A stretch of 64,000 nt of DNA from Polytrichum commune. Taxonomy: Eukaryota; Streptophyta; Polytrichopsida; Polytrichales; Polytrichaceae. Positions 1-64,000 of the stretch are shown piece after piece. Position 1 is the first letter of the stretch. Every line of letters starts with the position of its first letter. A program made the position numbers and the translations under genes. Where the stretch lies: positions 12,117,001 through 12,181,000 of the forward strand of contig OX485807.1 of assembly GCA_950295325.1 (NCBI GenBank), in the 5' to 3' direction. The notes beneath the pieces are model-generated. The model searched no databases, was not told the origin of the DNA, and was given only the letters and a program-made list of their open reading frames with translations.

Positions 1-1960
1 TTATTGAAAGAAATTTAGTGATATGGGTCATCGTATTTTCCTTTACATGCATGAAAGGGGCCTATTACCATGAACTATCCAATATATCCAATGCAATTAT
101 GAAGGCTTCTATTTAACATCCAAGTACATTAGTGTTAGTACGTACTATAGGTATATAGATTGTAATATATTGACTTTCCCAAACACACAAATCAACACAA
201 AACATCAATAACTACTCATGCTCAACAACATGGCAACCTGAAAAATGCACATGACCTTGTTGTAGTTGTAGGTTGGAGTGTGAATGAATTTGTTGTTCAC
301 ATTGCATAGATATTTGAACACATAATAAAGATGTTTGCAATACACTCAATTTCCTTCCTTTTAAAAGCCACAAATGACAATGGGGTGAAGTATGGGCATG
401 TGCATTATAGCATATTAGAAATGGAAACTCAATATGTGATGTCCTTCCTTGAGACAATGTTGATGACCACTCTGCATCTCAGGCATAAAATAGGTGTGAC
501 CCCAACGACAAATATCCCTCCATTTATTCTTGTGATATGTTGTGGGCGGTGATGTATATTGTTGTATAGCCTTCGAATATATAGAATTTGGTTGGGAATC
601 CGGATTTAGAGGCACTCGGATATGTGACCAAGGAATGGGGGTGGTTGAGGTTGATGAAAACCTAAACCGTTGTTTAGGTAATTCCTTACTTTTTGGCCAA
701 TTTTGAACTCGCCTACTGTCATATGTCTACTTCAATATCTTCATCATGATGCCAAATGTATATGCATGCCATGTCCACAATCTTTCAATATCCAATCATT
801 TACATAATGGATACATGACGAGCACAAATAACAATACTTGAAGCACGAGTGTTTACATTTCCGAAAACTACTAGTTTTTTTCCAAATATAATCTAACAAA
901 AATCCATAATTACCTAAATACCACTTCCCAACACATGGACATTTGTCAACCGGACGTACCTTGGCATTTGGTGAACTTTACTAAACAAAATTTTGATTTT
1001 CATGTCGTTCAACTCACAATAGATTTGGAGGGGGATTTGTGAGGCCCGACTTGCAGGTATGATAATGATTTTCATAGCCTTAAACGCAAGTATGTCTCCC
1101 AAAAAGTTCCTTCATTATATTTCCATAATTAAGCAACAACTCAATCAATCTATTTATCTATCTATATGTATAAGAAATGGACCAACATGTGTTTGTGTTG
1201 GTAGATGCAAAGGGTTATTCCACATAGAACTAGGATTAATTAAACCCCCCTTCCTTTCCCTTCTTGCAATGAAGAACAAATTTGAATAGAATTTGATGAA
1301 TACACGCTTGTGTGTATATGGATTTTTTAGAAGCACAAAAATTGCAGGTGCAAGTTGCCCAAACTTGTAGTACAATTTCAAAGCATTGCCATAATTTTCC
1401 ACATCTTCAACAAGAGAACCTAATGGTTGGACAATGGTGTCCCATAATACACCGGTTAAACCCTAAAGCCCATGTCAACGTCAAAAATGGTCAATTAAAG
1501 GCAATCAAAGCAGTGTTGAGATAATCTCGATATCTTGTTCATGTTGTGATGTTCAAAAGTTGGTTTTTTATTTCGATCACTTACAACCACAAAACCAATC
1601 GTTAAGGAGACTCCAATTTATATGGGACACCAGTGTCCCATCATAAGGTTCAAGTGTAGAAGAGTTTGGTAATGAAGTTGATTGCCATTTCACAAAACCC
1701 ATTTGCGTTGATTATAACATGCAACCACCCTCAAGATTCCTAAGTGGACATTTGCAGTGTAAATTTGCTGGTGTTTTACATGTGATAAGGCCCTCTCCTC
1801 ATTGCTTTGCATCAAATAGGCCCTTTTGAGGGCAAAACGTACAATTCTCTATACCAAATTACAATTGCCCCAAAGTCTATCATTAGAAATAGATGAATGT
1901 GACATATTGTCTGAGTAATGTCATGGAAAGGAAATCTTACCACGACGGTGAGCGCCTAAC
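1..1960. other. intergenic, no gene recognised
   Basis: AT-rich sequence with only short open frames (under 85 codons) on both strands, none with recognisable protein similarity or splice structure. I see no repeat family that recurs elsewhere in the window. Confidence 0.5.
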
Positions 1961-1964
1961 ACAA

Positions 1965-2215
1965 CACATAAGGCCTACATGTCTTATTTGATTAGTTGTT
2001 TTACTTGGACGTCTACAAGTATATTTGAGTGATGTGTGATTAGGTTAGATTCAAGAACGAACTCCAATAAGACATGTGTTTAAAGGAGATTGAACTACAT
2101 GCTAAAAATTTATCAGCTACATTCTAGACTCAATAGTCAACACGATTGTTGTTGTTGTTGTTGTTGTTGTTTTGGGGGGGGGGGGGGATATTCATTGAAA
2201 AGAATCAACTCACAT
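1965..2215 (+). repeat. family C element, partial copy, with (GTT)n and poly-G
   Basis: It matches the 5' half of the ~360 bp family C seen at 35955, 32878 and elsewhere: a stretch about a GTGTGATTAGGTT block, a CAAGAAC block, then CTAGACTCAATAGTCAACACGATT. The copy has an expanded (GTT)n run at about 2147-2170, followed by 14 G at 2174-2187. The 3' half is missing or unrecognisable. Confidence 0.6.
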
Positions 2216-2876
2216 GCACTTTCAATAATTGGAACTTAATCAAGGCAAGTCCAATTATTTGTGATGTGTCATCATAAATTTGTTCATGCAACACATTTCA
2301 TTGTGTAAATTGATAGGTAAAAATTGGAGAACATGAAAAACAAGTCATGTAATAGAGTTATCTACAAAGTCGCTCAATGAGGGACGAACCCATGGGTTTG
2401 ATCCTTCTTCGATAAAAACTTTCTATTAAGAGCTCATTAGTAGCTCATCGTGTAGCGGAGCCTATTTAAAAAGTTGGGTGAAGTTTTGGGACCTCCTCTT
2501 TCGACCTCTCAAACTTTGAGAGGATTTTAGGATCTAAAATAAAGATATGCGCATGGGGACTCATTGTTCTAAATTCCGGATCAGCCTATGGAAGGCTAGC
2601 ATGGCCTACCCATCCTACTAAGACAAGCTAGAAAACCGGATTTTAATAGCATGGCAACACTCTTTGTGTATAATGATTTAAGCATTAAGAAAACTTGGGT
2701 AACTTTGTGGAAGTTCTCATGAACTCATGGTTTGGGAATTGGGACTAAACCCATGGTTTCATGTGCTTGGCTTTACAAATAACTCTAATACCCACATACC
2801 CTAAAACACAATATGGCTCAAGTAACTTGCCAGAACTTGGAAGGCTTGAAGAAAGAAGAATAGTTAGTTCGAATAC
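2216..2876. other. intergenic, nothing recognised
   Basis: No gene, RNA gene or repeat shared with the rest of the window was seen. Confidence 0.5.
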
Positions 2877-3773
2877 TACACTAAATATTGTATTTAATGT
2901 CACCAATTCTATTTGTCTTGCACAATTTTGCAAATTGCCCGTGTAGTGTCGCCACCGCTGACCGTTAACCAAACATTCATTTGTCATTCCTTGTAAATAT
3001 TTTTGGGGCATATAGATAAGAATGGTTTCAAATACTGTCACTTACTAAGTGAATTTTCAACCAAATTTCAATCATCCATGACAACATTTCATTATGTAAA
3101 ATGTTAGAATGCATAATATGATACCATACATTGTTCAATACTTGAAATTCGGATGAACTTAGAGTAAGTTGGGACGACAATATATACTTGTAAGTTATTC
3201 ATAAGAAGTGTCACTAAAGGCCACTTCACACTCGAGCCAAGAGCCATGACCATGAAATTGTGAGAGCCCAAAAGAAAGCGCCCAAAGGCCGTCCCAACAC
3301 ACCTCCAAAATAATGCAGCGTGGTCATGGACCCTCAAAGTGTAGTGTGAATTCACATGTGACCAAGCCCTCAACCAAATGCTATTTCAATGAAGTTTTTA
3401 TGTATGTGGGTCCTCACACATGATGAAGTAGAATAAATCAATGGTTGTGAACAATCGGAGTGCCATGGTCTCCTAGTTTTGTGTTCAGTGTACCTCCAAG
3501 AGGTGGTTTTTGAAAACCGTCCAAGTGACCATGAAACATGATCCATTCGATGCCATGTAGACTTCACATCCATATTGCATTCATGTACTCCATTGGTCCC
3601 TCAAGTGTAGTTTGAAGCGAACTTGGACCGGCTCCGCCGTTTGCACCAATGAAAGTGCTTGAAGTATAATAATGGTCACGGGCTCTCAGTCTTGTGTGTG
3701 GAGTGGCCCTAAAGAACGTTACCGCAATGACATAAATTACCATATGACACTAAATACAATATAGTAAAGTGTG
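2877..3773 (+). repeat. family A MITE-like element, interrupted by a PIF/Harbinger-like insertion
   Basis: It begins with a TACACTAAATATTGTATTTA-type terminus and follows the family A consensus seen at 39037-39413 and 34013-34405: CACCAATTCTATTTGTCTTG, later CATTCCTTGTAA, TCAATCATCCATGACAA and AAGAAGTGTCA. It breaks at 3217 and resumes at 3710 with GTTACC, AATGACATAAA and the end CACTAAATACAATAT. The element at 3218-3709 therefore inserted into it. Confidence 0.7.
3218..3709. mobile_element. PIF/Harbinger (Tourist)-like non-autonomous element, 492 bp
   Basis: The terminal inverted repeats read AGGCCACTTCACAC on the left and, reverse-complemented, GGGCCACTCCACAC on the right. Both sides are flanked by TAA, the 3 bp target preferred by PIF/Harbinger transposons. 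A full relative lies at 50191-50693 in opposite orientation, and diverged or partial copies at 51487-51819 and 52240-52600. No transposase is encoded. Superfamily assignment rests on target site and terminal sequence only. Confidence 0.75.
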
Positions 3774-3963
3774 GCGTGAAACCCTAAGTTTATCAGCTAC
3801 AATAGTACTTGTCCTTATAAAGGGCGGGTAGCTAGCTTCCATATTAGACGGGGATAAGGGGCCCAAGTAGATACCTTCACAATGTGGAGGGGGGTTACGT
3901 CCCGGGGCCCTACCTTCACCTTTAATGTTTTTACTTCACCTTACCTTTACCTAACCTTACTAC
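3774..3963. other. intergenic, nothing recognised
   Basis: Short spacer between repeat copies with no recognisable content. Confidence 0.4.
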
Positions 3964-4180
3964 TATGCCACACCTTATGGTATTTAGTGTCACTTACTAT
4001 TCGGAGTTACACATTGCTAGAACATTTGATTGTTGAAGTGGTCTTTTACCAAGTAAAGATGTTAGCGTTATATAGTGTCAAATTGACCTTGTTGGTAGAA
4101 AATGAGTTCCATAGTAAAAATGTATAGCACAATGTAACTCCGAATTGGTAAGCGACATTAAATACCAGAAATAGTGTAGG
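3964..4180. repeat. family B MITE-like element, ~217 bp
   Basis: Long terminal inverted repeats: the left arm contains ATTTAGTGTCACTTACTATT followed by CGGAGTTACACATTGCTA, and the right arm contains TAGCACAATGTAACTCCGAA and ends AATAGTGTAG. Other copies are at 16704-16926, 29029-29231 and 56155-56380. Confidence 0.7.
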
Positions 4181-4309
4181 TGTTTAGCAGCTGGGCTTAT
4201 TAACAAATGGTTTGAAGACTCTAGAATCATTTGATTCACTTCCTAATCCTCATTTCCAACTTCCGAAACATCAAAGGTATACTAGGTAAACAATGTGCGA
4301 ATGTGTCTC

Positions 4310-4910
4310 ATCTAAGGTAGATGTGCTTAAATCGAACACAACAATAATTTCTACACTTATATATATATAGATAGATAGATAGATAGATATCAGTCACGGT
4401 ATGTGGTAGTTAGGTGTGGATTTTAAGGACTGACACCAAAATGACATGTTCTAAAATGAGACTAGGCTACATACATTGAATATACTAAATATTCCATGCT
4501 CAATAGTCAACATGATTGTGTGTGTGTGTGTGGAGGGGGGGGGGGCATATATGACTACTCAATGGGCACGATATTTTCTATTTATATTTATATTATAAAA
4601 GTTATTCGAACAAAGGAGGCGTGTTGCCACCTGGCTATTTTTTTCCATCAAGTAGATGGAAGATTTCACGGTTGGGAATTGAGTTGTCAACCACTCCATC
4701 CGATTTGGATACCTCTCCACTATCATTTGGTAGTTTAGGGTCATCTCGGACTGGAGTATGAGGATCTTCATTATGATAATGAACAAGATATCACACGAGC
4801 TTTGAAAATTATGAGGTAAATAGCTATGTGTGTGGTTTGGATTTGGTAATTATCTTGCACTAATTGTGTGTTTCATATCCTTCAAGAAGTGGGTACAAAG
4901 AGAGAAATAT
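4310..4910 (+). repeat. family C element with an internal SINE-like insertion
   Basis: The 5' half runs to the CATGCTCAATAGTCAACATG block, a (GT)n run and a poly-G tract near 4530-4546. The 3' half resumes at about 4755 (GATCTTCATTATGATAATGA, then TTGGATTTGGTAATTATC) and ends near AAGAAGTGGGTACAAAG. The interval of about 4590-4758 is foreign to family C and matches the SINE-like family found at 34480-34640. Confidence 0.65.
4590..4758 (-). mobile_element. tRNA-derived SINE-like copy (SINE family 2)
   Basis: On the minus strand the copy reads GATGACCCTAAACTACC, then GATAGTGGAGAGGTATCC, a B-box-like ACTCAATTCCCAACC, then GTGAAATCTTCCATCTACTT and AGCCAGGTGGCAACACGCCT. The minus strand at 34480-34640 and the plus strand at 8648-8764 carry the same block order. 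The ends and target duplications are not clear. Confidence 0.5.
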
Positions 4911-5009
4911 CCATCTAAAGTATGTCTATCATATCAACCACTTCATGAAACCAGGTTGCCCATATTTTGAGCAGTTTAGACATAGGTGCACATAATCAAT
5001 TACTTATGA

Positions 5010-5280
5010 GGCTTTGCACCAAATTTGGAGAAGTATGAGGCGGCACAATCTTTTCCCCTTGTATGAATATAGAAATCACGAGGATTACAATTTTGTTGAT
5101 AATTTTATTCCTTTGAATGATTTTTTGTGGATTTTTTGAAGCCAAAAGTTGGCCTGAACACATTACCAATGTCTAGAGTATGCCATAACTGCTCATTTTG
5201 CGACGAATTCCTCGTCACTTTAGCACTCAAAACCGGGTACATGTGTCATGGCATTATTGATTCCCTAGTGATATAATAAC
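5010..5280 (+). repeat. family J dispersed repeat, copy 1
   Basis: A ~270 bp block (GGAGAAGTATGAGGCGG, then GAAGCCAAAAGTTGGCC, then GTCATGGCATTATTGATT) that recurs diverged at 8900-9180 in the same orientation and at 19560-19810 in reverse. No coding frame is conserved among the copies. Confidence 0.6.
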
Positions 5281-5298
5281 CAAAGTTGGAGACTTGAG

Positions 5299-5417
5299 GT
5301 TAGTTTCCATGTAGGCCGCCTTACCCGCTAGATTCTAGTGGAAATGTAGATTCCACATGGTGGCATCTACGTTACCACTAGAATTTGGTGGGTGACCGGC
5401 CTACATGGAAACTAACC
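5299..5417. repeat. 119 bp near-perfect palindrome (fold-back element)
   Basis: The left arm GGTTAGTTTCCATGTAGGCC is mirrored by GGCCTACATGGAAACTAACC on the right, and the inner arms (TTCTAGTGG and CCACTAG) also pair, so the whole unit can form one hairpin. No clear target duplication was found. Confidence 0.75.
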
Positions 5418-5930
5418 ATTAGAAACCGTGAAACATGGAACCTTACTTTTAACCACCCACAAAAATAAATTATTGAAATTAGTCCGAACATGATCAAAAT
5501 TATGACACCCTATAGATTCTCAACGGGATCCTGATCAAGAATAGGTGGTTCTACTCCAATTTCCTAATGTCTACTGAGGGGGTAATGAAAGAAAAATAAA
5601 ATTGCCCCATATAATATGTTAGTTGCTCATTCACCCAATTTTAAACTCACTAGAGCAATTTAGGATCAATGACTCCAATTAGGATCGTTATAGCAAATAA
5701 TAATGATCACATTCTCTCAAATAGTAATGAATGTTTCCACCCTCTCCCTTCCTCGGTTCTTTTCCCCCTTTGAAGGTGTTGTGAACAATCATCATGTTTT
5801 GGGAGGAGAACCTATGGAAACTCGTGCTTCCAATAGAGCTAAGCTTATCCGGATTTTGCAAGGTGTCTCCTTGAGGGGCTTTTATTAAAAACATTGGATA
5901 GTTAATATCCCAAGGGGAGCAACACTCACA
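5418..5930. other. intergenic, nothing recognised
   Basis: Two overlapping ~65-codon open frames on opposite strands near 5690-5890 have no recognisable similarity, and no repeat is shared with other parts of the window. Confidence 0.4.
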
Positions 5931-6250
5931 TCTTGGTCATAGTGTAGAGTCACCGACACTAATGTAAACCTAACATTAATTTGTCATTCCTTGTTTAAGA
6001 GAATATGGACTTTGTAGATTTACAATGTTGCAATTACTGTCACGTACTAAGTGCTTTTTCCATCCAAGTTTCAATCATCCATGACAATATTCCAATATTG
6101 AAATGTTGGATGTAAAATATACAAACTTTGTTTCACCAATTGGCAGTTGGATAACTAAAAGTAAGTTGAGATGATAGTACTTGTAAACTTATTCACAAGA
6201 AGTGCCATTAGAAAAGTACCACAACGACATAAAATACCATGGGACACTAA
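5931..6250 (+). repeat. family A element copy, broken near its 3' end by the element at 6251
   Basis: It follows the family A block order: CACCGACACTAATGTAAACC, CATTCCTTG, CAATTACTGTCACGTACTAA, TCAATCATCCATGACAATAT, AAGAAGTGCCATTAG, GACATAAAATACCATGGGAC. It stops at GGGACACTAA, exactly where the Harbinger-like element starts. Confidence 0.7.
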
Positions 6251-7151
6251 GGGGTTGTTTACATCATAGACCACAAAGTTGTCCCATGTCAAGTGGTCTT
6301 TTATCACGGTCACGCTACCATGGTCATTTTTCTTACGAATGCAAAAGGATTAGAAATCCACTTACTAGGTGTAAATTGAATGTGGACCAAGAGCAGTGAC
6401 CGTGCACCAAAAAGTGGATGTGTTGATTTTTTTTAATGTATGCCTAAAAACGGTAGTTTTGAGATTGATTTTTCCCCATGTCTTATCTTCTCCCTTTTTT
6501 CTCTTAACCACAACAACAGTTGGCACCAAAAAAAAAAATTTAAAGAAAAAACCCCTAACATTTCTTTGTCATGGTCCTTTGACATTTGCAGCGAGAGAAC
6601 TTCTTTTGCCTTTTTCACCACAAAATCCATTGGACCATGAAAGTGGATAATGCACGCTTGGAAATAGGCTAGATGTTCTCCAACTCCAATATGGTCAATC
6701 ATACATTTTTCCCTTGATGTACACTAAACCAAAGTGCTCTGGGACAAGTTTAACAGCCAATCACACACACTCTAACCTCCCTAATATCATGCCTATGGCA
6801 ACCAAAGCACACATGATATTAAAGAGGTCCATAGTATGTATGGATGCATGATAATAGACAATTAATGTACCATGCAACATTATGGAATAAAACAAAACCA
6901 AACATTACAATAATGACAACGATGACATTATGATGTGTGCGAGCGTGTGATTTGAATTCTTTGGTGGATTATCCTAATGTCAAAATCCGTGATATATGGG
7001 AGGGAAATGCAACAACAAGGAGGGATATCTAAGTTGAACACATTCGTCCCCTAGGGTTTGGGATATACGAGAGGGAGTGACATTACGGAGGTTAGGGTGT
7101 ATTTTAGAGGAGCAAGGGACGACCTCATGTGTCGATGATGTAAACAACCCC
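6251..7151. mobile_element. PIF/Harbinger-like element, ~900 bp, TAA target duplication
   Basis: The left end GGGGTTGTTTACATCATAGA is mirrored by TGATGTAAACAACCCC on the right. TAA flanks both sides (6248-6250 and 7152-7154). The termini resemble Tourist/Harbinger ends. The interior holds no recognisable transposase; it contains a diverged copy (about 6960-7130) of the ~268 bp unit that is tandemly repeated just downstream. Confidence 0.7.
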
Positions 7152-7154
7152 TAA

Positions 7155-7464
7155 TGCAATACATTCTAAACTCCGTAGTATCACACCCATGGCAATCAAA
7201 GTGCACGTGATAGTACGGAGTTTTGTAGTGCTAACATGGATGTGTGATACTATAGACTTAGTGCAGCTTGTGACACTATGGAATAACACAAAGTGCAACA
7301 TTTGAATGGTGTGGTGTGGTCCACTCCACTTGGCCTTCCCGGGCGACGTGGCATACGCATGCACCAACATTCAACAAGTGGCATAAGAAGAAAAACAATA
7401 ACAACAATAAGAAGGTGACACTCAACATATTGACACATGCTGCAATGCGAGGGTGTGGACTGAC
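7155..7464 (+). repeat. diverged duplicate of the 6770-6900 segment
   Basis: The stretch CCGTAGTATCACACCCATGG through GACACTATGGAATAACAC resembles the segment CTAATATCATGCCTATGG through ACATTATGGAATAAAAC near 6780-6890. The whole 6770-8275 block seems to have grown by successive duplications. Confidence 0.5.
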
Positions 7465-8275
7465 TTCTTGGGGTGGTTTGCATTAATGACAAAATTTGTG
7501 ATATAAGGGAGACAAATGTGACAATAAGGAGTGAGATTTGAACTACGAACATCCGTTTCCTAGGGTTTCAGGATATTAGAGAGTGAGTGACACTATGGGG
7601 GTTTATATTATAGAGTTTAGGGTGTATTTAGAGAGAATACTAGAGTACCTCATCTAGTGGATGTTGTCTAGAGAGCTTTTAGAGCAACTTTTAGGAGTGG
7701 CACACGTGTGTCGAGCTTCCGGCCTCCGGGTAGGGCTTCTTTGGTGGTTTGCGCTAATGAAAAAATTGTGATATAAGGGAGAGACATGTGACATTAAGGA
7801 GTGAGATTTGAACTACGAACATCCGTTTCCAAAGGTTTCGGGATATTAGAGAGTGAGTGACACTATGGGGGTTGATGTTACAGAGTTTAGGTGTATTTAG
7901 AGAGAGTACTAGAGTACCTCATCTAGTGGATGTTGTGTAGAGAGCTTTTAGAGCAGATATTAAAAATGGCACATGTGTGTCGAGCTTCCGGCCTCCAAGT
8001 GGGGCTTCTTTGGTAGTTTGCGTTAATGAAAAATGATTGTGATATAAAGGAGAAACATGTGACAATAAGGAGTGAGATTTGAAGTACGAACATCCGTTCC
8101 CTAGGGTTTCAGGATATTAGAGAATGAGTGACACTACGAGGGTTGATATTACAGAGCTTAGGGTGTATTCAGAGAGAGTACTGGAGTACCTCATCTAGTG
8201 GCTGTTGTCTGGAGAGCTTTTAAAGCGGATTTTAGGGTTGGCACACGTGTGTCGAGCTTCCGGCCTCCAGGTGGG
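7465..8275 (+). repeat. three tandem copies of a ~268 bp unit
   Basis: Units start near 7468, 7735 and 8004. Each contains TTTGCxxTAATGA, GTGATATAA, GGAGTGAGATTTGAA, TACGAACATCCGTT, GAGTGACACTA, GAGTACCTCATCTAGTGG and ends at GTGTCGAGCTTCCGGCCTCC. Copies differ by scattered substitutions. No frame stays open across units, so this looks like noncoding satellite-like DNA. Confidence 0.8.
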
Positions 8276-8647
8276 GCGGGCACTTGGGAAAGGCAAATAT
8301 CAAAGAAGGTCAGCAGGCAGGCAGGGCCTTGATCTTTGTTACAAGTTTAAGTTATCTTTGGCACACTCTTCAAACACCATAACAGCTAAGTGAGCGAGGT
8401 GTGCTAATGTGGTGCTGCCAAATGGTAGCTTAACTTCACAAATGCTGGACCTCAAACTTGCCATTGTCATGTGGGGCAACACACACTTCGCCACTTGGAA
8501 GAAACTTACATTTTTAGCTGCTAGCTCACTCGCTCGATTTTGGGATGTCGCACTTTTCCTCAAATTCGAGTTTAAAAAAAAAAGGGGGTTGTCTGTAGCC
8601 ATCTTGTTCTTGGAAGTTGTTATTTTGTGGCTCAAAACGGTTTGTTG
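8276..8647. other. intergenic, nothing recognised apart from one weak inverted match
   Basis: The sequences AGCTAAGTGAGCGAG near 8384 and CTCACTCGCTCG near 8525 are inverted partial matches. An open frame of about 148 codons on the minus strand crosses this region and the SINE copy; it is treated as chance. Confidence 0.4.
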
Positions 8648-8764
8648 GCGGTTTGAATCCCGGCTGTGAAATCTCCTCTCTACTTGACAGAAAACTTGCC
8701 AGGTGGTGAACTGCCTCCTGTGCTTTGGCGTTGGCATGTCGGCCTTCTGTCTCAAAAAAAAAAA
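8648..8764 (+). mobile_element. 5'-truncated tRNA-derived SINE copy (family 2), poly-A tail
   Basis: Direct repeats AAAACGGTTTGTTG flank the copy (8634-8647 and 8765-8778; the leading A residues merge with the tail). The insert starts at a B-box-like GGTTTGAATCCCGGC, continues TGTGAAATCTCCTCTCTACT and CCAGGTGGTGAACTGCCTCC, and ends in a poly-A run. The same blocks occur, extended at the 5' side, on the minus strand at 34480-34640 and 4590-4758, so this copy lost its A-box part. Confidence 0.75.
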
Positions 8765-8778
8765 AAAACGGTTTGTTG

Positions 8779-8899
8779 TTGACACTCCCTCAGTGAGCGG
8801 TACGTTTCTAGGTACTTACCACACGGGTAAATTCTCGTGAGACCTACCATGGGGGAGGGTGAAAACCAAAGAAACTTTGTGTAGAGGAGAGGCACTCAT
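8779..8899. other. spacer
   Basis: Nothing recognised. Confidence 0.3.
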
Positions 8900-9180
8900 A
8901 ACCCATTGCTTGAGAAATTTTGCGCCGGATCTGGAGAAGTATAAGGCGGTGTAGATTTTTTCCGTGTGGAATGATAGAAACAAGGAGGAATGTAATTTTT
9001 TTTTGGAGAGTTTTAATCCTTAAATTGAAAATATTGTGTATTTTTGAAGTCAGATGTTGGCCCGAAGATATTACTAATGTCTATATTTAGCCATAACCAC
9101 TTATTTTAATGGCTTAGTCCTCCTCACTTGAGCACTCAAAACTAGGATACGTGCCATGACATTATTAGTTTCAGCTTGAT
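8900..9180 (+). repeat. family J dispersed repeat, copy 2
   Basis: Diverged copy of 5010-5280: CTGGAGAAGTATAAGGCGG, TTTGAAGTCAGATGTTGGCC, ACTTGAGCACTCAAAAC, GCCATGACATTATTAG. Confidence 0.6.
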
Positions 9181-10476
9181 TGAAATTCAATCCCAGCTTG
9201 ATGAAACTCCCAATGAGTTGGCTAAAACGTGAGTTTGAGAGGTTATATTTAAGTTATCCAATACTCAAGTGGGGGGGGGGATTTTTTAAATTAAAATTAA
9301 AAAATTAAAAAATTAATTGTTTTGGCTTGTCCTACTAAGGTGAGTGGCCACTTGCTAGCCTTGCATAGGTCAATCCGGGGTTTAAGAAGGCGGGTCCCAT
9401 GGACATGCCATGTGTTAGATCCTATAGTAAAGTTATCTCAAATTTTTTGGGATAGCAAAAGCATATCCAAAAAGGTTTCACCCAACTTTCAAATATACTC
9501 CAAAACACGACGAGCTGACGAGCTCATAATAAAAAGTCAAGTCTTCTCAAAGAAGGATCAAACCCAGGGTGTGGTCCCTCTTTGAGGGACTTTACGGATG
9601 ACTCTAATAGCTTGTGGAGGAGAAGGCTATGGGTGTGCTACAAGAATAACCTCCTATAGCATGACCACGTCACTTCTCTTTTTTAGGCCGTTCGATGATG
9701 TACCTTTTTCTCCCTAGCCGTCGACATATGGTTAAGCTTGTTTGCACGGGGGGCCATAAGGTTGTTGTTTGAGGAGGCAAAGTTCCTACAACTTAACATC
9801 ACCATCCTATGGAGTTCACGGTACTAGGATATAAGTTAAGAAATGTCTTCTGTAATTTGCAATTGTGAGGGGTTGGTCACACCGGCCACTTATGGCGCCA
9901 TATGTCGGCATCTCCGGCTGTAATAATGTGAAAAGTTGTGGGCCAACATTTATTTCTCAACATAATCCCCATAAATTTCACGGCTAGAACCAGACGGAAA
10001 GTTTGGTGTGATCAGGGCCTGAGTCTCTTTGCGGCTGGATGATAGCTACATACAAATGTAAGAAGACTTATTCGTCGGGGTTGCAAACAAACTAGAGGTT
10101 TTTGTGTACAAGGCTTTAGGGTTCTTGTGTATGAGAGTGTACATGAGGGTTTGAATAAATGTTGTAAGGTTAAACATCCCGACGATTCGCAACCTAACTT
10201 TTGGAGTTTCGCATTGGTGAAGTTGTGAACAATTTGAAATTTGTCGGGGCGGTTTGGGACAAATTATTTCAAGATCAATTTTCATCACGAGTCTCATCCT
10301 TCCTCAACGTGGATAACCTCACCCAAATAAGTGGTACCAAATATGATAACCAAAGTAGTGGAGTCTAATTGGAATGAATGGGCCCTCAACCTTACAGGGG
10401 GCTTGTTTTTGTTTTTACTAAACCCCTTCATCCACAATGAACGAGTTTACACAAACGCCATGAATCCCAACAAAGA
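9181..10476. other. intergenic, nothing recognised
   Basis: Contains an A/T low-complexity run near 9280-9320. Open frames here are below 90 codons and unrecognised. Confidence 0.4.
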
Positions 10477-10692
10477 GGGAGTTATCGTATACAAGCGTAC
10501 TTCTCATCCATCCAACATGACCTCCTATAGGTTTGTTACCCATCCATCTCAAACGACCTTGAGCAAACTAACTTTAAAGCCAATTATGGTATGGAACCAA
10601 CTAAAAGAAGTAACGTCCAAGCTGCATAGCATACTATTTCAAGGACTTTTATGTTGGATGAATGAGAGGTACACTCGTATACAATACTTCCC
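10477..10692. repeat. family G MITE-like element with ~40 bp inverted ends
   Basis: The left end GGGAGTTATCGTATACAAGC continues into CTCATCCATCCAACA. The right end has TGTTGGATGAATGAGAGG and GTATACAATACTTCCC. A second copy is at 36484-36725 and a partial relative near 28435-28560. A 182-codon open frame runs through it and out the other side, and is probably accidental. Confidence 0.65.
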
Positions 10693-11019
10693 CCCTTTCT
10701 CTCTCTCTCTCTTGAATCCCAAGCCGGTGGAAGGGCCTTCATTTATCGTACTCACGCATATTCTTCTACTCAGAACTTTATCTTATCCAAGCGGCATGCA
10801 CCCAAAAAGCTATAATTGCGGCATTCGGAATTCTTGGGGAGTCTTTTGGTATTCAAGCCACTTTGCCAATGTCGGCTGATAAGTTAATAACCGTCATACT
10901 ACTTATGGTCGAGCATCCATAATCGACCAAGTCAGGTGCACAAAAACTTTAAAACTAAAACTAAAAAAATTTAAAACAAGAAAATAATAACAACAACAAC
11001 AATCGTCAATCAGATCTAT
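10693..11019. other. intergenic, nothing recognised
   Basis: Low-complexity A and CAA runs near 10950-11000; nothing else seen. Confidence 0.4.
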
Positions 11020-11530
11020 TCAACCACTCACTAGGGTCATTGTAATGCTGACATAGATGAGATCTATGGTTTATTCGGGTAAACGGAATCAAGATGTATG
11101 TGACGGCAGCTTGTGATTGATTACCTTCACAAGAGTTTTCACGATTGTCATAGCCAGGCATTAGAATTTAGGTGAGCGGTAATGGGTTAACCCTAACTTT
11201 ACCGTTTCAAAAATGAAAGAAACTCCCATATTCATGAAAACATTGGCTTTCTGTTGCATTTTCCTTAGGATTTGTTTCTCTTTGCAAGAAGAATAAATCT
11301 TTGCTATAACCCCTCACAACATTATTCAGATCCATAACAATGTTTTATAAGACTCACATTATTTAATGAAATATTCCTCACATTTAGTCTGAATGTGAAG
11401 AATACTTTGCAGAATACTGTCAATCCCACATAACACTATCATAGATTTGAATATTGTTATGCTCCTAAACATGTGGAAATTCTCTTATTTTATGGATTAT
11501 AGGTGCTCGAACTTTAGATGCTTGAAGAGT
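11020..11530 (+). repeat. family K repeat, copy 1, carrying a family D fold-back insertion
   Basis: Matches 21710-22095 in order: CACTAGGGTCATTGTAATGC, TTGATTACCTTCAC, CATAGCCAGGCATTAG, GGTGAGCGGTAATGGGTTAA, TTTGTTTCTCTTTGCAAGAA, and GATTATAGGTGCTCGAAC with CTTTAGATG. The ~147 bp fold-back at 11317-11463 is present here and absent at the matching place near 22020-22035. Confidence 0.65.
11317..11463. mobile_element. family D fold-back MITE, ~147 bp
   Basis: Inverted ends contain ACATTATTCAGATCCATAAC and the weaker mirror GATTTGAATATTGTTATG. Better preserved relatives are at 33601-33745 and 49485-49647. Confidence 0.65.
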
Positions 11531-11865
11531 ATGAGTAGGCTTGTGACATTGAACCTCCAAAACGTATATATAGGTCCCCGAAATGTTGGGTGTTGTTCAA
11601 TGAACTCATCAGTTCACCATAGATCTCGCCTCGAGTCAGGTGAATGCTGTGGAGGTTGCGGTGTTTTTGTTTTGTGGGGAAGTTATTTATTCGAGTCAGC
11701 TTATGCCTTATTCTGTGACTGTTTTGGAAGCCTGCTGGCACTGCAGTGGATAAAGAAGCCAATTAAAAAACAAGCAAGTACTAGCGCAATCAGTGCACTG
11801 GAAATGGAAATGGAAATGAGTCAGCGCTTGATTCCCGAGTTGCCTTCCACTCTCATCAGTGGGCC
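11531..11865. other. intergenic, nothing recognised
   Basis: Part of a 211-codon open frame that runs on into the 10 bp minisatellite; there is no recognisable protein and no conserved splice context. Confidence 0.4.
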
Positions 11866-12310
11866 ATGGCTATCAGAGCCCAACATTTTCCTTTCTAATT
11901 GCACCCATACCCAGACCATGCCCATCAGCAGCGACCTATGCCCACCCATGCCCACCCATAGCATGACATGTGCGCACCCATGCCCACCCATGCCCACACA
12001 TAGCATGACATGTGCCCACCCATGCCCACCCATGCCCACCCATGATATTCAAATTGCGCCCATGTATTCAAAAATTATGTAATGTGTATTGTGTAATTGT
12101 GTAATTGTGCCCCACCCATGCCCACCCATGAACAATAATATCGCAGCTATGCCCACCCATGCCCACCCATGAACAATAATAGCGCAGCCATGCCCACCCA
12201 TGCCCGCCCATGAACAATAATATTGCACCCATGCCCACCCAAAACCCATGGGCATGGGTGGGTATGGGCATGGGTATGGGCGCCCAATGTAGGGCTCTGA
12301 TGGCTATTAT
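11866..12310. repeat. CCCACCCATG minisatellite flanked by short inverted repeats
   Basis: From about 11938 to 12280 the 10 bp unit CCCACCCATG recurs many times, interspersed with AGCATGACATGTGC and GAACAATAATA spacers that form a higher-order period. Near 12245-12280 the unit appears inverted (GGGCATGGGTGGGTATGGGC). Outside it, GGCTATCAGAGCCC (about 11868) faces GGGCTCTGATGGCT (about 12291), suggesting the array lies within, or grew inside, a small inverted-repeat element. Confidence 0.75.
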
Positions 12311-12620
12311 GTAACACCCAAATTTCGGTGTTTAGTGTCACCAATAACTCTATTTGTCTTCCTCAACACTCATTGTAAACCACTTGTGTAGTGTCACCAA
12401 CACTAAATGTAAACCTCACATCAATTGTCGTTCCTTGTAAGGAAATTTGGGCAGTATGGATCTACAAAGCTGCAATTATGGTCGCTTACTATGCGATTTT
12501 TCATCCAAATTTGGATTGTCCGAGACAACGTTTCATTACAAACGATTCAAGGATGCAAAATGTACCCCACTTTTGTTTCAACAATTGGTGTGAATTGCAT
12601 CGAAATCTCGATGCCTTAAA
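12311..12620 (+). repeat. family A element, 3'-truncated copy
   Basis: Contains TTTAGTGTCACCAATAACTC, TATTTGTCTTCCTCAACAC, CCAACACTAAATGTAAACC, CGTTCCTTGTAAG, and TTTTTCATCCAAATTTGG. Family similarity fades after about 12616. Confidence 0.65.
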
Positions 12621-13794
12621 CCAGGCTTCGAGTGACATAGGAAAAGGTGTGAGTGATGCAAGACAATCACCCGAGATTCTTATGCTTGTAGTGGTAGGAG
12701 GACAAAAGGGTGGAATGCTTGGAAGCCGGAGTTATCCACCATTATGGGCAAGTTTGCAAATTTTCTATTGTCATACAATGAATTTTCAATGACATAGGAT
12801 GAATTTCAAGTGACACAAGATAATTACCCAAGATTCATATGTTGGTACACCGTTTATGGTATGTAGTGTCACGTACACTATTTGCGAAGAGCCTAAAATA
12901 GATGCCTAGAGGTCTCAAAGTGTCGTGTCCGTAATTGCCAATACGACACTATTCGTCAACATAAGTAACTTTCCAAAGTGAAAATATTTACAACATGACA
13001 TTTGGCGTAGCACATTGGGATACTTGAGATGATAGTTCAACGTTTTGGTATGCAAGGGGGAGATCTAATTTCAGCATAATGATGCCAAGTGTCATGCGTT
13101 TACAATTTAGTATGCAAGAGGAAGACACCTTTAAGTAAATTAATGCCAAGTACCATTTGTGCGCACTTTTAGTCGATTTGTAGACCCTTGTGTAACAAAA
13201 GCATACACCTCACAACACTACCGAACGTACTCATGCCAAGATTTTAGCAAATACGCTTGAACGCAAAGCATCATGAGATGACACTAACGACGAAGTTGTT
13301 GATCAATAGTGTAACCTAGCATACGCCTGCAAAATAGGACACGTGGAACTATTACGCACGTGACACTAAATGCCATAAAATGGTGTAGTGGTAGGAGGGA
13401 AAAAAGAGCTAGGGGTTAAATCCTTGCTTGCTTAGTTGGCGGCGGGCGGGTGGGTTGGGAGTCGGGAGTAAAGTGAAGTGGCCCATCATAAAGGGCAACT
13501 TGGGTGACAAACATCATGGGTCTAGTCACCCTTGCGAGTGCCCAAGCTACCTAACTTAATTCCTATCCTACAAGGACACCTTTACGGTGCCCCATCACCC
13601 CACCTTTTTGATGGTCCTAAAAACCAACATGCTTGAAGCCATCATGGCACGAGAAAGGGAGGGAGGGGGCCGGCCGGCCCATGATGTGGACCATCGTGGT
13701 TATTAGCTTCTTCGGCCCCCACATTCTATCCATGTTTCAAGCTCAAGCTCCACGCGCCCAATTCGGTTTGCTTACTAGTTTCAATCGGGCATTT
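12621..13794. other. intergenic, nothing recognised
   Basis: No gene and no family shared with other parts of the window. A GC-richer patch near 13640-13690 (GGGCCGGCCGGCCC) is a short perfect palindrome. Confidence 0.4.
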
Positions 13795-14120
13795 ACATTT
13801 TGAGTGGTATGTGGTTTGGTGTGGATCCAAGAACTAATACCAAGAACACATGTGTTCCAAAGAGACATGATTGAGTGTTCAAAATATGGTAACCATTCTA
13901 GACTCAATAATGACCATAATTTGGGGGGGGGGGATTACATGTACAACCGTTTAATGAATACGAGAGAGTCTTCACTTTGAAAATGAATAAGATATCCATG
14001 CGAGCTCTGAAAATGATGAGGAAAGTGACTACAACTTCGATTTGGGTTTGCTAACCATCTCATACAAATTGCATGGTTCGTATCTTAAGAGAAGTGGGTT
14101 ATTTGTGGGGAAAAGTAACC
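13795..14120 (+). repeat. family C element with internal poly-G
   Basis: Starts within GAGTGGTATGTGGTTTGGTG, passes CTAGACTCAATAATGACCAT and a poly-G tract at about 13923-13932, and ends near ATCTTAAGAGAAGTGGG. Confidence 0.7.
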
Positions 14121-14429
14121 ATTTAAGACCCATCTACGTTAGGCCTACGATTCGGCTACCGAGGAACTTGTGGAAATATCCGCACTCGCCCCCCCCCCCC
14201 ACCCAATCCGTTCGTAAACCAAAGCGGCCGTGTGTAGCTAGCTAGCTAGCACTTTTGGATTATGATACCACCCGAGTGGAATCTATTTGGGTGTCCTTCC
14301 CGAGAGGGAAGAGGGGCCATGGTATAATAAATTTCTCGCCTCATGTGGCGGCCCCCGCCCCCATGACGAGGAGGAAACTTGACTTAGGAACGACATATGT
14401 AGCGGGTTGAATCTAGTAGGTGATGGATG
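14121..14429. other. intergenic, nothing recognised
   Basis: A poly-C run near 14190 and a GCTAGCTAGCTAGC run near 14236-14250 are the only notable features. Confidence 0.4.
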
Positions 14430-14521
14430 ATGGAGTGGACCCACAACATCTCACTCGGGGAGCATATTCCACATCCTTTAGAGTGGTGTGCTCCACAAAG
14501 GACACGAATTTGCACACTAAC
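14430..14521 (+). repeat. family H dispersed repeat, copy 1
   Basis: GACCCACAACATCTCACTCG, then CATATTCCACATCCTTTAG. Related copies are at 16950-17080 and 19970-20100. Confidence 0.55.
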
Positions 14522-14992
14522 GGCATGTTTACACTAAAGGCAGCAAGCCATGGCTCTTAAAAGACCTACTTGCCCTGCCTTTTCGATGAGACCACTGAGA
14601 AGTCCATGGATTACAATCCAAAGTCTTTTGGACGTGATGAACCCCGTAGTGTAAACCCAAATGAGATCATGAAAAAAGACCTCGCAATCTTTTGATTAGA
14701 TATGAGAATGCATCACGGAGGAGAGAAAGAAAGGATGTGTTTGTAGCTTTGTTTGTGTATTGGTGTTTGTGTATGTCCTGAGAAAAATTCCCATATGAAC
14801 TTGACCAATATAATCCATACTTGTTATGTGGGGTTTCATATGGATATTTCATCCACCAAAAATAACGTGGGGTCCAAAATTACCCTTGTAATACCCTAAA
14901 GGGGGCCATGTGACACTCTCAATCAATACGGATTCAAGGTTTCTCAAAAGCCATGGTGTAATGGCTTTTGTGTAAACATGCCCAAAGGTAGA
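14522..14992. mobile_element. Harbinger-like inverted-repeat element, ~470 bp
   Basis: The left end GGCATGTTTACACTAAAGGC is mirrored by GTGTAAACATGCC at the right end, with AGCCATGG also shared internally in inverted form. Flanks (TAAC and CAAA) do not form a clean duplication, so the class is inferred from the GGC-NTGTTTACAC terminus. Confidence 0.55.
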
Positions 14993-14999
14993 TGTGTCT

Positions 15000-15365
15000 T
15001 GATTGGTTACTTGTTCCGACCAACCCACTTCTCTTAGGATTTGAAATATGTGACCAGTACAAGTTGGTTAGTGAATCCAAATCAAGGCTATAGCCATTTT
15101 TCTCATATATTTTTGAAGCTCATCTGAACATCTTTGTCATTATCAAAGTGAAGATTCTTGTGCTCATTAAATGGTCATGTAGGTCCCCTCCTAATTATGT
15201 GGAGTAGATATCAAGCCTAGAATGATTGCCATAATTCTATCACACAATTCAATCTCTTTTAAACACATGTCTCTTTAGTTTCCTTTCTTGGAGCCACACC
15301 AAATCACATACCAATCAAATATTGGTGTCCAATTAAGATAAGCAACCAAATTAGGCATGTCTACC
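15000..15365 (-). repeat. family C element (first of three near-tandem copies)
   Basis: Reverse orientation: GGTAGATGTGTCTTGATTGG at the left and CCAAATTAGGCATGTCTACC at the right form ~25 bp inverted ends. The interior carries AGTGAAGATTCTTGTGCTCA and AAGCCTAGAATGATTGCC. The position of the usual G tract here holds a short CCCC. Confidence 0.75.
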
Positions 15366-15404
15366 CCAATAGTATGTGCATGTATATATAATTACAAGGT
15401 AATA

Positions 15405-15795
15405 AGGACTTAAGGAATATGGGTCTTGAATGGTTACTTTTTTCCAACTAGCTCACTTATCCGAGGATATGAAACACGCAATTAAAACAAGATGATCAGC
15501 AAATCTAAATCGAGGCGAAAGACACTTTCCTCGTGATTTTTAGAATTTGTATGAATATCTCATTTCATTTTCAAAGTGAATAGCCTTTGACTCACTAAAT
15601 GGTCATATAAGTCACCCCCCCCCCAACCCCCCAGTATGTTGACTATTGAGCCTAGAATGGTCACCATATCTCAAATACGCAATCCAATGTCTTGTAAACA
15701 CATATTATTTTGGTATATGTTTTGGGAGTCACACCAAACCATATGGCACTCAAACAATGGTACACTTATAGGAAAAATAATTGAATACAAGTTGT
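15405..15795 (-). repeat. family C element (second of three near-tandem copies)
   Basis: Reverse orientation with TCCAACTAGCTCACTTATCC, CAAAGTGAATAGCC, a poly-C tract at about 15617-15624, and CCTAGAATGGTCACCATATC. Confidence 0.7.
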
Positions 15796-15829
15796 CTACC
15801 TTAAACAAGCACATTTTGTTGTGCACCTA

Positions 15830-16205
15830 CTTACTGCATGATATGAAACATGCAATAAGTGTGATATGATTAGCAAAATCCTTATTGTGTTCTTAGCCGT
15901 TTCCCTTATAATTTATGGAGCTCATATGGATGTTTTATTCATTTGCAAAGTGAAGATTATTTTCTTTGCCAAAGGATCCTATATATTTTTATCCAAATAT
16001 GCTGGCTATCAAGCTTAGAACAATTGACAAATTTTAGCATGTAATCCAAACTTTTTTACACACACGTTTTTTTGTTTTTTTTCCCTCAATTTTTGAAAAT
16101 CTTCATTCAACTTAGTTCACACTTAGATAGATCCATGTCTAACCCACACACCCACTCAACTATAGGTTTTCATTTAAGATGAGTAACCGAATTAGGTACA
16201 CTTAC
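15830..16205 (-). repeat. family C element (third of three near-tandem copies)
   Basis: Reverse orientation with GATATGAAACATGCAATAAG, TTTGCAAAGTGAAGATTATT and the terminal AACCGAATTAGGTACACTTA. Confidence 0.65.
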
Positions 16206-16330
16206 CTCACTTGCATAATTTTCCTTTCGTATTGGCCAAGGCTTCATGGCAACCATGCAAGTTGAAGATGAAAATGTTGGTAAGTGCATGTTTAACATGC
16301 TCCATGAGACATGAAACTTGCACAATAGTA

Positions 16331-16537
16331 CTCCCTTTGTCCCAAATTGATTGTCCTACCCCCCAAAGTTTTATGTTCCAAAAAGATCAAATATTTATTG
16401 ATTTTGTTGATATAAAAATTGTTTGGCACACCAAATTATTTGGCAAATTTTTCTGCATCAACAAAATCAAGAAACATTTGATATTTTTGAGACATAAAAC
16501 TCCAGGGGGGTAGGATAATCACGTTGGGCGGGGGGAG
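16331..16537. mobile_element. Stowaway-like (Tc1/mariner) MITE, 207 bp, TA target
   Basis: The left end CTCCCTTTGTCCCAAATTGA begins directly after TA (16329-16330); the right end CGGGGGGAG is followed by TA (16538-16539). The ~45 bp ends are inverted (GTCCTACCCCCCAAAGTTTT against AAAACTCCAGGGGGGTAGGA), and the interior is AT-rich and self-complementary. The CTCCCT-type end plus TA duplication is typical of plant Stowaway elements. Confidence 0.85.
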
Positions 16538-16703
16538 TATGACAAATTCAGCATAGCATAGTTTTTTTTTTGGGGGGGGGGGGGGGGGGAGGGGGGCGTG
16601 TTTAACTTAGCTGAAGGTGAGAATGGGGTGAACCATGGTGGAACCTCACCTAGCTTGGAAATATTTTGTCTTAGTAGAATTCACCTTCAAATGCCCAATT
16701 TAA
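16538..16703. other. spacer with a long poly-G run
   Basis: A T run followed by an almost pure G run at about 16570-16596. Nothing else recognised. Confidence 0.5.
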
Positions 16704-16926
16704 GCTACACTAGTTATCCCATTTAGTGCATGTTACTTATTGGAATTACACGATGCAATAACGTCTTACTTAGGAGTCCAATTGTTACTAATGAAAATTC
16801 AATAGATTGTTAGGACATAGTAGAACCTAAATAACTTTGCTTGGTAAAATATTATTTTCTCATTAAAAAGTTATAGCATTGTGTAACTCCGAATAGTAAC
16901 ATGTAGTGATTGGGATAATCAGTGTA
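16704..16926. repeat. family B MITE-like element
   Basis: The left end CTACACTAGTTATCCCATTT and the right end GATAATCAGTGTAG pair, with inner arms GGAATTACACGATGCAATAA and TTATAGCATTGTGTAACTCC. Confidence 0.7.
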
Positions 16927-17592
16927 GCAGAAAAGGAGGAATAGAAAGTTTTGGATGTGCTAAGGATTGGGCCCACAACATCTCACGTGGGAGGCATGTT
17001 CCACATCCTTGGATAGTGGCGTGTGGGTACGTGTATAACATTCCATGAAGACATGAAATTGCATGCTCGAGTGTATGCTATGCTATATTGCATTGGCTAG
17101 GGGCTACCAATGCTAAGGAGTGCTAGGGAAACATAGCATTACTAAACAACTAGATGATGGTCTTTTTCAAATCAAAGAGGATGTGGTTTTTAAAAATTGA
17201 TAAACTATAGATGCTTCTCGAGAACTTTATAATACACAACATGAGTGCTCTTTGTAAATGGGGAATCCTAGAATGAAAGGCGAATTATGCTTGCTTGATA
17301 TTTGGTCCTATGGAATACATCCAAGGAGCTAGGTAATGTTATGGAGGTGTTGACTCAATTGTTGTTAATTCTTGGTTGGACGGCCACCCTGGGAGGTGCA
17401 CCTTTCATAACACGTATGAGTACACGTGAGTGCAGAAAAAGGGTATCAATTTGAACTTTTCCGTATTGTGTATACATATGCTACATAATTTATAACGTGT
17501 AGTAATGTACTTGTATGGAGAACCTCTAGAAAATATACAACATTTGTACTTGTATGGTAGGGTCACTTATTGCAGCTCATTAATTTGGAAGT
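16927..17592. repeat. family H copy 2 (about 16950-17080), then unremarkable sequence
   Basis: GCCCACAACATCTCACGTGG and CATGTTCCACATCCTTGG match 14430 and 19970. The rest, from about 17080 to 17592, holds nothing I recognise. Confidence 0.45.
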
Positions 17593-18893
17593 ATGAAGGA
17601 GGACGAGGAGTGTGATTATGATCACACATTGATTGATGATTCTAGTGCACAAGGTGGTGGCAAGGAAGATTGCAATGTTGGACAAAAGAATTTAACCATG
17701 TGCAAGGTTGAAGGATGTTGTCATAGAGATGGGATTCTTGGGGAGGTGACTATCAAAAACTTAGAAATTACATGAGATTAAAAAATAGGATTAATTTAAT
17801 TCGTTGAGGGTAAAAATTATAATTCCGTTAGATCTACCATAGCATTGGAAATATGTCCCCTACATGATTATATGTAAAATAGGGTGGTGAATAATTCCTC
17901 CATTTTAGTAATTAGTAGAAAAAAAACAAGGTTATAGATATTGGATCCCCCTAAAAGTGTGTAGTAGGTTCAATACAATAACTATGGATTCTATATTTAG
18001 TTTTATTGTATTTGAATGCAATTTTTTTTTTGGGGAGTAGGTAGTTGTGCAAAATTCTATGTCTTGTCACAACTGAGTGTAATTCTTGTTTTGTTCTATC
18101 CGTGTTTACAACTTGTCTATGTTAGCTTGTATATTTTGTTATCTTCATGTTTATTGGTGACCCTTTAACTAGTACCCAAATGCTATTGGTTTGAATGGTA
18201 CTTTGAATGGTTTAGGATTGGTATATAACTAATTGAAACCAATTGAATGACAAGATGGATGGTATTGAATGTTTGTTTCTCACATAGGCGATTTTGCAAT
18301 GCTATAGTATTCCATCCACTATTTGGTACTTGTACGATTTATATAAAAAAAAATGGTGCCAAAAATTAGCCTCCCTAAATAATTACACATAAATATAGGG
18401 TGCTAAAAAATACGTCAAAGTAGCTTTATATCTACAAATAGGGCGGGGAAAATATTGAGAGGTGCATAAATATCCCCCCATTAAATACCCCATTATCACA
18501 CGTGGTTACAAAACGTAAGGGGGTGTGATTGCCCCAAGACGGGATTGATGCAGTTGCAGGTTGAAAATGATTTACAAGAAGATGTGGAGTTGCAAAGTGA
18601 ACTTCAACATGCCTTGGATGTTCTAATTGATGAACGTGAAAATGTTGTTATGTCCTTCCAATCTAATGTAAAGTCCATTGTGGCTTGATGGATTGTCCAT
18701 GAAACATGGAGAGTGGTGTATGTTGGTATAAAACAAGAACCAATAATAAATGGACTTATGATCTTATGGATCATTTGAAGGTAGATTTAAAAACAATAAT
18801 TACATTAGCTTTTATGACATATATTGTAAACTTAGATGCTTATGAGTTACATCCGTGGGATGAAAATCTCCTCAACGAATTTATCAATGAATA
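17593..18893 (+). pseudogene. possible gene remnant, unrecognised
   Basis: Three short plus-strand frames have a codon-like look but do not join into one gene. The first, 17593-17775, encodes 60 residues starting MKEDEECDYDHTLIDD and contains a CKVEGCCHRDG cysteine cluster. The second, about 18550-18687, encodes a heptad-like stretch (VENDLQEDVELQSELQHAL) that could be a coiled coil. The third, 18706-18893, encodes 62 residues including WTYDLMDHLKVDL and ends HPWDENLLNEFINE. I do not recognise a family. This may be decayed host or transposon coding sequence, or chance; the stretches between the frames are AT-rich and carry stops. Confidence 0.25.
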
Positions 18894-19559
18894 ATAGGGT
18901 TTTACATTATACACATGGTAGGGGTTCATTATTATTCATAAGTATATTTGTTTACTTATGTTAATGACTATGTAACAATGTTTTTTTTTTACATATACAT
19001 ATTGTCACTTGTATTTTATCACTAAAATTGTATGTGTATTGCTTGATTTTATGGAAAAAAAAATGTATACATGGGATTTTTTGAGTATATTGTGAATGCA
19101 TGTGGTTCTTGAATTTTAACGAAAAGGTGCACCCCCTGGGGCGCCCATATTGCCATTAACTTAAACTCTTTTTTTTTTTTTTTTTTTTGGTTTGTTTGTT
19201 TGGTTGGCATGGATTGCCAAAAAGCCTTATCATCCTTAGTTCAACACATAAGTAGTCTAGCTAAATCCGCAAAGTATTGATCTACTACAAAACTTTTAGT
19301 TTCAACGCATAACTAGTTTAGTTAAGTTTAAGTCCTCGCACGGACCATTAGGGAGAAAGCTACAAGACGAGGTCGGTTGTGTTATCCTTAGCTAGGTGTG
19401 GCCACAAAACTTTGAGCTAACTAGTCCTTAACCATCAATGTAGCAATAGGCTTAGATAGTCAACCAAGGATTCCAACCACATTATAGTAGAGGCGCCTAT
19501 TCTTGATTAGGATCCCATCGGCAATCTAAAGGGTCCCATAATTTCAATAAAGTTGGGAG
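18894..19559. other. intergenic, nothing recognised
   Basis: AT-rich, with a T19-type run near 19171-19188. No gene or shared repeat seen. Confidence 0.4.
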
Positions 19560-19810
19560 TGAATTTCGATCAGGCCGGAACCATATAGTGCCATGGCAAA
19601 TGTATGGTTTTGAGTGAGGAGGAGTGAGCGGGTATGGCAGACTCTAGACATTAGTAATATGGTTAGGCCAACATTTGGCTTTAAAAATTCATAATAATTT
19701 CAATTTGCAGAATAAAATCACCGGAAAAAATGCAATCCTCTTGATTTCTATCTTCCTACACATGGAAAAATTTGCACCGTCTCATACTTCTCCGGATTTA
19801 GCAGAGAATC
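19560..19810 (-). repeat. family J dispersed repeat, copy 3 (inverted)
   Basis: Reverse-complement relative of 5010-5280 and 8900-9180: TAGACATTAGTAATATGG, GGCCAACATTTGGCTTTAAA, CTCATACTTCTCCGGATT. Confidence 0.6.
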
Positions 19811-20539
19811 TCTTAAATGATCAGTTATGGGTGCCCCTACTCTAGTTGAAGGTGAAAACATCAAGAACATCTTCCATCTTGGGGGGTTTAGTTTATAGGA
19901 GATTTGACTTGGAATTAGCGTTAGAAACCCTATATAAGTGTAGGATAAAAAGAAAAATAGTGTGTTTAGTGATGTGGTATGGATAAAACCCACAACATCT
20001 CACTTCGAAGGACATGTTTCATATCCTTTGGAGTGATTCATATTTAACATGCTCCAAGATGGAATAACACAAGTATTTGCATACCATAGGTTTCCATTCA
20101 TATTGACCATAGGATTTGTTGACAACCATGTACACACGTAAGGTCTATTAAGGGGTTATTTAGACCTCAAGTAGGACCTTCGTTTGGAACTCAAGAATGG
20201 ACTCAAGCTTAATGATCGGTTCCTCCAACTAGGAGGACTAACTTCTTGAGTAGGGAGCACCAAAATTTGATGGGAGAGTGAAGCCACACCAATGCCATTT
20301 TTCATTTACTTTAATTTTTCATTTTCCTATCTTGGACCCAAACCCAAGTGTGAACTCCTTGGGTCCAAAATTGTGCTCTTAACCGATAAGATCACTAAAA
20401 ATGGAGTTTCTTTGGTATGCAACCCTAATGTAAACTATGTTTTTAAGGTAAATGTGCTTAATTTGGTTCTTGGTCAACTTAACATAACACCTTCATTGAG
20501 TGCTCTGGTATCTAAAAGACATAGGTACATGTGGTATCA
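19811..20539. other. intergenic with family H copy 3
   Basis: ACCCACAACATCTCACTTCG and CATGTTTCATATCCTTTGG at about 19995-20040 match the family H copies. A 90-codon plus-strand open frame at 20292-20564 is unrecognised. The rest is unremarkable. Confidence 0.4.
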
Positions 20540-21300
20540 AAACACATATCACATATGTGGTTAGGCGAAGCTTCAAGAACAAATACCAAAAAGAGGTGTA
20601 TTGAAACGAGACTAGTGTACTTGCTCAAAACATGATAACTATTATGAAGTCAACAACCAACATAAGTAGAGGGTCAAGCATGACCATTTAATAAGCACGG
20701 TAATCTTTACTTTGATACTTCATAGAGCATTCATATAAGCTCCAAAAACGATGAGGAGAGTGGTGACAACCTTGATTTGGATTTGTTAACTATCCCATAC
20801 TAAGTTAAGGTAGAAATACCATGAACCGTGAAAATAAGGTGATCCACATTGAAGATATGGTCTTACAATCATTAAATTTTTTTCCAAGATACAAGAGAAG
20901 GATTCATGAAGAATGCAAGTTTGTTTCATATTATTATTCCTTGTTAAAAAAATCTACGATTTCTCAAAGTGGAAAGTTTGTCAAACCCCCTACTCGTTCA
21001 TTAGATTCTCCTTAAACTGAACACGGTAATGCTCATTTCCACACAGAACATCACCTAAACCAGTCAACTCACGAGTACATTAAACTGTAATCAATGGTAG
21101 TGAAACACGACTAAGTTCATCTACACTAATTGTACACACATATCAAGATGCCAGCCTCGCAATTATCGGTTTTAGAATTGACACTTCACTATTATGACGG
21201 AAGTCTACTGCACGGGTAGAGGGTAGTTCACAGTTTGTGGTATTTCTACCTTTAATTGCAGCGCGTTCCATATCCTAAGAGAAAAGTAAAGTGGGCTAGT
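20540..21300 (+). repeat. family C element split by a family I insertion
   Basis: The 5' part runs from GTGGTTAGGCGAAGCTTCAA to TTGTTAACTATCCCATACTAA (about 20813). The expected continuation (TTGC, CGTTCCATATCCTAAGAG, AAGTGGG) resumes at about 21256. The 439 bp between them is the family I element. Confidence 0.65.
20814..21252. mobile_element. family I inverted-repeat element, ~439 bp
   Basis: The left terminus AAGGTAGAAATACCATGAAC is mirrored at the right by GTTTGTGGTATTTCTACCTT. TAA is found on both outer sides (20811-20813 and 21253-21255). A second family member is at 36780-37587. No transposase frame is recognised; an interior 64-codon frame is probably accidental. Confidence 0.65.
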
Positions 21301-21709
21301 TTGAAAGGGGGGGTTTTAAGTATTTAAAACCGATCTTAACGTTATGAGATTAGGCCTCTAGTGGTTTGTTTTGTGTGTATGTTGCCCGGATTTGTTGCAC
21401 TTTGGGTGGGCCATGATTTTTCAACTTTCGGGGACGGATGGAAGTTAAGTGGCCACCAAACCCCACTGGCACTTGCTGGCCCAAAGGGTACTAATATACA
21501 ATAACATATTCCTATAGTGGCCTAGATTCGGGCAATAGTACTCTAGAGTTGTTGGGTGTTTGTTAGGCAACAGCACCACCGCATATATAATATATAATGT
21601 GCAGTAGTAGTTCAAGTTTGTGACGAAAAATCCAAACATAAACCTGACAATATCCACCACACCATTTATGGTATTTAACGTCGAGGCATGCATAGCCGAC
21701 CATGTCCAT
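21301..21709. other. intergenic, nothing recognised
   Basis: No gene and no repeat shared elsewhere in the window. Confidence 0.4.
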
Positions 21710-22095
21710 TTAACCGTCCACTAGGGTTGTGTAATGCCGACGCAGACGCATGAGATATGTGTTATGTAGGTGAACGGAGTGAAGGGAATGCGTGGTTGAT
21801 TACCCTCATGAGAGTTCTGACAACTGTCACAGCCAAGCATTAGGGTTCAGGTGAGCGGTTATGGGTTAATCTATAGATCGATCATGTGTTACCCTTGTAA
21901 CTTTACCGCTTTGGAATTTGTAGCAATTTTCGTATTTGTGCAAAAGAAAATCTGATTTTTCTTTTGGCACTCTCCATACAATTTGTTTCTCTTTGCAAGA
22001 AAAAGAGTTCCCACTATTACTCCTCCTAAATAGATGCAAACTTTGTTATAGTATCGGTTATAGATGCCTCAACCTTAGAAGATTATTTATGGTCT
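21710..22095 (+). repeat. family K repeat, copy 2 (without the fold-back insertion)
   Basis: Follows 11020-11530 block by block (GTCCACTAGGGTTGTGTAAT, TTGATTACCCTCATGAGAG, GGTGAGCGGTTATGGGTTAA, TTTGTTTCTCTTTGCAAGAA, GGTTATAGATGCCTCAACC) but lacks the ~147 bp family D element. Confidence 0.6.
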
Positions 22096-22101
22096 GTTCA
22101 C

Positions 22102-22195
22102 ATTTAGTGTCGGTGACACTACACGGGCGGTTAACAATTAGTATTGAGCAAGCCAAATAGAATTGGTGACACTAAATGCAATATTTAGTGTATTT
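22102..22195 (-). repeat. family A terminal fragment (reverse)
   Basis: TTTAGTGTCGGTGACACTAC, TTAGTATTGAGCAAGCCAAA, TGGTGACACTAAATGCAATA: the 5' terminal ~95 bp of family A in reverse. The remainder is absent. Confidence 0.6.
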
Positions 22196-23194
22196 GATCA
22201 CAAGGTTCCTTTCAAGTTTGTTCTTCCTATGCACACCAAGTCACTCATCTAATTTGGCCCACACTTATAACTACGAAGATGGACCTGAAGTGCTTGTAAT
22301 ATCTTTGATTGCTACAACCCACACTAATTTATGTCACACCAATTTTCAATTCACCACCATTTGATCATTCATCAACTTTTGGTATCTCTCCAAAATAGGT
22401 TATCAAAAAGTACATTTTTTGATTTGGATGAAAGGGAAACACACAATCGGGTTTCTTCTTCTTCACATACATAAAAATACGCATCTAACACACATTGCAT
22501 TATAATACAAAGCAAGGTTAGATTTGTCTAGAAATGCCATTACACACCACTAAGTTTTTGTTTTAGTTCTTGTGAAGCCAACATGGTCTTTCGACAATTA
22601 TGGGTCAATATGTGGTCATTGCCAAACACAACCTCTCAATTAAGGGTCTACACTAAATAGGTTTGTTAGTATGACCTTTGAATAGAGTGATTTACTGCGT
22701 TGACTCGTGGTTACTAGGTTACTAAGTTATTTTTTCTAGTGATTTTGGTCTAATAATAAAATTGATATCATAATAAGGGTAGGTATTATAGATATTTATG
22801 AGATGAGACATTAGTATTAGTCACACTAATGACCTTGTTAGTGCAGTTAAAGCAATGATTTATAGTGGCATCTTGTTTGTATCATGGTATTATTAATAAA
22901 TAAATAAATAAAACTTTAGTGTGTCACTGACACTGACGTGAGTGAGAGCCTATTCTTCCTTGCCGTGATCATGTGACACCAAGCTTCATAGTAAGGGTAC
23001 TTCCTTCCTTTTGGAGGGTGGGCTCCTTTCATGGTACTACGAGTACATAGTTGCCATGTAAACTTTCCTAATGTGGCTTGTTATTATATCACAAGATAAG
23101 GGTCACTAGATTAAGGAAACGAGGCAAGTTGATGTGTCATCATAAGATATTCTCAAGTGACACAACAACACCCTCAAAAAGGTGGATGCTAGAT
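22196..23194. other. intergenic, nothing recognised
   Basis: AT-rich sequence. TAAATAAATAAATAAA near 22895 is the only simple repeat. Confidence 0.4.
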
Positions 23195-23405
23195 TGGCCT
23201 TAAATTATTATTATTATTTTCCCCCGACTAGCCCACTTCTCCTAGAATGTGAAACACTCAATTAGTACAAGATGGTCAGCATTTCCAAATGAATGCTAAA
23301 GCCACTTTACTCATGATTTTCAAAGCTCGTATGAATATCTCAAACAATGGCAAAGTGAAGATTCTTGTAATCATTAAATGGTAATATAGGTTGCCCCTAG
23401 TTATG

Positions 23406-24500
23406 GGGGCTGCCTAAATACCCCCGACGAGCATTGCAGTTGTCAGGGCGGCGGGCAAGGGCAGCCCCAAAAAAGCCAAAGGTTCGGACACCCGACCCTA
23501 GCCTAATCCCCCGACCCTGTCCACCCGGTGTCCAGCCCGGCCTCCAGCCTGGACAGACGCCCGGTTTTCCGGCCGGCTTCCAGCCTGGCTACCCGCCCCA
23601 CCCTCCACCTGGCCACCCTCCACCTAGCACCTAGCCACCCTCCACCTTTACTAGTGCACCCGCCTTTCATTTGAATTTTTTTGGTTTTGCTTTGCTCATG
23701 GCTGTTGCAATGATGTGAGGAGCTTTGGTGTGGTTGTCAAGAACATGGCGGCGGCCATGCATATGCACTAGATCTTGGTTCTGAGGTTGTAGGACAGGGC
23801 GCTGCTCCAAAAAATGGAATGGATCCATGAGAGGGACACAATTTAGTGCACCCGCCTTTCATTTGAATTTTTTTGGTTTTGCTTTGCTCATGGCTGTTGC
23901 AATGATGTGAGGAGCTTTGGTGTGGTTGTCAAGAACATGGCGGCGGCCATGCATATGCACAAGATCTTGGTTCTGAGGTTGTAGGACAGGGCGTTGCTCC
24001 AAAAAATGGAATGGATCCATGAGAGGGACACAATTTCATGGCATCCGGCCAAGCACATGAACCACATCTTGGATCTGAGGGCGATGGACAGGGCGTTTTT
24101 TTGTTTAGGGTTGCAATGGATCCAAGAGAGAGAGATAATTTCGTGGTGGCAGCGAAGCCCATGGACTGGATCTTGGATCTGAGGGCGATGGACAAGGCGT
24201 TTTTGGTTTAGGGTTGCAATGGATCCAAGAGAGGGGAACATTTTCATGGCAGTGGCGGAGCACATGAATTGGATTTTGGATTTGAGGGTGATGGACAGGA
24301 CGTTGCTAGTTTAGGGTTGCAATGGATCTAATAGAAGGATACAATTTCATGGCATTCGACCAAGCACGTGGACTGAATCTTGGATCTGAGGGCGATAGAC
24401 AGGGCGTTTAGGATTTGAGATTGCAATGGATCAGAGAGAGGGACACAGTTTCATGGCATGCGGCCAAGCTCATGGACCAGATCTTGTGTTTCAAGGTGTA
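23406..24500 (+). repeat. left inverted arm of the MULE, with an internal 194 bp duplication
   Basis: Mirrors 27240-28144. It is longer because a ~194 bp block beginning AGTGCACCCGCCTTTCATTT occurs twice in direct order (about 23651-23844 and 23844-24037). The right arm has this block once, so the duplication arose after the arms were formed. Confidence 0.8.
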
Positions 24501-24770
24501 GGACATGGCGTTTAGGATTTAGGGTTGCAATGGATAAAAGAGAGGGACACAATTTCATGGCATGCGGCCAAACACATAGATAGATCTTGGATCTGAGCGC
24601 GATGGACAGGGCGTTGCTGATTTAGGGCTGCAATGGATCTAAGAGAATGACACAATTTCATGGCTTGCGGCCAAGCACGTAGACCAGATATTGGATCTGA
24701 GGGCGATGGACAAGGTGTTTAGGGTTTAGGGTTGCAATGGATCAAAGAGAGGGACACGGTTTCAGGTTCT
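24009..24770 (+). repeat. ~104 bp tandem repeats in the left arm
   Basis: The anchor TGCAATGGATC recurs near 24009 (variant), 24112, 24217, 24318, 24420, 24525, 24629 and 24735, about 104 bp apart. Each unit also carries GAGAGGGACACAATTTCATGG and GATCTTGGATCTGAGGGCGA-like segments with substitutions. Confidence 0.8.
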
Positions 24771-25339
24771 GCTCTTGGATACAAGCCGGGGGTTTTGACG
24801 ACCTTAATAACCTCAAGGCATCCCAAGTTCGATGCATGTTTGATCCACCAAACGTAAAGTGTATGAGTGGCCAGCTTGCAGGGTTAACTGCTGAAGTTGT
24901 GCAAATCAGTGCAGGACAGGCCGTGGAGGATGAATCACATTGCGAGGAGGGTTTAGAATAAGAGGATCATTTTGATGTAAGAGTGGTGGACGTATTTTTA
25001 CCATGCTAGTGATAGTTTTTACATATGTTTGAACTACGATTGTAACAAATTGTGAGGTTTATGACAGGTATATAGTTTTGTGCAATCATATGTAGTAAAT
25101 CTTGTATTATCACGGTATGCTATGGAATCCAATGATATCATGTCCTATTCTATTCTATGTTGTCATAGCCTGCCTTAACATGTCATGTTATGTCCTATTA
25201 TGTCCAGGCATGTTTTAACTTGTTTTTTTTTCTATATTCACCAGTCTGACAACAATGAACACAATGTTTCTACAATCTTGGTTTCCTAATCCGGATGTTA
25301 GTATTTTTCCAACTTGTGTCTATACAACTTTTGAATTTC
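24771..25339. other. MULE interior, unrecognised
   Basis: Just inside the left arm a plus-strand frame at 24737-24961 starts in the last tandem unit (MDQREGHGF) and encodes 74 residues of no recognisable family. The rest is AT-rich with repeated TGTCATGTTATGTCCTATTA-like words. Confidence 0.4.
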
Positions 25340-26860
25340 CGCAAATTCCTAGGACCAGGACCAATTTCGAATGACAGGGGAAAAAGAAATGACGCTTCTG
25401 GCTTAGGCACCATCATTTGAAGTTGCCACTCCGTTGAATGGCCACACATAAGGGGTCATCCTCAAGCGGGAGTGGATCATTCAATTTCAAATTACCATAT
25501 TCTTAGTAATGATAGAAACAATCTGGATTTTCGTCTGTCCACATCCTCACACTCATGGCATCCCGTGGATGCTTGTCCCAAAGCTCTTTGGCAAGCTTAT
25601 TGGCTATGTTGCACACATCAACTGGCATAATAAAAATGTCCCTAGTCGCAGGCAAGTTATTTAGGGCACCTTGCATGACCACAGAGCTCTGCTATGCCAT
25701 AACATGAGCAGATGACTTCCGAGATCTAAGTGTATCAGCTATCAATTGTTTTGTTGTCATGGACAAACGACCCGATAAGCCAGCCCGCTGCCTTCCAAAC
25801 TCAGTGCCATGACAGGGTTTTCCGTCTTTATTAGTATGTGTCATGCAATGAAAATGAATTGTGCAAAGAGATTCATCTAGAAGTAATTATTTGACAACAA
25901 AATTATATTGACATCCTCTCTTGATGGACATTCCAGCCTGGATGTTACCAACCCTAGTTTTCCTCTTAGGCTTCGTAGATGTCTGGATGAGGGTTTGTGC
26001 CTGAAGGAGCTTCGCCTATGCATCTTGCACCCTGGCTTGATCCTAGAGATCCTCATCAGGATCGTCCTCATTGAGATCTGGAACAGCCTCTGTCATTTCT
26101 TTCTTCCGTCATTGTGGTTTTGATGTTGCGTCCTTCTGAGACTTTTCTACAAGATTTTGTGCCCTCTGTAATGCTTGTCGATGAGATGTTGATTTTTTTT
26201 TCTCCAATAGCACATGTGCAAACACCTTCTGGATCTCTACCTTGTATTGTCTAGTGTATTCCATTGGCCCATACTGGCACCAATAACTACATTGGAGGAC
26301 ACGTCTCATGGTTAGTTCAAGCTCTCACGACGTGATAGACCACATGTTTACAATATGGACTAGGTCATGCAGAGGACGTGTGTATGATAGGCTTCAATGC
26401 TATCTAAAAACCAAAATTCGAAGGGGATAAATGCAAATTCCATTACATGTTTAAACCCTAAACCCAAAACACCTAAAAAAAATGCAAGAATCGTTACCTG
26501 ATATCTTGAATTGCAGATTCGACACGTACTTGCTTCCTGTCTTGTCTCTTTATGCATTGCCTAGATTCCTCATGAAAGATGCAAGGGAACTGCCGGGTTG
26601 ACATTTCTCCTTCCAAAAAATCATCTAGCCGAGCCCAATGAATTGTAGCCTTCTGGGTATCCTTTATGTTACCATTGCCGTGATTGGACTTGGCCTCCCA
26701 CTTTAAATCTGTCCTGTCAAAAGGGCCAGGGGGTGGTACTTGGACAGATGCCAGGACTCTCTGGTATAAATTCCTCCATGACGGACGGATCTTCTTCTCT
26801 TGGACTGAAGTTTGTACTTCCATCACAGAAACAAACTCTGGCGTATTCAAATCTGCATCA
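25340..26860 (-). pseudogene. MULE-type transposase, N-terminal half, degenerate and truncated
   Basis: Reading the minus strand, fragments in order resemble the N-terminal half of plant Mutator-like transposases. The first (26494-26850) includes HWARLDDFLEGE. After a likely intron starting GTAACG comes QCSYWCQYGPMEYTRQYKVE (about 26290-26230). Next are CTIHFHCMTHTNKDGKPCHG (about 25865-25800), DVCNIANKLAKELWDKHPRD (about 25620-25560), and AMSVRMWTDENPD followed by an in-frame TAA at about 25503, then EYGNLKLNDPLPLEDDPLCV. A second stop lies at about 25710 (TAG after HVMA), and a frameshift precedes WQLQMMV near 25425. Similarity ends there, before where the catalytic DDE domain would begin. 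Family assignment is from memory of conserved words, not a search. The gene is broken and cannot supply transposase. Confidence 0.6.
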
Positions 26861-27239
26861 TTCGTATTCAGGTGAGATGCATGGCTTTCATGGTTGACGT
26901 TATGATCTACTAAATGTCCTCCAGGTGGTCATTGTCCAGGTTTGTGAGTAGCCATGAATTCAAATTCCGAAGTGTTTGCATCATCTCCTGTCCCAAGATC
27001 CACTGCATATGCATTGTAGCCACTATGTCCATGGACTGTAGATCGCTCCTGTGCAAGTTCAGGGTCACCTCCAAAATTCCATATTCTTAAAGGGTTTCCC
27101 TCATTTCCATCCATTGCATTCAGTGGATCATCGCCTTGTCCTACACCCTGAAACACAAGATCTGGTCCATATGCTAGGCTGCATGTTATGAGATTGTTTT
27201 CCTCTCTTGGATCCATTGCATTCAGTGGATCAGCGCCCT
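26861..27239. repeat. inner part of the right-arm repeat array
   Basis: Diverged ~104 bp units (anchors near 27106 and 27212). A minus-strand frame of 129 codons (27318 down to 26929) begins in the array with MDQREGHSF and contains a duplicated GPDLVFQGVGQG block. It reflects translation of the repeat and may once have formed the 5' end of the transposase transcript. Confidence 0.45.
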
Positions 27240-28144
27240 GTCCTACGCCCTGAAATACAAGATCTGGTCCATGAGCTTGGCCGCATGCCATGAAACTGTG
27301 TCCCTCTCTCTGATCCATTGCAACCTCAAATCCTAAACGCCCTGTCCATCGCCCTCAGATCCAAGATTCAGTCCACGTGCTTGGTCGAATGCCATGAAAT
27401 TGTATCCTTCTCTTAGATCCATTGCAACCTTAAACTAGCAACGTCCTGTCCATCGCCCTCAAATCCAAAATCCAATTCATGTGCTCCGCCACTGCCATGA
27501 AAATGTTCCCCTCTCTTGGATCCATTGCAACCCTAAACCAAAAACGCCTTGTCCATCGCCCTCAGATCCAAGATCCAGTCCATGGGCTTCGCTGCCACCA
27601 CGAAATTGTCTCTCTCTCTTGGATCCATTGCAACCCTAAACAAAAAACGCCTTGTCCATCGCCCTCAGATCCAAGATGTGGTTCATGTGCTTGGCCGGAT
27701 GCCATGAAATTGTGTCCCTCTCATGGATCCATTCCATTTTTTGGAGCAGCGCCCTGTCCTACAACCTCAGAACCAAGATCTAGTGCATATGCATGGCCGC
27801 CGCCATGTTCTTGACAACCACACCAAAGCTCCTCACATCATTGCAACAGCCATGAGCAAAGCAAAACCAAAAAAATTCAAATGAAAGGCGGGTGCACTAG
27901 TAAAGGTGGAGGGTGGCTAGGTGCTAGGTGGAGGGTGGCCAGGTGGAGGGCGGGGCGGGCAGCCAGGCTGGAAGCCGGCCGGAAAACCGGGCGTCTGTCC
28001 AGGCTGGAGGCCAGGCTGGACATCGGGTGGACAGGGTCGGGGGATTAGGCCAGGGTTGGGTGTCCGAACCTCTGGCTTTTTTGGGGCTGCCCTTGCCCGC
28101 GCCCTGACAGCTGCAACGCTCGTCGGGGGTATTTAGGCAGCCCC
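27240..28144 (-). repeat. right inverted arm of the MULE
   Basis: Inverted copy of the left arm with tandem-unit anchors (GATCCATTGCAA) near 27313, 27416, 27519, 27623 and 27727, the single CATTTGAATTTTTTTGG-type block, then the GC-rich tip ending GTCGGGGGTATTTAGGCAGC plus CCC. Confidence 0.8.
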
Positions 28145-28335
28145 CTAGTTATGTTGACTATCGAACCTAGAATGATTATTGTATTTTGAGCACAAAGTAC
28201 AAACTCTTTTAAACACATGTCTTTTGGTATCTATTCTTGTAGATGCACCAAAACACATACCACTCAAGTTAGGTGTCCTAATAAGAGAAGTGACCAAATA
28301 AGGGTTGTCTACCTTAAGAGGGTAAATGGGTTTTC

Positions 28336-29028
28336 TTCTTCTACGAAGTTAATGTGGAATACACACTTTCATGAAAAGTGGTGCCTAGCGCCTAAAAAAT
28401 AGAGTCATTGCTATGCTTTTGATTTTGGAGAGCCCACAAGGGAGAGAGGAAATTATTGCATACGGGTGCACCTCTCTTTCTCTCTTTCATCAAATATAAA
28501 TGTCCTAAAATACTATGCAACCCATTTATACTCAAGGTAGACATACCCATTTCCAATAACTTGAGCAATTTCTGCATAAGTGTGGTACACATATGATACT
28601 GGAGTGATTTTTCACAGGCCTAGAAATTGATATCACTATGTTTAACAAAAAAATCATAATTTATATCTAAGTACTAAAATTATACAATTTTTTTCAAAGA
28701 CAAGATTCTCTCCCAATCCATATTCATAGCATAGGTTGATATATTTCAAAAAATTGGTAGACAAAAACTTGAGTAAGGGCAATACCCTTTTCAAGGAACC
28801 CAAATATGTGCCCTTCAAAACTTACGTTTTCCATCATGTTGAATTCAATGGTTGTGACACCTCTCTCACCTGGTCACTATTTATTTCCCACATTCCAAAT
28901 TACAGAATGACGGCTCCATGTATGGAACTTCACGACTTTAGGGGACTCTATATGTGTAATATGATCGGGGCAGTTATTGGAAATGGGTTTGTTACCCAAG
29001 AGTCGATTTGGCACCAAGAGTAGAGTAG
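28336..29028. other. intergenic, mostly unrecognised
   Basis: GAGGAAATTATTGCATACGG with TCTCTTTCATCAAATA near 28445-28495 is a weak family G end. A 95-codon frame at 28736-29023 is unrecognised. Confidence 0.4.
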
Positions 29029-29231
29029 TTTGTTTAATTCGCATGGGTTACCATTTGGAGTTACGTGTTGTTATAACTCTTTATTGAAAGTATCATTTTT
29101 TACTCAAATTACATAAGTAGTTAGAATGCACACCGAAGAATATGATTTAAGTTAGTTGGTAAAACACTTTGGTAACAAATTATAGCAACACGTAACTACA
29201 AATAGTAACCCACACTAATTAAGTAGTGTAG
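29029..29231. repeat. family B MITE-like element
   Basis: Left arm GGGTTACCATTTGGAGTTAC followed by GTGTTGTTATAA. Right arm TAGCAACACGTAACTACAAA, then TAGTAACCCACAC and the end AGTAGTGTAG. Confidence 0.65.
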
Positions 29232-29281
29232 CTTCAAAGACACAAGAAACCTCATCAAGTTAGTCATGTATGTAACTTAAG

Positions 29282-29636
29282 GCACCACGGGCCTTGGCTT
29301 GGTGGTTAGGGCTCATGGCCCCCAATGAGGAGGTTGTGGGTTCTATTCCCCATGTTGGCGTGGTGCTCACCACCTTAGTCCACCCAACTATGGTGGGGGG
29401 TCCTTGGACCTTGTTGTATGGGTACCTCAAAGCCCTGTGGGGGGATACCATGTCCGGTATCTTCAAGGCACTAGTGGCTAGCTAGGAACTAGTATAGTGT
29501 GTCACTATAGTGCCCATCCTCGAAAGGGGAGAGTAGTATTGCCTCAATGTCCCCTTGTCCAGTGGGCATCGGGTCATTGGCATTACGAACGGACACTTTA
29601 TTCACGCTAGCCCCTTGCTAAAAAGGGACCGGAGTT

Positions 29637-29678
<42 letters not shown>
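29282..29678 (+). mobile_element. full-length tRNA-derived SINE with (TCTA)n tail
   Basis: It is flanked by the perfect 15 bp duplication TGTATGTAACTTAAG (29267-29281 and 29679-29693). The 5' end carries a pol III A box (GGCTTGGTGGTTAGGG, about 29292-29307) and a B box (GGGTTCTATTCCC, about 29338-29350) at tRNA-like spacing. A ~250 bp non-tRNA body follows, and the element ends in a (TCTA)n tract of about 40 bp. The ends, promoter boxes and long target duplication together identify a SINE moved by a LINE-type machinery. I saw no other copy of this family in the window. Confidence 0.9.
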
Positions 29679-29679
<1 letters not shown>

Positions 29680-29693
29680 GTATGTAACTTAAG

Positions 29694-32600
29694 TATCTAT
29701 TTGTAGTGGATTTGGCGTTGTGCACGTGGTATTGGTTCTAGAGTTATCCATAAGAGGTCAAATAGAAGTGCAACACAAAAATTCAAGTTTCACAATAATT
29801 TATGTTCTTTTATAACTTGTCATCTTGCCCATTGCTAGGTATGAAGACTTTCTCCTCCTATTCTTGGGTCACTAAAATTTGGTCCCGAGTTTGATTATTT
29901 TCTCTTGGGAACATGTAAATTGAACTTGAGAACTTCTTAGGAACCACAAGGGACATGACACACATGGCATGTCTATGTTTAGGGTATTTGTTAGAACCAA
30001 AAAGTTTCCGACTAACACACCAATAACACAATGCACCTCCAAACACCATGTGGTTAATTCCATGTAGCTATTTACCGATATTTGTATAGATGTGCCTCTT
30101 GACATTTATCAATCTCAATGTTGTAAACCATGTAGAAAGCTTCAGCTCTCAACTTGAAAGCTTAAGTGTTAAACAAATTTAAGTGAACAAGTTCGAGAAT
30201 AAAACTCTTTTGCAATAAGAAAAATCCTTTCTTTGAGCTCTAAAACTCCCTAGTGTAAGAGGGTCCTCATGGAGGTCGCTTAATTATGATTGTCGAGAGC
30301 TTGAACTCTCAAATTTATGGGTCTAAGCCAATAAGATTTTGAGCAATCTTTGGTTTTCTTTGGAATTTTATCTATTTTTAGGCTTTCACTTTGAGCAAGG
30401 TTAATTTACACTTGCTCAAATGATCGGTTAAACTTGAAAGCTTGATAATCGGTTAAACTCTCAAAAATTTGAGCTTAGGCCGACCAAAACTCTCATACTT
30501 TAGAGTTTGAGCTCTTAACTCTAATTCTCAAACCCTCTAAGGTACGTATGTTTTACATATATTGTCACTTTTCTTGTGCAACTAGTTTGTAGTCTCAATA
30601 GCATTGCTTTGTTTCCACAATGAGCTTGTATCTTTGGTTTCAATAAGGTTTGTCGTTCCCAACAAAGCCCCCTATGGAATCCTAAATAGGCACATAAAAA
30701 TGACAAATCAAGTACACACAATCTTCAAAATGACCCCCCCCCCCCCCCCCCCCTCCCCTCCTCCAACACAAACCACTTTTAGAATCATGAAATATGCATT
30801 TAGATTAGAAATCTCAAAAGCATACGAATTCTTATTGCAAATTTCTCATTTGCAATCTTCTTCATTCATATTTGCTTTAGGAGAATGAATTTTTCAACTC
30901 ATGGATCCAACATTTAGATTGGTCTATAAAGTTGGAAGTGGCCACAATAGGCACACATACTTTAGCGTAATGATTGTAGTGGGACAATAGCCTAAGATAA
31001 ATTCACTATGTTTTTAATACAAATGAATATAGTTGTCACTTACCAAGAGACTTATTTCTAGTCGAACAAAATAATCAAGGTGTATAAGGTTGTGTAACAA
31101 ACATGCAAAATGACCAACCAAAGAACATGCAAGTAAGATAGTAATAAATTGGTTCCAATAGCCTAAGCATAATTTACCATGACGTAATCTAATGCAAGGC
31201 ACATTTCAATGCGTCATCTACATGGCCATGCCGCACTCACCTTGGACAAGTTGACTTGGTAATTATTCTTGTTATGAATGTCTTGATGTTTTTGACATTT
31301 GAGCATAAAATCAAGGGACTTTGTTTTTTCCAAGAGAAGTTGGAAATGCTCAAAAATGAAAACACGTATGCACATGGCTTTCACATGCAACACACACAAC
31401 ACCCACATGCATATTGAAACAATGCCAAATGAATTAAGAGGGGAAGTGCAACCCTCAAGTGTGTCACTTAAAAGTGACCAAGAGCACGAACAAATACAAC
31501 AAAACTAACCAAGGACAACCTGCAACCCACCTAAGACCAACCACCCTACTCTTCAAAAAAATCTTCCAGTTCCACCTAACCTCATGTTTGTCACAAAGAA
31601 TGCTTCTTTCAACCCACATTTGATCAAAACGTTATAAAAAAAAATTAAAAAATTTAAGAAGAAGAAGAAGAAGAAGTTTATTTTTAGAGTATGGGAAGCC
31701 TATAGGCTTATGAGACAAATTGATCCTTGATCCACCCATATGACCTTGACCTTATGTATTGCAAAACACACTAGACTTAATCATGTTCTCATTACCAAGA
31801 TGTGTAGTAGTGTTAGGTGGAGGGTAGAGGGCAATAGGAGGATATCTTAGGAGGTTGGGAGTGTGGACTTTGTAATCTTGATCTAATATATGGTTTCTAG
31901 GAGTAAATGAAATGGATATTGTAGGGTGTTGTATGGTTCAATAGATAATTATTAAGGTGCCATGTGTTGTATTCGTATAGGTCAAGACCATGAGGAACCA
32001 TATAACAACACTCTATGGTACTTTGTGTACCAACAAATGATTGTTCCATGTTATAATTTTCTAGTGGTTTGGATTTGGGGAAAAAAATCATATCTACATT
32101 TAAAAAAGAACATATGCACTGTGAAAACAATGCAATAAAACAATAGCATCAATAAACAACTTTTGTCAATGGCCAATGATTTGTGGCAGTCATTTAAGTT
32201 GATGAAGGGTAAATTCTTGGGAATTCCTTATTGTTCGAAGAATTGTTTAAAAATAAGAATTAATTTGATCTTGAAACCAACATCAAAGAGCCGAATTTGT
32301 CTTGTGATATTAAGTTGGGATCCATCAACCATAAATCTATAGTTAATGGTTTTCATGTGCACCTATTTGCTATGAATTCTAAGCCGTCCTCAATGGCATT
32401 TTGATATCTCATGAATGTATATGATAGTTAACAAAGTAGATTTTCAAAGTAAGAGTAGTTTGTGCACGTGCTCACCTGGCTCATTGCACTTGGGTGCATA
32501 TGAAGTAATCTCCTAGACCATCCAAGCATTTGCGGCAGCCAATCATTTTGGAACTTTGGAATAGTGAATGCGTCGATGTCCATGACCCTCACCATTCCAA

Positions 32601-32877
32601 GTTTTAGTATATATAGCATATTGAACACGATTATCTTCGATCACAAATTGAGACAACCTAAAACTTAATTCTTAAGGGCCTAAGGGGTAAAGCAAATTCT
32701 ATGACGTGTTATCAAAAATCGTGTTTCAAGGCGATCTTGAAAGTGAGTACATGAATGTAGATGTGAGGCACCACCAAAGGATCGTATCCATGCAATTAGC
32801 AAAATAAGACTCGTTTTGGCACTTCCAAAATGATAATCTTGGAGAGACCAAACTACTAGAATGTCTTATGAACAAGT
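29694..32877. other. intergenic, nothing recognised
   Basis: About 3.2 kb of AT-rich DNA. It includes a poly-C run near 30735-30752, an (AAG)n run near 31660-31676, and short open frames under 95 codons. None has recognisable similarity. Confidence 0.5.
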
Positions 32878-33205
32878 AAGGTAGACATGCCTAAATCCAA
32901 CATAGCAATAGCGTGGCCACTTATATGGTACCAATTAGGTGTAATTAGGTGTGGATCTAAGAATGGACACCATAAAGACTTGTGCTTAAAAGAGATTGCA
33001 CCATGTGCTCAAAATATGCTAATCATTCTAGGTTCAATAATCAACATGATTAGGGGGGACCCATATGACCCACTTAGTGAACATGATAATCTTCACTTCA
33101 AAGTCATTAAGACATTCATATGAGCTCCAAAAAGTACGAGACAAATGACTATGAACACAATTAGGATTTGCTAATCATCTCGTACTAATTGTGTGTTTCA
33201 CTATT
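32878..33205 (+). repeat. family C element
   Basis: Starts AGGTAGACATGCCTAAATCC and contains TCTAGGTTCAATAATCAACATG followed by a short G run (GGGGGG near 33053-33058), CATATGAGCTCCAAAAAG and AATCATCTCGTACTAATTG. Confidence 0.75.
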
Positions 33206-33600
33206 TAAACAACAACAACAACAACACGTGTACCTTATGATTAAGCGTCTAGAAGCAATGGACCATTTAACGGTTGTCCCTAGGAAGACGTTTGCTGAAA
33301 ATAATACTCCATTTCTAGCAATGTTTGGCTAATTTAAATTAAGAGCCCTATCATTGGACGTTTAGACCCTTAAGGGCAAAGACACTTCTCAATGTTTACA
33401 AGGTTTGGTCCTTGACATTTGGCCTTCAGTGATTGTCCTAGATTTGTGTTCTAGAATGAATAGACATGCTACAATCTAGAAGCTATTGATTGTGTTAGGA
33501 TGTTGGGATGTCCGTTATAAGGCTTGGGGATTTTGGGGGTTTGTGATGTCATTTCCAAAGTCAAATTTGTTTAGAAATAGCACTTTTATAGGTTATTTTA
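33206..33600. other. intergenic, nothing recognised
   Basis: (CAA)n at about 33208-33225; otherwise unremarkable. Confidence 0.4.
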
Positions 33601-33745
33601 GAACATTATTCAGATCCATAAAAATGGTATGTGGGACTAACAATATTCTACAAGATATTCCCCATATTCAGTCTGAATATGGGGAATATTTTGCAGAATA
33701 TTGTCAATCCCACGTAACGTTGTTTTGGATCTGAATAATGTTATG
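33601..33745. mobile_element. family D fold-back MITE, 145 bp, near-perfect palindrome
   Basis: AACATTATTCAGATCCA at the left pairs with TGGATCTGAATAATGTT at the right. The centre ATTCCCCATATTCAGTCTGA pairs with GTCTGAATATGGGGAATA, so the whole unit forms a single hairpin. Confidence 0.8.
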
Positions 33746-34012
33746 TTAATAGGGTGTTGCATGTTCACTTTCTTAATGGATAGTTACATAGACAACATGA
33801 ATTTTTGGTCCCGTGATAGTGGCTTCCTACTTGAGTGAATGTTCATAGCACCTACCGAGGGGAAGTGTAAACTAGCGGAGGGGGAGGGGAAGAATGAAAA
33901 CAATATTTACTATCATAGAGCCCCCACTTTCCTATTTGTAGCTAACTTAAACCCGAAATGGAGGTTACAATCCCCGAATTAGTCTAGTGAACTTAGATCA
34001 AGATGATAAGCA
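33746..34012. other. spacer
   Basis: Nothing recognised. Confidence 0.3.
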
Positions 34013-34405
34013 ACTATACTATTGTATTTAGTGTCACCAATTCTATTTGTCTTGGTCAATACTAATTGTAAACTACATGTATAGTGTCACCAACACTAAA
34101 TGTAAACCTACCATTATTTTTCGTTTTTTGTGAATTTTTGGGCATTATAAATATACAATGTAGCATTTTTTGTCACTTAATAATTACGTTTTCATCTGGA
34201 TTTCAATCATTCATGACAATATTTCATCACATGATTATTACGATGCAAAATACACCGAACTTTGTTTCAATACTTGGCATGGATTTCATCCAGATTTTGA
34301 TCATGCACGACAAAACTTGTATAGTCATTCATACGAAGTGTCATGAGAAAAGCTACCAGAATGACATAAAATACCATATGGCACTAAATACAACATTTAG
34401 TGTAG
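34013..34405 (+). repeat. family A MITE-like element, intact length
   Basis: Left end ACTATTGTATTTAGTGTCAC; right end GGCACTAAATACAACATTTA followed by GTGTAG, so the tips are inverted. A 145-codon frame crosses it and is not conserved in the copies at 39037, 12311 or 2877. Confidence 0.75.
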
Positions 34406-34479
34406 CCGATAGGGTAGGTTTTACTATTACCCACTCGGCAAACGTTAAAAAATCAAATTGCTTCTGCTTTGTTTTCGGA

Positions 34480-34640
34480 ACACATGAGGCGTTTGACCAC
34501 CTAGCTAGTTTTTCCTGTTAGGTCGATAGAAGATTTCACAGCTGGGAATCGAAACGCCAACCACTCCATTTGGTTCTGGGTACCTCTCCACTATCATCCG
34601 GTAGCGTAAGGTCATCTTGGGCCCTAAACCACTTCTACCT
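34480..34640 (-). mobile_element. tRNA-derived SINE-like copy (SINE family 2)
   Basis: The minus strand reads GATGACCTTACGCTACCGG, GATAGTGGAGAGGTACCC, TGGAGTGGTTGGCG with a B-box-like GTTTCGATTCCCAGC, then TGTGAAATCTTCTATCGACC and AGCTAGGTGGTCAAACGCCT. This is the clearest copy of the family; target duplications are not obvious. Confidence 0.6.
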
Positions 34641-35954
34641 TATGAATGGATGGAGGGTGGTGAAATAAGCAGTGTTTGTTGGGTTGCGGACGAGAAACCA
34701 TAGTATTTGATGAAGCCTCGAAATGAGGTGTCAAGTCCCTTAGATTACGAGATTTATCTTGGGAGTTCACATTGAATTGGAGTGGTCAAGAACAAAGCCA
34801 AGTCCCTAAAAAGTGGACTTGTTATTAATGGTTTATTTGCATGTGAATGCGATGTCTTCATATAATGCATTACTCATTTTTTAAATATGGTCTAGAAGTT
34901 ACATTGTATGGGTGTCTCTTGTATTATAAAGACATCATTGAGGCTTATGTGATTTGCATTAGGATTCACTTGACTATTAATACATTCAACTTTATGAACA
35001 TATATTAATTATTTTGGTTGGTGCAATATTTGTGCATTTGTTCGTTATCATGAGCTCTTCCAAAATATGATTGTTGAATTGGCAAGAGTCTAACTTTGAG
35101 TCCTTAGTTTGGAATGCGATCTCTTGGTAGCCAGAAATTGCATGTATTGCAAAGCTTAAGCATGCTATCCATAGTGGTTTTGAGGACAAGGTCTATCTTA
35201 GGACAAGGCATGTTTGAGCATTACAAAATGAGCTCCCTCATGAGTTTGGATTTAGGCCTCTAAGGGCGTTCCATGCTAGGAAGATGACTTCAAAATCTAA
35301 CCATAGTCTTACAAGACTGGGACATTGAAAATGTATGTTGCCATCATATTGCACAAATGTGTCAGCCTACATATTGTCATCTATAATTATTGACTTATAC
35401 ATTGCATGTTGACTATGAATACAAATGTTCCAAGGGTAGCTCAGGCTGCCCGTAAACAATTAACTTGCCCTAAGAAAAATTAACTATATTGATATAATTA
35501 ATGTTGTACATGGAGTTTAAAAACATAGTAATGGGGTTCTAGTCCATGGAGATAAAATCCCCCAAACATGAGCATTCTCATAAAATAGCATTCCTCAATA
35601 GATATGCACTCAAGGACAACATGAATTGCTTTGTTGTGGAACCATAGACTAATGATATATGATTTATACAATGTTATCCTAGAAATAATGTACACTTATT
35701 TTCATGGACTTTATAACAACCTACGTTATTTTGAACTCAAAGTCACACATTGTCTAGGGCCTATATTATTTTGAAACAACTTCAATTTTTTTGATGCCAT
35801 CAGTTAAAACGAAGACCCTAACTTTGGCCACATGCAATTTTAACTTCCAGGAGTGTTGGCCCCACGCCAATTAAGGCCACTTATCTTACATTCTAGACTT
35901 GGACATGTCCCTAACGATATGAAATCACTATAAGTCAATGTCGACATTAGGTGT
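34641..35954. other. intergenic, nothing recognised
   Basis: AT-rich with short frames only; no family members seen. Confidence 0.45.
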
Positions 35955-36300
35955 AAGGTACATATGCCTAATTCGGTTACTTGTCTTAATCAAACACCTA
36001 TATTTGAGTGGTATGTGGTTAGGTGTGGTTCCAAGAACAAATACCAAAAAGACATGTGATTGGAAAATATTGGACTACATGCTCAAACTATGATAACCAT
36101 TTTATACTCAATCACCAACACAATTTGGGGGGGGGGAACCTATATGACCATTTAACAACACAAGAATCTTCACTTTGATAATGAATAGGTATTCATATGA
36201 GCTCCAAAACTTATGAGGAAAGTGGCTACAACCTCAATTTGGATTTGCTAACCAATTCATACTAATTACTTGTTTCACATCCTAGGAGAAGTGGTCAGAA
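35955..36300 (+). repeat. family C element, best preserved copy
   Basis: Starts AAGGTACATATGCCTAATTC and GGTTACTTGTCTTAATCAAA; internal TTATACTCAATCACCAACAC, then a poly-G tract at about 36127-36136; CATATGAGCTCCAAAAC; ends CACATCCTAGGAGAAGTGG, followed by an (AAG)n run. Confidence 0.75.
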
Positions 36301-36483
36301 AGAAGAAGAAGAAGAAGAAGAAGAAGAAGAAATAAATAAGTAAATAGTAATAAACCATTTATGACCCAAACCCACCTTAGCTGGTATGGAGACTCCCAAA
36401 TCACCAGAATGAGCCCATTGATATTACAAATTATGGGCGTTTTGACGACGCAAAAAGACACCTAGAAGCAACAATCACTGTGA
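36301..36483. other. (AAG)n microsatellite and spacer
   Basis: (GAA)n at about 36303-36330, then a short unremarkable spacer. Confidence 0.5.
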
Positions 36484-36725
36484 GGAGAAGCAATTATCGC
36501 ATACGAGCGTTCCTCTCATTCATCCAACACAAAAACTTTGAAATAGTATGCATCCCATAGGTTCCTATCTTGGGTTGATTTGACACCGGAATCAACTCTA
36601 AAGACTTCCAAATTAGTGTAGTCCAAGTCATTTGAAATGAATCAGCCACAAACCTATAAGAGGTCAAAGTTTTTTTTGTGTTGGATGGACGAGAGGCATG
36701 CATGTATGCAACAATTCCTTCTCTC
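36484..36725. repeat. family G MITE-like element, copy 2
   Basis: Left AGCAATTATCGCATACGAGC, TCTCATTCATCCAACAC; right GTGTTGGATGGACGAGAGG, GTATGCAACAATTCC. Confidence 0.65.
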
Positions 36726-36779
36726 CAATTCGGCGTTTATTTTGCAAGTTTTTTGTCTGTGTCAGAAAGAAAACCGATT

Positions 36780-37587
36780 AAGGTAGAAATACCATAACCC
36801 GTTAACCACCCTCTAGCCGTGCACTACACCGCCGTCATAGTGGTGAAGTGTCATTTCTAAAACCGATCATGGCTGGGCGGCAACTTCAATGCGTGTACAC
36901 TTAGGGCCGGTTTACACTACGGTGGAAAAGTCCACCGGTCATGAAAAAAAGGGCGTTTCCCAATTGTGATTGGTTGAAAATGCAACTCTTGACCGGTGGG
37001 TGTTTACACTAGGTGAAGAAAACAATGGTGGTGAACTTTTCTCATGGATGATAAAATGACATGGCCACCTACATGGCGGCACTTTTTGGAGTTGGGCTTC
37101 TCCGGCCTCAAGAGGCCGGACAAGAAACTCCTCCTCCGGAGAAGCCCAACTCAATAAAAATATTTTATTGCCTTTAATTCTTCTCCGGCACATCCACCAT
37201 TTGCCTCATATAACCATGTCTTGGCCAAGCATTCTTGACCGACCGGAGGCCTTCTCCACCGTAGTGTAAACCAGCCCTTAGTGTAGCCAACGGGAGTCAA
37301 GAGTTAATGTACTCATGAGGTAACCGATTTAGGCAATGTTATGTATGGAAATGCAGATTACCATGTTCAGTGTAGAGAGAATCTAGTGAACGAGTAGGGG
37401 TTTGGACAACTTTCCACTTTGAAAAATTGTAGCATTTTTTGTATAGGGCAGAAAAATATGAAACAACTTGCATTCTTTCTTCACGAATCCTTGTCGTCTA
37501 TGTTGGAAAATTATCTCATGATTGTCAGACCAGATCTTCAATGCGAATGAATCACCTTATTTTCACGGGTTATGGTATTTCTACCTT
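36780..37587. mobile_element. family I inverted-repeat element containing a nested Harbinger-like insertion
   Basis: Ends AAGGTAGAAATACCATAACC and GGTTATGGTATTTCTACCTT are exact mirrors over 20 bp; ACGGGTT is also shared. The element at 36904-37277 lies inside it. Confidence 0.75.
36904..37277. mobile_element. PIF/Harbinger-like element, 374 bp, TTA target duplication
   Basis: Left end GGGCCGGTTTACACTACGGT, right end ACCGTAGTGTAAACCAGCCC, TTA on both sides (36901-36903 and 37278-37280). Near 37090-37155 the interior also forms a hairpin (GAGTTGGGCTTCTCCGG against CCGGAGAAGCCCAACTC). Confidence 0.8.
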
Positions 37588-38639
37588 ACATAGCAAGTAG
37601 CTAGTCCCACATTCTTTCTTTCTTCCTATGCTCATAATTTCATGAGTGTCCTGACTCGTGCACTTGTAAGGCTCTGGAAGACCAGAGTGGATCTCGAAAC
37701 ATGGGAGTCTAGATAAACAGACTCATTCCAGGTACATTGAAACCCATCATGAATAGACTGAAAGTGCTGGAGTAAAAAAAAAAAAATTGGGCAGAGATTT
37801 TTAAAGTACAATGCACGCGAGGCCACCTCCGGGTCCGAATTTTTACTTTGTGATGAGGCTGCCACATCAGGCGAATTTGAGGGACAGGCCCACCCACCAT
37901 AGATAAGTATGCAGAGGCAAATATCTTTCTGGCACCAAATTCAAGTGACAATTTCCAAATATCTGTATGTAGTTTGTAAGGTAAGCGGGTCCGAGACCTA
38001 ATTCGACGACTCACCTTTTATCTAACAACTGTGTTGGAGTGGTGCAGTGTTCAAGGTTGAAGCCCTCATATGAGTTTCATTTTGAAGGGCGGGCTCTCAA
38101 ATTTCAGCCCTTCAGCTGAACAGCCGGTTCAAATCCAAGACGTCAATCTAAGGATATAGAAATGAAATAGAAAACGCATACTAAACTTGTGCATGCATTG
38201 TATGGTACATGTTTCGAGTACAATGTGAAGGATTAAGAATCAACCATCTAACTCGACTTTTTGTCGTGGCGATGCCCTACGCTTGTTGGTTCCTGTGGTG
38301 GGCGGATTATGTTGAGGACTTCATGTGACGTCTTCATTTTCAATTTGGGGTTGCGTTTTGAAGGGTTGTTTTGAGAGATGTATATTTTGAAGGGCCAAGT
38401 CGAGTTCGAAGGGCATTGAAGACTTCAATCTTGAACACTGGAGTGGTGTGTGTGACCATAATATCGTCCAATTGAGTTATGGAGGGTGGGTGGGGTCGGG
38501 AATCTGTCAAATAGTATTCGGGAACGATACCATGGCTATTCTTTGAGCAGAGCGGATTCAACGTGAAACTCATGTGAAGCGTTGTCACTGAATATTAGTA
38601 TGATGAAAATAGTTGATAGCGACAAAATAATGTCATGCT
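37588..38639. other. intergenic, with one possible inverted-repeat element
   Basis: CAGTGTTCAAGGTTGAAG at 38045 faces CTTCAATCTTGAACACTG ending at 38440, 396 bp apart. This could be an old inverted-repeat transposon derivative. Open frames up to 101 codons (minus, near 37709-38014) are unrecognised. Confidence 0.4.
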
Positions 38640-38945
38640 CAATTTAGGCATGGATTCAAGAACAAACACCATAAAGACTACGTGTTTGAGAGACATCGGA
38701 TGATGTGCCGCTCAAAATCTCTTACCTACTCTTCGTACAGTAGTTTCATTAGTCAACGTATATTAGGGGACCTTGTAGTATGATCCTTCAAGAAGAGTTG
38801 TCACTCTAGTATTGAATACGATTTTCATATGAGCTTCAACAATTACGAGGAAAATTATGACATCCTCTATTTGGATTTGCTCATCATCTCGTACTCATCA
38901 CATGCTCAAAATCCTAAGAGAAGTGGGTGTAGAGCTGAAAAGTGT
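38640..38945 (+). repeat. family C element, diverged
   Basis: GGCATGGATTCAAGAACAAA, ACACCATAAAGACTACGTG, TTTGGATTTGCTCATCATCT, AATCCTAAGAGAAGTGGG; the G tract is reduced. Confidence 0.6.
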
Positions 38946-39036
38946 TCATTTTAGGGCCACTCATCTTGCCATACTATGTAATGTGTGTAAAACTTCAAGA
39001 TTTCACTCAACTGACCCCAAAAATTCCAAATATTTA

Positions 39037-39413
39037 CTACGCTAAATATTGTATTTAGTGTCACCAATCCCATTTGTCTTGCTCAATACTAATTGCAAAC
39101 CACCCGTGTGAACCTAACATTATTTGTCATTCCTTGTAAGACATAGTTTTGGGCAATATACATTTACAACATTGCAATTACTGTCAGTTACCGAGTAATG
39201 TTTCATCCAAATCTCATCATCTATGACAATATTTCAATCCAGATATTGTTTGGATGCAAAATATGCCAAACTTTGTGTCAATAATTGGCATTTGGATGAT
39301 GTAAAAGTAAGTTGGGATAACGGTTTTTGTAAACTTGTTCATAAGAAGTGTCATTACAAAAGTTACCAGTGACATAAAACACTATATGACACTAGAGACA
39401 ACATTTAGTGTAC
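39037..39413 (+). repeat. family A MITE-like element, intact length (377 bp)
   Basis: Left CTACGCTAAATATTGTATTT; right GACAACATTTAGTGTA. The internal order matches the other copies. Confidence 0.75.
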
Positions 39414-39869
39414 TGAAACTCTCTGGCTTTCAAATACGGGCAGCAACTTATCCTACGCTTTGATTGATGCATCTCTACCTGACAGAAGTCATGGCAAAGG
39501 TTGTGAAAGATTGATTAAATGACATTGTCAGCCACATGCACACTAGGAAATCTTTACTGGTAACAGGGTTGATGTTTATTTGTCCTCTACTCAAAATTCT
39601 CCCCTTCACAAACATTATTTCATAACCTCACGTTGGACCTCAGGTTATGGTACTCTCTCACAATGTTCTCCTGACACTTATTGTTACCAGAACTGGTTCC
39701 TCTGCCACTCTATCCACCTCATATAATACTGGCATTGAAAGCTCATGCATGTATACTTCACTCAACACGTGAATCGGTTTTTCCATGGATGTTCTTGGTC
39801 CTCATGTTCAAAATGCTATTCACAACTCCCAAACTTAACCTTAACCCCCCAAGTGCTGCTTAACTAAGG
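39414..39869. other. intergenic, nothing recognised
   Basis: No recognisable content. Confidence 0.4.
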
Positions 39870-40215
39870 TGAGCGGGCCTAATTCAGGTACTTATCTTAA
39901 ATAGACACTATATTTCAGTTGGTGCCTGGTTAGGTGTGGTTCTAAGAACGGACACCAAAAAGACATGTTTCAAAAGAGATTGGACTGCAAGTTCAAATCT
40001 GTTAAACATTTTTAGACTCATAATTCAGCATAATTGTTTGGGGGGGAGGGGGGAGAGGGGGGGGGAGGGTTGTGACCAAGTTATGGCCATCACCTCTGCG
40101 ATTGAACCTGACTTCTACATCCACATCAGAGGATCAGCCAGAATGTAGAGGCGAATCAGAGTTGTATTTCAAGGAGAACATGAAAAAGGAACCATTCAAG
40201 ACCCGTCTACCTTAC
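39870..40215 (+). repeat. family C element with long G-rich tract
   Basis: GCGGGCCTAATTCAGGTACT, GGTTAGGTGTGGTTCTAAG, CATAATTCAGCATAATTG, then a G/A tract at about 40039-40068. The 3' half is weakly preserved. Confidence 0.6.
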
Positions 40216-40598
40216 TAGTAACAAGGGACACACTTATATCCCCATACAGGTATGTGTGCATATCATATGAGATTCTGAAAAAGCATACAACTTCTCTATC
40301 AAGGTGATTGCTCAAGTAATACCCCAAGATGACTTTGAAGTGCTCCAACTGAGGACCAAACCCTCAAATTAAGTCCTCTGATATACAAGGTAAGCCAACT
40401 AACAATGAGCCAACTACCCATATAGTACCACTACTCTTTGTCTGTATGTTCTTCCGAGTGACCCACATTTGGTTGACTGATACATTCTATCGCACATGGG
40501 CACGTGTCAAAAAGCCTTACCTTTCAAACATAAACCTTGCAATGAAGTTTCACCAACACACAAGTGCTTCCCTGGATTATCAATCCCATAATTGGATC
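40216..40598 (-). other. 3' flank / probable 3' UTR of the COBW gene
   Basis: Immediately downstream of the TAA at 40599-40601 on the minus strand. I cannot define the cleavage site; no other gene is seen. Confidence 0.4.
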
Positions 40599-43500
40599 TT
40601 ATACTAAGCATTCTTGAAATCCTTTTCTCAAGGCTGTCTCATCCAGATCTTTACCTATGAAGACCAACTTGTTGTTTCGTGTCTCTTCAGGTTCCCAAGC
40701 CCTGTCAGGAGAGCCTTCAAATAAAGCATGAACACCCTGCACATCAAACTCGTATGAGATTACAACAATGTGAAGTATACTATAATGCGAAGATTGGTGT
40801 CATTAGAGAATGAATGGATAAACAAGACCTTACTTCGACTCAGTTATTGCATTGATCAATACAACTTTGAGCATCTTTATATAGATCTCTTTGCAGCAGG
40901 AAGAATATGTGTAGGAGTGGAAACAGAAATAATAAATGTAGTATAGATAAAAGAAAATCTATAATGTAGACACAAGTGCTCCCAGAGGACTCAAGTTAAG
41001 GGTTGAAAGACCACTAATCAACACTCCAGGTTAAACCCTAATTCGTATGAACATGCATATGATTGAACTATGCAGATTAAAATATGAAACAAAGAATTTA
41101 AAATAGGATACGTAAGACATTTGTGTGAAGAAGAAATTACGGACACAGATAAAGAGGAATATCCTGTAAGTCGAACTCTTGAAGAACTATTACTCTTCTT
41201 AAGTTTATGTTGCATGGGTTAGGAAAGGAGATTGGCTTTTAACTTGAAGTGTTCAAAGCACACATGCTCAGAAGTGAAGTTAATAAAGCTTGCAATAAAT
41301 CACATGATATACCTGGAACACAAATCGGGCATTGAAGCCATCAATAGATAACACTCCCTTCATGCGATAGATATCATCACTTCTTTCATTCAGCAAGTCC
41401 TCTAGCCAGTCATTGATCTGCAGATCAGTCACCGACAAATAGGAAAGACGAATTATGATCAATAAATTCTTAGGTCATCAAACCAAAGGTAACAATGCCA
41501 GAAATTGACGATGTGTTGCAGATACAGCCACAAGAACCTCAGCAGTACCAATGAATATGACTGCAGCAATTACCTTATCGAGATTCACTGCCCCATCACA
41601 TACTATGCTTACTGAAGATACACCTGGGTCATGTGTGTGGTCATGGTCATGACTATGCCCATGATTATGGCTATGAGACTCATGCTCATGATGGTGATCT
41701 GCAATTTCCAGATATCGCCACACGGTCAGATTTATTAGTGGGCACATAAAAACTTCCCATAATACCATTTTCTCATAGAAGTTTTGATTAACAGAGATGC
41801 AGCCTACAATTCCTCTAGTTAAAAGCTAGATTAACCTGCATGTGCATGAAATTTGTGCATTTAGAAAGGCGGGTAAAATGTTTAATAAACTACACCAATT
41901 TAATAATACAGTGTGGGTGGGACCTTGTGTGTCAACCAATTGGAGATTGTGAGTATGAGGTGTCATCAAGATTGATTAACAAGTGCTCCAAGTGTCATCA
42001 ACACATTGAATACTAACAAATCTCTGAAAACTAGTGCGGTTCACTCGTTTAATATTATGGTGATTTCTTATTACATAACAGGAAAGAAACAACCCACAAA
42101 AGATGGGGGGAACGGGGCAAGAGGACTGGAATGGACTTTCTGGACATGAAGTCCACCTCTCTCACCTGAGGCTCCCGGAAAAGAAAGTGCTATCAATAAT
42201 ACAGAAAAACGTCAATTGTCATCCTATGTATGATCATAGAAAGCAATTGATAAATCCATATTAATGAGACCGACACTGTAAACAAATAGATTTAAAAGAG
42301 CTGTGATGCTTTGACAGGCTTGTGGATGAAAGATTTGATTGCTACCATGATCATGTCCACAATCAGGCGCACAGTCTTCTGTATGTACATGCCCATGCTC
42401 ATGATCATGGTCGTCCTCATGTATGTGCTTTGCAGTGCTTCCAGATTTCTCTGCAGTCACCTCTTTCTCTACCCTACCAACCCACACTCTCATGTATCAG
42501 CAGCACATCAAGGAACGATATAAAAACTATTCTATTAGGAATCCCAACTCTTGAACCAGCAGAAATAGTATTCTGAAGTGCAAGTCCTGCAAATGGTGTG
42601 GGCAACTAGACTTTTTAGATATCAGGAGAGAAAAATGCTATAGGAAAACTTGTAATCACCCATACTACTCGAGGAACTAGAACGACAAGACTAGCCATCT
42701 ACATCTCTTGATGCAAGAGCACAACCAAATATGCTTTTTGCACTTCATAAGGACAACTTGGAGAAAGGTCAAGAACTCACTTCTCTAAATCAAAGCCTCC
42801 AATTCCTAGAACATAATCCATATCAACAGCACCAAACTTGGCTCGTTGAAGACGTGCTAATCCATTTATACGCTGCCAGGGAGACGTCAAGTACAGTTCT
42901 CATATTAGGAAACATAACATTCAGCAGATGTTGGTTTCCCTCCTTTAACTACTATGAAGCTCTGTGCCTCTGATGAAAAGTGATAACTAAATGTTTCTGG
43001 GCATGATGTAATAATGGACTTTGTCAGTACACACAAGAGAACCTCAACTACTTGAGAAGCATATATCTTCACAATAGACAATGAAGCTTAGGCAGATATA
43101 AGCACACATGCACCTACGTAAAAAGGAACATTGCCATCCACAAAAAGTGAGGTACATGAGCCTGCCACAATCACATCCATAACTTCTAAATTGAGTTCCA
43201 CCAACAACCAGAAACAAATGAGTTAGAAAATGCCTTGAACACTCAGCAAAGTGCTACAACTTTGGCATAAGAACAACTACAGCTTATAAATATGAATCTA
43301 ATAGCATTTCAATAATACGTACCTGTATCCGCCGTGCAAGTGTTTCAATGTCTTCTTCACTAGCTAGATCAATCTGCAAAAACATAAAAGATGTTTATAA
43401 CCATGACAACAGAAATATTTCTATTCAAAACGCCTAAGAATTTTGGGCAGTCTTATTCCAGCACAGAGCCAAGTTTGCTACAACTCTGATTACACTTAAT

Positions 43501-46500
43501 GGCTACACTGGGTCAAGAGATGTTTGCAACCTGAGTAAACACTCACATAAATACTCCAGCAAACTAACCTCCAGACCATTAAAAACAACCAAGGTGGTTA
43601 CCAGATATATAAAGGCATCTTGCAGAGTAAGATAACAGGCAAATGACTTTTACCTTGTTTAGAATGATACGATCTGCATACGCTATCTGTTCCACAGCTT
43701 CATTCACAATTCCATCAGGTTTGACCTCATCAATGTGTTGTGTAGCATGCTTTGCATCCACTAAAGTCACCACCCCATCTAGACGTACTTTGTCCACCAG
43801 GTCCTCTTCTAGAAAAAATGTCTGTATGATTGGTGCAGGGTTTGCAAGTCCTGATAGGCAACCAAAGTGTACAAAGTCACAACCATGTGCATAGGAAAAC
43901 CTGTAGCGCTCATTGTGCTCATTGGGTTTGTGCAAGTGATCTAGGAATAGCTGCAGTAGATCTCCCTGAAAGATGTATTACAGAAATCAAACTTGTCCCC
44001 AGATAATTGAGCAATCAACGATAATCAAACACGGAGAAAGCTCGTAAGAACTGCCCATGAGACAGCTGAGGTAGAGACACAGTAGTCTTTAATCTTTGAA
44101 CTAATGCTCAATAATGTGGACTATTCTCTTTCTAGTGTGTGGCAACATAAAATTGGATAATAATATTGACTTGATACTTTGCATCCACCATAAAAACAAC
44201 AACCCCGCAAGGCAGACAAAATATTATTGGTTGGGCTACCCAATAATTCTTAAACAATGCAGCAAATAGCAGGTGCCATCAAGCTTGCTGATTTTTAATA
44301 ATCCAGCAGCTCATCTCTGATGCACATGCTGTAAAGATGGAAAGTCAATTCTAACCTAAAGCAGGGTTCCAGAGCACCTGGATGTGAGAGAAGATGGAGT
44401 GGGATTTTCCTCCATTACACAAAAATAAGCCAGAAGATAATAATTCCCAGATTTGGACATATTACTTATTTCTCAACAAACTACTGTGTAACTGGGCAGA
44501 AAGGCACAGCCCTGTCAGTAAACCGTAACCAAAAACATCAAGAGGCCCCTGGCTTGTCTACAAGGAACCAAGCTGGGAAAGTTAAGTACCCACTTAGGAA
44601 GTGAAAGCCCTTAAAAGGATACATGAGGGTGAGACTATAAAATCATGAGATAAGCCCTAAAAATGCCAAGGAGGAGGCAGAGAGTGGCAAAAGGTGGTAC
44701 CAAAAAGTTATTTAGAGAAATTATCAACTTTCAAAGAATAGCATTATATTTCCAATGCTGAGAACAAGACACAATCTTTTCCCCATGTTTATCCTTCTCT
44801 CTAATTTCACCTTTGTAACTTAAAAACCCAACCACAGCTCCAAAGAGTTCTCAATTACAGCAAATTCCCTATCATAAAATTGGGTTCAAACCAAGATTGA
44901 CATTGAGTGAAAGGAGTTTTCACACCTGTGGTTTCGATGACAATGTGATCAAATTTGTCTTTCTTCGTTGTGAGTAATTCCCCCAACATACGAACCAGAT
45001 CACCTCGAACAGTACAACACAGGCATCCATTGTTGAGCATCAGGATATCCTCATCACCTTGTCGCTTTGCTGCAACCAGCGAGCTATCTATATCAACCGC
45101 ACCATACTGCACAATCAAATCGTAAGTCCAATTGTTCAAAGGGATGAGGAAGTAACTGACCAGACTCCAGAGAAATGAGCACTGCACCCTTCACTGCAAA
45201 TGTGATACTTGAACAGGTTTAAAATCATTCAAGTTTTATAACATCTAATAACACAAGTTAAAAGTATGATGAGTATGCCCGCACCTTTCCAGGATAATGA
45301 CATACATGACTCCAGTATAGCGTCAGACAAGAAATATTTCCTAAACATTTAAGCAACACATGAAGGATATGACCCAAACTGTGGAAGTCAGCCCAACCAT
45401 GGACATACAGATAGATGCCTTCCATCCAGGTACAAATAAGATAACCTTTCCTGTATGTTATGACCAACACCAAACTCAACTCCACAACCATAAAACATCT
45501 TCTGCCATTTCTTGAAAGAAGACCCAAAAGGCAGCAACAGACATTTACAAACCTGATATAACTACACACATCTGCTACTCCTCTTCATAAATAAAGTGGA
45601 TCCCTAAATTCATTGTTTCAAAATGCAGTCAATCAGGACAAGATTTTCTGACCTCATTCTCAATAACAGCAATGCGCTTTCCATGTTGTGCAGTAAGAAC
45701 ATGGTTGAGGAGCGTCGTCTGCAAGAATCAGAAATTGGTTAATTAAAATACTGGACCTCTAATTCCCTAAATAAGAAGACATGTCCTTAGACAACACAGA
45801 AGCAATGAAACATATGTATGTGTAAAATCAGCCAAGTTTATCACATACATTCTACAGATTGCAACTTCTCATGAAATGCTTCACCCACTTACTCTGCTCT
45901 GTGAGCTCTAACAAAGTCAGTGCACACTTGCAAGATACCCAGTGAATAGATAGACCACTACCCATCAACAAAAGTACTACTAGTTGTCTCCTAATGAGAT
46001 TTCCACCACAACTGAATGACCACAATACTGCCTCGTGTAGATGCTTATTGTGTACAAAATAATCAGAACCCTTTACATTCAGAATTTCAAATTTCCCTGA
46101 TGTAAAGTACCTCCAATTTTTCAAAATGCATGGATTAGTCTATAGAGACAACCTTTTGAAACTCATGCCTATTAATTCAGGTACTAACCCAGACTGCTTT
46201 GCACTTTTCCCTACTTGTGATAACCGTCTGAAGGCTTTTTCTGTAATAGCCTCAACACTCGTAGTTTAGTCACCTCAACACTTAGATGCTTGAGAAACAT
46301 AAGAGAGTAACCTTCTTCAAGAGGATAATCTTCTCCTTTGCACTAGTGCAATCATCACAAGTTTGCACTTGAGCCATGCGGCCAGGGAATACTTCCCTTC
46401 TGTCATGACATAAATCCCTTGTTTTTCTTTAAAGCGTTGAACCTTGTTGGCATTTGAGAAGGGTACTAGGTAGCGCTAATAAATCAAATTTCGATAAGAG

Positions 46501-47929
46501 ACCTAACCCCACATGGTACACAGTTCAAGAAACGCCTAACATTAACTACCAATTTCAGTACAAAAGTTGGCAATCAATCCCTCCACGTGAGTGATCGGGG
46601 AGATATTTGGGCATAACCGGTTGAGATCCTAGTGTTTGCAAGTCCAACCGGTTACATGTTGACATCCTCCGGTTTTCCTTTATAAAATTGGGGTATATTT
46701 TCTATAGATTCCTCTAAAGTGATCGGTAATTTCCTGCAGTCTTGAACTTCAAACCGGTTATTTCCCAAACTCAACCGGTTCATTTATAACTAACTGTCGG
46801 TTCTCCCCGATCATTGCTCCACGTCATTGGTCTTGCCTTCAAAGGTGGGCTTAAACCCCAAGACCTTAGCCCAAATCCCATGGCCACTTTGAGGTTGAGC
46901 CATCTAACGCAGGAATAGTACTTGGATGGGGACCTTCCTAGCACTTGATTTCCAGTGCACCCTACCACCTATGGTCCAGCCATTCATAGTGGAGTATCCA
47001 CTTAAACAGGAAATTCTCCACGGACCATGTGGGAACATAGGGGCTTGCCCTTGGGGGGAGATGGTTGCATGCCGCATTGTCAGCACCTTATCAAAGTTTA
47101 AGGTGTAAGAGAAGGCAATCTTCTTCGGGCCCTCTAATTCTTGTGATGCTTGATTTGGGATTACATATAGACTTAGAACAACTCAAAGATGAAGCAAGAC
47201 CATAATTTGCGCCGGTGGCAACATTGGAGTCATCTCTTGGTCTTGTTAAACAGAATTTTAAAACCTAATGAACTTGCCCTTGGGAGAGATAAGTCCAGGC
47301 GGTTGTTCAAGTGTTCACCTTAGTGTTCCACTTTGAAAGGAGATAGAAGTCTTCTTCAAGGGCCTTCTAATTCTCGTAATTCTCGTGATGCGTATTTTGG
47401 GATTATATATAAACTTAGACCACCTCGAAGATGAAGCAACACCATAATTCACGCCCCGGTGGCAACATTGGAGTCATCTCTTCTTCTTCTCGCCTTTAAA
47501 CTACTTTACCAGAAATTAACAACCTAATTCCATCCACATTCGACCTAGAAGACACTGACTTACTTTGCCGGAACCGAGAAATCCTGTAATCACAGTGATG
47601 GGAACGCGAGTATCCTCCCCGACAACATCAATTACGTCTTCTTCCTCCTCCTCCTCCTCCTCCTCCTGCTGTTGATTCCCAGCCACAGACGCAGCCTGAG
47701 CCGCTACCGCTACCGCTATCCTTCCTCTCCCCTCCCGCGCGAACGAAACCCCAAGGCGAGGCAAAACCATCACGCTCTTCCTCAATGTGGGGATTGAAAC
47801 CCTAGGAGGCAGCACGGACATCGACATCCCGTGCGACGTGATGGAGCTCCGGGCTGTCAGCTCGCTCCTGCCTCGCGGTGCCAGCGTTGGCATAGCCGTG
47901 TGCAACGCCGCCATGGCCACGGACGCCAT
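40599..47929 (-). CDS. plastid-type COBW (CobW/ZNG-like) GTPase, ten exons, 482 aa
   Basis: A G3E GTPase of the COBW family; members bind GTP and metal and act as metal chaperones or insertases (zinc for the ZNG branch). The closest plant group, from family knowledge, is the chloroplast COBW/PTAC17-like proteins. Exons on the minus strand: 47929-47564, 45718-45653, 45106-44926, 43850-43654, 43373-43323, 42872-42781, 42473-42346, 41698-41574, 41417-41313, 40736-40599; all introns are GT-AG and phases agree. Residues 1-85 are Ser/Thr/Arg/Ala-rich and acid-poor, like a plastid transit peptide; a Glu9 run follows at 89-97. Walker A GFLGSGKT is at 116-123 (split by intron 1), the metal motif CLCC at 172-175, ETTG at 202-205, NKID at 269-272 (split by intron 4). 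Residues 334-383 are extremely His/Asp-rich, then a CobW C-terminal domain (SIDGFNARFVFQG, NNKLVFIGKDLD). It looks intact. Metal specificity and localisation are inferred. Confidence 0.93.
43851..44925 (-). other. COBW intron 3, unremarkable
   Basis: A 1075 bp intron between the ETT|G codon and the LANPAPIIQTFF exon. No repeat family or RNA gene recognised in it. Confidence 0.6.
46583..46823. repeat. ~240 bp inverted-repeat element with repeated AACCGGTT palindromes
   Basis: Left CCACGTGAGTGATCGGGGAG; right CTCCCCGATCATTGCTCCACGT-like mirror. Inside, AACCGGTT occurs near 46615, 46649, 46752 and 46774, with a CCGGTT variant near 46670. Confidence 0.6.
47100..47495. repeat. direct duplication within COBW intron 1, period ~232 bp
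   Basis: GGGCCCTCTAATTCTTGTGA through GGTGGCAACATTGGAGTCAT recurs as GGGCCTTCTAATTCTCGTAA through CGGTGGCAACATTGGAGTCA. The second copy ends close to exon 1. Confidence 0.65.
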
Positions 47930-48150
47930 CTCCTCTCTCTCTTTCTCTCTCTCAAAATTCCTTACCCGAATCGAATTGAATTGGCAATCTTGTTGTGTGC
48001 TGCGAAGAAGAATGGCGACGGCGAAGGTGGCGATAACTTAGCAGCTCTTCGTCTGTCTGTCTGTTTGAAGGGAGGCCCAGCCACACACCAGCTCTGCCTC
48101 AAGCTCAGTGGTATGACAACGTGGACACTTAGTGCCATGTAGGATGCCAT
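47930..48150 (-). promoter_or_regulatory. COBW 5' leader / proximal promoter region
   Basis: Directly upstream of the ATG (47927-47929) the minus strand carries a GAGAGAAAGAGAGAG-like purine tract (CTCTCTCTTTCTCTCTCTC on plus at about 47934-47957), common in plant 5' leaders. No TATA box was assigned. Confidence 0.35.
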
Positions 48151-49484
48151 GTAGATTTTTCATCCATTCAAATTTTCTCAGTCCTTTGAATCTTAAGTTC
48201 TAGTGATAAAGCAAACTTGGTCATGTTCCAGGCTTCATGACCAATGGAAAGATTTTTAAATCACATGTTTAAGGGCCCTCAAGCTCTCGTGTGAAGTGTT
48301 CCTTAAGCTTAACTTCTAATATTCCCATGAGGACGTTTTAGTCCAAATGATACTTTAGTGAAAGGTAAATGCAAATGCAAATGAAGTTATTTTTGTTTAA
48401 ATCATTTATTTTAATCCATGAGGAGCTAATATAGGAGTAAGGCTAGTTCATCAGTGAAGTGATGAAAAATTCATATATTTGCATGAAAGGAATACATAAC
48501 ACTTGTTTGAAAATTTCCCAATGATTTTATCGGTGATTCAAGGAAGGTATTGAAAATATGAATGTGTGTAGTGTGGAAATGATGGAGATAACATGATATT
48601 TGCATGTAGTTTGTTCCTTCCATGTCAGGGTTTCATATTCCATAACTTCTTTGTCGTGACTCCATGATTTGACATGATTTCATGTTTTTAGTTTTTAATT
48701 GATTATTGACAAATTAGGGTCACTACTAGGGTATTGTATTTATCACAAATATGTTGAAAATCAATGTGCAAACCAGTGAATATTTGTCGCCAATTGAATG
48801 CGACGAATCACAAAGTCCTTGGTAAAATGAGGTTCTCATGTCCAAATTTTATCTCTCAAAAAACAAAATCTGTAAACATGCATTTATCGAAGACATTCAT
48901 GGAACCCTAGAATGTCCCCAAATTTCTTAAATTATATTTAAAGGTTCATAATTCATAAGAGACGCACAAATAAAAATATTAGCAATTTCATGCAAATTGC
49001 ATATTTATTCTCTCTTTGTATTGGATGATGTGAAGAAAAATAATAATCCATGCATAATTGAATAAACAAAAGACCCTTGAGGATCATGCTAAGGTGCCTT
49101 CGGTTGTGCAACAAAGCATTCTTTTTGTTGTTGTTGTGAGGAATTGGTGTGTTATGGATACGATTGTGCAATGTTGTTGCATAATGGAGATGTAAAGACC
49201 TCGGGATGGGTCTTATTATTTGATGCCCCATGAGCAACTTTTTGGGGGATGCTAAAAAAAGGGTCCCTTGTGAATAATTGGGAACTACAATTTCATGGAG
49301 TGTATATCACAAGTTTGGACCCATGCAATCTTGGCCCCGCCCATTGCACCCATGCATATGACTTAATATCTGAGCCACCCCAACCCCCATGCAATGCCCG
49401 CCACCTCCCCAAGTTTCCTCCACCATACCCACCTTTTGGCACTTGTGTTACCCCACACTTCCACCCTTTTCTCCCTTTTAATTT
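48151..49484. other. intergenic, nothing recognised
   Basis: AT-rich sequence with short frames only. Confidence 0.45.
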
Positions 49485-49647
49485 GATCATAACATTATTC
49501 AAACCCATAACAATGTTATGAGTCTGAATATGGGGAATATACTGCTGAATATTGTCATATTTTGTTGAATATTGAATATGGGGAATATTCCGTTGAATAT
49601 TGTCAATACCACAAAACATTGTTATGGGTCTGAATCATGTTATGATC
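49485..49647. mobile_element. family D fold-back MITE, 163 bp
   Basis: GATCATAACATTATTCAAAC at the left mirrors GTCTGAATCATGTTATGATC at the right. Inner CCATAACAATGTTATG and ACATTGTTATGG also pair, and AATATGGGGAATAT occurs twice. Confidence 0.75.
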
Positions 49648-50190
49648 TCATGTTTGTTTGATTGTTTTTTTGGCACAACCTTGTGTTTGTTTTGAGGGGT
49701 AAATATTCTACACATGGCCCTTTTAGGTTTTTAGGCAAGAACGGTGGGGAACGGTGGAGCGACGGCCTCATGGCCACCACTGCCGCCGCCACATCCTCCA
49801 TTTTATATCGGGGTCATTGATGGAATTAGCACCATTTTCTTCACAATATGTAACATGATGTCATACTCATTACATGGTCATAACAAATAAGAATACAATT
49901 ATCTAACCATGTGTATATCGAGCACAATAATATCCTTTATACTATGACCATCAATTGTTTTCAAGCATTTTCCCTCATTATTTGAATTACAACAAGTAAC
50001 AAGATGCGTTGATAATGTCACCGAGTAATTTTTGTAGAAGGTGATAGGTTGAGAGGGTTTTATATAAATATGTGTGATTTTATTGAGCTTCAAATTGTCA
50101 TCGAGTTTTTTTGGAAGTTTTAAATAAGATCGTCAATTATTAAATGATAACAAACAAGATGCAGTTTGATGATTGTTTTGAAACAACTTA
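49648..50190. other. intergenic, nothing recognised
   Basis: A GC-richer patch near 49745-49800 has no long frame. No gene seen. Confidence 0.4.
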
Positions 50191-50693
50191 GGGCCACTTC
50201 ACGCACGAGACTGAGAGCCCGTGACCATTAAACTTCAAGCACTCTCATTGGTGGAAGAGGCGGAGCCAATCCAAGTTCACTTCACACTACACTTGAGGGA
50301 CCGACGGAGTATGTGAATGCGAGATGGATGTAAAGTCTACATGGATTCCTACGTGGCATCAAATGGATCGTGTTTCATGGTCACGTGGATTATTTTCAAA
50401 AACCACCTCTTGGAGGTAGGCCTAACACAAAACCGGCAGGAGACCATGGCACTCCGGACGCTCACAACCGTTTATTTATTCTATTTTATCATGCGTGAGG
50501 ACCCACATGACTAGAACATTCATTGAAATAGCATTTGGTTGAGGGCCCGGTCACCTATGACTTCACATTGCACTTGAGGATTCGTGACCACATTACATGA
50601 TTTTGGAGGTGGCTTGGGACGGCCTTCGGACACTTTCTTTTGGGCTCTCACAATTTCATGGTCACGGCTCTTGGCTCGTGTGTGAAGTGGCCC
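50191..50693. mobile_element. PIF/Harbinger-like element, 503 bp, TTA target duplication
   Basis: Ends GGGCCACTTCACGCACGAG and CTCGTGTGTGAAGTGGCCC are mirrors; TTA is on both sides (50188-50190 and 50694-50696). It is the inverted relative of 3218-3709, sharing interior blocks such as ACCACCTCTTGGAGGT and ATGGTCACGTGG. Confidence 0.8.
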
Positions 50694-51486
50694 TTAATAT
50701 TCCAGCTTCTAGAAACCATTACAAAGTGATTTATCTCCATTAAAATCATGTCTTGATTATTCAATGCAAAAAATTCTTGGGACTTGTGTTACGAGTTGGG
50801 TTTAGCTTTTTGCTCGACCCAACTCTCAACACAAGTCCTGAGCCTCACCCCAAAAGAATGTTGCCATGTAGGCATCCATGTCATACTTGGGACTTAAAGA
50901 CTTGAGACCATTGGACTTTAAGACTTGGGACCCATGTGAACTGGCCCTTAGTGTTAGGAACTACAATTGGTGGGCTTCCATTTTGTTGGCAACAACATGT
51001 GGATGTCTAGCTTGTGGTGCTTCCAAATATTTTCCATTCTCGTGCTATATCGGAACATTGGGTTTGTTATGTTGGTAATATTTGTTTTCACCACACCTCC
51101 TCTAGAATCAACATTGATTCTAGATGGGGGATGGTTTAAAGAAAATTATCCAAACACAACTTCAAACTTATTCCCATTTCCACGGGACGTATTGCGAAGG
51201 TTAGTAATGTTGTGAAGTTTTTGTCCAAAGCTCGTATTATGGAGAGGTTGACCAATTTTAAAACTCTCAATAGTTTAAGCAAGCATAAAGTGATTACCCT
51301 TAAAATGAGATATCACAAGGGGATGGTAGTTTAAAAAGTAAAAAGTAATAAAAAAAGTAAGCTCTTGAATTAAAAGCTCAAGTGTGAAGAGATGTTGAGT
51401 GAACAAGCTTGAGTAAAGTTAAGAGGACGTTGGCCAATGAGGAGGCTCATTTTTTTGAAACTCTTGACTTCTTTTGTGTAAACTAA
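50694..51486. other. intergenic, nothing clearly recognised
   Basis: 50790-50950 carries repeated GACTTGGGAC and TTGGGAC words ending ATGTGAACTGGCCCTTAG, like the end of another Harbinger-type element (also near 52620-52670). No gene. Confidence 0.4.
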
Positions 51487-51819
51487 GGACCACTTCACAC
51501 ATGAGACTAAAGGCCCATGACCATTGCATTCTAAGATCTCTAATTGGTCAAAAAGGTCGAGACCGTTCAAGTTCTCGTCACACTAGAAGGTGAAGAAGGC
51601 CTCATGACCCAAAGAAATTATGATGGATGAAAAGTACACATGGATCCCTATATGGCTTATTATAGACAATGTTTCATGGTTTGCCAGAATTTGCACACAA
51701 ATTCCTAGAGACCATGTCAAAGTCAAGGGCCTTAGACAATTGGTATGGGCTTTTGGATGAGAGCCAAGGGCCCTCATAATTACATGATCGCAACCCTTAC
51801 CTCAGTGTGAAGTGGTCCC
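51487..51819. mobile_element. diverged, shorter relative of the Harbinger-like element
   Basis: GGACCACTTCACACATGAG at the left and CAGTGTGAAGTGGTCC at the right are mirrors; TAA precedes it. Interior GTTTCATGGTTTGCCAGAAT and ATGAGAGCCAAGGGCC relate it to 50191-50693. Confidence 0.65.
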
Positions 51820-52239
51820 AAAGGAAGTCTAAGGGCATGGTTGCTTGTGTCCGACTCAAGTGTCACGTTCCTCTTTCACACAAGAATATTACAATCATGA
51901 ATGCACACGAGACACTAATATTGAGAACTTTCAAACTTTGTACATTACAAAAGCTTTACAACTTAAACACAATATTGTGATTGCTATGAGCTCGAATCAC
52001 ATGACCATAGGATGAAGACAATAGATGATTCTCTCTCCTCCCACGAGCTTTCTCTTATACCCAAAAGGCACTCCTAGTCTTGTCCATCTTTAACCATAGT
52101 ATTTAAGAGATGCTTTTAGAAGTCTCAAAGATTACTAAATTTAAATTGAAGCTTCAATATCTATATAAATAAATAAATTTGTTGTGTGATCAATTCTTAT
52201 CTTTTGGCTCAATCATAATCCTCTAGTTGGAACTGTAGC
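51820..52239. other. intergenic, nothing recognised
   Basis: No recognisable content. Confidence 0.4.
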
Positions 52240-52600
52240 CCTTAACCAAATGCTATTTCAATGAATGTTTTAGTCATGCAGGTCCTCACACAAGATAAAA
52301 TAGAATAAACCAACGGTTGTGAGCGTTCGGAGTGCCATGGTCTCCCACCAGTTTTGTGTTAAGCCCACCTCCAAGAGGTGGTTTTTAAAAACAGTCCTAG
52401 AGACCATGAAACATGATCCATTTGATGCCACGTAGGAATCCATGTAGACTTTCCATCCATCTCACATTCACGTACTCTGTTGGTCCCTCAAGCGTAGTGC
52501 AAAGCAAACTTGGACCGGCTGCGCCTTTTCCACCAATTGATGAGAGTGCTTGAAGTGCACTAACGGTCACGGGCTCTCAGTCTCGTGTGTGAAGTGGCCC
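52240..52600. mobile_element. truncated Harbinger-like element
   Basis: Contains the right ~360 bp of the 3218-3709 family (CAAATGCTATTTCAATGAA, CCACCTCCAAGAGGTGGTTT, GGTCACGGGCTCTCAG) and ends TGTGTGAAGTGGCCC followed by TAA. The left terminus is missing. Confidence 0.65.
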
Positions 52601-54582
52601 TAAGACTTTGACCCCCATGTTGGGACTTGGGATTTGGGACTTGGGACCCCATGTGAAGGGGCCCTAAGCCACCCACATGTGCCGGCCACTTTTCGTTAGA
52701 CCCCTACCGGGGCTCCAATTAGAAAGAGAGCTCGAGAAAGTCCATCATGGGCCAATCACGCAAGTGGCAAAGTAGGGTTGCCTGTTTGGGTCACAAGAAA
52801 GAGCGGGGGAGGTGGAAAGAGCCCCAAAAAGCACGATAACCCCAGCACTTTACCAAAAGGCCTGAACTTGCATGAAGTCCTATGTAGGGAGCAGGGAGAG
52901 GAATGATCCTACAACCACAACAACACATTGAACACATTACATTACATTACATGGGAGTATATATACCGTACTACCTTTACCACGTCGGGTGATCATACAC
53001 GGATTACTTGTTAAATTTATACTTCAAGGTTTGGCCATCCCGGACTTCACATGGGAAAATCTACATTTTTCCCCATATTGATTCCCCCCCCCCCCCTTTT
53101 ACATAGTTGAATTAGTGCCAAAGTGCTAAAGGTACTATGGTGCCGGCCTTGCACAACACATGGGTGTTCCACAAACTAGATGTGCTAGAAGTTTAAGAAC
53201 TAAGTGAACATTAGTATGCAGTTGGTTAGCAACTTGAGATCCATCAAAGGCCGTAGCCATTATCTTCACAAGTTTTGGACTTCATATGAGTCTAGGGGTT
53301 TAGGATTGTGGGTTGAGAATGTAGACCAATCTCTTTTGAACATACGTTTTGTTTTGTTTTGTTTTGTTTTTGGGGGTTCTTTCTTTACATCCCCACCACT
53401 CAATAGGGACGCCAAATGATGTCACCAACATGTCTACCATGAATTCACATGTTTAGGGGAGGTTAGTGTGAAGATTATCTTTGTGTTTTAGTCAACCCCC
53501 CCCCCACCCCTTTTGTCAACCCCCTGCCCCCTTTAGTTAAGCACCCTTGGGGTGGTTATTCATGAGCATCATTCGAAAGTTTCAAGACCAAGGTCTGAGG
53601 AGAGAGTTGAGGAGAGTACAATCCAAAGCCAACAAACTAAATAATCATTTTAATCTTCTCTCGAGCTATAGATTGGTTTAGAAGACCAGCCCCACCCATC
53701 AACCACAACCACAAGGATTCACACATGACAAGTGTCATGCCAAAAAAATAAAGGATGTTGTGGTTGATTGTGATAGTTAACCACAAACCACCTTTTGTAG
53801 TGTAAGAGGCCCTTCGTATGACAAAGGAACTACTCTCTTTTGAACCATACCGCCTTGGCATGTCTATGGAATCAAAACCGCCACTTTTATTCGACATTGC
53901 ATTCCGGCTTCAGTATGCCTCGCTGCCTCTTACTTAGTTTGTTCCATCACATGGCTCTTCTTCAAAGTCAAAGCCATGTGTGTATGGGACCTCTTAATGA
54001 CACCCCCTTGTATATAAGATTTTCACAACAAAAAATGAGACTACACATACAAATCATACCCTACATAATAGTCTCATGTATGTTTACAAAAATATTGAAC
54101 TCTTAGAGTGATTTGCCTCAATCGTGTATACAAAAGATAAGCAATTGCAAAATGAAAGAAGAAGAAAAATGACATTTCTTGGATATATGCTCATAAATCA
54201 CTATGTATTTTTTGGGGGGTGTAAGGTATATACTACATCGATGAAATATAGGTATTCCTCTTATGAGAAACCTGGGGGGGGGGGGGCTTGTGGTATACTT
54301 ATTTCTCCCCTAGAATTCATAGTACCCTATTTATTTGTACACAACTACGTGGGATGATACCCCTCCAAATATGTATATTTTCTAAGTTAAATTGCAATCA
54401 AATACCCGTTTACACACCCATGCCATACAAGCTACATTGACCTCCCCCCCCCCCCCCCCAAAGAGGTTTGTACTGAACTTGCTAATGTGGTATCCATCTT
54501 GATTAAACATACAACCCTAGCCTACTGTTATGTATGAAAATACTCCTATTGTGGTTTCAGATGTTGTAAACCCATCCAACAA
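52601..54582. other. intergenic, homopolymer-rich, nothing recognised
   Basis: Long C or G runs near 53085, 53496, 54272 and 54445 and a (TTTTG)n run near 53348-53370. Open frames stay below 90 codons and are unrecognised. Confidence 0.45.
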
Positions 54583-54812
54583 GGCCATAGGGTGACAGTA
54601 GAAGAAAACTTGCCCATTACAGTCATGCGTCGCGACTTGGCAAGAAACCACGTAAATAAATCATATTGGTTTATCCACCCGAGGACTTTGATTCCTCATT
54701 GTCCAAAAAACGCAGCCAAAAACCTACGGTTGACAGCCATAATGATTTATTTATGCAGTTTCTCGCTATGAGTTGCAATGCCGAAGTTTTCTTCTAGTGT
54801 GAACATGGCCTT
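54583..54812. mobile_element. ~230 bp MITE with ~60 bp inverted ends
   Basis: AAGGCCATAGGGTGACAGTA with GAAGAAAACTTGCCC at the left; AAGTTTTCTTCTAGTGTGAA and CATGGCCTT at the right. Inner arms (ATAAATCAT against ATGATTTAT; AAGAAACC against TTTCTCGC) also pair. The GGCC-type end suggests the PIF/Harbinger group. Confidence 0.65.
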
Positions 54813-56154
54813 GTTTACCTCCACATCGAATGTCAAAGTTTGTTTTTATTGAAAAATATGTCCACCAATGAAGACGAGTGGCCACGTAAACGTAAAGCCC
54901 ACACTTATGCCTTTGGTACCTTCATACACGTGCCCCCGTACTTTCTTACCTTGTAACTCTCCATGGCCTTGGCCCCCTTTACTACAACTACAGTCTAACA
55001 TCATTAATACAACACTTGTTTATACGACTCCCTTGATATTATGATGCATTTTTGCGAGACCAAACCTTTTTAGTTCCAAACCCCCTCTTTTATACAACTA
55101 TGACGTTTGATAATGCGACATCTAGAATCTTTGTTTTGTCATGTCAAAGAGGTAGTTAATGTTAAGATTCATTTCATCTATGTTATGTACATCTAAAATA
55201 CATCCATTTTCACTTGAGAACTACTTGGGAACGTCACCTATCATTGGGAACTTAATGATAACTAGGGTTACTGATGTAGAATGGACATGGTTAGGGCTAG
55301 AGTGGCCTCTTGCTTAGTATGTTGCCTTGTACACGCGTGATATAGTATCATCACCAATATCTTGAGGCTAAACGTCATGCATCATTGTTGTCTAGTTTCT
55401 TACTAAGGAACTCTTTATAGTTGGGTGTTATTGAAATGATTAGTTTTCAAAAGTTCGTAGGAAATTTAAATAAGATGACAATTACTAACTTGGGTAGGCA
55501 ACACCGTAGATCTTTGGACTCCTATTTTAAGAGTTCTTGAGAGTATTTGTATTTGTTTGGAAATATAATTTATAATTTCATACCATCCATATTGCTTAAA
55601 GTTGTTGTATATATTTTAAAGCTCATATTTCTTATGTTTTTGTATTCCCTCAATAATATGACAACTTTACGCCATTTGTCATGTTAATGAGAAGACGATA
55701 CCTCGACGGTACGAACTTTTTTTGTGTTTCCCAAACGTGTCATACTAAAGAGGGAGAACAATACCATATATATATATATATATATATATGCAAGTGGAAA
55801 CGAGGTTATTGTGATTCTTTTATGACAATTCGGAATTTTGAACAAGAGACCTCGGGGTTCATGTTAAGTTCGAGCTAACATTCATGTCCAAACATGAAAA
55901 TTGTATATGTTTTCAAGGCGGGGTAGGAATGAAACATGAGCTTGATTTTGTGTATCCTTGTCCAAGAATGTTTCGGTCTTGAGGTCATGGTGCAAAGGGG
56001 GGGGGGTGACGTTGCTCTTAGGCACTTGTTTACCAACAAAAGGCATGACTCAAGTCTAGTGAGCCATATATAAATTGGAGAAAAAAAATCACACACACAC
56101 ACATATATATACTCCCTTGGATGTTGATCGGTGGATAGAGGGGGCTATGTATCG
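54813..56154. other. intergenic, nothing recognised
   Basis: A (TA)n run near 55767-55789 and a (CA)n run near 56092-56102; otherwise unremarkable. Confidence 0.45.
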
Positions 56155-56380
56155 CTACACTAAATATTGCATTTAGTGCCGTTTACTATTTGGAATTATG
56201 CAATGCTATAACTATTTACCATATATATATATATATAATGCATAACTACCAAATTGGTTGTTTGGACATTTATAGAACATTAACAACTTTACTTGGCAAA
56301 AAAATTACATCAATAGTCAAAAAGATGTAGCACTATGTAACCCCAATAATAAGTGACACTAAATATGATATTTAGTGTAG
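56155..56380. repeat. family B MITE-like element with (AT)n
   Basis: CTACACTAAATATTGCATTT at the left and AAATATGATATTTAGTGTAG at the right; inner arms GGAATTATGCAATGCTATAA and TAGCACTATGTAACCCC. A (AT)n run lies at about 56221-56237. Confidence 0.75.
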
Positions 56381-57039
56381 TAAATCGTGACTCCACGTCA
56401 TGTTATTAGTAAGTGAAACTCAAATGTCGAAGCAAATGATATTGGGTTTTGGTTAGAGTTGATATTTAGATCCAAATATGAAGATTACACATGTTTTAAG
56501 GGGGATAAAACATCGGCTTGAGTGCATAACATCCTTGTCCAATATATGTTGAGATTTGAGTTTGGGGTTTCAAGGTGGGTTGCCCCTTGCTCTTAGGCAC
56601 CCATTCACCAACACACCCTTGCAACTATATGAGTCAAGCCTATTGAATCGTACATAAAGCATGGAGGAAACACAATCATACAATACACATATACTCCCAA
56701 GAGGTTGACTAGTGGAAAGGGGACGTATCCAACAAGGCATGGGACAAACTACATTGACACGCGCAATTAGATTGCCCCACAACTAATTTATCGACGTTCC
56801 ACACTATTTTGAATATTTGCTACCTTAGTCAAATCGACACGATTTGTTTATCGCGGCTCCTACAAGGATGATAGACAATGTATTCTGCATGGGTAAATAG
56901 ACAACATGTTCACCAAGGCAACTTAATTGCACGTATTAGTGTAGCCATTGTTCATGTTGGCACCAAAGTGCCAACATGCATCCGAACTTCATTTTTCGTC
57001 CACTAATTAAGAAGAGCGATCACACTAACTTAAAGCCCA
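56381..57039. other. intergenic, nothing recognised
   Basis: GTGACTCCACGTCATGTTATTAGTAAGTGAAA at 56388-56419 recurs in similar form at 57545-57586 just before gene 2; nothing else seen. Confidence 0.4.
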
Positions 57040-57385
57040 CATATAACATAGACGTACTAAATTTGGTTACTTACTTTAGTCAGACACCTATTTATTGAGA
57101 TGGTATGTGGATAGTGTGGCTTCAAGCACATACATAAAAATAAATAAATAAAAATTGTCCACATTTCCTTTTTGAAACAAAGTTTGATATATTATGCATC
57201 TTAACATTCATATAATGAAATATTATTATGATTGATTGATTTTTGGATGAAAGATCACTTTGCAAATGACAATAATTACAACATTATAAATCTATAATGC
57301 CCATTTACAAAAAGAAAAAGGGAATGGCAAATCATGTTAGGTTCACATTGTGTGTTGGTAACGTTGGATAGTTTACAATTAGTGA
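57040..57385. repeat. family C fragment followed by a reverse family A fragment
   Basis: 57050-57130 (TTTGGTTACTTACTTTAGTC, GGTATGTGGATAGTGTGG) is a family C 5' piece. 57170-57385 (ACAAAGTTTGATATATTATG, TGGATGAAAGATCACTTTGC, AATGGCAAATCATGTTAGG, TAGTTTACAATTAGTG) is family A in reverse. Confidence 0.55.
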
Positions 57386-57978
57386 ACGGTCGGTAAAGAC
57401 CCGGCGATGCGATGCAAGCTTTTCTTTTCTTTTCTTTGCGTTTTTTTACTGGAGCGAACCGTATATAGAGAGGGCCGTTGACTGGCGGGAGGAAGGGGGG
57501 AGGGGGGAGGGGCTACATAGTAACCTACTATTCACTAGTAGGTCGTGACTCCGCATCATCATGTTACTACTTACTAGTAAGTGAAATTATGCGCCTGGTT
57601 CTCGTCATCTGGGACGAGAAGCTCGTCTCTCTCCGCTCGCCGGGCCGAGTAGGAAGAAGACTCCAGAGCTTTCCAGAATACGTCGGAGCCCTCCCATCAC
57701 CTCTCCCGCCCTTTCCACACCCGAGAAGGCTCTTCGCTTCCCTTCTCGCTCTGCTCTCTGAAGCATCTTTCTCTTCTTTCTTCCTCAACTATCGCAACGC
57801 ACCATCGGGAAAGCGGAAGGTGGAACCCCAACTGTCACAGGTGATGGCGTAACAGGACTCAGAAGACGAAGAAGGAGAGGAGGAGGGGAGGTCAACTGCG
57901 GAGGAGGAGGAGGAGGAGTTTGCGGGGGAGCGAGGCTTTTGGGTGTACGCGAGTGACGCAAGGAAGGAAGGGAGAGCC
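57386..57978 (+). promoter_or_regulatory. promoter and 5' leader of the 57979-60809 gene, with a blocked upstream frame
   Basis: A (TTTTC)n-like tract near 57420-57437, a G-rich stretch near 57486-57512, then a strongly CT-rich stretch (57700-57795) typical of plant leaders. At 57844 an ATG GCG TAA gives a two-codon upstream frame. In the same frame, 57853-57978 stays open and reads as acidic coding sequence (QDSEDEEGEEEG, then Glu6, then GERGFWVYASDARKEGRA) leading straight into the ATG at 57979. Confidence 0.45.
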
Positions 57979-60809
57979 ATGAGTTTGCGGATGTATAACC
58001 ATGCGAAGCGGAAGGAGCCTGACGAAGTGGTGGATCTGCTGCGCAATGTGAGCTTGTCGCCGTCCAAGAAAGTGCGAGCTTCGACAGTACGTGTGGCTCG
58101 ATCCTTCTCTCCTATTTGTTCCATTCTGTTCTCTTTTTTGTTGCCCTGGCGCTCACCCTTCTCACTCCGTCTTTCAACCCTTGCATGGTGTTGCCTGTGT
58201 GAATTCGGTGGTCGCGGATTAGGACGTGCCGTGGTTGCCCTCTGAGTGTCGCCGTGGGGTTGTTGTCCCGTGTTTGCCCTATATCCGCGGGTTTGGTTTG
58301 GTGATATGAGAGGTGAGGAGGGCCAGGGTCTTGTTCCGAGTGCGTTGGTAGGTCCGAAGGCGTGTTTGCGAGGAGTGAGTATATGCTTGTGGTGTCCTTT
58401 CGCATTTACGTGTTGGTTCTAGTGGTTGCATGTAGTGTTCCGAGTGGGGAGCTTTGTTTTGAAGTGGTGGGTCTCTGCGAGCAGCTCGCCGCGCTGAGTC
58501 ACTTGGGCAATTGTGAGCTCTGGTCTATGGGAGCTCCGGTCAAGCCGTCGCCGTGATTATGAGCCCTTCAATTACCATCCAGGCCGCATTTTTTCCGCCA
58601 CCTGTTGCAATTAGTTGTACGCGCAAGTGCGGGAATAATCTACACCACATCGACCGGCCTTTTTGTGGCTTTTGGTCATCTGTTGGCGGTTGTTTCGAAG
58701 AATTGGGCTCGTAGTTTGAAGAATTTTTTTATCTCGGAACGAGGACTGTATTGACAAATCTCTGGCCGGCTCTTCTTTAGAAGGACTTCGCAGCTTGGTT
58801 CTAGTGTTTTTCTTGTAAACGCAAGAGGGTTTCTTTAACTTAGAGTGGGATACGCTCTTGGAAATGAGCACATTCTTGAAGTGCAGTGTCATGTACCTCC
58901 TGTTAGATGTCGGAACTAAATGGAGGCTTGTTTACGAGACTTTTATATCGTCTATGTTGTGGTAGTCCAAGAATTTAATCAAAGTTGGGTAATTTCAATG
59001 CTGTCGAACACATCATAGTTCGTGTGGTTGGTTGGAAATTAGCTCCTCTAAATCTTGAAGCTGCCAGCTCCTCGAGGCGTTGTTTAAGGCTAAGAATGGA
59101 TATCGAGAATTAACTCGTGAATTATCTTTCTGGTTGGATATAGCTTTTTTTTTGAGAGAGAGTCTCTTGTTCTGTATAGAATCAAAAACACGTGAAGGAC
59201 CTCCTGGATCTGCACCAGTGTCTTTGAAATCTGGGACCTGGGAATTGGACCTAGGAGCATCTGTGTTATCAGAAAATTTCCATCCGTAGGAACCATACCG
59301 TATAAATTGAACAGAATTTTGGTCGAATGTTCACGCGTGAGACCTAGATGGCTAGGTTGCCTCTTTTAACACTTTCAAGAGCTGATGTATTATAGCCCCA
59401 CGAGAACCTTGGAAGTAATCTGTGAATCTGATAGGATTGCATTTGTTGGGATTTCCTCCTAGTTGCTGATTACAAACCAGGACTACAGTACAAAGGTAGG
59501 GTGTAGAATCTCCTTAACCAGCCCACACTGGAACTAGTGATGCTGATTGGATGCTCCGTTACTGTTCTCTGCAGGACTCATGGGTTCCAAACGACTTGTG
59601 GCAATCAGCAAGTTCTCAACCCCAACAACAGGGGAACCTTTTAGCTCCACAGGCGGCTCCCGGATCAGTTGAAGATGTAGATTTAGTGGCATTGGCACCA
59701 CCCGTAAGCACTGCAACTGTTGCGACTGGAACAGAAGAAAAGGCCATAGTACTGTACAAGCCAGTCAATCCACCACTTTTCCCGGGGGGTCCACCAGCAG
59801 GGTCATCAGATCCGGCATTTGTTGTAGACACGGCTGGATATCTGGCTGCATGCAAGGGTACTGGCAACAATGGCTCCAGTAGCGATGCTGGCCATTCTTC
59901 TTCTGCTTTTGCTAGTTCTTCTTCCGATATATCATGGACTGGCCTCTTTGAAGGTAGCCCATTATACTTTCTAGTTGGTAGTCAGGGGGTTCTCCAGTTT
60001 CTCTTGGGAGGGCCCTGGCTGGCCAGAGTGCAAGCCTTCGATAAGGCTGACTCTGTGTCTTTCCAACAACACAGTTTGTCAATTTTGATGTGTGAATGCT
60101 TGCTAGGAAGAGTTGAGAAGAAAAAAGAACGGAATCTGTGTTGTTTGTTGTTCTTCGCACTCAACGCACATGTGCTCTGTAAGTTTCTGTTCACTAGAGA
60201 ATGTTGACCTGGATTTCCAGTGAAACCGCCCTGATTTTGCTTGACCTGCTTTTGTGTCTTGTCCAAGTGGCTCACTATACACATGTTTGATGGAATGGTT
60301 TTGCTGGACATGGACTTTCATTGTAGATCATAACATGTTTTCTTGTGTGTTTGGCTACATGGTGTGCAGCTCTCGATCTTCAAGGTGGGAAGTTGCCACT
60401 GCCTTCAAGACGACTCCAAAGAACTTCGTCATGCTCCTCTTTGCCTCGTTTTCCAGCCTCCATGGATGAAAATGCAATGGAGGAAGAGACCGATACCCAA
60501 CCGAGCAGCAGCAGCAGCCAATTGGCTCTTATTCCGTATACCCCACCCGCTTTCTTTGTACCATCTGTTGATAACACAGTGCAATTATCCCCTCCTACCA
60601 CATCAGATTTTCCAGGAGCAGATCCTATTGAAGACAGGATTGATGAAGACGATGCCATGGATGTGATGGAGGATAGTACACCTGGAGGTGTAGGAACAAC
60701 TGACCCAAGTTCACAATTTGGAAGCCCAATCCCAATGTTTGGTGCAGGCCAGTGGGAGCCTTGTGAAGTGTTCAAGGCCCCTTACTCCAAAATCATGTGG
60801 TCACATTAG
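57979..60809 (+). CDS. unrecognised plant protein, three exons, ~308 aa, Ser/Pro-rich and acidic
   Basis: Exons 57979-58086, 59575-59953 and 60370-60809 join in phase: ACA|GTACGT to CTCTGCAG|GAC, then GAAG|GTAGCC to GTGCAG|CT. Exon 1 gives a basic helix-like stretch (MSLRMYNHAKRK) with LLRNVSLSPSKKV. Exon 2 gives WVPNDLWQSASS, a Gln/Pro/Ala-rich part, EEKAIVLYKPVNPPLFPG and a Ser-rich tract. Exon 3 gives a basic, Ser-rich PSRRLQRTSSCSSLPRF, then acidic MDENAMEEETD and DEDDAMDVMED, ending KAPYSKIMWSH. No catalytic domain, signal peptide or membrane segment is visible; most of it looks disordered. The start is uncertain: 42 further in-frame codons upstream look coding but follow a TAA, so the true N terminus may come from an unseen upstream exon, or the gene may carry a nonsense change. 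I do not recognise the family. Nuclear or regulatory roles would be guesswork. Confidence 0.65.
58087..59574 (+). other. intron 1 of the 57979-60809 gene
   Basis: A 1488 bp GT-AG intron, GT-rich near its start, with no recognised repeat family or RNA gene. Confidence 0.6.
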
Positions 60810-61499
60810 GAAGATGTTCCACAAAATCCCCACCTACACCCCGAAATCTTTTTATCTCCTCACCTCCTGCAAGGGAGATTATCACTGGGACCGATTGAAA
60901 AAACCTGAGCTTTGAGCTGGTCTTAGGAGAGCTCCAGACTTGTGCCGGTTATACAGCCTAGAGGCTTCTTGTAACAACTAACTAACTCATCCCAATCTGT
61001 AGATGCAAAAATAGGAACTAATTTGTGGCTCCAGAACAAGGGTCACATTTCTGTAATATTCACATGCAACTTTTTTGATGTTGTACCCTTTCAATGGAGA
61101 AACCCATTTTTCTCGCCTCTTTATGTATATGCATCATGCCGTCTGCACATCTATTGTCCTTCAACAGTACCCAGTCTTAAAATGGCAGGCACGGCAAACG
61201 GTGTCATTTGAAAAACTAACTGTATGTGCGATGAGGTTGCTTTGCAAATTGCTTGCTTTACCCATGCAAATTAGCTTGGATCAAAATCAGGCGACAAAAA
61301 TCTTTCAACTATGACTACGAATCTGTATTCTTTTGGGGTTATAGGATCATCATTTCTGTATTGACTCATTTCTCACATTGTGATGTGTCAATGTGATCTT
61401 CAAGAAAAATCGATCAACATTGTCATCATGAAATATCAATGTGAAGTTCACATGATACTTGGAAAATTGTTGGGCAATTGAACGTTCCGGCAAACAAAA
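60810..61499. other. probable 3' UTR and intergenic spacer
   Basis: Downstream of the TAG at 60807-60809. The AT content rises gradually. No gene recognised. Confidence 0.4.
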
Positions 61500-61840
61500 C
61501 AGTAGTCGTGTCTAATTCGGTTACTCACCTTAATCGGTCAGCTATATTTGAGTGGTTTATGGTTTGGTGGGGCTTGAAGAAAAGATACCAAGACAAATTG
61601 AAAGAGATTAGATTGCGTGCTAAAAATGTGATAACCATTCTAATCTCAAATAATGAACATAGTTGGGGAGCCATGGCATGAGCACGAGAATCTTCATTTC
61701 AATAATAAAAAAGATACCTCTTCATATAAGCTCTAAAAATCATGAGATTGACTAACAGCCTGGATTTGGATTTACTAGCCATCCCGTACTAATCGTGTTG
61801 TTCGTTTTTAGAAGAAGTAGATATTGGAATTTATTAACTA
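61500..61840 (+). repeat. family C element, diverged
   Basis: GTCTAATTCGGTTACTCACC, TTTATGGTTTGGTGGGGCTT, AAAAATGTGATAACCATTCT, TTTGGATTTACTAGCCATCC. The poly-G position has only GGGG. Confidence 0.65.
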
Positions 61841-62476
61841 TTCCACTGACCACAAAAAGGAATCAACATACATTAGCTTCTGAAAACCATAACTAAATTT
61901 ACAGTATGCATTTGTTGATGTTTCATCATAGTTCCGCTAATGTAACATTAATTTGAAGTAAATCTGATCAATAGAAAATGGAGAACAAGAAAAACGAGCC
62001 ACTTCACACCTGCCTAAGCCATGCCTGTAAAGCTTCCCGGACTTCATTTCACTTCATTTCAAAGCCACACAGCTGTTCGACTGATATGTACGAAAGAATA
62101 TGGATTGTTTGCTGTAAAGACAAACCCGTGATCAGTGCGTGTGTTACCACACTATTGTACAAAAGCTATAGGGAGATAGGGTTAGTTACATTCCACTATA
62201 TATTTGTAGCGGACCAATATAGAATGGGCAGAGTAATACAAAAATTTGTAATAAAATAAAGTTCAATACCTCCTGTACTATGTCAATCACCTTTGCAATT
62301 TGCTACAATCTCGTCTATACAGTCTGAGCTTTCCACCTTAAGAAACTCCACAAAAATGTACCACTAACCTTCGAGAAACCAAAACTATGGTCTTGAAGAC
62401 CCCAACTAAACTAAGAAACAGTTTTTAGTTGGCAACATCATCATCTCCTGCACTTTCACATATACAATGGATCTAC
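61841..62476. other. intergenic / probable 3' UTR of the minus-strand gene at 62477
   Basis: Frames under 95 codons, none recognised. The part next to 62477 is probably the 3' UTR of that gene. Confidence 0.4.
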
Positions 62477-64000
62477 TTAGTCGTGGACGATAGTGTGGAC
62501 AAGCTCCATCGACGGTCTCTCCCCTGACTCGTCGGTGATGGAGTCTGCCAACGATGAAAAAATCAATCAGTAAACATTTCGTGACTACTAAATGCAGCCT
62601 TGTTTAAACAACACAAAACTAACAACTACTTCTGTCTAAAGCAGAAAAGCTGAATCCTGACATATAGCCCCATTTTCTTCTTCTCTGTCGCACTGCAACT
62701 TTTAACGTGGTGGAGACAAGGAAATTATAAGCTATTAGCAAATGCTTCAGAAAATGGAAGGTCACCAGTATCAGCAAAAACACACTCCCATATCTGAAGC
62801 ATGCTGAAGATGCCTGTCACCACACCTTGAACTTGCTATCGATTGATTGAACGTAGCTTAAAACCATGAAATAGCGTTTGAACAGTGAGGAAGTGCGACA
62901 CTATCAGATTTCTAAACTTGTGTAAAAAACATCTCTCATCGGAAAGTTCAAGTATGAAGCACATTATACTCACGGCATTCATACTGAACCATTAGGAGGA
63001 CAGATTTGTACCCAACCCTTTATTGCCTTTATAAAAATTACCGCTTCTATACAAGCTTGAAATTGCAATGCAGGGACAGCTTCTTTGGCTGTCGTAAGTA
63101 AGGCACCAGGCTCGTCATTACTCTAAACAGAGTTCGTAAATACTTACATAGCTATATGCTTCCTTTCCCTAAGCTACTTTGTCAATTTCCTCATGTGGCT
63201 ATGGAGTGGGATTGGAATGCACAACTCTACTCACAATATTTCATTCAAATTAATGACCAATCAGCCTGGTGCCTCTTACCATACCTATGCAGGCTTCACA
63301 TTTTCAAAAAGAAACGAGAACCTTGACATAACTAAATGCTTCCTTTCCCAAGGGTATCATGTCAATTTGCTGATGTGGCTATGGAGTGGGATGGCAATGC
63401 ACAACTGACAAACATCAGAAGTGAGTCACATTCATCAAGGTTTGATATATAAGTTATGTACTCAAATTACTAACCAAACACTCGGAACCTCTTACCATGC
63501 CTACTACTTATGCGATGCTCCAGATCTTGAAACAAAGAAACGAGAACCGGGATGATGGTACCTGACACATGCGCCATGGTGCCATTGCTGAGCACCGCCT
63601 CTTTTACCGACTGTGCGGCCTCTTTCACAGTCCGCAATAAATCCTTGTCCTCTTCACCACCTTCATGTTGCCTCTCCGACGCAGCCTCCACACCCTCCGC
63701 CTCCTGCTTCAAGATCGCTGACCGCACATCTTCCATATTCTCGTGATCGACATTACCGTTATGCATCACTGCCTCCTTCACACTTTCCTTCACAGTCTCC
63801 ATCGAATGCGAGATCAGCTCACTCACGGTCTCCATCATCGTCTTCTTCTGAGGCTCCCCTGCTTCCTCTTCATCTCCAGCTCTGCCTCCATTTTCCATTC
63901 CACCTGTCAGCCTGTGATTTTCCATCGAGTCCTCCATAACAGAAGCCACAGTGTTATGCGATCCAGTAGTATTACAGTCCTCACTTTTATGAACGCTCTC
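62477..64000 (-). CDS. LEA-like helical protein of unknown function, 3' end of gene (partial at window edge)
   Basis: Two exons are visible on the minus strand: 64000-63496 (open to the edge, so the start lies beyond or upstream) and 62544-62477. The donor CATG|GTAAGA and acceptor TTGGCAG|AC join in phase to complete an Asp codon. The visible part encodes roughly 190 residues. An acidic start (MEDSMENHRLTGG) leads to two related helical blocks, SMETVKESVKEAVMHNG and LLRTVKEAAQSVKEAVLSNG, separated by a Glu-rich linker. A hydrophobic segment (GTIIPVLVSLFQDLEHRI) follows, then a polar tail ending ELVHTIVHD. The Lys/Glu/Ala/Val helical repeats recall late-embryogenesis-abundant proteins, but no signature motif proves it and I do not name a family. 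No transit peptide can be judged without the 5' end. Confidence 0.65.
62545..63495 (-). other. intron of the 62477-64000 gene with a local tandem duplication
   Basis: A 951 bp intron. A segment near 63162-63322 resembles 63338-63555. It includes the block GATGTGGCTATGGAGTGGGA with GCAATGCACAACT, and a decayed version of the exon end and donor region (CTCTTACCATACCTATGCAG up to AAAGAAACGAGAACC). Confidence 0.65.

Follow-up and report, generated by a model that had tools for sequence, protein, structure and literature searches.

Positions 23406-28144 of the window, by which we mean the whole 64,000-nucleotide stretch of Polytrichum commune DNA that was analysed, hold a 4,739-bp structure with long inverted arms made largely of tandem repeats. 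The question raised by this locus is whether the structure is a transposon that inserted there, and if so, to which superfamily it belongs and how its arms came about. We put a probability of roughly 0.78 on its being a foldback element of the Mutator superfamily, a DNA transposon of the cut-and-paste type that is now decayed and probably non-autonomous.

Ends of the element and the interrupted host repeat

The ends, the target site duplication (TSD) and the related empty sites are as follows.

23397-23405, no strand assigned: left copy of the 9-bp TSD, CTAGTTATG
28145-28153, no strand assigned: right copy of the 9-bp TSD, CTAGTTATG
15016-15365, plus strand: empty-site paralogue of the host repeat, read base by base
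15444-15804, plus strand: empty-site paralogue of the host repeat, read base by base
36294-35954, minus strand: empty-site paralogue of the host repeat, read base by base
33201-32951, minus strand: empty-site paralogue of the host repeat, read base by base

The boundaries of the element are exact to the base, and the first-pass annotation had placed both them and the perfect 9-bp duplication correctly. On the plus strand of the window, CTAGTTATG occurs only twice, as the two TSD copies, and the arithmetic probability of a 9-bp flanking match arising by chance is ~4e-6. A run of C adjoins the insertion site on either side, and counting the Cs of the element itself would make the shared repeat longer than 9 bp; we set the length at 9 because of the GGGG...CCCC mirror symmetry of the element ends. 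The first 27 bp of the left end are identical to the inverted right end. The 19-bp tip, with up to 3 mismatches allowed, occurred twice in the window and in none of 100 shuffles, and neither a sequence search nor the tip search found a further copy of the element within the window.

The element landed in an older sequence, one copy of a dispersed host repeat of ~350 bp, and duplicated 9 bp there. This follows from diverged paralogues of the host repeat that lack the interruption. When the flanks were joined, 7 of the 12 non-self matches in the window (E up to 1e-3) crossed the junction without a break, and the four paralogues compared base by base have one, diverged, version of the TSD site. 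The earlier reading of a foldback transposon with a 9-bp duplication is strengthened by these empty sites.

Arm architecture and copying between the arms

23406-23651, plus strand: left-arm end domain, GC-rich, non-tandem
23652-24036, plus strand: left-arm 192-bp unit, two tandem copies with 98% matches
24009-24764, plus strand: left-arm tandem units, spacing 103-105 bp, seven full and one partial, with the right-arm register kept to 24509
27109-27735, minus strand: right-arm tandem units, spacing 102-104 bp; block A (see below) shares its frame with two full units, the innermost, from 27320 and from 27218
27708-27899, minus strand: right-arm 192-bp unit, one copy
27900-28144, minus strand: right-arm end domain, GC-rich, mirror of 23406-23651

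Each arm consists of a GC-rich end domain of ~245 bp, followed by the 192-bp unit or units and then by tandem units of ~102-105 bp. In the left arm, seven full units run from 24009 and a partial one follows at 24735, and one half of each 192-bp copy is also unit-like; the right arm has six full units, a seventh that has diverged, and a single unit-like half. The counts given earlier (eight or nine on the left, seven on the right) were close to these. The structure is that of a foldback element, with long inverted arms that are largely tandem direct repeats and differ in unit number. Terminal inverted repeats, often long, are likewise a feature of Mutator elements.

Aligned over 910 columns, the left arm (23406-24509) and the right arm (28144-27235) differ by 20 mismatches, 18 of them transitions (K2P 0.022), two single-base gaps and one extra 192-bp copy in the left arm. 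The description of the termini as exact mirrors thus fits the 27-bp tips but not the whole arms. The further suggestion of a recent insertion was overstated, because the arms are 2.2% diverged, seven in-frame stops and a frame break interrupt the interior frame, and no catalytic part was recognised. Among the inverted pairs, the longest three (414, 394 and 258 nt), taken as pairs rather than as folded whole arms, are 98-99% complementary.

One arm was copied from the other once the array existed. Units 1-4 are 97-99% alike between left and right partners, whereas different full units within one arm share 73-85% (left) or 68-85% (right). Because this unit-by-unit pairing is tighter than the similarity within either arm, the copying must have come after array formation. 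The copied tract stops sharply at 24509/27235, within unit 5. One stretch of 298 columns is free of mismatches. Uniform placement of the mismatches gave a run of this length in 138 of 20,000 trials, a hint of conversion at a later time, although the stretch is CpG-poor (6) and low mutability is an alternative cause.

An inverted copy of the tip GGGGCTGCC ends ~63 bp into the element, and the predicted stem has nine perfect pairs and one T-G. When the first 100 bp were shuffled 5000 times, 32 of the shuffles contained an inverted copy of the 9-bp tip. The 70-nt tips gave a 10-pair stem but folded only moderately better than shuffles (z of -1.89 and -1.73; -1.27 for the first 150 nt of the left arm). 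The presence of this copy in both arms is suggestive only, since the arms are copies of each other, so that the ends are not independent, and the z-scores are weak. We also looked for a motif common to the end domain and the arm unit. The best ungapped matches, 9 bp on the reverse strand and 7 bp on the same strand, were reached by 22 and 127 of 200 shuffles, respectively, and were rejected as evidence.

Reading frames in the interior

26497-27354, minus strand: block A of a decayed gene in the interior; 286 codons, interrupted by one in-frame stop
25440-26309, minus strand: block B of the same decayed gene, interrupted by six in-frame stops
25273-25455, minus strand: short open frame in a different register, overlapping the end of block B
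24737-24961, plus strand: 74-codon open frame, running from the last partial left-arm unit inward into unique DNA

The interior contains a decayed two-block frame on the minus strand that opens within the right arm, has seven in-frame stops and one frame break in total, and loses its coding signal near 25440. Block A stands out from the other frames of the same interval (17 and 17 stops on the minus strand; 10, 12 and 9 on the plus strand), and none of 2000 shuffles had as few stops, which is a strong control. Its first ATG (27318) falls within the right arm, and its end is the donor-like AG|GTAACG. In the interval of block B, the other minus frames have 15 and 23 stops and the plus frames 10, 15 and 15. 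The control for block B is weak: 84 of 2000 shuffles had as few stops in their best frame, and by itself block B is a weak coding signal. The frame at 25273-25455 may continue block B; no catalytic region was recognised in it. Block B presumably resembles Mutator-type transposases in their zinc-finger and pre-catalytic part. From the reading-frame statistics and this presumed resemblance, we think that the interior frame is the front of a Mutator transposase whose catalytic part is absent.

A Pfam scan of interior pieces (8, 3 and 10, some overlapping) gave nothing at the cut-off, neither a transposase family nor a MULE domain; matches below the cut-off were to unrelated families, with a best E of 0.079. 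The 74-codon frame had no family match, its best Pfam hit (KOW, E 0.083) being below the cut-off. A 62-residue piece (25503-25691) had no relative among viral contigs or prokaryotic genomes, and in the PDB only one chance-level match (E 0.085). A 144-residue interior piece had no relative among viral contigs, from which the 20-bp tip was also absent. As the collections searched are viral, prokaryotic or structural, these misses weigh little for plants. Neither Rfam (gathering threshold) nor ARAGORN (bacterial code) gave a hit anywhere in the window.

Frames run inward from both arms, a long one from the right and the 74-codon frame from the left, and the inner two full units of the right arm lie in frame with block A. 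It is conceivable, if rather doubtful, that the arm array and the 5' start of the gene are one continuous repeat array, in which arm growth recruited a 5' exon and copying between the arms put start-bearing units at both ends. The arms would then serve as transposase-binding ends, leader and coding exon, and their inward growth would be explained. A codon-position test of the units, however, showed no coding constraint. Over eight units (L1-L7 and R6; right-arm partners and two incomplete units were excluded), each compared in its first 84 nt, substitution rates at positions 1, 2 and 3 were 0.232, 0.221 and 0.204, in a register that is only approximate at units with indels. With no excess at third positions, there is no sign of coding constraint on the array overall, and a coding origin of the units was rejected.

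Assignment to a superfamily and related elements

The assignment to Mutator is likely. MULE TSDs are typically 8-11 bp (PMC6446971), often 9, and the perfect 9-bp repeat fits. The MULE catalytic (DDE) domain was not found in the interior pieces scanned by Pfam, and for this reason we state membership only as likely; loss of the domain in a broken copy is compatible with such descent. The first-pass annotation had based the assignment on the 9-bp length, which holds, and on a transposase remnant, for which there are frame statistics and the presumed likeness of block B but no Pfam transposase family.

Long inverted arms and tandem arrays are frequent trouble spots of assembly, and this element has both. 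A misjoined palindrome or array is nevertheless highly improbable: the arms differ by 20 substitutions, by two single-base gaps and in the number of 192-bp copies, and the exact TSD and the empty-site paralogues agree with the element ends, which together argue against misassembly. We regard it as unlikely that the element belongs to another or an unassigned superfamily, with arms convergent as in Galileo and an interior frame that is not a Mutator transposase. The interior pieces do lack Pfam support for such a transposase, but the presumed likeness of block B to the zinc-finger and pre-catalytic part speaks for one. Foldback arms have been proposed to arise independently in different transposon groups (PMC3169594), and Galileo belongs to the P superfamily (PMC3688188); the 9-bp TSD, however, fits the 8-11 bp of Mutator (PMC6446971) and not the 7 bp of Galileo (PMC3573991).

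Slightly less probable still is a Pack-MULE, which would differ from the preferred reading in the interior only, with Mutator-type ends around a captured fragment of a host gene. The interior has no transposase match, and non-autonomous MULEs can acquire gene sequences (PMC3310237). Against this, the frame begins within the repeats of the arm, with two arm-type units read in frame, so that a native gene fits better than a recent capture.

The tandem-repeat arms had been thought to set the element apart from typical MULEs. Repetitive foldback arms are, however, already described in the Mutator superfamily, in Tm1 (Mutator/Foldback) of root-knot nematodes, and in FARE as cited there (PMC3169594). 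According to the sections cited, Tm1 has TSDs most often of 9 bp, arms on average 93% alike within one element, an empty paralogous site and copies without transposase; it differs in its units (~14 bp, compared to ~104 here), in its unmirrored outermost 7 bp, in its animal host and in the recognised Phantom-type transposase of Tm1-A (PMC3169594). FARE of Arabidopsis has long foldback arms, is placed among MULEs and has a reported MULE transposase, a likeness taken from the citing descriptions and not from sequence or arm structure (PMC3169594, PMC4486113). MuTAnT of Medicago is a plant MULE whose modular long inverted repeats can fold back, but it targets TA microsatellites, 90% of its copies are 200-300 bp, and the sections cited describe no ~104-bp array (PMC4486113). 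Plant MULEs with multiple, tandem TIRs share the repeated terminal sequence, but duplicate whole TIRs, whereas here a ~104-bp unit within the arm is iterated (PMC3310237). Rehavkus, with 9-bp TSDs, and some Phantom elements are Mutator-related and carry minisatellites, on one side only (ahead of the 3' TIR, or following the transposase ORF), whereas the tandem units here are in both arms (PMC6446971). The arms are also longer than the MULE TIRs in that survey (14-500 bp in the text, 613 bp in one table row; PMC6446971).

Two Drosophila elements have comparable arms. Those of Tetris have three domains (end, tandem-repeat and inner), but with units of ~220 bp, complete copies without conserved ORFs and a fly host (PMC4079207). 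In Galileo F, arms vary in repeat number, longer arms recruit inner sequence, and conversion is discussed (PMC3573991); Galileo differs in its superfamily (P; PMC3688188), its 7-bp TSDs (PMC3573991) and its fly host. The type of element is thus already known, and ours is best filed as a Mutator-type foldback element like Tm1, with probable non-autonomy.

The transposase acting on such an element would be of the Mutator type and today, if available at all, would come in trans. It would bind the end domain, and perhaps sites repeated along the arms, join the mirrored ends and insert the element with a 9-bp stagger. The tandem arrays may have expanded through unequal exchange or slippage, and the likeness of the arms may be maintained by gene conversion between them or by template switching during gap repair. 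The interior gene, with a frame that opens in the innermost arm repeats, probably also used the right arm as its leader and start region.

Foldback elements put kilobase-long inverted repeats into genomes, with hairpin RNA and rearrangements as possible consequences. The element described here is a specimen of foldback arm evolution, in which copying from the partner arm is visible unit by unit and ends at an edge that can be seen inside a single unit.

Insertion of the element into a dispersed repeat

The best-supported reading of the element is that it is a Mutator element of the foldback type. It occupies 4,739 bp (23406-28144) with CTAGTTATG at each flank, and this 9-mer has no plus-strand occurrences in the window beyond the two flanking ones. 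The first 27 bp are the same at both tips. Allowing up to three mismatches, no further site for the 19-bp tip was found in the window beyond the element's own ends, and BLAST of the element against the remaining window (E 1e-3) gave no match.

The flanks are part of a dispersed repeat of ~350 bp. With the joined flanks (the repeat sequence minus the element) as a query, 12 matches other than the query locus itself were found across the window at E up to 1e-3, 7 of which cross the junction, with 66-75% identity. Each of the four junction-spanning copies inspected base by base has a single, diverged version of the site without an insertion. The element was inserted with duplication of its target, and the uninterrupted paralogues are direct evidence of this. 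Misassembly of the locus is unlikely, because the uninterrupted copies show the insertion and because the arms differ from each other.

Uninterrupted copies inspected base by base
15016-15365
36294-35954
15444-15804
33201-32951

The repeat containing the insertion target belongs to a dense family of diverged members (67-75% identity to the joined flanks), and a second dispersed family of ~300 bp is joined by pairwise matches at ~70-78%.

Repeat family members in the window
~350-bp family: 13800-14114, 15016-15365, 15444-15804, 20554-20803, 32951-33201, 35954-36294
~300-bp family: 2874-3216, 5942-6250, 12328-12612, 34020-34404, 39035-39412, 57172-57383

Elsewhere in the window, a 269-bp unit is present in three tandem copies (7464-8277, 88% matches), and two adjacent minisatellites with 42- and 41-bp units are based on CCCACCCATG-like blocks (11934-12241). 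Exon-like frames with long introns are found at 41481-48037 (-) and may belong to a CobW-type GTPase gene. Two of these frames were scanned: for 47519-48037, cobW was listed at E 0.096, ranked after two further families, all below the cut-off, and for 41481-41825 the match was to ZrgA (E 3.2e-4, likewise below the cut-off).

Arm structure and copying between the arms

Each arm begins at its tip with ~245 bp of GC-rich end domain, followed by a 192-bp unit, present twice in the left arm and once in the right, and then by tandem units spaced at 102-105 bp, numbered here from the outside inward (L1-L8, left; R1-R7, right). The left arm (23406-24509) was aligned with the reverse-complemented right arm (28144-27235). 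Over 910 columns there are 20 mismatches (K2P 0.022), and 18 of these are transitions. The length differences are two single-base gaps and the additional 192-bp copy in the left arm.

Corresponding units (L1-R1, L2-R2, L3-R3 and L4-R4) are 97-99% identical. Non-corresponding full units of one arm share less, 73-85% in the left arm and 68-85% in the right; this comparison omits L8 and R7, which are incomplete or diverged. In unit 5 the arms are similar as far as 24509/27235 and change abruptly beyond, where the left arm goes on as an arm-type unit and the right-arm unit follows the reading frame of the interior gene; identity of L5 and R5 over their full length is 86%. Because units 1-4 are paired across the arms and similarity breaks abruptly in unit 5, we conclude that the tandem array already existed when the arms last shared a common state, and that one arm derives from its partner by copying, with the edge of the tract inside unit 5.

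The outer left copy of the 192-bp unit has no differences from the right-arm copy, and the inner left copy differs at two positions. A mismatch-free run of 298 columns between the arms spans this region, and was matched in 138 of 20,000 uniform placements. The clean run and the identity of the 192-bp copies fit a later conversion tract; as a counterpoint, the clean stretch is CpG-poor, with 6 CpGs in its 298 bp, and the sequences alongside contain 14 in 194 bp and 14 in 418 bp.

Many arm units, at 24104-24733 and 27529-27640, terminate in TTTAGGGTT, which resembles the plant telomere motif. Of its 8 forward copies in the window, 6 are within the left array, and the right array holds 2 of the 4 reverse copies.

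Reading frames and element ends

The decayed interior contains two parts of a minus-strand reading frame.

26497-27354 (-), block A
25440-26309 (-), block B

Block A opens at 27354, has its first ATG at 27318 within the right arm, and ends at 26497 at a donor-like AG|GTAACG. It has a single stop within 286 codons; the other frames have 17 and 17 on the same strand and 10, 12 and 9 on the opposite strand. None of 2000 shuffles had equally few stops in the best of six frames. Block B has six stops, compared with 15 and 23 for the two remaining frames of the minus strand and 10, 15 and 15 on the opposite strand, and 84 of 2000 shuffles were equally open in the best-of-six test. At ~25440 the register breaks and the coding signal stops. 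Pfam searches with the interior pieces found no transposase family, the few families listed being unrelated and below the cut-off (best E 0.079). A Cys/His-rich stretch in block B and the segment that follows tentatively resemble the zinc finger and pre-catalytic part of Mutator-type transposases, and we treat this likeness as a lead. The present copy is probably non-autonomous.

On the left side, a 74-codon frame directed inward begins at an ATG at 24737, in the final partial arm unit, and had no family match. A codon-position test of the array gave no sign of evolution as coding sequence, which counts against the arm array being one continuous array with the coding start of the gene.

Each arm contains an inverted copy of GGGGCTGCC ending 62-63 bp inward, and either end is able to form a 10-pair stem that includes one T-G pair. 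A 9-bp inverted tip copy was present in 32 of 5000 shuffled ends, and the folding energy of the ends was only moderately better than that of shuffles (70 nt, z -1.89 and -1.73; 150 nt, z -1.27). The inverted copy may be a second binding site. A search for a motif common to the end domain and the arm unit found none.

Known relatives and a proposed mechanism

PMC3169594 describes Tm1, a Mutator family whose foldback arms are composite and whose duplications are mostly of 9 bp, and cites FARE as a foldback element whose transposase has a MULE domain. One survey (PMC6446971) gives MULE TIRs of 14-500 bp in its text and up to 613 bp in one table row; by these lengths the arms described here are long, yet not a new sort.

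In the mechanism we propose, a transposase would act on both mirrored ends to mobilise the element, which would insert with a 9-bp stagger. The arms would grow by tandem duplication, with the left 192-bp copy as a visible example, and copying between arms would maintain their similarity. In Galileo, tandem arm repeats contain additional transposase-binding sites (PMC3688188) and the arms recruit inner sequence (PMC3573991). Purely by analogy, extra binding sites in the arm repeats and recruitment of inner sequence are possible in this element as well.
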